IMG/VR virus record: IMGVR_UViG_3300042562_000881
Span: 1 to 27,162 of that record
Length of the DNA stretch: 27,162 nt
Direction: 5' to 3' (one strand)
Origin: a virus
Within the stretch, counting starts at the first letter, position 1, and each line of letters begins with the position of its first letter. The position numbers and the translations under genes were made by a program. Below, piece after piece: positions 1-27,162 of this stretch. A model generated the notes under the pieces. It saw only the letters and a list, made by a program, of their open reading frames with translations, searched no databases and was not told the origin of the DNA.

Positions 1-713
1 CGCTCAAGCGCGGCGGTGAGGCGGGCCGGTGACAGCACCATCAGCTCGTCGTCGGCGGTGAACTCGGCGAGATGCTTGGACCGATACAGCGGGTGGTCCT
101 CGCCATATTTGATCCGGTCGAGCTGCCGGCGCTCTTCTGGGATGTGAGGGCACTCGCTGCTCGGCACCTTCCGCGTCCAGTAGAGGGACCGGTCCTTGTG
201 GTGGCTGTCGTAGAATTGCCCACGCGGTGCGCCAGGTGACGACACCCAGAGCTGGAGCAGGCGAGTGCATCGGTCGAAGGCCTCGAAGATCTGGTCCGGC
301 ACCGTCTTCGCTTCGTCCACGATCAGCATCAGCGGCGCGTCAGGGTCGCCGTGCCATCCTTCAGCGCGGCCTCCATCGTCGGTCGAGAAGCCCAGCGCGA
401 AGCCGCCCTCGGGCGTGCGCAGCTCGTCGGAGAGGAACGTCCAGGCGGGAAACTTGTCGCGGTGCTTACGGATCGCCGGCCAGAGCTGGTTGGACAGCTG
501 GCGGAACGACCCCGAGGTGAACACCACCTTGCCCTTCGGGTGCTTGTCGAGGAACCAGAGGATCAGCGGTGCCACCAGCCGGTCTGTCTTGCCGCTGCCG
601 TTTGCTGCCACCACGGATGAGAACTGCCCGATGCCGACGCTCTCAAGCGCCTCGATCTGCCAGACGTAGGGGATGATGCCCAGCTTGAGGACGCAGAACT
701 CGGTGGGTGTCAT
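1..713 (-). CDS. terL: Terminase large subunit, N-terminal ATPase part (cut by window edge)
   Basis: Packages phage DNA into the prohead as the ATP-driven motor and, in the family, cuts the concatemer with a C-terminal nuclease. I translated the minus strand from ATG at 713: 237 codons stay open to base 1. Visible motifs are the adenine-contact WQIEALES (18-25), Walker A ANGSGKT (37-43), Walker B LMLIVDEA (128-135) with its catalytic Glu, and a coupling-motif-like LWVSSPG (155-161). The RNase H-like nuclease half lies outside the window. The start overlaps the preceding gene by ATGA (710-713), so it is probably translationally coupled; no clear ribosome site is seen. It follows the small-terminase-like gene by two short genes. 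The family assignment is strong; the packaging type (cos or headful) cannot be told from this half. Confidence 0.92.
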   Translation of the reverse strand, partial: MTPTEFCVLKLGIIPYVWQIEALESVGIGQFSSVVAANGSGKTDRLVAPLILWFLDKHPKGKVVFTSGSFRQLSNQLWPAIRKHRDKFPAWTFLSDELRTPEGGFALGFSTDDGGRAEGWHGDPDAPLMLIVDEAKTVPDQIFEAFDRCTRLLQLWVSSPGAPRGQFYDSHHKDRSLYWTRKVPSSECPHIPEERRQLDRIKYGEDHPLYRSKHLAEFTADDELMVLSPARLTAALE

Positions 714-1015
714 GACTCGCGGGCCTTCGCCTTCAGGTCTTGATACTCGCACCACCAGACGATGGCCTGCTCGTCGAAAGTCTCCAACTCGGCCTCCAGT
801 CGCTTCGCCTCGTGCTTCCAGACGACCAGCTCGCGCTCCAGCTCGGCAATGCGATCAACTCGCGGCGCGTCACAATCCTCGCAAGCCTTTTGAGCTGCTC
901 GGAAGGTCTGGTTTTCGCGCTCCAGCTGTCGGCTTAGGCCGGTCATCTCCGAGATGTAGGCGGACTCGTTGTAGCCTCGATGGGCAATGGCGTCGGTGCG
1001 TGGGGTCGGTGTCAT
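710..1015 (-). CDS. Small coiled-coil protein between the terminase genes
   Basis: 101 residues of unknown function. The first 15 residues are Thr/Pro-rich (MTPTPRTDAIAHRGY), followed by two predicted helical, charged stretches (about 30-50 and 65-90) with heptad-like Leu/Glu spacing, including RIAELERELVVWKHEAKRLE. Two Cys flank an Asp (CEDC) near the middle. I chose the ATG at 1015 rather than the longer frame from 1057, because it overlaps the upstream stop as ATGA and has GGAGG about ten bases before it, one of the few Shine-Dalgarno-like sites in the window. Short coiled-coil proteins starting MTPTPRTD-like are common in phage genomes without a known role. Its position suggests co-expression with terminase, nothing more. 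Confidence 0.75.
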   Translation of the reverse strand: MTPTPRTDAIAHRGYNESAYISEMTGLSRQLERENQTFRAAQKACEDCDAPRVDRIAELERELVVWKHEAKRLEAELETFDEQAIVWWCEYQDLKAKARES

Positions 1016-1353
1016 ACTCGTCGAGCCTCCTTCCATGCGGCAAACATCTGCTGGCATCCACCGGGGTCGTAGGTGAATGACGCATGCTCAAGCTGAGATG
1101 CCATCTCGTTTGAAAGCGCCCGCTCGGCGGCAAGCTCGCGCTCCAGCTCCTCCAGACGGTCGGCGGCTTCGTCGATCGTCGCGCCGATGTCTGCCGGGTT
1201 CGGCTGCTCAAGCGTCTCATCACCGCGCCTCCATCGGTTGAACTCGCGGAGTCGGACGGGTAGGTAGCTGGTCGGTGTCATGGTCGGTGTCATCAGGTCT
1301 TGTTCGGCGAGGAATTCGGCAAAGTCGCTCCCTCGGTGCGGGTTGGTGGTCAT
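1012..1353 (-). CDS. Small coiled-coil protein downstream of TerS
   Basis: 113 residues, no recognised family. The N-terminal half is polar; residues about 60-95 form a strongly charged helix (IDEAADRLEELERELAAER) with coiled-coil character, like the next gene downstream. The two may be diverged paralogues or partners, but sequence similarity outside the coil is not obvious. The ATG at 1353 overlaps the TerS stop as ATGA; the longer open frame to 1521 is Arg-rich and lies over the TerS gene in another frame, so I rejected it. Probably translated by coupling. Confidence 0.72.
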   Translation of the reverse strand: MTTNPHRGSDFAEFLAEQDLMTPTMTPTSYLPVRLREFNRWRRGDETLEQPNPADIGATIDEAADRLEELERELAAERALSNEMASQLEHASFTYDPGGCQQMFAAWKEARRV

Positions 1354-1772
1354 AGCCTGCGGACTCGTTCCTGCGCGTCTTCGATCACCCGGCGGAGCGC
1401 GGCATCTTGGTCGGGTGGCAGGCTGATGAGCGCCGACTTCGTGCTGTTGTCGATCCCGACGTTTACCTCCATCTCGGCCGGTGGCTTCCACCCGCCGCGG
1501 CACTTGAGCCAGAAGATGCACGCGGTCAGCGCCTCCTTGCTCTCGCCGGTCGCGATGTCGAACAGCCGCTTGGCGATCTTGCTGGTGGCCTTGGCCTGGC
1601 CGATGTCGAGCGCGTCCCGGTAGTGCCTCTGGATCGTCTTCTTGTCGATCCCGACCACGCGGCCGATCTGGTCGATGGGCACGCCGATGCCCGACAGCAT
1701 CTCGATCTGCCGGGTCATGGCCTCGGTCACCTCGTGCTTGGGGCGGCCTGCTTTGCGCTTGGCGGGTGTCAT
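1350..1772 (-). CDS. terS: Small-terminase-like HTH DNA-binding protein
   Basis: 140 residues. In the family the small terminase recognises the packaging site and hands DNA to TerL. Visible: a basic AT-hook-like start (KRKAGRPK), then an HTH region at about residues 15-50 (MLSGIGVPIDQIGRVVGIDK then KTIQRHY), a helix with AKRLFDIATGES, and the motif ACIFWLKCRGGW seen in small terminases that carry an HTH. Starting at ATG 1772 gives an ATGA overlap with the methyltransferase stop and AAACC before the ATG. The extended frame to 1964 overlaps the methyltransferase gene and looks non-coding. The assignment rests on motif resemblance and on position two genes before TerL; a generic HTH regulator is the alternative. 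Confidence 0.75.
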   Translation of the reverse strand: MTPAKRKAGRPKHEVTEAMTRQIEMLSGIGVPIDQIGRVVGIDKKTIQRHYRDALDIGQAKATSKIAKRLFDIATGESKEALTACIFWLKCRGGWKPPAEMEVNVGIDNSTKSALISLPPDQDAALRRVIEDAQERVRRL

Positions 1773-3301
1773 GGTTTCTCTGCCTTGAGTTCGTCGAAGG
1801 TCTTCCCGCTGGCTTCGTGGATGGCCTGCTTGCCGGTGAAGGCTTGCCAGCGTTTTACCGTCACGTCGATGTAAGCAGGCGTGAGTTCCATTGCGTTGCA
1901 TCGCCGCCCCGTCTTTTCTGCCGCCATCAATGTCGACCCTGACCCGTTGAACGGCTCCACACAAAGAGCACCGTTGCTTGCGCTTGACTTGATTATTCGC
2001 TCCATCATTTCGACGGGCTTCGGCGTGGCGTGTGAGTGTCTGTCACTTCCGGTGACTCTGCCAAACTCCCACACGTCAGTCATGTTGTCGTGGGTGTTGT
2101 CGAAGTGCGCTCGCGTGTCGTAGAAGGCCCGCTTGAGTTCGTCGTGTTCCCGCTTGAGTTCGTCGTGTTCCCGCTTGAGTTCGTCGTGTTCCCGCTTGAA
2201 GGCGTCGCCTTTGGCGAATGCTTGCAGTTTTTTGTATGCCTCCTCGGTCGGAAAGCACCATTGCGATTTTGTGAAATAGTGACCGCCCATCTGATTGCCG
2301 AGCGCTTCCTTCCACTTCTTGGAACCTCCGCACTTTTCCATTTCCTCCGCTAGATACTTTCGGATTGGTTCCCACCCTTCCCAGTAGTTGTCAGCGTTAT
2401 TGTTGAATCCTTGCTCGCCGAGCATGAAGAAAAGGCAGCGCTCAGAATTGTTTCCAAAGCACCTGCAAACCCCATCTTTAAGCCCTGCCCCTGAAGGCTT
2501 GTCCCACACAATCTCGTTACGCATCGTCAACCGCTCCGAATCTTTCAAGCCTCCCGCATACCAAAGCCTCCACAGGTCTTCGGCGTTTCCCCATATGTAG
2601 GCGCTGGCATTCTCTTCAATGAATGGCCGGAACGTCGCCCACCATTCCATTTGGAAGGCGTCGAGTTTGTCTGCGTAGAGATTGTCGTTTTCCACTCCGT
2701 CCTTTTCTTTGCCCATTCCGTAAGGCGGGTCGGCATGAAGTAGTTGTGCCCGCTCGCCTTTCATCAGTTGCTCGACGTGTGTCGGTGTCGTGCTATCCCC
2801 GCACATCAAACGGTGCCTCCCCAACACCCACACGTCGCCTAGCACCGACACTGGATCGACCGGCGGCTCCGGCACCTCGTCCGGGTCGGTTTGGCCTTCG
2901 GTGGTCTCGGCCAGCAGGTCGGCGAGTTCGTCCCCATCAAACCCCGTCAACTCCAGGTCAAAGCCATCCTCGCGCAGGTCGGCAAGCTCCAGCCCGAGCA
3001 GCTCCTCGTCCCAGCCTGCGTTCAGCGCCAGCTTGTTGTCGGCGATGATGTAGGCGCGGCGCTGCGTGTCGGTCAGGTGCGACAGCCGGATGCACGGCAC
3101 CGTGCCCAGCTTGAGCTTCTGCGCGGCCAACACGCGACCGTGGCCGGCGATAATCCCGTTCTCACCGTCGATCAGCACGGGATTGGTGAAGCCGAACTCT
3201 CGGATGCTGCCCGCAATCTGCGCGACCTGCGCCTCGGAGTGGGTCCGCGTGTTGCGGGCGTAGGGTATCAGGGTGTCGGTTGGTAGCTGCTCGATTTTCA
3301 T
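1769..3301 (-). CDS. ParB-domain DNA methyltransferase (beta-class, probably N6-adenine)
   Basis: 510 residues. Residues 1-95 form a ParB/sulfiredoxin-like N-terminal domain with the signature NPVLIDGENGIIAGHGR (40-56). Residues about 150-495 are a DNA methyltransferase: catalytic DPPY (191-194) precedes the SAM-binding FNGSGSTLMAAEKTG (451-465), the order of the beta class; DPPY favours N6-adenine. Between them lies the target-recognition region and a perfect heptad repeat KREHDEL (369-389). In phages such enzymes usually protect viral DNA from host restriction; the ParB-like domain probably adds DNA or nucleotide binding. The start at 3301 lies 15 bp after the head gene stop; no clear ribosome site. 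No cognate nuclease is adjacent, so it is an orphan methyltransferase here. Confidence 0.9.
   Translation of the reverse strand: MKIEQLPTDTLIPYARNTRTHSEAQVAQIAGSIREFGFTNPVLIDGENGIIAGHGRVLAAQKLKLGTVPCIRLSHLTDTQRRAYIIADNKLALNAGWDEELLGLELADLREDGFDLELTGFDGDELADLLAETTEGQTDPDEVPEPPVDPVSVLGDVWVLGRHRLMCGDSTTPTHVEQLMKGERAQLLHADPPYGMGKEKDGVENDNLYADKLDAFQMEWWATFRPFIEENASAYIWGNAEDLWRLWYAGGLKDSERLTMRNEIVWDKPSGAGLKDGVCRCFGNNSERCLFFMLGEQGFNNNADNYWEGWEPIRKYLAEEMEKCGGSKKWKEALGNQMGGHYFTKSQWCFPTEEAYKKLQAFAKGDAFKREHDELKREHDELKREHDELKRAFYDTRAHFDNTHDNMTDVWEFGRVTGSDRHSHATPKPVEMMERIIKSSASNGALCVEPFNGSGSTLMAAEKTGRRCNAMELTPAYIDVTVKRWQAFTGKQAIHEASGKTFDELKAEKP
2130..2192 (-). repeat. Three perfect 21-bp tandem repeats inside the methyltransferase gene
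   Basis: Three identical 21-bp units (2130-2150, 2151-2171, 2172-2192) plus a 7-base partial copy. In frame they encode the heptad KREHDEL three times, predicted to form a short charged helix or coiled coil inside the target-recognition region. The perfect identity at DNA level points to recent expansion by slippage. Confidence 0.95.
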
Positions 3302-3316
3302 ACAGGGGAAGTATTG

Positions 3317-4204
3317 TCACAAGTTGCGCGCCCTCTTCAGCGCATCAAGCGTCGGCCTGCCGCGTGAGTCGAGCGCATTCGGCCCCAGACGTGCCGTCAC
3401 GGCCGCGATAGCCTCCCGGCGTAGGTCAGGCGGCAAATCGTCCACATCGGCCTCCACGCCGGTGTTGAGTTGCTTGGCGGGCGTGATCCCGAAGCGGGTC
3501 AGATCGGGCACGACAAGCACCTCGCCGGGGCGGACCAGCCCGAGCGCCTCGGCCTCCTTTCGGCTCACCGGCTGCTGGGTCATGTAGGAGTTAAACCCGA
3601 ACGGTCCCCACGGCACCTCGAAGCCCCCGATGTCGGCGGCGTTTTGGAACAGCCAGAACTCGAAGTCATCGTAGCGTCGGACCTGACCCTCGGCTGCGAC
3701 GTGCCGATCGCGGGGCGTGACTGCGCCAGGGCGGCGGAAGAACCGGGCGGCGGGCCATCGGTTGAGCGTGCGCGGGTTCATGACCCGCGTCTGCCAGTAG
3801 GCGAAGGTCTGCGCCTGCTCGGTGTTCGTCGTGAAGATGAGCTGGAGGCGGGCGTTTGAAACGACGTTGTCGATCCGGGTATTCTTGAAATCGGCCGGCG
3901 TCGCCAGTCCCTCGGACACGAGGAGCGTCCCTGCACGCTCGCGGAACTCGGCGAGCCCGTTGACCTTGTAGACGGTTTCCTCGGCTCCGGTGGTCGGGTT
4001 GGTCACGGTCTGGGTCGCGCCGGACTGCCAGTCGAGGAGCATGTTCCGCATGCGGTTGAGAACCTTCGCGGAGTTGATCGTCGCGGAGAAGAACGATCGC
4101 TGGCGGATCGCTGGTCCGACGGCCTGCCAGTCGGCGCTCTTGAACGTCGAAGGCGCGGCCTTGCGTTTCAGCAGGGCGCGGAGTGCTTCGAGGTAGGCGA
4201 TCAT
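3317..4204 (-). CDS. Phage head morphogenesis protein (Mu gpF / SPP1 gp7-like)
   Basis: 295 residues from ATG 4204. The second half follows the Mu gpF-like minor head pattern: RLQLIFTTNTEQAQTFAYWQ (a version of the common IFETN...AY.AGRW), then TPRDRHVAAEGQVRRYDDFEF (matching the RPEHRALHG...DDPFW motif) and a PWGPFGFNS stretch where the family usually has PPNGWGCRC; the Cys-Arg pair is lost here. The family binds near the portal and helps assemble or fill the head. It sits upstream of the methyltransferase and terminase rather than next to a portal gene, which is unusual. The frame is open to 4366, but the extra N-terminal part is Arg/Pro/Ser-rich and unlike a protein. Confidence 0.72.
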   Translation of the reverse strand: MIAYLEALRALLKRKAAPSTFKSADWQAVGPAIRQRSFFSATINSAKVLNRMRNMLLDWQSGATQTVTNPTTGAEETVYKVNGLAEFRERAGTLLVSEGLATPADFKNTRIDNVVSNARLQLIFTTNTEQAQTFAYWQTRVMNPRTLNRWPAARFFRRPGAVTPRDRHVAAEGQVRRYDDFEFWLFQNAADIGGFEVPWGPFGFNSYMTQQPVSRKEAEALGLVRPGEVLVVPDLTRFGITPAKQLNTGVEADVDDLPPDLRREAIAAVTARLGPNALDSRGRPTLDALKRARNL

Positions 4205-4369
4205 GGCGGCGGTGGTTGCAGGCTCCCCAGTTGTCGCGCTCGGCCTGCGGCGGGCGGTTATGAAGGGTCTTGCGGCCCGCCCTCTGGCGACACTGTGGGA
4301 TGGTCGGGACTCCTTCGGGCTATACGGAATGCGGGGGCACGATGCCGGGTCCGGGCAGGATTGCAAGCC

Positions 4370-4396
4370 GGTAACGCAGGTAACGCGGGTAACAAT
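4370..4396. repeat. Three tandem 9-bp iteron-like repeats
   Basis: GGTAACGCA, GGTAACGCG and GGTAACAAT lie head to tail with exactly nine bases per unit (4370-4378, 4379-4387, 4388-4396). The same GGTAAY core recurs near the inverted repeat at 4552-4599. They resemble binding sites for an initiator or regulator. Confidence 0.75.
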
Positions 4397-4431
4397 CCCG
4401 CGTTGGAGGCTAACCCCTTGAGAATCATGGC

Positions 4432-4547
4432 GGGAGCCCCTATACTACTACTCTACAACAATAAATAGATTATTATTATTAGAGCCCTCTCCCTATGGGC
4501 CTCTATCTAGGGGTGAGTGGCTCTTAATATATTAGGGGCTGTCTCCC
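4432..4547. repeat. Nested inverted repeats (large dyad with an inner hairpin)
   Basis: Outer arms: GGGAGCCCCTATA (4432-4444) and TATTAGGGGCTGTCTCCC (about 4530-4547), complementary apart from small bulges. Inner arms: GAGCC (4482-4486) and GGCTC (4519-4523), with further CTC/GAG and CCCTA/TAGGG pairs inside. AT-rich DNA fills the space between outer and inner arms. It could form a cruciform in DNA or a long stem in RNA. No T-run follows either side, so it is not a simple terminator. Confidence 0.65.
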
Positions 4548-4565
4548 GGAAATTACCGTTGTAAC

Positions 4566-4599
4566 GTAACCGGTTGATTACCAGTGAAAATCCGGTTAC
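4566..4599. repeat. 8-bp inverted repeat GTAACCGG / CCGGTTAC
   Basis: Perfect arms at 4566-4573 and 4592-4599 separated by 18 bp. It looks like a dimeric protein-binding site and shares the GTAAC core with the tandem repeats 170 bp away. Confidence 0.6.
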
Positions 4600-4616
4600 A
4601 AACAACAACAGCCCAC

Positions 4617-4649
4617 GAAAAAGCCCGACCCCCGTGAAGGGATCGGGCT
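4617..4649 (-). terminator. Rho-independent terminator of the replication operon
   Basis: On the minus strand the stem AGCCCGA (4649-4643) pairs with TCGGGCT (4628-4622), extended by three G-C pairs after one mismatch, with a 6-base loop, and is followed by TTTTTC. It begins 20 bp after the stop codon of the SSB-like gene. Confidence 0.88.
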
Positions 4650-4668
4650 GGGGAAACCTGCGCCGGAA

Positions 4669-5007
4669 TCAGAACGGGATGTCGTCTCCGTCGTCCGGCA
4701 TCGGCGCGGATTCCACCGGTGGAGGTGCCGCAGCGGCCCGTCCGATGGGCTTCCAGTTGCCGATGATCGGCCCTTTCTCGCCGGCCTCCCGGCGCTCCTT
4801 GGTGAGGTTGACGGCGGCGAATCCGGCGTAGCCGTACTTGTCCGGGCCGTCCCGATTTGGGATCAGCGTCAGCTCGAGGTAGTGCGCCTTCTCGCCGATG
4901 AAGACGGCGTTCGCCTGGAGCGGAATTGCGACGAACGCGGTGCCATCCTTGGACGTAAACGGGCGCGCTCCGGCGAGCTTTAGGAGATCAATTTTCAGCG
5001 ATTGCAT
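4669..5007 (-). CDS. ssb: Single-stranded DNA-binding-like protein with acidic tail
   Basis: 112 residues from ATG 5007. The body (about 1-80) is beta-rich, consistent with an OB fold, and includes KIDLLKLAGARPFTSKDGTA and LELTLIPNRDGPDKYGYAGF. It is followed by a flexible Ala/Pro linker and the C-terminal tip DDGDDIPF, the hallmark by which SSBs recruit replication and repair partners. It would coat single-stranded DNA during phage replication and RecT-type annealing. It is the last gene of the replication operon, directly before a terminator. The longer frame to 5247 overlaps the upstream gene in another frame; ATG 5007 has ACC in front. The body is not a textbook bacterial SSB, so the call rests mostly on tail and context. 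Confidence 0.75.
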   Translation of the reverse strand: MQSLKIDLLKLAGARPFTSKDGTAFVAIPLQANAVFIGEKAHYLELTLIPNRDGPDKYGYAGFAAVNLTKERREAGEKGPIIGNWKPIGRAAAAPPPVESAPMPDDGDDIPF

Positions 5008-5026
5008 GGTGGTATTTGGTAGGAGA

Positions 5027-5377
5027 TCAAACGAGGGATGCGCCGTCAATGTCGGCGGACTCACGGACGGCCGGCGCGGATCCGCATCGGTCACGGCACT
5101 CGGCAGGGTTGGTGCATCCGCAGCGCGGACACTCACCTGGCGCTGATCGACGGGCGATGGCATCGCGGATCGTGCGGCCGTTGCGAACGAACCCCTCAGC
5201 GAGTGCATCAGCGGCGACACCTTGGGCATAGGCGAGCCGGATCGCATGATTGCGGGCCTCGACGCCAGCGAAGTCGTGGCGGTGCGGGTTGTGGACGATG
5301 GACCGTTGCAGCCCGGCGGCCTTGGCGGCTTCGCGGATGGATTCGCAGATGATGATGGAGGCTTGGTTGGTGGTCAT
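5027..5377 (-). CDS. Small protein with HTH-like helix and Cys-rich putative zinc site
   Basis: 116 residues, family not recognised. Residues 45-80 contain LAYAQGVAADALAEGFVRNG then RTIRDAIARR, which reads like an HTH (recognition helix about 68-78). It is followed by a cysteine cluster CPRCGCTNPAECRDRC (about 86-101) that could bind zinc. This suggests a nucleic-acid-binding protein, perhaps a regulator of the adjacent SSB-like gene or of the structured region. ATG 5377 is chosen because the CCAACC start motif lies just upstream (CCAACCAT-ATG), within two direct copies of CAACCCTATGC. An upstream start at 5443 is possible but would add a poor N-terminus. Confidence 0.68.
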   Translation of the reverse strand: MTTNQASIIICESIREAAKAAGLQRSIVHNPHRHDFAGVEARNHAIRLAYAQGVAADALAEGFVRNGRTIRDAIARRSAPGECPRCGCTNPAECRDRCGSAPAVRESADIDGASLV

Positions 5378-5459
5378 ATGGTTGGCATAGGGTTGGCATA
5401 GGGTTGCCGCTGTGCCGTGCTGCTCCCGACATAGGACCGGCATCAGCGGCGCTGGAAAG

Positions 5460-8102
5460 TCAGAACGGCACCGACACCGCCCGCTGCCGGATGTTGAGGC
5501 CGAAGTTCATCACATCGTGCTTCTCGTGCCCTGGCACTCGCTCGAGCTGCTGCCGCCACTTCGCGCCCGCCCATGGCGTATCCGCGAAGATCCGCTCGAG
5601 CGCCGGGTGGCGGTTGGCGATGCTGGCGCGGCCGTCCTTGATCAGGATCCCGTGCCGGCGAAGGGCGTCGCGGGTCTCATTCCGCTCGCCGAGTTGGTCG
5701 TTTGACAGGTAGGAGCCCGACACGTTGGCGATTGCCACGGCCTCGGAGATCGACCGAGTGAGCGGGCGTCCCACGATCTCGTAGCGGATCGACGCGGCGA
5801 ACAGGTGGCTGAGGCATTGGTTCTCGTCGTTGTCGATCTCCTCGGCCTTGAAGCCGGTCCAGTCCTGCTTCGCCATCCAATCCTTGGCGAACTCCTCGGT
5901 GGCGATCCGCGTGGAGGTCAATGAGAACGCGCCGGCGAGCAGCGTGCCGAGCTGGTCGGCTGACCGCTTGTCGCCGGTGAATTCGACGGCCACCGAGGAG
6001 AAGGTCTCCGCGTTGGCTCGGAGCGTCTTCGCGTTGGCGAGGGATCGGGCGCGGATCTGCTCGGCGAATCCCTTCCGCTGCACGGTGTCGATCCACAGCG
6101 CCTTGACAATCTGGAAATGCTCCTGCGAGCATGGCCCGTTGTTCTTCCTCAACTGGAGGACCGTCACGCGTGATACGTCCGCCTTCTTCACCGCGGCGAC
6201 GCCGATCGAGGCGAACAGGAAGCACGAGCGCACCATGTAGTCGATGGCCCCGCCGCCTGCGCTGCCCTTCGTGATCCGGGCCTTGCTCTCGCTCGACGCC
6301 TGGCGGGCGAGTTCCAGCACGCCCTCGAGCCGCTGCTGGCCCCGCTTGTCCTCGCTTTCGGCCTCGTCAAAGACGACCGGCAGCGCGTCGGAGCCGATCT
6401 TCTGGCGTAGGCCGGCCTCGGTCGTCGCGCCCTGGACGTGAATCGCGGAGTCGCCGACGATGGGTGAGATGATGTTGGCGACACTCCAGCTCTTCCCGGA
6501 TCCGGACGGCCCGGTAAGCCACAGGTGAGGCCTCCAGACGAGCGCCCCGCAGATCGGCGCGATGGCGAGCCACCCGGCGAGGAGTTTGCCGTAGAGCGGG
6601 CGCTCCCAACTCAGCATCTCGCAGAGTTCGATCAGGCGGGCCGCGGTGCGGTTGTCGGCCCCGTCGCCGGAGTCCACGGGGATCTCCAGCGCCCCCTCGT
6701 AGATCGCCCGCACGGATGAGGAGAACTGCGGGATGGGTCGGGCGGTGCCGTTGATGACCAGCCGGTCGCCAGCGTGGAAGACAACATCGTCGCCGTCGAT
6801 CCAGCACCCGCGCCCACGGATCCGCTGCGGGTCGAATTTAGGCAGCCCCTGCGACCGCTGGATGAGCGCATTGACCGCCTTGTCCCAGCCCTTGCCAGTG
6901 AGGTCGCCGTTGTCGGCATACTCGGCCTCCCATGCGTTCAGGACCGCCAGCCGCATGAGGTTGTTCTTGGAGTGGCTGGATGCGGTGAGGGAAACCACCT
7001 GCTGGCCCTTGTCCGGCATGTAAAAAAACGAGTCACCATCGACTCCGAGCAGGCGGAACGGCAGGCCTTCGATCCGGTCGTCCTGCCGAGGCTTGGCCGG
7101 CGGCTGTGCCTGCACGGGTTGCCATGGCTCGACCTCGTCCTGCGGAGAGTCCTGCTCGGGCATCGGATCGGCCTGCGGCTTCATGGCCTCGATGAGTCGC
7201 GCCCGGTCCCAGCCTTCGGCCACGGCGTCGGCCAGATCCCAGCCGTCCTGCGGTCCTGCCGGCGGCGTGACGATGCGGACCTTCGCGGCGATCCCGGCAA
7301 GCGTCTTCGAGATGGCTCTGGCGGCTTCAATGCCTGGCGCGTCCCGGTCTGGCCAGATGACGACCTTGCGGCCGGCAAGCGGTGACCAGTCGGCGTAGCG
7401 GACAGCTTTCGATCCACCCGGCCACGTCACGACGACACCCGGCGAGATCTTACTCGCCGCATCGGCGGCTTTCTCGCCCTCGACGATCAGCACGCCGGCG
7501 TCTGGGTTGGAGGCGAGTAGGTCGAGGCCGTAGAGCGGGCGCGGTTTCGCGAAGGACAGCCAGCGCCACTGCTCGCGGCCATCGGTGTGGCGCGCCCATG
7601 TCAGCGGCACCACCTGCTTCGCGCCGTCGGGCAGGTCGAAGCGGCAGACAGCACCGAACAGGCAGCCAGTAGCGTCCCGGTATTCCCAGACGCCGGACGA
7701 TGTACCATAGCGGTGGTGCTGGATCCGCTCGGGGAGTCGCGTGCCGAACGGCGCGGTCGTCGGCATCCACTCGGCCGGGGCGGCAGGCTTGGGTGCTGCG
7801 GTCACGCCCTGCGACTCGATCCCGGTGCGGAACCGCTCGCCGATCTCAGCGGCGGCGTCCTTCATGGAGCAGGACCGGATCGCAGCGAGCAGGGAGATCG
7901 GATCTGATCCTCCGGCGTCGGAGGAGAAGTCCTTCCATACGCCGGTGCGGGCGTTGACGCTGAGGGACCGGCCAGGCTCGCCTGAGAGGCTGCCGATCTT
8001 GAACTCGTGGCCCTCGCGGTGCCCGTGCGGGAACCATTCGTAGAGCAGGGATTCAAGGGATGAGAGGGCGGCGGCGTTGATGGCCGCGAAGTCGATTTTC
8101 AT
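5460..8102 (-). CDS. Toprim primase-helicase fusion
   Basis: 880 residues. Residues 1-100 resemble a primase N-terminal region (FSSDAGGSDPISLLAAIRS) but show no Cys/His zinc-finger set. Residues about 200-300 are a Toprim domain: VLIVEGEKAAD (204-214) with its Glu, and WPDRDAPG (250-257) giving the DxD. A Pro/Gln-rich linker (310-345) leads to a D5/DUF927-like ATPase with Walker A GPSGSGKS (531-538) and Walker B LPVVFDEAE (574-582). It would prime and unwind DNA at the phage fork. ATG 8102 has the long CCAACC leader directly before it; a TTG start at 8165 is disfavoured because its added Pro/Thr-rich residues lie over that leader. It follows two tiny genes by a 59-bp gap. Confidence 0.88.
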   Translation of the reverse strand: MKIDFAAINAAALSSLESLLYEWFPHGHREGHEFKIGSLSGEPGRSLSVNARTGVWKDFSSDAGGSDPISLLAAIRSCSMKDAAAEIGERFRTGIESQGVTAAPKPAAPAEWMPTTAPFGTRLPERIQHHRYGTSSGVWEYRDATGCLFGAVCRFDLPDGAKQVVPLTWARHTDGREQWRWLSFAKPRPLYGLDLLASNPDAGVLIVEGEKAADAASKISPGVVVTWPGGSKAVRYADWSPLAGRKVVIWPDRDAPGIEAARAISKTLAGIAAKVRIVTPPAGPQDGWDLADAVAEGWDRARLIEAMKPQADPMPEQDSPQDEVEPWQPVQAQPPAKPRQDDRIEGLPFRLLGVDGDSFFYMPDKGQQVVSLTASSHSKNNLMRLAVLNAWEAEYADNGDLTGKGWDKAVNALIQRSQGLPKFDPQRIRGRGCWIDGDDVVFHAGDRLVINGTARPIPQFSSSVRAIYEGALEIPVDSGDGADNRTAARLIELCEMLSWERPLYGKLLAGWLAIAPICGALVWRPHLWLTGPSGSGKSWSVANIISPIVGDSAIHVQGATTEAGLRQKIGSDALPVVFDEAESEDKRGQQRLEGVLELARQASSESKARITKGSAGGGAIDYMVRSCFLFASIGVAAVKKADVSRVTVLQLRKNNGPCSQEHFQIVKALWIDTVQRKGFAEQIRARSLANAKTLRANAETFSSVAVEFTGDKRSADQLGTLLAGAFSLTSTRIATEEFAKDWMAKQDWTGFKAEEIDNDENQCLSHLFAASIRYEIVGRPLTRSISEAVAIANVSGSYLSNDQLGERNETRDALRRHGILIKDGRASIANRHPALERIFADTPWAGAKWRQQLERVPGHEKHDVMNFGLNIRQRAVSVPF

Positions 8103-8161
8103 GGTTGGTTGGTGGTTGGTGCGGTTCGGATCTGTTGCAGTTGGGCGGGCGGGTGGCAAGT

Positions 8162-8359
8162 TCAATTCTGGTTTTCAGACTCACCCGCATGGAATGCCTG
8201 GAGGGCGTCGCGGATCAGTTCGGCCTTGCGTTTGCACGATGTCAGGCAGACGCGGCTTTGGTCGCGGGTGTCGCCGACTTCCCACTCGTGCCACTCTTGG
8301 AGCTTCACCAATGAGCCGAGAAGAGTGCCGGGTTCGGCGATAAAAAAACGGGGTTTCAT
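8162..8359 (-). CDS. Small protein of unknown function
   Basis: 65 residues, not recognised. It is predicted mixed alpha/beta, with a Trp-rich centre (LQEWHEWEVGD) and two Cys four residues apart (CLTSC) followed by a basic, helical KRKAELIRDALQAF. It starts by an ATGA overlap with the upstream gene and has AATCAACC before its ATG. It ends in ESENQN, similar to the ETQNQP end of the upstream gene, though the bodies differ. Position suggests an accessory role in phage replication or takeover of the host; no function can be assigned. Confidence 0.68.
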   Translation of the reverse strand: MKPRFFIAEPGTLLGSLVKLQEWHEWEVGDTRDQSRVCLTSCKRKAELIRDALQAFHAGESENQN

Positions 8360-8553
8360 GGTTGATTCTGAGTTTCGCCCTCGTCCCAGCCCGCCTCGTA
8401 GGCATACCAGCGGAGCGTCCGGGGTGGCTGGTCGTTGTCCCAGTGGCCCCTGCGGGCGTCGTCAAAGCCGGTCTGGAAGATCGACTCCAGCGCCTTCCAG
8501 TGCGGGCTGCGCCGGAGCTGTAGCAGGGTCGGCGGGATAGGTGGTTGTGGCAT
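8356..8553 (-). CDS. Small protein of unknown function
   Basis: 65 residues, not recognised. Pro-rich start (MPQPPIPPTLLQLRRSP), then an aromatic-rich helical part with WKALESIFQTGFDDARRGHW and WYAYEAGWDEGE. Starts two bases after the VRR-NUC stop, reading TAACC-ATG, so stop and start motif are merged. Overlaps the next gene by ATGA. Probably translated by re-initiation. Small proteins with the ARRGHWxxD... AYEAGWxxG pattern are known from phages without a defined function. Confidence 0.7.
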   Translation of the reverse strand: MPQPPIPPTLLQLRRSPHWKALESIFQTGFDDARRGHWDNDQPPRTLRWYAYEAGWDEGETQNQP

Positions 8554-8555
8554 GG

Positions 8556-8903
8556 TTAGAGCGGGCTGATGATCCCCAGCGCATCCTCCACCGATCGCGC
8601 CACGCCTGCAAGCCCGCCGTCGGCCCGGACCCGTGCGATGAAGTTGCGCTGCTGGTCGGTGGCCTTGCCCCGCTCACCCTTCACCTCGATGGCGAGGAAG
8701 ATCGCGAGCTTCTGGCCGACCATGTCCGGCGTGACGGTCACGGATCGCCAGCCGATCAGGTCGGACCCGCCGGGGTTGGCGACGCCGTAGCGGATGAGTC
8801 GGCCCTCGGCGTCCTTGAGCGCGCCGCAGTTGTTGCGGAAGAGCCGGACGCCGGGAGTCGAGAGGCCGAGCATGATGGCTCGCAGGCGGTTCATTTCGTT
8901 CAT
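8556..8903 (-). CDS. VRR-NUC family nuclease
   Basis: 115 residues. It has the compact VRR-NUC layout: PGVRLFRNNCGALK, then the catalytic-type GGSDLIG (45-51), then LAIEVKGERGKATDQQ (71-85) with the E-x-K and following Gln. Stand-alone VRR-NUC proteins cut branched DNA such as Holliday junctions and are common next to phage SF2 helicases. ATG 8903 overlaps the upstream stop by one base (TGATG), so it is likely coupled. The longer frame to 9242 runs through the upstream gene in another frame and is rejected. Probably works with the helicase and RecE/RecT in resolving replication intermediates before packaging. Confidence 0.88.
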   Translation of the reverse strand: MNEMNRLRAIMLGLSTPGVRLFRNNCGALKDAEGRLIRYGVANPGGSDLIGWRSVTVTPDMVGQKLAIFLAIEVKGERGKATDQQRNFIARVRADGGLAGVARSVEDALGIISPL

Positions 8904-9397
8904 CAGAAGAGGTCTGGTTGTGGAGTTGGTTGGGCGGGTTGTGGATCCTCGATCACCGGCGGGTTCGCGATCTGCTCGCAGACCTCCATCGCGTAGCCGC
9001 TGAGTTCGTGGATGAGTTCGGCGAGGGTTTGGCCGGGGTGGGGTTGAAGGTTGGCGATGGATTTGAAGACCGCGTTCCTGTTGTAGAGACTCGCCTGCCA
9101 TGATTGGAATGATGATCCGTTTTCTCCGGCGAAGCGTTTTCGGCGTAGCCATCTCCGTTTCATCTCCGCATGATTCTCTTTGTTGGCTTCGCGCCATCGG
9201 CGTTGCTGCTCCGTCTGCTTCACCTTGTTGCCTTCGCGCCATCGGTGTAGCCGCTCCGTCTCCTGCTCCTTGTTGGCTTCTCTGTATCGGCGTTGTCGCT
9301 CCGCGTTCTTCTCCTTGTTGGCCTCCTTGTTAGCTTCCCAGTATCGGCGCTTTTGTTCACGCAGCCGCGCCCTCCTCTCCTCCGGTGTCATACTCAT
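8903..9397 (-). CDS. Lys/Arg-rich 15-residue-repeat protein with clamp-like C-terminal tail
   Basis: 164 residues. The first half is four to five imperfect 15-residue repeats of the type RRYREANKEQETERL, very basic and predicted helical; the pattern resembles the basic N-terminal stretches of some HNH endonucleases, but no HNH motif is present. The second half has a helical AELIHELSGYAMEVCEQIAN. The protein ends QPTPQPDLF; QPDLF matches the sliding-clamp binding pattern Q-x-x-L-F. I infer a DNA-binding accessory factor that may contact a clamp; this is not established. Start ATG 9397 overlaps the helicase stop as ATGA and has a purine-rich GGAAGGGGG upstream. Confidence 0.72.
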   Translation of the reverse strand: MSMTPEERRARLREQKRRYWEANKEANKEKNAERQRRYREANKEQETERLHRWREGNKVKQTEQQRRWREANKENHAEMKRRWLRRKRFAGENGSSFQSWQASLYNRNAVFKSIANLQPHPGQTLAELIHELSGYAMEVCEQIANPPVIEDPQPAQPTPQPDLF

Positions 9398-10773
9398 CGC
9401 AGCACCCCCTTCCGCGAGTTCCACACGTGCTTCGCCCAGACATCCGGCGAGCGGTAGCCCCGCGCCCGTCCCAGCGCGATCAAGTCATCCAGCGTTTGCG
9501 CCGATCCCTGCTCCTGCCGTTTCTGGCGGGCGATCTCCTTCGGGTCGATCTGCACCAGCTCGCCCTCGGCCTGCTCGATCTCGCGCTCCTTCTTCGGATA
9601 CTCGAACCCGCACTCCGGGCAGACCGGCGCTGGCGGGTGACAACAGTAGCACTCCCTGCACTGCCGCTGCTGGATCTCCTCCTCGTCGCTGGCCTTGCGC
9701 TTCTTCTTCTTCCGGCCCTCCAGCGTCCAGTCGCGGACATCCTCAGCGAACCCGTGGCGGGACAGGTTGCCTACGTGGTCGAGGATGATCGCCTTCGTCT
9801 TCCCCGGTGCCGGCCGCAGCACCCGACCGATCTGCTGGAGGTGCAGCCCCAGCGACTTCGTCGGCCGGAGCAGGATCGCAGCGGTGACGAGCGGCAAGTC
9901 GAAGCCCTCGTTGATGATCTCGCAACTCGTCAGGACATGCAGGCGGCCGTCACCCAGAGCCCGCACGACTTCCCGGCGTGACTCGCGGTCCATCGTGCCG
10001 TCGATGGTCGCAGCCCTGTATCCCGCGGCGTTGAACTGCTCGGCGACGTGCTGGGCGTGCTTGACGGAGCAGCAGAACGCGACGGCCGGCGCTCCCCGGC
10101 AGATTCTTGAATAGTGCTCGACCGCGTCGCCGGTGATCGTCGGGCGGTCCATCTCGGCGGCGAGTTCGTCCTGGGCGAAGTCCCCGCCTCGGGTGCCGAT
10201 GTGGGAAAGGTCAGCCACGATCGGCGGCGCGAAGTAGACCGGCGGTGCCAGGTGCCCGCCCTCGATCAGGTCGGCGACTTCCGGTCCTCGGATCAGATCG
10301 TCGAACACCTCCTTGAGGCCTCGCCCGTCGAGCCGCTCGGGCGTCGCCGTCACCCCGAGGACGCGGGCCTGCGAGTGATGGGCGATCACCTTTCGCCAAC
10401 TTCCAGCCGTCGCGTGGTGCGCCTCGTCGGCGATGATCAGCGCCGGCCGGAACGAGTCGAGACGCCGGACGTAGGTCTGCACCGACGCCACCTGCACGGG
10501 AAGCGATCGGTCAGGCGTGCGGCCCGCGGCGATGACGCCGTGATCGACACCGAACGCCCGGAGCGTCCGGCAGGTCTGGTCCACCAGCTCCTGCCTGTGG
10601 ACGAGGATGACGACGCCGTTGCCCTTGGCTGCGGTCCCCTGCGCGATGTAGGAGAACAGAACCGTCTTCCCGGATCCGGTCGGAGCAACGACGAGAGGCG
10701 ACCGTTTGCCGGATCGGTAGGATCCGCGAACGCCATCGACCAGGTCGAGTTGGTAGTCTCGGAGGGTGATCAT
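9394..10773 (-). CDS. SF2 DEAH-type DNA helicase with C-terminal zinc cluster
   Basis: 459 residues. Motifs in order: Q-like RDYQLDLVDG (5-14), Walker A APTGSGKT (30-37), DEAH (116-119), GVTATP (140-145), and motif VI QQIGRVLR (313-320). After the helicase core comes a Lys-rich patch and a cysteine cluster (CRECYCC and CPEC, about 372-388) likely to bind zinc. It belongs to the UvrB/Res-like SF2 group, often paired with VRR-NUC in phages; here VRR-NUC follows two genes on. Predicted role: unwinding or branch migration in replication-recombination. The start overlaps the upstream stop (ATGA), and GGAG lies eight bases before the ATG, one of the clearer Shine-Dalgarno sites here. Confidence 0.92.
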   Translation of the reverse strand: MITLRDYQLDLVDGVRGSYRSGKRSPLVVAPTGSGKTVLFSYIAQGTAAKGNGVVILVHRQELVDQTCRTLRAFGVDHGVIAAGRTPDRSLPVQVASVQTYVRRLDSFRPALIIADEAHHATAGSWRKVIAHHSQARVLGVTATPERLDGRGLKEVFDDLIRGPEVADLIEGGHLAPPVYFAPPIVADLSHIGTRGGDFAQDELAAEMDRPTITGDAVEHYSRICRGAPAVAFCCSVKHAQHVAEQFNAAGYRAATIDGTMDRESRREVVRALGDGRLHVLTSCEIINEGFDLPLVTAAILLRPTKSLGLHLQQIGRVLRPAPGKTKAIILDHVGNLSRHGFAEDVRDWTLEGRKKKKRKASDEEEIQQRQCRECYCCHPPAPVCPECGFEYPKKEREIEQAEGELVQIDPKEIARQKRQEQGSAQTLDDLIALGRARGYRSPDVWAKHVWNSRKGVLR

Positions 10774-11030
10774 GTGTGGTCTCCGCTGAGGTGGTAGTTG
10801 CCTCGCTCTTGCCCGAGGATCTTGTCGAAGCCGGACACGAACCCGAGGTCTTGCATCCTTGGATCGCTCGGCAGGCGTTGGCCGACCGCGTCGATCTCGC
10901 GCGCCTGCTCCAAGGTGTGCTTGGGATACTTCCGCAGCAGGTGCCGGTCGTCCTCGCTGAGTCCCGGCGCACGGTCGCGGAGCAGCCGGGCAGCGGCCTG
11001 CTTGGCGAGTTTCATTTCGCGGTCAGTCAT
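10770..11030 (-). CDS. Small helical protein of unknown function
   Basis: 86 residues, not recognised. Basic helical first half (REMKLAKQAAARLLRDRAPG), then LSEDDRHLLRKYPKHTLEQA and a Gly-rich end. Overlaps both neighbours by ATGA (HTH gene before, helicase after). Such tight packing suggests a conserved accessory to the helicase, but no motif supports a specific role. Confidence 0.7.
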   Translation of the reverse strand: MTDREMKLAKQAAARLLRDRAPGLSEDDRHLLRKYPKHTLEQAREIDAVGQRLPSDPRMQDLGFVSGFDKILGQERGNYHLSGDHT

Positions 11031-11206
11031 GGCTTCTCAATGCTGAGGATGATGCTGCGGATCCGGGAAAGGCTCGCAGCCCGCGGCTGGAACTTGCCCG
11101 TCTTCCAGCGCCAGAACGTGGCGCGGTTGACGCCGGCGAGGATAAGGACGCCGGCGATGGTGTGGCCCGCGGCCTTGGCCCGGGATTCGATTTCGGTGGT
11201 TGTCAT
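11027..11206 (-). CDS. Small Cro-like HTH DNA-binding protein
   Basis: 59 residues. The protein is essentially one helix-turn-helix: AGHTIAGVLILAGVNRATFW then RWKTGKFQPR, the standard XRE/Cro arrangement in which the recognition helix carries RATFWRW. It may repress one of the early promoters; the closest upstream is at 11774-11801. The ATG at 11206 is preceded by CATCCAACC and overlaps the upstream stop by ATGA. It was found by reading the minus strand between annotated neighbours. The HTH call is firm, the target is inference. Confidence 0.82.
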   Translation of the reverse strand: MTTTEIESRAKAAGHTIAGVLILAGVNRATFWRWKTGKFQPRAASLSRIRSIILSIEKP

Positions 11207-11322
11207 GGTTGGATGAGGTGAGCAGGCCCGCGGACATCAGCTTCGCCGGGTCCGGGGTTGAGGTGGTTGACGATGGTGACGGCGGCGTAGAAGGCGGCGG
11301 CGAGGATGAGGAGTCGGGTCAT
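11203..11322 (-). CDS. Tiny membrane-anchored peptide
   Basis: 39 residues: one hydrophobic segment near the N-terminus (LLILAAAFYAAVTIV, about 4-18) followed by a short Gly/Pro-rich polar tail. It looks like a single-pass inner-membrane peptide. Overlaps the upstream 48-residue gene and the downstream HTH gene by ATGA. Small membrane peptides of early phage operons often affect host membrane functions or superinfection, but there is no direct evidence here. Its existence is supported by the exact overlaps on both sides. Confidence 0.62.
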   Translation of the reverse strand: MTRLLILAAAFYAAVTIVNHLNPGPGEADVRGPAHLIQP

Positions 11323-11465
11323 GGCTTTGGCAGGTTGCGGAGTTCAAGCCGGGCAGCCACGGCCTTCTCGATGTGCCATCGGCGCGCGTTGGGTTTACCC
11401 ATGCGGCGGGCGTGGCGGGCGAGCGCCAAGCGGTCGCGCATCTCAGAGTGCAGGTCGGTGGTCAT
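11319..11465 (-). CDS. Small basic protein of unknown function
   Basis: 48 residues, strongly basic and helical (RDRLALARHARRMGKPNARR). Starts two bases after the upstream stop as TGACC-ATG and overlaps the downstream gene by ATGA. Could bind nucleic acid through charge; no family recognised. Confidence 0.62.
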   Translation of the reverse strand: MTTDLHSEMRDRLALARHARRMGKPNARRWHIEKAVAARLELRNLPKP

Positions 11466-11467
11466 GG

Positions 11468-11731
11468 TCAGGCGAGGATTGCGGCAACAACGCGGTCAAA
11501 ACGCTCCAGAGCGTCGTCACCGGCTGGCATGGATGCGATCTTGGCGAGGATCGGCAGCGCTTTGGCTTGATCGGCAAGGACCGTCTTGTGCTCGGCGGTC
11601 ATCATGTGGGCCAGCGACTGGAGCATCCCGGCGGCGGCAGCTTGCTCGGCGGTCATTCCGGCGCGGGCGGCCATGGCATCAAACTTGGCTTTTCCGTCGA
11701 GTCCGAAAATCAGTTGGGCGATGGTGGTCAT
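11468..11731 (-). CDS. Ala-rich helical protein, first gene of the replication operon
   Basis: 87 residues, all predicted helix: TIAQLIFGLDGKAKFDAMAA, then AGMTAEQAAAAGMLQSLAHM and a final amphipathic helix. No family recognised. It is the first gene after the third terminator-promoter module; its leader is the longest run of CAACC units (about 36 bases with almost no G) and no Shine-Dalgarno sequence. As a promoter-proximal gene it is probably abundant early after infection. Confidence 0.78.
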   Translation of the reverse strand: MTTIAQLIFGLDGKAKFDAMAARAGMTAEQAAAAGMLQSLAHMMTAEHKTVLADQAKALPILAKIASMPAGDDALERFDRVVAAILA

Positions 11732-11773
11732 GGTTTGTTGGTTGGTTGGTGGTTGGTGTCGGTTGACGGCGTG

Positions 11774-11801
11774 AAACTAGCCCCCTGTCGCACAAGTGCA
11801 A
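11774..11801 (-). promoter_or_regulatory. Early promoter copy 3 (TTGCAC-N16-TAGTTT)
   Basis: On the minus strand TTGCAC (11801-11796) and TAGTTT (11779-11774) are 16 bp apart. Two other intergenic regions have the same hexamers and spacing, each directly after a terminator T-run. From five bases past the -10, the 14-mer CGTCAACCGACACC (11768-11755) is identical to the one at copy 2. Confidence 0.72.
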
Positions 11802-11841
11802 CAATAAAAAGCCCGCCCGCGAAAATAATCCACGGACGGGC
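11802..11841 (-). terminator. Rho-independent terminator before promoter copy 3
   Basis: Minus-strand stem GCCCGTCCG (11841-11833) with CGGGCGGGC (11819-11811), 13-base loop, then TTTTTATTG, which runs into the promoter -35. It ends the unit carrying the winged-helix-like gene. Confidence 0.85.
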
Positions 11842-11863
11842 GAACCGGCGACGAACACGACCG

Positions 11864-12157
11864 CTAGGGCGGCGGGTTGTCAGGGGTGTTGGCTAGAGAA
11901 TCCACCCGCCGCAGCCCCTCCGCAGTCAGCCGCCAGAACGGCCAGCCGTTGCGGTTCTCCTCGGGTCGGACGAGTCCTTTGCTCTTGAGGACAGCCACGA
12001 CGGCCATCGGATCTTTCGAGCAGTGGTCGAGCGCGGCCTTGATGTCGGGCGACTGCGCCTTGCCGTCCATCCCGGCGATGACTCCGAGGGCGATGGCCTC
12101 CCGTGCCCCGACGCCGGCAGCAGCGAGCATCTTTCCAGCGTTAATCAGTGCCTGCAT
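11864..12157 (-). CDS. Winged-helix-like small protein
   Basis: 97 residues. An Ala/Gly-rich helical N-terminus is followed at about 45-90 by a winged-helix pattern: DPMAVVAVLKSKGLVRPEEN, RNGWPFWRLTAEGLRRVDSL. This looks like the last two helices and wing of a MarR/PadR-type DNA-binding domain. It may be an early regulator. ATG 12157 has CTCCAACCG before it; the longer frame to 12433 overlaps the membrane-protein gene and is rejected. Overlaps the upstream gene by 13 bp. Confidence 0.72.
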   Translation of the reverse strand: MQALINAGKMLAAAGVGAREAIALGVIAGMDGKAQSPDIKAALDHCSKDPMAVVAVLKSKGLVRPEENRNGWPFWRLTAEGLRRVDSLANTPDNPPP

Positions 12158-12477
12158 CGGTTGGAGCGGTTGAGGTGGTGCCGGCGGTCGGAGTATTCCG
12201 CCGCGGCGAGGTTGAGTGCCTGCACGCCTATGCAGGCAAATGCCAGCGAAGGCCATGACGGCCCGGTGAGGATTGCCCCGGAGATGAGGATGATCCCGCA
12301 GCTGAGGAATAGGCGGGCGAGCATTAAGCAGTTGCGGGCGCGTAGTTGGTGGTAGTTCATGGGTAAAAAGCGGGAGGGATCGGTGATGCCTGCGCCGGCG
12401 ATCAGGATGATGCCGCAGGCGAGCAACAGGCAAGCAAGCCGCAGGCAGGCGCGGGCGCGTAGTTGGTGGTAGTTCAT
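12145..12477 (-). CDS. Duplicated small membrane protein
   Basis: 110 residues made of two related units: residues 1-39 and 40-78 both begin MNYHQLRAR and continue with a Cys/Leu-rich membrane segment (CLLLACGIILIAGAGI and LFLSCGIILISGAIL). A further hydrophobic segment follows (LAFACIGVQALNLAAAEY). Each unit keeps its own ATG (12477 and 12360) with identical upstream 23 bases, so a 71-residue product from the second start is also possible. The first ATG is only five bases after the T-run of the preceding terminator. Function unknown; membrane location is inferred. Confidence 0.65.
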   Translation of the reverse strand: MNYHQLRARACLRLACLLLACGIILIAGAGITDPSRFLPMNYHQLRARNCLMLARLFLSCGIILISGAILTGPSWPSLAFACIGVQALNLAAAEYSDRRHHLNRSNRCRH

Positions 12478-12500
12478 GGGTAAAAAGCGGGAGGGATCGG
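12334..12500. repeat. 50-bp direct repeat spanning a start codon and half a terminator
   Basis: Bases 12334-12383 and 12451-12500 are identical, 117 bp apart (39 codons, in frame). Each copy covers the first nine codons of the membrane-protein unit, its ATG, the T-run and one arm of the terminator hairpin. The downstream copy lacks the partner arm. Confidence 0.92.
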
Positions 12501-12509
12501 ACCTCCCGC
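12482..12509 (-). terminator. Rho-independent terminator after the coiled-coil gene
   Basis: Minus-strand stem GCGGGAGG (12509-12502) with CCTCCCGC (12494-12487), 7-base loop, then TTTTTA. It lies between the coiled-coil gene and the membrane-protein gene, so the latter is probably expressed by read-through or from an unseen promoter. Confidence 0.85.
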
Positions 12510-12520
12510 GGGGTTGGTGG

Positions 12521-13402
12521 TTATCGTTTGACCTTCAGGTTCTGGAACACCCGGAGCCCTGCGACATCCGGCAGCTTTCCGTTGCGCTCGAAGCTCTTCT
12601 TCAGCGCCGCCAGAACATCAGCCCGCTTCGGTTCGATCCGGCAGAGCTGCGGGAATTTCGCCACGAACGCGAGGATGTCCTCGACATCGAAGTCGATCTC
12701 TTCCCGCACGCCGGCAGGCGCCGGTGCTGCGACGGCCTCCGCTGCGGCGATCCGTGCGGCCCCCTCCCGCTCCCGTGCTGCGGCTGCGTCAGCTTCAGCC
12801 TGGCGACGGGCGGCTTCGGCCCGTGCCTCGGCCTCCCGCTGCGCTGCCAGTGCCTTCTCCTGCGCCTCGCGGGCTGCTCGTTGTCCATCCTCCGACTGCG
12901 CGGCCTCGGCCTTCAGGCGGGCGATCTCGGCCTCATGCGCGGCCCGTTCCGCGGCCTGCCGTTCCCGCTCGATCCGGGCGGCCTCCCGCTGCGCTGCCAT
13001 CTCGGCCTCGTGGCGCTCGCGCTCGACCCGTTGGCGCTCCTGCTCTGCCGCGAGTTCGGCCTCACGCTTGATGCGCTGCTGCTCGCGGGCGTATTCCGTC
13101 ACCAGTCCGGACAGGCGGGCCTCCTCGGCGATGACCTCGGCCACGAAGTCGGCGGCGATCCCGTCGATCCGTTTACCCAGGTCGATGACCGGTGCTTTGA
13201 CCTGCTTGCGGCTCGACTCGACCGCGGTGCGAACGCTGGCAAGGGATCGGAGCCGGGACTGTGCGATGTCGCAAGAGTCGGCGTCAGTGACCGCCACGAC
13301 GGCGCGGGCGGCGTTGATGATTGTGGCCTTCTGCTTCTCAGCTTCGGGCGTGATGGCGATCTGATAGCCATCTCCGAGGATGGCGAGTGCGTTGGTGCTC
13401 AT
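12521..13402 (-). CDS. Long coiled-coil protein of the recombination region (DUF1351-like)
   Basis: 293 residues. The first 100 residues have the pattern of phage coiled-coil proteins encoded next to recombinases: LRSLASVRTAVESSRKQVKA then PVIDLGKRIDGIAADF, and EYAREQQRIKRE. Residues about 105-215 are a long Ala/Arg/Glu coiled coil. The last 60 residues are a separate globular tail (DVEDILAFVAKFPQLCRI to the end). Similar proteins sit beside RecE/RecT pairs and may assist annealing or serve as scaffold; that is inference. The start overlaps the upstream stop as ATGA and is preceded by TATCCAACC. A terminator follows the stop. Confidence 0.78.
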   Translation of the reverse strand: MSTNALAILGDGYQIAITPEAEKQKATIINAARAVVAVTDADSCDIAQSRLRSLASVRTAVESSRKQVKAPVIDLGKRIDGIAADFVAEVIAEEARLSGLVTEYAREQQRIKREAELAAEQERQRVERERHEAEMAAQREAARIERERQAAERAAHEAEIARLKAEAAQSEDGQRAAREAQEKALAAQREAEARAEAARRQAEADAAAAREREGAARIAAAEAVAAPAPAGVREEIDFDVEDILAFVAKFPQLCRIEPKRADVLAALKKSFERNGKLPDVAGLRVFQNLKVKR

Positions 13403-13608
13403 GGTTGGATAGGCTTGCCGTTGATGTCACAGTTGATGCCGGGGATGGGATGCTGGTTGCTGGTCGCCAGCGGCAGCTCGGGGTGGCCGGCGAATGGATC
13501 GGGTTTAGCGGCGGCTTCTGCGATCCGCTCGGCGCGGTCAATGGCTTCGCAGAATCGGGCGAGCAAGGCGTCGACCTGCTCGATCAGTTGTTTCAGTTCT
13601 CGGTTCAT
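13399..13608 (-). CDS. Small helical protein of unknown function
   Basis: 69 residues: an amphipathic helix (ELKQLIEQVDALLARFCEAI then DRAERIAEAA) followed by a Pro-rich tail with DINGKPIQP. Not recognised. Preceded by ATACCAACC before the ATG; its last codons encode the CCAACC motif used by the next gene. It might pair with the coiled-coil protein. Confidence 0.7.
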   Translation of the reverse strand: MNRELKQLIEQVDALLARFCEAIDRAERIAEAAAKPDPFAGHPELPLATSNQHPIPGINCDINGKPIQP

Positions 13609-13654
13609 GGTTGGTATTGTTCCGCGTGTAGGATGCGCGGCCCCCGTTGGAGAT

Positions 13655-13831
13655 TTAGCGGCGGGTCCGTTTGATCCACCAGTGTTCGCCGTTTTTGATT
13701 TCAGTGACCATTGTCTTGGCGGTTTGGAAGCTCAACCCGCGACTCCGAAGAAAGCGGATTGCAGGGATGGTATCGCCATTTCTGGCAGCGAGGATTTCGA
13801 GGACTTCGGTCACTGATGCTTCAAGTGTCAT
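13655..13831 (-). CDS. Small basic protein, first gene after promoter copy 2
   Basis: 58 residues, found by translating the minus strand from ATG 13831 to TAA at 13655. Helical N-terminus (EASVTEVLEILAARNGDTIP) followed by AIRFLRSRGLSFQTAKTMV, which resembles an HTH, and a basic aromatic end (EHWWIKRTRR). Probably a small DNA-binding protein. Its leader is CA-rich with CCAACCGACCAAGACC before the ATG. Confidence 0.72.
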   Translation of the reverse strand: MTLEASVTEVLEILAARNGDTIPAIRFLRSRGLSFQTAKTMVTEIKNGEHWWIKRTRR

Positions 13832-13867
13832 GGTCTTGGTCGGTTGGTGGTGTCGGTTGACGTGCGA

Positions 13868-13895
13868 ACCCTATCCGATGCGGCCCGGAGTGCAA
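13868..13895 (-). promoter_or_regulatory. Early promoter copy 2 (TTGCAC-N16-TAGGGT)
   Basis: Minus strand TTGCAC (13895-13890), 16-bp spacer, TAGGGT (13873-13868). It follows a terminator T-run and shares the downstream 14-mer CGTCAACCGACACC (13862-13849), five bases past the -10, with copy 3. Confidence 0.7.
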
Positions 13896-13898
13896 CAA

Positions 13899-13939
13899 TA
13901 AAAAACCCGCCCCGGCAAAATAAATTCACCGGGGCGGGT
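13899..13939 (-). terminator. Strong Rho-independent terminator after the RecT-like gene
   Basis: Perfect 11-bp stem, minus strand ACCCGCCCCGG (13939-13929) with CCGGGGCGGGT (13915-13905), 13-base AT-rich loop, then TTTTTATTG. It begins 8 bp after the stop codon and runs directly into promoter copy 2. Confidence 0.93.
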
Positions 13940-13947
13940 GGCGAGTA

Positions 13948-14751
13948 TCACCCGAAGATGTCGCCGTCGTCAGTGGCAGGCTGCGCGTCCTTACGCGCTG
14001 CATCCCGCTCCTGGGTGTTTTCGGCGGCCTTGCGTGCCTGCTCGACGTATGGGTCTACCTGCACCGGCTCGGCCTTCGCAGCCTTCGCCTTCTTGGCCGG
14101 TGGCAGCACCTCCACCTCGGCGGCTGGCTCCGGTGCGTCGTCGAGGATTGTTGACTCGGTGCGGGTCGTCACGTTGCGCGGGCGGTCGCCGATGTCCTCC
14201 ACCTCCTCAGTGGCGTGCATCCCGTTGAGGACATCGGGCGCGTAGAGTCGCCCGAAGAACGCGGCGGCACGATAGCGGAGCATCAGCTCCGGCATGGTCT
14301 TCCACTTCGATCCATTCTTGGCATACCATCCTTCTGCCTTGGCCATCGCAATCGACGCCGGCGGGCCTTCGAGGCGCTCGCCGGTCTTGTCGGTCGTCCA
14401 TGCGATGCAGCTCCGATCGTCGCCCTCGCCGGTCACCTCGAAGCGAACCGGCGCGAACCGGCCGCAGGAGTTGAGCGCCGCGATGATGAAGGTGGAGGAC
14501 CAGCTCGGTCGGCCGTGGATGATGTTCAGGTTTTGCATCACCGCGAGCGGCGAGGCCCCGATCCGCTGCGCCATCTCAAGCGCCACGATGGCGTTGCCGA
14601 TGTTCTCTTTTCCCCGGTATTGCTCCGGGACGATGTTGCTGGAGACGAGCGCCAGCGCCATGCGCTGAGCGGACTCGAAGCTGGCGGCGTTGCTGAACGC
14701 GGTGATGGAGTGCGCCGGTGCGGGCGCGACGGTGATGTCGGTGTTGGTCAT
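13948..14751 (-). CDS. recT: RecT-like single-strand annealing protein
   Basis: 267 residues. Residues about 25-190 match the RecT-type annealase pattern: FESAQRMALALVSSNIVPEQ, GNAIVALEMAQRIGASPLAV then MQNLNIIHGRPSWSS, and LMLRYRAAAFFGRLYAPDVL near the end of the domain. It anneals complementary single strands, acting on tails made by the exonuclease encoded just before it. The C-terminal 70 residues are a disordered Ala/Lys/Glu region ending DDGDIFG, much like the acidic tip of the SSB-like protein. ATG 14751 has ACCAACCAACGACC before it; the frame extends to 14844 but without that motif. Confidence 0.85.
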   Translation of the reverse strand: MTNTDITVAPAPAHSITAFSNAASFESAQRMALALVSSNIVPEQYRGKENIGNAIVALEMAQRIGASPLAVMQNLNIIHGRPSWSSTFIIAALNSCGRFAPVRFEVTGEGDDRSCIAWTTDKTGERLEGPPASIAMAKAEGWYAKNGSKWKTMPELMLRYRAAAFFGRLYAPDVLNGMHATEEVEDIGDRPRNVTTRTESTILDDAPEPAAEVEVLPPAKKAKAAKAEPVQVDPYVEQARKAAENTQERDAARKDAQPATDDGDIFG

Positions 14752-14771
14752 GGTCGTTGGTTGGTGTTGGT

Positions 14772-15572
14772 TTATGCCCACTTCGGAAGATCCAGCGTGA
14801 GCGGGCTGGACGAGTAGCCCTGCCACGTGTCGGTGGCAAGGCATTCCCGGAAGGTGTCGAGATCAGTCTGGTATTCGATCCTGCCACGGCTGGTCATCGT
14901 CTCGCTTGAGACGTAAACGGCCACCATGTATGGCGGCTCGGTCTCGACGGCAATGAACACGAAGCCCCGCGGTGCCTCCCCGAACGCGGCCCGGTAGCCG
15001 TCGGAGTAGAACGCGGCCTGCACGTGGTAGCGATACTGTGCCACCGACTTCGCGAAGCCATCGGGTGAGGCGTCGCGGGTGGTCTTGAGATCGACGATCA
15101 CCCCACGCTCGGTCACCGCATCCGGCCTGCACCTGCACGCGATCCCGTCGGCGTTCCAGAAGATTGACTGCTCGATCACCGGCGAGCCTGCTAGCGCCTT
15201 CGCAGCGGCAGGGTGGGATCGCACTGCGTCCCGGATCGCGGCGAGCTTCGCGCCTTCCTCGTTGGTGATGATCTCGCGGCCCTCGGCCTCCAGCTCGAAC
15301 GCGGCCCAGTCGGCCTTCCCGGCGCTGGTGCGGCGGTCGATGCCTTCGGGGCGGGCGATCACGGAGTGAGCGAATACCTCAGGCTCCAGAACGACGGTGT
15401 GCGTCAGCGTGCCAAGTCGCATCGCGGGCGTCTGCTCCTGTGGGTTCTCCCGCCGGTAGGCGTAGAGGTAAGGGGCGCGGCGGATGAGATCCAGCCCGGA
15501 CTTGGAGATCGCGGGCGAGGCGTGATATTCGGCGTTGGTCAGGTCGTGCCTGATGGTGGTTGGTGTGGTCAT
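14772..15572 (-). CDS. recE: RecE-like PD-(D/E)xK exonuclease
   Basis: 266 residues. Features of the RecE/exonuclease VIII (DUF3799) group in order: EYHASPAISKSGLDLIRRAP near the start, GTLTHTVVLEP (54-64) with the conserved His, RCRPDAV (147-153) with the catalytic Asp, VIVDLKTT (158-165) giving the D-x-K, and a QYRYHVQAAFYSDGY motif (179-193). It resects double-stranded DNA to produce 3-prime tails for the RecT-like annealase 20 bp downstream. Some Cas4 and AddB nucleases share the fold, but the RecT neighbour decides the call. ATG 15572 is preceded by CTCACCAACC. Confidence 0.9.
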   Translation of the reverse strand: MTTPTTIRHDLTNAEYHASPAISKSGLDLIRRAPYLYAYRRENPQEQTPAMRLGTLTHTVVLEPEVFAHSVIARPEGIDRRTSAGKADWAAFELEAEGREIITNEEGAKLAAIRDAVRSHPAAAKALAGSPVIEQSIFWNADGIACRCRPDAVTERGVIVDLKTTRDASPDGFAKSVAQYRYHVQAAFYSDGYRAAFGEAPRGFVFIAVETEPPYMVAVYVSSETMTSRGRIEYQTDLDTFRECLATDTWQGYSSSPLTLDLPKWA

Positions 15573-15581
15573 GGTTGGTGA

Positions 15582-15610
15582 GGTAAAGCGCCGGGGATCG
15601 AACCCGGCGC
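15582..15610 (-). terminator. Hairpin between zinc-ribbon and RecE genes; T-arm-like
   Basis: Perfect 8-bp stem, minus strand GCGCCGGG (15610-15603) with CCCGGCGC (15595-15588), and 7-base loop TTCGATC, followed by only TTTA. It may be a weak or partial terminator that lets most transcripts through. Loop and inner stem copy the T-arm of a tRNA. Confidence 0.55.
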
Positions 15611-15620
15611 GGTGGGTGGG

Positions 15621-15851
15621 TTAGGCAATGGCAAGCTCGGCAATAACGCACTCTTGGCAGTAGGCGTTACCGTCGAAATGCTCGGCTGTGAATCGCCCGT
15701 TGCACTTTGGACAGGTTGATTCGGCCTTGCGCATCCATTTATTGCCACCAGTTGCAAGCATTGCGATCCCGAATGGAACTGACTGTGTTGCGCTCAGGTT
15801 GATGAAGTGCGAACCCTTGCGGAATTCAGTGGTGTATTTGGTCGCGGTCAT
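15621..15851 (-). CDS. Small zinc-ribbon protein, first gene after promoter copy 1
   Basis: 76 residues. A basic, Thr/Phe-rich first half (ATKYTTEFRKGSHFINL) is followed by a Cys4 zinc ribbon: CPKCNG then CQEC about 20 residues later. Probably a small DNA- or RNA-binding early protein. ATG 15851 lies after a long CA-rich leader with CCAACCACCAACC; the frame open to 15998 runs through promoter and terminator and is rejected. Confidence 0.75.
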   Translation of the reverse strand: MTATKYTTEFRKGSHFINLSATQSVPFGIAMLATGGNKWMRKAESTCPKCNGRFTAEHFDGNAYCQECVIAELAIA

Positions 15852-15903
15852 TGGTGTCGTTTGGTTGGTGGTTGGTCGTCGCGTTGCTCGCTTCGATGCG
15901 AGG

Positions 15904-15931
15904 AACCTACCCCGCCCCCTGCGAAGTGCAA
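15904..15931 (-). promoter_or_regulatory. Early promoter copy 1 (TTGCAC-N16-TAGGTT)
   Basis: Minus strand TTGCAC (15931-15926), 16-bp spacer, TAGGTT (15909-15904). A short inverted repeat CTCGC/GCGAG lies just past the -10 (about 15886-15902), a possible operator. It drives the zinc-ribbon, RecE and RecT genes. Confidence 0.72.
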
Positions 15932-15950
15932 CAAAATAAATCCACCCGCC

Positions 15951-15986
15951 CCAAAATAAAATCCCCGCCCCTTTCGAGGCGGGGAT
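15951..15986 (-). terminator. Rho-independent terminator ending the late operon
   Basis: Perfect 9-bp stem, minus strand ATCCCCGCC (15986-15978) with GGCGGGGAT (15969-15961), 8-base loop, then TTTATTTTGG. It lies 29 bp past the tRNA 3-prime end and about 20 bp before promoter copy 1. Confidence 0.9.
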
Positions 15987-16015
15987 CATGACACGCACGA
16001 ATTACCCTGGAAAGA

Positions 16016-16087
16016 TTGCAGGGGTGGGAGTCGAACCCACGACCTAGAGCTTATGAGACTCCCGCGCTACCACTGCGCCACCCTACG
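16016..16087 (-). tRNA. tRNA with CAU anticodon (tRNA-Met, partly initiator-like)
   Basis: A full cloverleaf can be drawn on the minus strand: acceptor CGTAGGG/CCCTGCA, D-stem GCGC/GCGC with a seven-base loop containing GG and A21, anticodon stem GGAGT/GCTCT with loop CTCATAA, variable AGGTC, T-arm GTGGG-TTCGACT-CCCAC, discriminator A. No CCA is encoded (TCT follows). Position 1 is C opposite A72, the mismatch that marks bacterial initiator tRNA. However, the three G-C pairs of the initiator anticodon stem and the A11-U24 pair are absent. An Ile2 tRNA with modified C34 is the other possibility. It lies at the end of the late operon between endolysin and terminator. Confidence 0.92.
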
Positions 16088-16198
16088 ATTAGAGTGCCCG
16101 CCCTCATCGCTAGGTTTCCCATGACGGCGTAGAGGGCGAGCTGGCACCAACCAAGATACCGGCGACAGGGTCTCATGCCTAGGCTGGTTGTCAAGCCG
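16088..16198 (-). other. Spacer between endolysin and tRNA with a long hairpin
   Basis: No gene seen. A 10-bp stem (16096-16105 with 16132-16141, one G-U in RNA) with a 26-base loop lies just ahead of the tRNA in transcription order. It may guide processing of the tRNA out of the late transcript; it has no T-run. Confidence 0.45.
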
Positions 16199-16867
16199 TC
16201 AGCGGGTGGCCTGAAAGTGCATCGCGTCCCTGCCGATCAGCCAGCCAAGGCCGACCCATCCCTCGGCGGCGAAATACTCCATCACCTCGAGTGGCATGTC
16301 GGCAGAAACCGGCCACGACTGCGACATCCGGTTAGTGTCCGACGCGAGGTCGATGGCGGCACCGCGAGCGTGGAGACTCGGCAGCGATCCGCCGCGCATT
16401 GGGCGGTTGTTGAAGCATCCAGCGTATTGCGCGAGGATGTCAGGGTGCGTCTTCGAGAGTGCCACCAGCACGCGCTTGAGGCTGTCCGCTACCTTGTCGT
16501 GGCATCGGATCGACTTGACCGGCTTTCCGTCGTATCTGAGCCCGAGTCCTTCGACGTTGACGCTGACCAGCTTCGACTCGTCGCCGGGCGATCCGTAAAA
16601 GCCCTGTAGGGACTCCTGAGAAGCTCGCGGCCAGTTGGCGTCCTTTGGCATCAGTGAGCGCAGATAGGACTGGCAGGCGGCGATTGATTTCGGCCCCCAG
16701 AAGCCGTCAACCTCGACGCCGATCTTGCTCTGGATCCTTTTGATGCGGTCGCGTGTCATGATCTCTTCAGGTGTTAGGTAGCTGATTGTGATCGTCGGGT
16801 CTGGCGGAAATATCGCGTCCCCGATCCGGCCGGCGAGCCAGGCCGAGAACTCGACGAGGAGATTCAC
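16199..16867 (-). CDS. Endolysin: peptidoglycan-binding domain plus M15-type peptidase
   Basis: 222 residues if started at GTG 16867, which overlaps the holin stop as GTGA. A hydrophobic N-terminus (LLVEFSAWLAGRIGDAIF) precedes a PG_binding_1-like unit at about 38-72 (KIGVEVDGFWGPKSIAACQS). The C-terminal M15/VanY-like zinc peptidase has SLHARGAAIDL (His166, Asp173) and RDAMHFQAT (His217) as metal ligands. It would cut peptide cross-links of the cell wall at the end of infection. An alternative start is ATG at 16759 (MTRDRIKR). The frame extends to 17035 but the extra part is a shadow of the holin gene. Holin and endolysin form the lysis cassette. Confidence 0.85.
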   Translation of the reverse strand: MNLLVEFSAWLAGRIGDAIFPPDPTITISYLTPEEIMTRDRIKRIQSKIGVEVDGFWGPKSIAACQSYLRSLMPKDANWPRASQESLQGFYGSPGDESKLVSVNVEGLGLRYDGKPVKSIRCHDKVADSLKRVLVALSKTHPDILAQYAGCFNNRPMRGGSLPSLHARGAAIDLASDTNRMSQSWPVSADMPLEVMEYFAAEGWVGLGWLIGRDAMHFQATR

Positions 16868-17199
16868 GAATTTTTCAGCGCCTCCTTGACGCTGCCGAGG
16901 ATCTCCGACGCATTCCGCAGGACGTTGGAGTTTTGCTCGACGACGGTGATCAGGCTCTTGCGGTCGGCGTCTCGCTCGTCTTCGCGCTTGTCGGCTTTTG
17001 CCTCGGCCTTGTCCAATCGCTTGGACATCCACCACAGGCCAAGCGCAAGGCCGATGAGCGCGCCGAATGGCCCTTGCAGCTGCTGTATCCAGTCAGGCGC
17101 GGGAACCTGCGAGAGCATATCAGGGAGTGCTTGGGAGCCGACGATGCCCGCCACGATTGCGGTCAGGCCTGAAAGTGTGTGGTCGATGACAGGGTGCAT
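16864..17199 (-). CDS. Holin
   Basis: 111 residues with two hydrophobic segments (about 9-25, LSGLTAIVAGIVGSQAL, and 44-59, PFGALIGLALGLWWMS) followed by a highly charged helical tail (KRLDKAEAKADKREDERDAD). Size, topology and position directly before the endolysin fit a phage holin, which opens the inner membrane at lysis time. No second start for an antiholin is obvious. ATG 17199 is 3 bp after the upstream stop; the endolysin overlaps its end by four bases. Confidence 0.85.
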   Translation of the reverse strand: MHPVIDHTLSGLTAIVAGIVGSQALPDMLSQVPAPDWIQQLQGPFGALIGLALGLWWMSKRLDKAEAKADKREDERDADRKSLITVVEQNSNVLRNASEILGSVKEALKNS

Positions 17200-17202
17200 G
17201 GA

Positions 17203-17676
<474 letters not shown>

Positions 17677-17678
17677 GG

Positions 17679-19040
17679 CTAGAGTTCGGTGACGGTGATG
17701 AGTGATCCGGCAAGCAAGATAGTGGCGTTTACCCCGCTGGCATTTTGCGCCCATTCCAGTGATAGGTTTCCGGCTGATGCAAGCACGTCGGTGTAGGCGG
17801 CACCAGAGATGGCGCGGCTTTGGTTGTGGCCTGCTGCTGCTTGCAACGTGAAATATCTCATCCCTGCCGGTGCGCCTGATGTGGATGTGGAAATCGACCC
17901 TCCTGAGCTGTTGCCCCAGTTTGTCACGGAGACGCCTCCGTTCATGTTGGGAACCGTGACGCGAGACGACAAGGGAAGCAAAAGCCTCACCTTGCCCCCT
18001 TCGGTGGAGGGAACGTAAGCGGGAACGTAAAACTCAATCTTGTAGGATTTTCCTGCTGCGAGCGGGATGTCCTTGAGGTGCGAATCGACCGTGTAAGTCG
18101 ATCCGGTCGTAGCACTCGACCTGCTTTCGTTGGACGGTTTCGTGAATGTGCGGATACCCAGCGTCGTCCTCGCCGCTGCCGCCGTCGCCGCCCCAAACAG
18201 CGCCGTGCCGGTGCTGCTGTCGTCAACCCCGCCGAGGGCGATGCGGTGGTCCGACGCGCTGGTGCCGTTGTATAAAAACGTCGCGTCAGCAGCGGCTTGG
18301 TAATCCTCGAAGCGGAGATCGGAAATGACGCCGATGTTCAGATTGACGGTGCCAGCGAAATCCGCCCCGCCGGTGCCGTCCCGCCGCACCAGCGTGCTTG
18401 CCGTCGCGTCCGATGCGCTCAAGCCGTTGACCTTAACGATGACCGCACCGTTGTTGGCGTTCGCTCGCTCGACGCGTGCTACAGGTTGCGCTCGTGCTGT
18501 CGGTGGTGTTGCCGTGAAACCGCCGCCTGCCGCCACGTAAAGCTCGGCGTTGACAGTCAAGCCCGCTGTGTCCAGCTCGGTGATCGTGCCGACGATAACC
18601 ATGTGGCCGGTGGCGTTGTTCGCGACATCCGCGTCCATGATGCCGATTGCAGGCATTTTCGCCGCGTTGCTGGCGTCAGCCTTCGAGACGATCGGAATCA
18701 GCGACGAGCCGCTGCCGTGCGAGCCTGAGACGTAGACGGGATCGCCTTTCGCGAGAGTCTCGCCTGCGCGGATGTGGCCGTAAACATTGCCGGCCAGGTT
18801 GCCGTGGATGTGGTCGGCGGTGAGGGTGCCGGTGACGGTCGCGGTGACCGTGTCCACGTTGAGCAGGTCGAGATCGGCAGTGCCGTCGCTGGTCGTGGCT
18901 GAGGTGATACTGTTCGTCCCGCCGCCAGCATCTCCAGCCGGTCCCTGCCGGATCTCAACCAGCGCGACGGTTGACGGCTGCGCCACTGCGACGGTGTCGA
19001 TGACGGACGGCTGTGCGATTTCGACAATCTGGATACTCAT
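17679..19040 (-). CDS. Tail-fibre-like protein
   Basis: 453 residues. The N-terminal 35 residues repeat IVEIAQPSV/ VAVAQPSTV/ALVEIRQ, probably an attachment or trimer segment, followed by a collagen-like GPAGDAGGG. Residues about 85-205 match a domain common in phage fibres (GHIRAGETLAKGDPVYVSG, KMPAIGIMDADVANNATGHM, VNAELYVAAGGG). The C-terminal 180 residues are beta-rich (TGSTYTVDSHLKDIPLAAGK, ITVTEL end) and could form the receptor-binding tip. Overlaps the upstream gene by ATGA. Position late in the tail module agrees with a host-recognition role. Confidence 0.75.
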   Translation of the reverse strand: MSIQIVEIAQPSVIDTVAVAQPSTVALVEIRQGPAGDAGGGTNSITSATTSDGTADLDLLNVDTVTATVTGTLTADHIHGNLAGNVYGHIRAGETLAKGDPVYVSGSHGSGSSLIPIVSKADASNAAKMPAIGIMDADVANNATGHMVIVGTITELDTAGLTVNAELYVAAGGGFTATPPTARAQPVARVERANANNGAVIVKVNGLSASDATASTLVRRDGTGGADFAGTVNLNIGVISDLRFEDYQAAADATFLYNGTSASDHRIALGGVDDSSTGTALFGAATAAAARTTLGIRTFTKPSNESRSSATTGSTYTVDSHLKDIPLAAGKSYKIEFYVPAYVPSTEGGKVRLLLPLSSRVTVPNMNGGVSVTNWGNSSGGSISTSTSGAPAGMRYFTLQAAAGHNQSRAISGAAYTDVLASAGNLSLEWAQNASGVNATILLAGSLITVTEL

Positions 19041-19366
19041 ACGCGCGGGACGATTTGACGGAAGACGATTGGGCCGGACTCGATTGGGATGACGCCGCCG
19101 GCAGGAGTGACCAGCACGAGTCCCCAGACGTAAGCGCCTGGCTCAATCAGGGCCGTCACCTCGTCGGTGATGCTGATTGTAATGATCCCATTCGCAGGCG
19201 TCGGGATCGTCGGCGAGAGATTGAGCGTGATCGTCGAGCTGGAGATCGTAGGTCGAACCTCGGCGCGGGCGGTGTAGCCGGTGAGGTCCACCGGGTCGCC
19301 GTCTTCGTCCTTCGCCGTGAAGGACAGGCTGAGAGTCGCGCCAGAGTAGGCGTTGATCTTCGTCAT
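19037..19366 (-). CDS. Small beta-rich tail protein (Ig/BppU-N-like)
   Basis: 109 residues from ATG 19366. Pattern of a single beta sandwich: SGATLSLSFTAKDEDGDPVD then LTGYTARAEVRP, NGIITISITDEVTALIEPGA, YVWGLVLVTPAGG and a final GPIVFRQIV. This resembles the N-terminal domain of baseplate or fibre adaptors of the BppU type. It is encoded directly before the fibre-like protein, so it may connect that fibre to the tail. The twelve extra residues from 19402 overlap the glycosyltransferase-like gene and are not needed. Confidence 0.72.
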   Translation of the reverse strand: MTKINAYSGATLSLSFTAKDEDGDPVDLTGYTARAEVRPTISSSTITLNLSPTIPTPANGIITISITDEVTALIEPGAYVWGLVLVTPAGGVIPIESGPIVFRQIVPRV

Positions 19367-19376
19367 GCGCGGGACG

Positions 19377-20075
19377 CTATTGGATTTCCCGCGCCCGGTC
19401 AATACCGGAGGCGAATCGTCGCATCTCCAGCGTGACTTGGATTTGACGGTCCTCCCAGCCTCCTCTGGGCGGGTTGCCGAATGTCAGCGCGGCGAACCGC
19501 TCGGGCCGATCCACCGGAGATCCGATCGGCACCGCGGCCAGCCCTCCACCGTCGGGGTGGTGGTCGATCATGCCGAACGGGTGGCCGGTTGCGCGGATCG
19601 CGCTCCAGATCGTCAAATCTTCCGGGCAGTAAGGGTCACGCGGCATCCCGCGAAGGATCGCCAGCGCCGCGGTGATGGTCTCGCGCCGGATCGAGTAGCA
19701 GGCACCGAAGGCGTCGCGTCGGGCTGTCATCGTCGAGCAGCACCCGACCGTGCCGGCGGCGAACAAGTCAGGCTGAACCAGCAGCGTGTCGGCGTCGATC
19801 TTGGCGACGACATTGGCCCCGGTTGACAGCATGGATTCGAGGATGCCGATGCAGCACTCGGTGCCGTTCAGGTTGCCGCGCCTGGCGAACTTCGTCACGT
19901 CGTAGGCGGCGCCCATCCGCCACAGTTGGCCCTGCACCCATCCCGGCAGGCGGTGCTCGGAGTCGTCGAAGACCCATGCCCGGACGCCGAGCTGCGCCAG
20001 GTGGCGCACGCACTCGATCACCGGCAGCGCGTCGCCACCGTAGGCGAAGACGGCGGCTGTCAGGCTGGCCGCCAT
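19377..20075 (-). CDS. Glycosyltransferase-like protein within the tail operon
   Basis: 232 residues from ATG 20075. It has a GT-A-like order: beta-strand and VFDDSEHRLPG (35-45), NLNGTECCIGILESML, then AKIDADTLLVQPDLF (91-105) carrying a DxD metal/nucleotide-sugar site, and CPEDLTIWSAI (150-160) where GT-A enzymes carry a catalytic acidic pair. It would transfer a sugar, either to a virion protein or to the host surface; the acceptor is unknown. It overlaps the upstream structural gene by 16 bp and lies between tail genes in the same operon. The frame open to 20336 is Arg-rich shadow. The enzyme class is inferred from motifs only. Confidence 0.7.
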   Translation of the reverse strand: MAASLTAAVFAYGGDALPVIECVRHLAQLGVRAWVFDDSEHRLPGWVQGQLWRMGAAYDVTKFARRGNLNGTECCIGILESMLSTGANVVAKIDADTLLVQPDLFAAGTVGCCSTMTARRDAFGACYSIRRETITAALAILRGMPRDPYCPEDLTIWSAIRATGHPFGMIDHHPDGGGLAAVPIGSPVDRPERFAALTFGNPPRGGWEDRQIQVTLEMRRFASGIDRAREIQ

Positions 20076-21034
20076 GTGATCGGGCCAAGCTGGATCTGGG
20101 TGACGTTCCCGGCGCCGTCGCTGTAGGCGATCGGTACCGAGACAGCCGTCAAAGAGTTGGCCGGAAGGGAAGATGCGAAGAACGGGCCTGTCACGGCCGT
20201 CACCTCGTCGCTGCCGTCGAGCGTCAGGGTGACGTAGAGCAGCCCTGCGATGGGGAATGCGCGGGTCTGGTAGATCTGAGCGTAGAACGTCTCGCCGCTG
20301 CCGTAGGTCGTCGCACCGTAGGCCGTCGAGACCCACGCGTTGCCTGTCGGGTCATAGATCCGATCCGCATCGGCAGCGCGTTCGAGCACGTCGTCGGTGC
20401 CGTCGTTGATCAGACCTGCGCCGGTGCCGTCGATGGTGATTGTCCAGTTAAGGTCATCGTCCGACTCCCACGCCTGCCATCCGGTGCGCGAGTAGCTGCC
20501 GAGCTGCACCGTGGTATCGTCGCAGACCAGCACGGCAGGTCGCGCCGGCCATGTGTCCGCGTTGCCCTCGTAGGTCGTCGAGATCGAAAATGCCGTGCCG
20601 CCGTTGTAGGTCGTCCTGCCGTAGGTTGTGGCATTGAAGGTGCCATACGGCGCGACTGTGGTGGTCGCTGCCATCGTGGCCACGACGTTGGTGTCGTCCT
20701 CGATGTCGGCATTCCCGGTGCCAGGGTCGAAGGTCATGGTGAAGCCGCCGCTCGTCCAGACATCCGGCTCCAGCGGCTTGAAGAATCCATCTGGCACCAG
20801 CGTGCCGAGGACGGCGGATGTTGCTGCCACGTTGGCACCGCTCCCGCCGTAGAACCCGCCGAGGCCACGCGACGCATCCATGAGAGCCATCGTCGGGTCT
20901 TGCACAGCCACCGCGTTCGTCGAGCCACCGGTCAGGAAATATACAGTCGTGCCGTGCAGGCCGATGACGACGCCGCCCTGCATGTAGAGGTTGCCGAACT
21001 CATCGACGGCTGTGGAAAACGGTGCGGCTGTCAT
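20060..21034 (-). CDS. Tail structural protein of unknown type
   Basis: 324 residues, beta-rich, Gly/Thr-rich, almost no Lys. It has recurring Tyr-Gly-Thr stretches: YGTFNATTYGRTTYNGGTAF, STAYGATTYGSGETFYAQIY. The N-terminus (DEFGNLYMQGGVVIGLHGTT) resembles the short beta repeats of fibre or baseplate proteins. It follows the tail-hub-like gene by 2 bp, so a baseplate or tip component is likely. No enzymatic motif seen. Confidence 0.7.
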   Translation of the reverse strand: MTAAPFSTAVDEFGNLYMQGGVVIGLHGTTVYFLTGGSTNAVAVQDPTMALMDASRGLGGFYGGSGANVAATSAVLGTLVPDGFFKPLEPDVWTSGGFTMTFDPGTGNADIEDDTNVVATMAATTTVAPYGTFNATTYGRTTYNGGTAFSISTTYEGNADTWPARPAVLVCDDTTVQLGSYSRTGWQAWESDDDLNWTITIDGTGAGLINDGTDDVLERAADADRIYDPTGNAWVSTAYGATTYGSGETFYAQIYQTRAFPIAGLLYVTLTLDGSDEVTAVTGPFFASSLPANSLTAVSVPIAYSDGAGNVTQIQLGPITWRPA

Positions 21035-21036
21035 CG

Positions 21037-22824
21037 TTAGTTGATGGTGATGTTCGTCTGCGGAGTCTGCCGCACCTTGCCGCCGAGGGTGGCAAAGTTG
21101 AAGCGCGACGGCGCGCCAATCTCTATATCGAGGGAAGTCGCCGCGAGATCGTAGGTGACGACGCGAGGCAGGGCGTCGGCAGTCGCGAGGCCAGTCTGCG
21201 CGCCGGTGATTCGATACGTATACTGGAGGTAGTTGACAAGCCCTCCGAGGTCGCTGACAACGAGTCGCAGCGATCCTTCGTAGGGATCAAAGTTCTGCGC
21301 GCTGAGGAGGTTGGAGGCTAGGCTCGCAGGCGGCTCCAGGTATTCGTAGTCCTGCGGCTTGTAGATTGTTTGCGGCGAGGAATACGTCGAGGTGGTCAGG
21401 ATCGCGTCCACCTCGAAGTCGAGGTATAGAAAGTTGATATCGGTCGAATCCTGCCTCCCTTCTGGTGCCTTTGATGTCCCGGAGAAATACAGAATCGGAG
21501 TCTGCCTCACCCACGGGAATGACTGCGACCACAAAGGCTCGGCTGTTGCTGCCACCGGCACCGAGTTGAAAGTTGCCTTGGTGGTGATCACCTGCGCCCG
21601 GTAGAGCCTGCCCGTGACCTTGACCTTCTGCGCGCTGGCATAGACGCCTGTCGCCCAGTCTGGAGTGTCGGCCTTGATGACGAGGTTCTTGCCCGTGAAT
21701 GATGTGATGACAGTGCCAGTCTCTGCATCCCGCACCTGATAGGCAGGCTGTTGCACGCTTTGATGTGTAGTGACGCTATCGACCGGTTGTCGGTTGAAAT
21801 ACCACAGCGATTCACCATTCGCGAGGGTGGCATCAGACGTCCCTTCGCGGGGATAGTTGGCGAACTTCGTCCGGCTCTCAGCTACCTGCGGGATCAGCGC
21901 GATGATCGCGTTTTTGATCGCTGTCGAGGTGTTCATCGGCTTCGTCTGAGCGACAAACGTCTGGTAATCGTCAGGCGGCAGGAACGTGTCGAGTTCCTTT
22001 CCCGACAGGCCCATCGTCTGGATCCTTCCGGTGATGGCGCTGCCGCTCGCCTGCTCGACGAACTCCGGGCGCCCGTCAGCAGGAGACAGGCGGCGGCGGG
22101 TGTATTTGATGACGACCTGCGAAGGCTTCAGATCCGGCCTGCTGGTCAGATCAAAGTCAACGAGCGGCGCAGTCCCGACGGCATAGGTCTGGGCCGACAT
22201 CCCGGAGCGACGGGACAGGTTGAAAATCGGATCAGCTCCTCCGCTGTAGTCGAACCAGCCGATTGAGTCCGGCACCCACCGCATGAGTTCCGCCAGGACG
22301 TCCGCGCAGGTCATCATGCTGAGTTGCAGCTTCGGGATCGTGAATGTGCTGGCGATGGTTCCAACCACAAGCGGCGCGCCGAGCACGATTGCACGAGCAA
22401 GCAGTGCCTCGATGTTGGCCTTCACCGTCGCTTCGTTGAAGATGATCGTCGGGCGATCCTGCGTGTTCGTGCCGCTGCTCACGCTGCTGGTGATGTCGAT
22501 CTTCCGCAGGAACTGCCACGGTCCCTCGACGACGACCTGCACGCCGAAGTTCGTCGCTCGTGCTTGCGTCACCCACCCGCGGAACTGGCGGCTTGCAGGG
22601 AATGCGCCGATGGCTGGGATCCACAGCTCCACGCGCTGCCCGACATCGGGAATGATCGTCTCGCCGGCGTTGATGCTCTCGGTGCGGCAGGTCCACGTCA
22701 GGACATCCGGCCCGAGGTTCTCGAAGCGCAGGCTGGCGTTGACCGCGAGCAGGTCGGCCCCGAGGAATCGGTCAGTCGCGTTCAGGGTTTTCCCGGCCTC
22801 GCCCTTGATGATGTAGTCGGTCAT
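21037..22824 (-). CDS. Tail hub / baseplate-like protein
   Basis: 595 residues. The first 200 residues look like the beta-barrel tail-hub domain of gp27/late-control-D-like proteins: DVLTWTCRTESINAGETIIP, VGQRVELWIPAIGAF, FRGWVTQARATNFGVQVVVE and TCADVLAELMRWVPDSIGWF. The rest is a long, mixed region that may build the tail tip. Such proteins close the tail tube after the tape measure, and the gene follows the tape-measure-like gene with two bases between (TGACC-ATG). No lysozyme or peptidase domain is visible. Confidence 0.72.
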   Translation of the reverse strand: MTDYIIKGEAGKTLNATDRFLGADLLAVNASLRFENLGPDVLTWTCRTESINAGETIIPDVGQRVELWIPAIGAFPASRQFRGWVTQARATNFGVQVVVEGPWQFLRKIDITSSVSSGTNTQDRPTIIFNEATVKANIEALLARAIVLGAPLVVGTIASTFTIPKLQLSMMTCADVLAELMRWVPDSIGWFDYSGGADPIFNLSRRSGMSAQTYAVGTAPLVDFDLTSRPDLKPSQVVIKYTRRRLSPADGRPEFVEQASGSAITGRIQTMGLSGKELDTFLPPDDYQTFVAQTKPMNTSTAIKNAIIALIPQVAESRTKFANYPREGTSDATLANGESLWYFNRQPVDSVTTHQSVQQPAYQVRDAETGTVITSFTGKNLVIKADTPDWATGVYASAQKVKVTGRLYRAQVITTKATFNSVPVAATAEPLWSQSFPWVRQTPILYFSGTSKAPEGRQDSTDINFLYLDFEVDAILTTSTYSSPQTIYKPQDYEYLEPPASLASNLLSAQNFDPYEGSLRLVVSDLGGLVNYLQYTYRITGAQTGLATADALPRVVTYDLAATSLDIEIGAPSRFNFATLGGKVRQTPQTNITIN

Positions 22825-22826
22825 GG

Positions 22827-24554
22827 TCAGTTGCCGGAGCGGATACGAGCTTGGAGTTCATCGATCTGGCGCTTCTGCGCCACCGTGCGCCGGTCCAACT
22901 CCCCCATCAACTGGATGAGCTGCGTGACGTTGGTGTTCACTCCTCCGATGCTGGTATTGATGGATCCGTTGAGGGTCTGGAGAGCGATGGCGACCTTCGA
23001 TGTCTCGCTTGCTGCGATCACACCGTCTGCGACGGCACCTTTCAGAGCTTCGACCGCTGCGACCTGCCCGGAGTTCTCGGGCCTGGCGCTCTCTGCGATC
23101 AGCTTGATCTCGTCGGCAGCTTGCTTCCCGGTTTCGACGAGTCCGGCCACCTCAGCCTTGATCGTCTCAGCTTGCAGCGTCTGCTCGATCTTCGGAATCT
23201 CGATGGCGATGGACTCGGCCACGGTCGCAGCGTTCGCCATCGCGTCGTTGAGTCCCTGCGCGGTCGTGGCGACAGCCTCGGCGATCTTGCCTCCATTCGC
23301 GGAGAGTTGCGCGTCCAGCGCGTTGACCCTTGCCTCGGTGGCTGCGATCAGAGCTTGAAAAGCCGGATCGTCGAGTTGCCTCTGCGCTTCGATGGCCCCG
23401 CCGGTTTTAGCGAACGGGATTTCACCTTCCGATAGTTTGCCTCGTTCCGACGCCTGCTTCTGGAGTTCATCACGCTGCGCGCGGAGAACCTCGAGCTTTC
23501 GAGTCTCAGCTTGCCGGGAAAGCTCGGTCTGAATCGCCTGCGATTGAGTCGCGAGGAACAGCTCCTGCGCAATGGCTTCCTGCTGCTGTGCTTGCGAGAG
23601 CTGCTCGTTCTGCGCGGCGATCTGCTGGCGGGCCTGCTCCTCACGTGCGGCCGCATCCGCTGCCACGTTGTCGGAGATGGCCTTCACCTCGTCCACGGAC
23701 TCCCCGCGAAGTCGCGCAAGGTCGAGTTCAGCCTCGCGCAGTTTCTCCGTGTTGCTCAGGGCTGCCGCCGTGCTGGCGTTCTGGGCGTCCGTGACGCGCT
23801 GGTAAGCACCGATCAGGTTCTCGGCTTGTTCAGCAGCTAGGACGATCTGGGAAAGCCCGAAGTCGATATTCTCGTCTACTGCCTTGGCCGCGTTCTCCCC
23901 GATCTGCTCGACGGCTTCAGCAAGCAGTGCCGCCTTCTCCGCGGCGTTTGCCGAGTCGTCGGCCATGCCCATGAACACCTTGACTGCGATAGCACCCACG
24001 GCGATCAGAGCGCCCGCAATCGCACCACCGGGGCCGAACACCCCGAGGAACTGCGGAGCCTGCTGGGACATGGCGACAAGCGCCGAGGTGCCGCCAGCCA
24101 CCTGGACGGCGAAGTCTTGCACCTGATAGCCTGCCGACTGGGCGATCACGCCGATGCTGGCGGTCCCTTTCCCTGCTTTCGCTGTGGATGTCGCTGCCTT
24201 GTCGCTCGCCTGAGAGACGGCGTCAATGGAGCGAGCTGCGCCCTTGCCGCTGGTTTCGACGACATGGAGCGCGTCGTCGAGCTTGTCGGTCGCCTGCGCC
24301 GTATCAGTGACCCGGTCATCGAGTTTGACGACGGAGTCGGTCAGGTTGTCGACAGCGCGGTCGACGACCTTGGTCGAGTTGTCAACTTCGTCCAGCTTGC
24401 CGTCCAGCTTGTCGACCGCTTGACTCAGGTCCACGACGGCGACCTCAGCCTCATCGACCTTGTCCACCATCTTGTCGATGGCCTGCGTCGTGTCCTTCGC
24501 GCCGGTCGTGTCGGCCTTGGTCGAGATCTGGATGTCAACTTTGCGGCTCGCCAT
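22827..24554 (-). CDS. Tape measure protein
   Basis: 575 residues. It sets tail length and enters the host membrane during DNA ejection in the family. Long coiled-coil N-terminus with repeated VDKVDEAEVAVVDLSQAVDK and LDDRVTDTAQATDKLDDALH units (11-residue spacing), a hydrophobic central segment (FGPGGAIAGALIAVGAIAVK, about 185-205), then another long coiled coil rich in Ala/Glu/Gln. At about 1.5 angstrom per residue this implies a tail of roughly 85 nm, typical of a short siphovirus. It starts as TGACC-ATG after the upstream gene. Very short Gly linkers and no lytic domain are seen. Confidence 0.82.
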   Translation of the reverse strand: MASRKVDIQISTKADTTGAKDTTQAIDKMVDKVDEAEVAVVDLSQAVDKLDGKLDEVDNSTKVVDRAVDNLTDSVVKLDDRVTDTAQATDKLDDALHVVETSGKGAARSIDAVSQASDKAATSTAKAGKGTASIGVIAQSAGYQVQDFAVQVAGGTSALVAMSQQAPQFLGVFGPGGAIAGALIAVGAIAVKVFMGMADDSANAAEKAALLAEAVEQIGENAAKAVDENIDFGLSQIVLAAEQAENLIGAYQRVTDAQNASTAAALSNTEKLREAELDLARLRGESVDEVKAISDNVAADAAAREEQARQQIAAQNEQLSQAQQQEAIAQELFLATQSQAIQTELSRQAETRKLEVLRAQRDELQKQASERGKLSEGEIPFAKTGGAIEAQRQLDDPAFQALIAATEARVNALDAQLSANGGKIAEAVATTAQGLNDAMANAATVAESIAIEIPKIEQTLQAETIKAEVAGLVETGKQAADEIKLIAESARPENSGQVAAVEALKGAVADGVIAASETSKVAIALQTLNGSINTSIGGVNTNVTQLIQLMGELDRRTVAQKRQIDELQARIRSGN

Positions 24555-24556
24555 GG

Positions 24557-26563
24557 TCAGGGTGCTGTTGTTCGCCCGGTGATGCTTGCGTCAATAGAGA
24601 GAGAGAGTCCCCGATAACCAGCTGAAACCTGAGCAATCGCTTCGTGGATCGTGATCTTCGGGGTAATCGTGTCAGGCGATCCGGGAGCAGTGTTGGAGCT
24701 TGTGGAAACTGGAGTGATACCTGCGCTGGGTGAACCATTGGCGGTCGCAATGTTCAAGGACGAATCACTCCTGTGGGTCCGCGATGTCAGAATGATTGAA
24801 GCTCCAGACCCGGAAACAGTGTAGTCGCGATTGATGAAATACGAGGCAGCGAGTTGAGCGCGGGCAGTTGCGGCCCACGTTGACGCGGCTTGACCTGCAA
24901 AGACAGGGACGTTGAATGATTGAGTGATGGAATCGACCGTGACGGAAACCAGAACAGTGCCAGATGCTGGATCTGTGCTGGATGGCGTAATCGAAGCAGG
25001 ACTGGCTACTGGTCCGTAAACGTCGATCGTCGTGGCGCTGTCAACGTGTCGCAGAATGATAATGCCATCGGCCCCGTTCTGCCCTGCGTCGCCGTCAGTC
25101 CCTATCCGGCCGGCTCCGCCGCTGCCAGGGGTGAGAGTTGTTGCCGTGGCGAGAACGCCGCCGCCGTTGCAGTAAACGGTTGAGATGTTGTCGAGCGCCG
25201 AGGTTGTTCCGGCTCGGCCGATACGGTCCGTGCTCGATCCTGATTGAGTCAGCCCCACTGCGGTGGAAGATCCGCCACCGCCGGAAAGGAACCCGGCAGA
25301 TACTCCTCCATCCCCGCCTGCAAAGCCGAGGCTGAGGATTGAACCGCCGCCGATGCCAGTTGATCCGGTGCCACCTCCCCCAGATCCATTTGCGCTCCTT
25401 CCGTTTTGAGCTGCCCCGACGCCACCGCCGCCGCCACCGAATCCGCTGAAGCCGAAAATCGAACTGGTCGTCCCATCCGAGGCCGAAGTCGCTGGTGATG
25501 TCGTCGAACTGATGCCGCCTTTGCCGATGACTGCTGAAACTGTTTGCGCGCTTGCTGATGCGGATCCGGCAATGAGCCTGCCAGCGCCCCCACCGCCGCC
25601 GCTGCGGCCTCCAGACCGACCGCCGCCCGCTCCGCCGCCGCCTGCAATGAGGTAGTCGATTGAGGCTGAGGTGTTGATTCTGACGATGGAGTCAGCCGTC
25701 AGCTTGTGCCACCGGTATGTTGTGCCGCCGTCAACATAGGTTCCGGTCGTGTAGCCGGATGCAGCCGGAAGCGAGATGAAGTTCACCTGCTTGATGGGGC
25801 TCACCAAAGAAAGCCCAAGAGAAGACAGGACACGAAGCTGGCCTGGGACGGGAACAGATACCGTGCCTCCGCTTGCCACGGTTGGAGAGCTGGTTGTCGG
25901 ATCAGTGCCGTCGGTCGTGTAGTGACTGGTCGCGCCGGCTGTTGGAATCGTGACGGTCACGGTGACCGTCCCGGCTGGTTGGGCGGAACTTTCAGGTGAT
26001 ACGTATACTTCAGGCAACCCCCCTGATTCAATGAATCCCCGGCAGATGATGGCGCTGTTAGTTTCTCCGGTCTTTACCGCAAGCGCCTTCACGCGGAACG
26101 TGCCAGCCTGAAGAAACGAAGACCCGCTTGCGATTGTGGGGGATCCTGTCGTCGGATCGGTGCCGTCGGTCGTGTAATGGATCGCGGTTGCATCTGCTTG
26201 CGTGATCGTCACTTGAGTCTGAACAGTGCCCGATGCTGTGGCGGTCTCAACTTGATTGGTGCCGTCGTAAACGATGTCTCCAAGGTAGGCTGTTACAGTG
26301 CCGCTTTGGTCCTTCAGAAACTCATACAAGCTGCCGATTTCGGCCTCGCAGTCTGACACGCTTGCAAACGCTGTAACGCTTGAAAACGAGGCGGTGATTG
26401 CTGATCCCGGGCGGGCATAGTTCCGTGATTCAGTGACGCCGATGTAGTTCACCGTCTCCGAATTCACGGAGTAATCGACCCGCAGACCCTGAGTGTCGCT
26501 TGATGCGCCATCAGAGCCAGCGAGGTCGTAATACCTCGATCCTATTTCAAGGCGGCATTTCAT
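24557..26563 (-). CDS. Mosaic tail protein with CHB_HEX_C-like and glycine-rich adhesin domains
   Basis: 668 residues. The N-terminal 105 residues look like a tail-protein domain (LEIGSRYYDLAGSDGASSDT). Two similar beta domains follow, each with HYTTDGTDPTT (129-139 and 214-224), the signature of chitobiase C-terminal-like (CHB_HEX_C) repeats. Residues about 300-505 are a glycine-rich domain (YLIAGGGGAGGG, FGGGGGGVGAA, FLSGGGGSS, ending GADGIIILRHVDS), typical of phage adhesins that use loops of a polyglycine lattice. The C-terminal 150 residues resemble another structural domain (TPKITIHEAIAQVSAGYRGL). Position between tail tube and tape measure is unusual for an adhesin. Overlaps the upstream gene by ATGA. 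Confidence 0.75.
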   Translation of the reverse strand: MKCRLEIGSRYYDLAGSDGASSDTQGLRVDYSVNSETVNYIGVTESRNYARPGSAITASFSSVTAFASVSDCEAEIGSLYEFLKDQSGTVTAYLGDIVYDGTNQVETATASGTVQTQVTITQADATAIHYTTDGTDPTTGSPTIASGSSFLQAGTFRVKALAVKTGETNSAIICRGFIESGGLPEVYVSPESSAQPAGTVTVTVTIPTAGATSHYTTDGTDPTTSSPTVASGGTVSVPVPGQLRVLSSLGLSLVSPIKQVNFISLPAASGYTTGTYVDGGTTYRWHKLTADSIVRINTSASIDYLIAGGGGAGGGRSGGRSGGGGGAGRLIAGSASASAQTVSAVIGKGGISSTTSPATSASDGTTSSIFGFSGFGGGGGGVGAAQNGRSANGSGGGGTGSTGIGGGSILSLGFAGGDGGVSAGFLSGGGGSSTAVGLTQSGSSTDRIGRAGTTSALDNISTVYCNGGGVLATATTLTPGSGGAGRIGTDGDAGQNGADGIIILRHVDSATTIDVYGPVASPASITPSSTDPASGTVLVSVTVDSITQSFNVPVFAGQAASTWAATARAQLAASYFINRDYTVSGSGASIILTSRTHRSDSSLNIATANGSPSAGITPVSTSSNTAPGSPDTITPKITIHEAIAQVSAGYRGLSLSIDASITGRTTAP

Positions 26564-27162
26564 GGGGCAGCGACAGCGGCGACAGTGAAGAGCGCGACGG
26601 GCGCTCCGGCGCTGAACGTGCGCTTCGCTGCTAGCGTCAACTGGCCGAGGCGGTTGTCAGTTGGTGAGAATCGCTTTTGCAGATCAATTAATTGCACCGC
26701 AGCGCAATCGAAGTTGATGCCGCCGACGGTTGCCGTTGCGATGTCGAGCGTGGAAGATGCGAGGTCTTCGCCTGTATCGAGGGATCCGAAAAACCCATCG
26801 AAGGAGCTTTCAGCGACTCCGGTAGGAATACAGGTGATGGTCGCACCAAGGTTCTGAAGGCTCATGTCCACAGTGCCGATCCCGTCAACGGTTACCGGGT
26901 TGAGCGAGAGGTCGAAGGAAATCTCGAAGCCGCCTTCGGAGAAGAACGTCAATCCACCTCCAAGAGTGGCTTGATACGGAGCGGTGATGATCTTCGATGG
27001 GTCGAATGCGGTCCCGATGGGGTTTCCTCCTGCCACCGCGTAGTAGTCGGCCAGCGCCGCCGGGTCACCGCTGATTTCCAGAAGGCCGGTGAACTGCACG
27101 CTTCCGAAGGCTGTGTTGTTGGCGCTGCACCGAATGCTCGGCATCTGCGTGATCGCAGCATT
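26560..27162 (-). CDS. Tail-tube-like protein, 5-prime end cut by window edge
   Basis: The frame is open to the last base (201 codons), so the N-terminus may lie outside; an internal ATG at 27144 gives 194 residues but has no start motif. Beta-rich: FGSVQFTGLLEISGDPAALA, YQATLGGGLTFFSEGGFEIS and a long GTVDMSLQNLGATITCIPTG; DNRLGQLTLAAKRTF near the end. Sequence character and the position two genes before the tape measure fit a major tail tube or related structural protein. I cannot exclude a minor tail protein. Confidence 0.55.
   Translation of the reverse strand, partial: NAAITQMPSIRCSANNTAFGSVQFTGLLEISGDPAALADYYAVAGGNPIGTAFDPSKIITAPYQATLGGGLTFFSEGGFEISFDLSLNPVTVDGIGTVDMSLQNLGATITCIPTGVAESSFDGFFGSLDTGEDLASSTLDIATATVGGINFDCAAVQLIDLQKRFSPTDNRLGQLTLAAKRTFSAGAPVALFTVAAVAAP

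Follow-up and report, generated by a model that had tools for sequence, protein, structure and literature searches.

How ribosomes find start codons without a Shine-Dalgarno (SD) sequence is poorly understood beyond a few models. The window analyzed here, a 27,162-nt stretch of a viral genome with a GC content of 62%, raises this question. A preliminary description of it proposed that a CCAACC/ACC-ATG context replaces the SD sequence in the early genes. In this study, we investigated this context in the window, in related phages, and in bacterial genomes.

CCAACC at the translation starts of the window

Genes in the window were called with a simple codon-usage caller that was blind to the motif and to upstream sequence. 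The start-context tallies of the preliminary description were reproduced: 37 starts were called, with CC directly before 22 and ACC directly before 15. A GGAG-like site a few nucleotides before the start, as SD-led initiation would use, was found at 4/37. All 11 minus-strand starts listed earlier had CCAACC within 30 nt of the ATG, and a twelfth, 8903 (-), had been overlooked. CCAACC was thus present at positions -30 to -1 of 12/37 called starts, compared with a mean of 0.97 at random minus-strand positions and 0/103 in-frame internal ATGs. When the upstream 30-mers were shuffled, 1.8 starts (max 7) carried the motif, showing that shuffled sequence does not reproduce the observed count.

The minus strand contained 34 copies of CCAACC against a first-order expectation of 9.2, and 18 of these were no more than 30 nt away from a start. 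The plus strand contained 2, and both strands summed gave 36 versus 13.5 in shuffles. Copies had been reported inside coding overlaps, and this was borne out at 13399/13402 and 11203/11206. The motif was confined to the replication/recombination region; about two thirds of the window starts, including those of all late structural genes, were without it. The features are listed in Table 1. The T-loop-like hairpin was considered as a general leader component and rejected, as it was seen in a few cases only.

Table 1. Leaders, predicted promoters, and hairpins in the window (all on the minus strand)
Feature	Position	Details
Leader of gene 5027-5377	5378..5407 (-)	CCAACC 5380-5385 and 5391-5396, within CCTATGCCAAC repeat
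Leader of primase/helicase gene 5460-8102	8103..8132 (-)	CCAACC at 8103, 8107, 8114
Leader of VRR-NUC gene 8556-8903	8904..8933 (-)	CCAACC 8928-8933; kept in 1/9 orthologues
Leader of gene 11027-11206 (product with weak HTH-like match)	11207..11236 (-)	CCAACC 11207-11212, inside 3' end of gene 11203-11322
Predicted A/C-rich 5'-UTR of gene 11468-11731	11732..11773 (-)	CCAACC at 11740, 11744, 11751
Predicted promoter (pattern match)	11774..11801 (-)	TTGCAC-N16-TAGTTT
Terminator-like hairpin	11811..11841 (-)	Directly upstream of promoter 11774..11801
Leader of gene 11864-12157	12158..12187 (-)	CCAACC 12159-12164, inside end of gene 12145-12477; kept in 0/4 orthologues
Leader of gene 12521-13402	13403..13432 (-)	CCAACC 13403-13408, within the end of gene 13399-13608; retained by 9/11 orthologues
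Leader of gene 13399-13608	13609..13638 (-)	Small hairpin CCGCG...CGCGG, then AACAATACCAACC-ATG
Predicted 5'-UTR of gene 13655-13831	13832..13867 (-)	CCAACC 13842-13847
Predicted promoter (pattern match)	13868..13895 (-)	TTGCAC-N16-TAGGGT
Terminator-like hairpin	13905..13939 (-)	Upstream of promoter 13868..13895
Leader of RecT-like gene 13948-14751	14752..14781 (-)	CCAACC 14759-14764
Leader of exonuclease VIII-like gene 14772-15572	15573..15587 (-)	TTTACCTCACCAACC
8-bp hairpin with tRNA T-loop-like loop	15588..15610 (-)	GCGCCGGG-TTCGATC-CCCGGCGC; 15 nt before ATG 15572
Predicted 5'-UTR of gene 15621-15851	15852..15903 (-)	Hairpin CTCGC-ATCGAA-GCGAG, then A/C-rich leader; CCAACC at 15863, 15870
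Predicted promoter (pattern match)	15904..15931 (-)	TTGCAC-N16-TAGGTT
Terminator-like hairpin	15960..15987 (-)	Upstream of promoter 15904..15931

Conservation of the motif in related phages

The carriers of ACCAACCA leaders are a family of uncultured freshwater phages, in which such short leaders precede many of the replication genes. In a non-redundant start set drawn from 13 related contigs, CCAACC was found at 78/317 starts versus 7/619 internal ATGs. It preceded 60/138 starts with an intergenic leader and 18/179 starts at operon-internal overlaps. Dinucleotide shuffles of the same intergenic leaders gave 10.6 +/- 3.2 (max 20) instead of 60, and each of the remaining C4A2 hexamers occurred in 21 at most. 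SD-like sites were found in 3/138 intergenic leaders, below their frequency at internal ATGs (77/619). The proposed replacement of SD is partly supported: the start context is systematic and SD-scarce, and it is strongest at starts with an intergenic leader.

When 5-mers in the upstream regions of close relatives were ranked without prior choice of a word, AACCA, ACCAA, CAACC, and CCAAC came out on top, with CAACC at 63/165 starts versus 8.6 expected. The fuller word was ACCAACCA, as CCAACC was preceded by A in 72/85 cases and followed by A in 56/64. The commonest offset to the ATG was 0 (29 copies), and the spacing was otherwise variable. Tandem copies were mostly 4 or 7 nt apart, 4 nt being commonest. 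Array length differed among close relatives, and one leader (L002) had an eight-copy run. At positions -10 to 0, motif starts had a predicted unpaired fraction of 0.81, compared with 0.57 at the remaining intergenic starts and 0.46 at random positions.

Comparison of orthologous starts, which had been suggested as a check, showed that CCAACC was kept at 36/63 for motif genes versus 4/54 for non-motif genes (p = 6e-9), while the remaining leader sequence turned over. At primase starts it was present in 8/8 orthologues with distinct leaders, down to 65% identity. Conservation was poor at starts 5377, 8903, 11206, and 12157. Many CCAACC leaders were directly downstream of a conserved promoter pattern, TTGCAC-N16-TAGGGT. 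Counted in the very contigs from which it was derived, this pattern had 18 matches in 11 contigs against 1.4 expected overall and 0 antisense; 17 were followed by a start no more than 60 nt downstream, all with CCAACC leaders. These results support the earlier view that a conserved and presumably early gene set has a systematic, sequence-specific ACCAACC/CC-ATG context and hardly any SD.

Proposed SD-independent initiation and alternative explanations

On the sequence patterns described above, we consider it fairly probable that the ACCAACCA/CC-ATG context signals translation initiation on phage mRNAs and acts without SD pairing. Transcription would begin a few bases past the TTGCAC-N16-TAGGGT promoters. 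In leaderless initiation the transcript would start at the AUG; the promoter pattern is farther upstream, and leaders of ~16-45 nt are predicted from it. Such a leader would often open with a small hairpin, after which a stretch made up mostly of A and C, with one to several ACCAACC copies, would reach to CC-AUG. Because this stretch is almost free of G and U, it would hardly fold, could contain no SD, and would offer no rival start codon. The 30S subunit would bind it and then take the adjoining AUG; contact would probably be made by ribosomal protein S1 or by some other site that binds single strands. The CCAACC genes are presumed to be expressed early.

CCAACC was far above ACCACC and CACACC, beyond what an unstructured A/C leader or S1 would need, and a specific reader may therefore exist. 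A further proposal is that ACCAACCA is a dedicated, sequence-specific ribosome- or factor-recruiting element of several unrelated Verrucomicrobiota phage lineages, which marks phage versus host mRNAs and has a specific host reader; this is tentative and, in our view, doubtful. The initiation reading is also favoured by an independent occurrence: in two Mu-like phages that are not related to this family, CCAACC stood before 43% (L219) and 18% (L357) of starts.

Alternatively, the start context might simply be that of the host, with the phages copying the C-rich CC-ATG leaders of SD-scarce, GC-rich Verrucomicrobiota. SD-scarce members of this phylum have been published (PMC10783764), and in the SD-poor genomes G180, G189, G153, and G201, CC-ATG was found in 23-41% of sampled starts. 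The sharing of the motif by two unrelated phage lineages also fits this explanation. However, CCAACC preceded 23-28% of starts in the phage groups but 0-5% of the sampled chromosomal starts in the larger samples. Across 195 Verrucomicrobiota, 99 Planctomycetota, and 99 Bacteroidota genomes, no genome-wide ACCAACC array was found and CCAACCAACCATG occurred at most twice per genome, although the actual host is perhaps outside this sample. Host-wide usage was rejected for these genomes, as pattern counts were near chance in all 393. The Verrucomicrobiota genome G058 contains a prophage with related structural genes. Its A/C-rich, SD-poor leaders (A.38, C.30, G.11; SD 2/43, CC-ATG 10/43) differed from the chromosomal starts of the same genome (SD 22/95, CC-ATG 6/95). 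We therefore regard a host-derived context as unlikely. Whether the context is host-type or phage-specific had been left undecided; the array was not genome-wide in the sampled genomes, whereas some GC-rich Verrucomicrobiota do show plain CC-ATG and little SD.

A phage- or host-encoded RNA-binding protein could read ACCAACC(A) and switch early genes on or off. The specificity beyond composition, including the A flanks, the 4- or 7-nt tandem spacing, and the restriction to the replication/recombination region would suit such a protein. The spacing to the ATG, variable with a peak at 0, argues against it, as does the search for an RNA-binding domain in ten small proteins of the region, where none was recognised. 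Moreover, two unrelated phage lineages would need the same reader, which could then only come from the host. We judge such a switch quite unlikely.

Pairing of the leader with 16S rRNA is very improbable. CCAACC is complementary to GGUUGG in the 3' strand of helix 45, adjoining the anti-SD, with exact 6-nt complementarity to GGTTGGATCACCTCC of Verrucomicrobiota genomes G180 and G109, and there is a general precedent in C-rich sites for which 16S pairing has been proposed (PMC3310771). However, pairing would favour T and G at the flanks, where A predominates. TCCAACCG was found in 0/138 leaders, and the match was 6 nt or less in 52/60 motif leaders. Other sampled Verrucomicrobiota read GGCTGG, predicting CCAGCC, the count of which was 0. 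Copies at -6 to -1 would adjoin the P site, and helix 45 would have to melt. We rejected this pairing on the flank bases and the lack of complementarity beyond six bases.

Finally, a functionless by-product of composition or repeat slippage in A/C-rich intergenic DNA is hardly credible: variable array length among close relatives and the 4-nt spacing would fit it, but it is largely refuted by the shuffle and orthologue results, with conservation despite otherwise unrelated leaders, and the location at ATGs and within coding ends also argues against it.

Host and related initiation systems

Verrucomicrobiota are the favoured host of the ACCAACCA phages, on few clues and with sampled genomes that may miss the true host. 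The best matches of the exonuclease in genomes had at most 49% identity, and no close prophage of the family was found there. When DNA of window positions 8100-16300 was compared with 388 Verrucomicrobiota genomes, nearly all matches were to the tRNA gene and the remainder were short and weak. Cyanophages S-H1, S-CBS1, and KBS-S-2A have a primase or exonuclease in common with the window phage (~40% identity). A cyanobacterial host was rejected, as these phages are without this start context (CCAACC at 0-2% and SD at 18-38% of starts).

Returning to SD-independent initiation, translation is enhanced by ACA motifs that need no fixed distance to the start (PMC3879156), and ACAA repeats are described there as supporting SD-less initiation (Tzareva et al. 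1994, as cited in PMC3879156). Enterobacterial CA/ACA enhancers (yifK, dppA; ACAA repeats) resemble the phage leaders in being A/C-rich near the start, multi-copy, and without strict spacing; they can work without SD, as proposed for the phage leaders, and S1 is suspected in both. The enterobacterial core is ACA, mostly assisting an SD, whereas in the phage ACCAACCA predominates and SD is absent. Unlike these enhancers, the phage word marks a gene set. The phage leaders, A/C-rich, predicted to be unstructured, and spacing-tolerant near the start, have the sequence properties of CA/ACA-type enhancers. This supports the kinship suggested previously. We favour reading the ACCAACC leaders as a phage-elaborated, SD-independent initiation signal that would probably be captured through S1.

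In a reconstituted E. coli system, C-rich SD-less sites are active, and such sites also occur in phages; most of the selected sites performed poorly inside E. coli cells (PMC3310771). They are likewise C-rich, Kozak-like directly before AUG, and free of SD, and C-rich phage 5'-UTRs were noted there. Their words are CCACC, CGCCC, and others with broad 16S pairing proposed, whereas in the phage one word dominates without extended 16S complementarity. SD-scarce Verrucomicrobiota share a conserved anti-SD and little SD use, but those sampled have no genome-wide ACCAACC array. The SD-less starts of Bacteroidota (PMC3155529) share the general absence of SD; the phage leaders differ in being A/C-rich and word-specific in GC-rich genomes.

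ACCAACC leaders constitute a compact, conserved, sequence-defined candidate for an SD-free signal. SD-independent initiation is directly testable here because the phages provide built-in controls: genes with and without the motif, many orthologues, and varied copy numbers. The promoter-leader signature can also be used to find more such phages. In an IMG/VR scan for ACCAACCAACCATG, most of the matches listed looked like chance, and L219 was traced from it.

CCAACC at starts in the window and in related phages

The window, an IMG/VR virus record of 27,162 bases and about 63% GC, has every called gene on the minus strand. Names from PHROGs and Pfam include ParB-methyltransferase, primase/helicase, DNA helicase, VRR-NUC nuclease, RecT-like annealing protein, exonuclease VIII, endolysin and tape measure. 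No phage in INPHARED matched the window by megablast.

Starts were called from codon usage alone. CCAACC lay within 30 nt upstream of 12 of the 37 starts, compared with a mean of 0.97 for random minus-strand positions and 1.8 for shuffled upstream 30-mers, and it preceded 0/103 in-frame internal ATGs. The coding strand holds 34 copies and the opposite strand 2. All 11 motif-bearing starts listed in a preliminary description have the word within 30 nt, and its other counts for the 37 called starts were reproduced: 22 upstream ends in CC, 15 in ACC, and few Shine-Dalgarno (SD)-like sites (4/37).

Relatives were gathered by exonuclease (80 loci) and primase (14 loci) searches. Most loci above about 53% exonuclease identity showed coding-strand CCAACC enriched about two- to fivefold; at 48-51% the enrichment in most loci was about two- to fourfold. 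More distant loci mostly lacked the word or had it weakly enriched, and several of them use SD sites (28% in the phageD group). When the sequence upstream of starts in close relatives was searched for 5-mers with no preset motif, the top words were AACCA, ACCAA, CAACC and CCAAC. After removal of similar leaders, CCAACC was found at 78/317 starts in related contigs versus 7/619 internal ATGs, and at 60/138 starts with an intergenic leader of at least 20 nt versus 18/179 others. The word itself, beyond mere composition, appears to be under selection, since dinucleotide shuffles of the same leaders, a form of the shuffling control that the preliminary description had proposed, gave just 10.6 (maximum 20) against the 60. 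The fuller word is ACCAACCA, with A preceding in 72/85 and following in 56/64.

In the other check named in that description, orthologues with distinct leaders kept the motif: 8/8 for primase (93 to 65% identity), 9/11 for gene 13402 (genes are named by minus-strand start) and 3/3 each for 11731 and 13608, versus 4/54 for motif-free genes. No structural gene of the window has it at its start. Conservation was poor at 5377, 8903, 11206 and 12157, where the motif may partly be chance.

Features of the window
Feature	Position	Strand	Remark
Duplicated stretch	12145-12509		imperfect, tandem; part opening CCCTCCCGCTTTTTACCCATGAACTACCACCAACTACGCGCCCGC present twice, about 120 bases apart
Gene	12145-12477	minus	opens with two similar halves because of this duplication
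T-loop-like hairpin	15588-15610		tRNA-like loop (TTCRANY); no tRNA body seen there
tRNA-Met (CAT)	16014-16088		
Gene	17203-17676	minus	C-terminal Pro-Glu repeat (PEPEPEPEP), 17203-17300
595-residue protein	21037-22824	minus	no INPHARED match by tblastn

Predicted promoter and leader architecture

Genes 11731, 13831 and 15851 share one order of upstream elements: a terminator-like hairpin, the pattern TTGCAC-N16-TAGNNT and a stretch of 36-52 nt that ends at the ATG. The pattern TTGC[AG]N-N16-TANNNT had 18 coding-strand matches in eleven contigs, versus 1.4 in shuffles and 0 on the antisense strand, a descriptive count because the pattern was defined on the same contigs. For 17 of the 18, a start follows within 60 nt, and every one of these leaders contained CCAACC. 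A classical sigma-70 scan found nothing at these predicted promoter sites. Judged by eye, a short hairpin opens several of the leaders and is followed by a mostly A/C run. The last ten bases before motif starts had a predicted unpaired probability of 0.81, compared with 0.57 for the remaining intergenic starts and 0.46 for random positions.

T-loop-like hairpins also occur in loci L001, L004 and L005 before the exonuclease and in L014 and L017 before other genes. They stand alone, 14-30 nt before motif-bearing starts; permuted T-loop letters gave one case in all loci tested. They are possibly processing sites or tRNA remnants.

Probable initiation without Shine-Dalgarno sites

Most likely, initiation is SD-independent on an open A/C leader, where ribosomal protein S1 or another single-strand-binding site would anchor the 30S subunit. 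ACA elements act without fixed spacing, and ACAA repeats act without SD (PMC3879156). C-rich SD-free sites are functional in a reconstituted system, and most are poor in E. coli cells (PMC3310771). The SD-independent CA-like enhancer is a known kind of signal, and the preliminary link to CA-type enhancers holds for the kind; the strict word preference is left unaccounted for by an open leader, which leaves room for a specific reader that recognises the word. It is unlikely that the leader pairs with 16S helix 45 (GGUUGG), since the complementarity does not continue into the flanks of the word and some sampled Verrucomicrobiota have GGCUGG in that helix. No word-specific phage version, shared across a family and linked to a promoter class, turned up in the open-access papers searched.

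Host and other phages with similar leaders

Verrucomicrobiota are favoured as candidate host. The tRNA-Met has up to 83% identity (79.7 bits) to their tRNAs, versus at best 51.8 bits for sampled Pseudomonadota. C-rich starts with CC-ATG and few SD sites occur in some GC-rich Verrucomicrobiota; 0/195 genomes of the phylum use the ACCAACC array genome-wide. A Mu-like prophage in one Verrucomicrobiota genome (G058, contig C103; L379, L382) has A/C-rich leaders poor in SD sites (2/43), unlike the host chromosome (22/95), and two of its proteins are distantly related (26 and 31% identity) to window structural-region proteins. The array was not seen in other sampled Verrucomicrobiota prophages.

The Mu-like phage L219 has the same kind of leader, and its proteins had no match to the window family at E 1e-5. 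Its transposase has relatives in 31/388 Verrucomicrobiota genomes versus 0/150 Pseudomonadota. L356 and L357 are likewise Mu-like transposable phages with ACCAACC leaders and transposase relatives in Verrucomicrobiota; the transposase of this group had no INPHARED match. Two further contigs, L270 and L271, have ACCAACC leaders and little common gene content; L271 (GC 0.52) has ACC-ATG at 6/12 starts.
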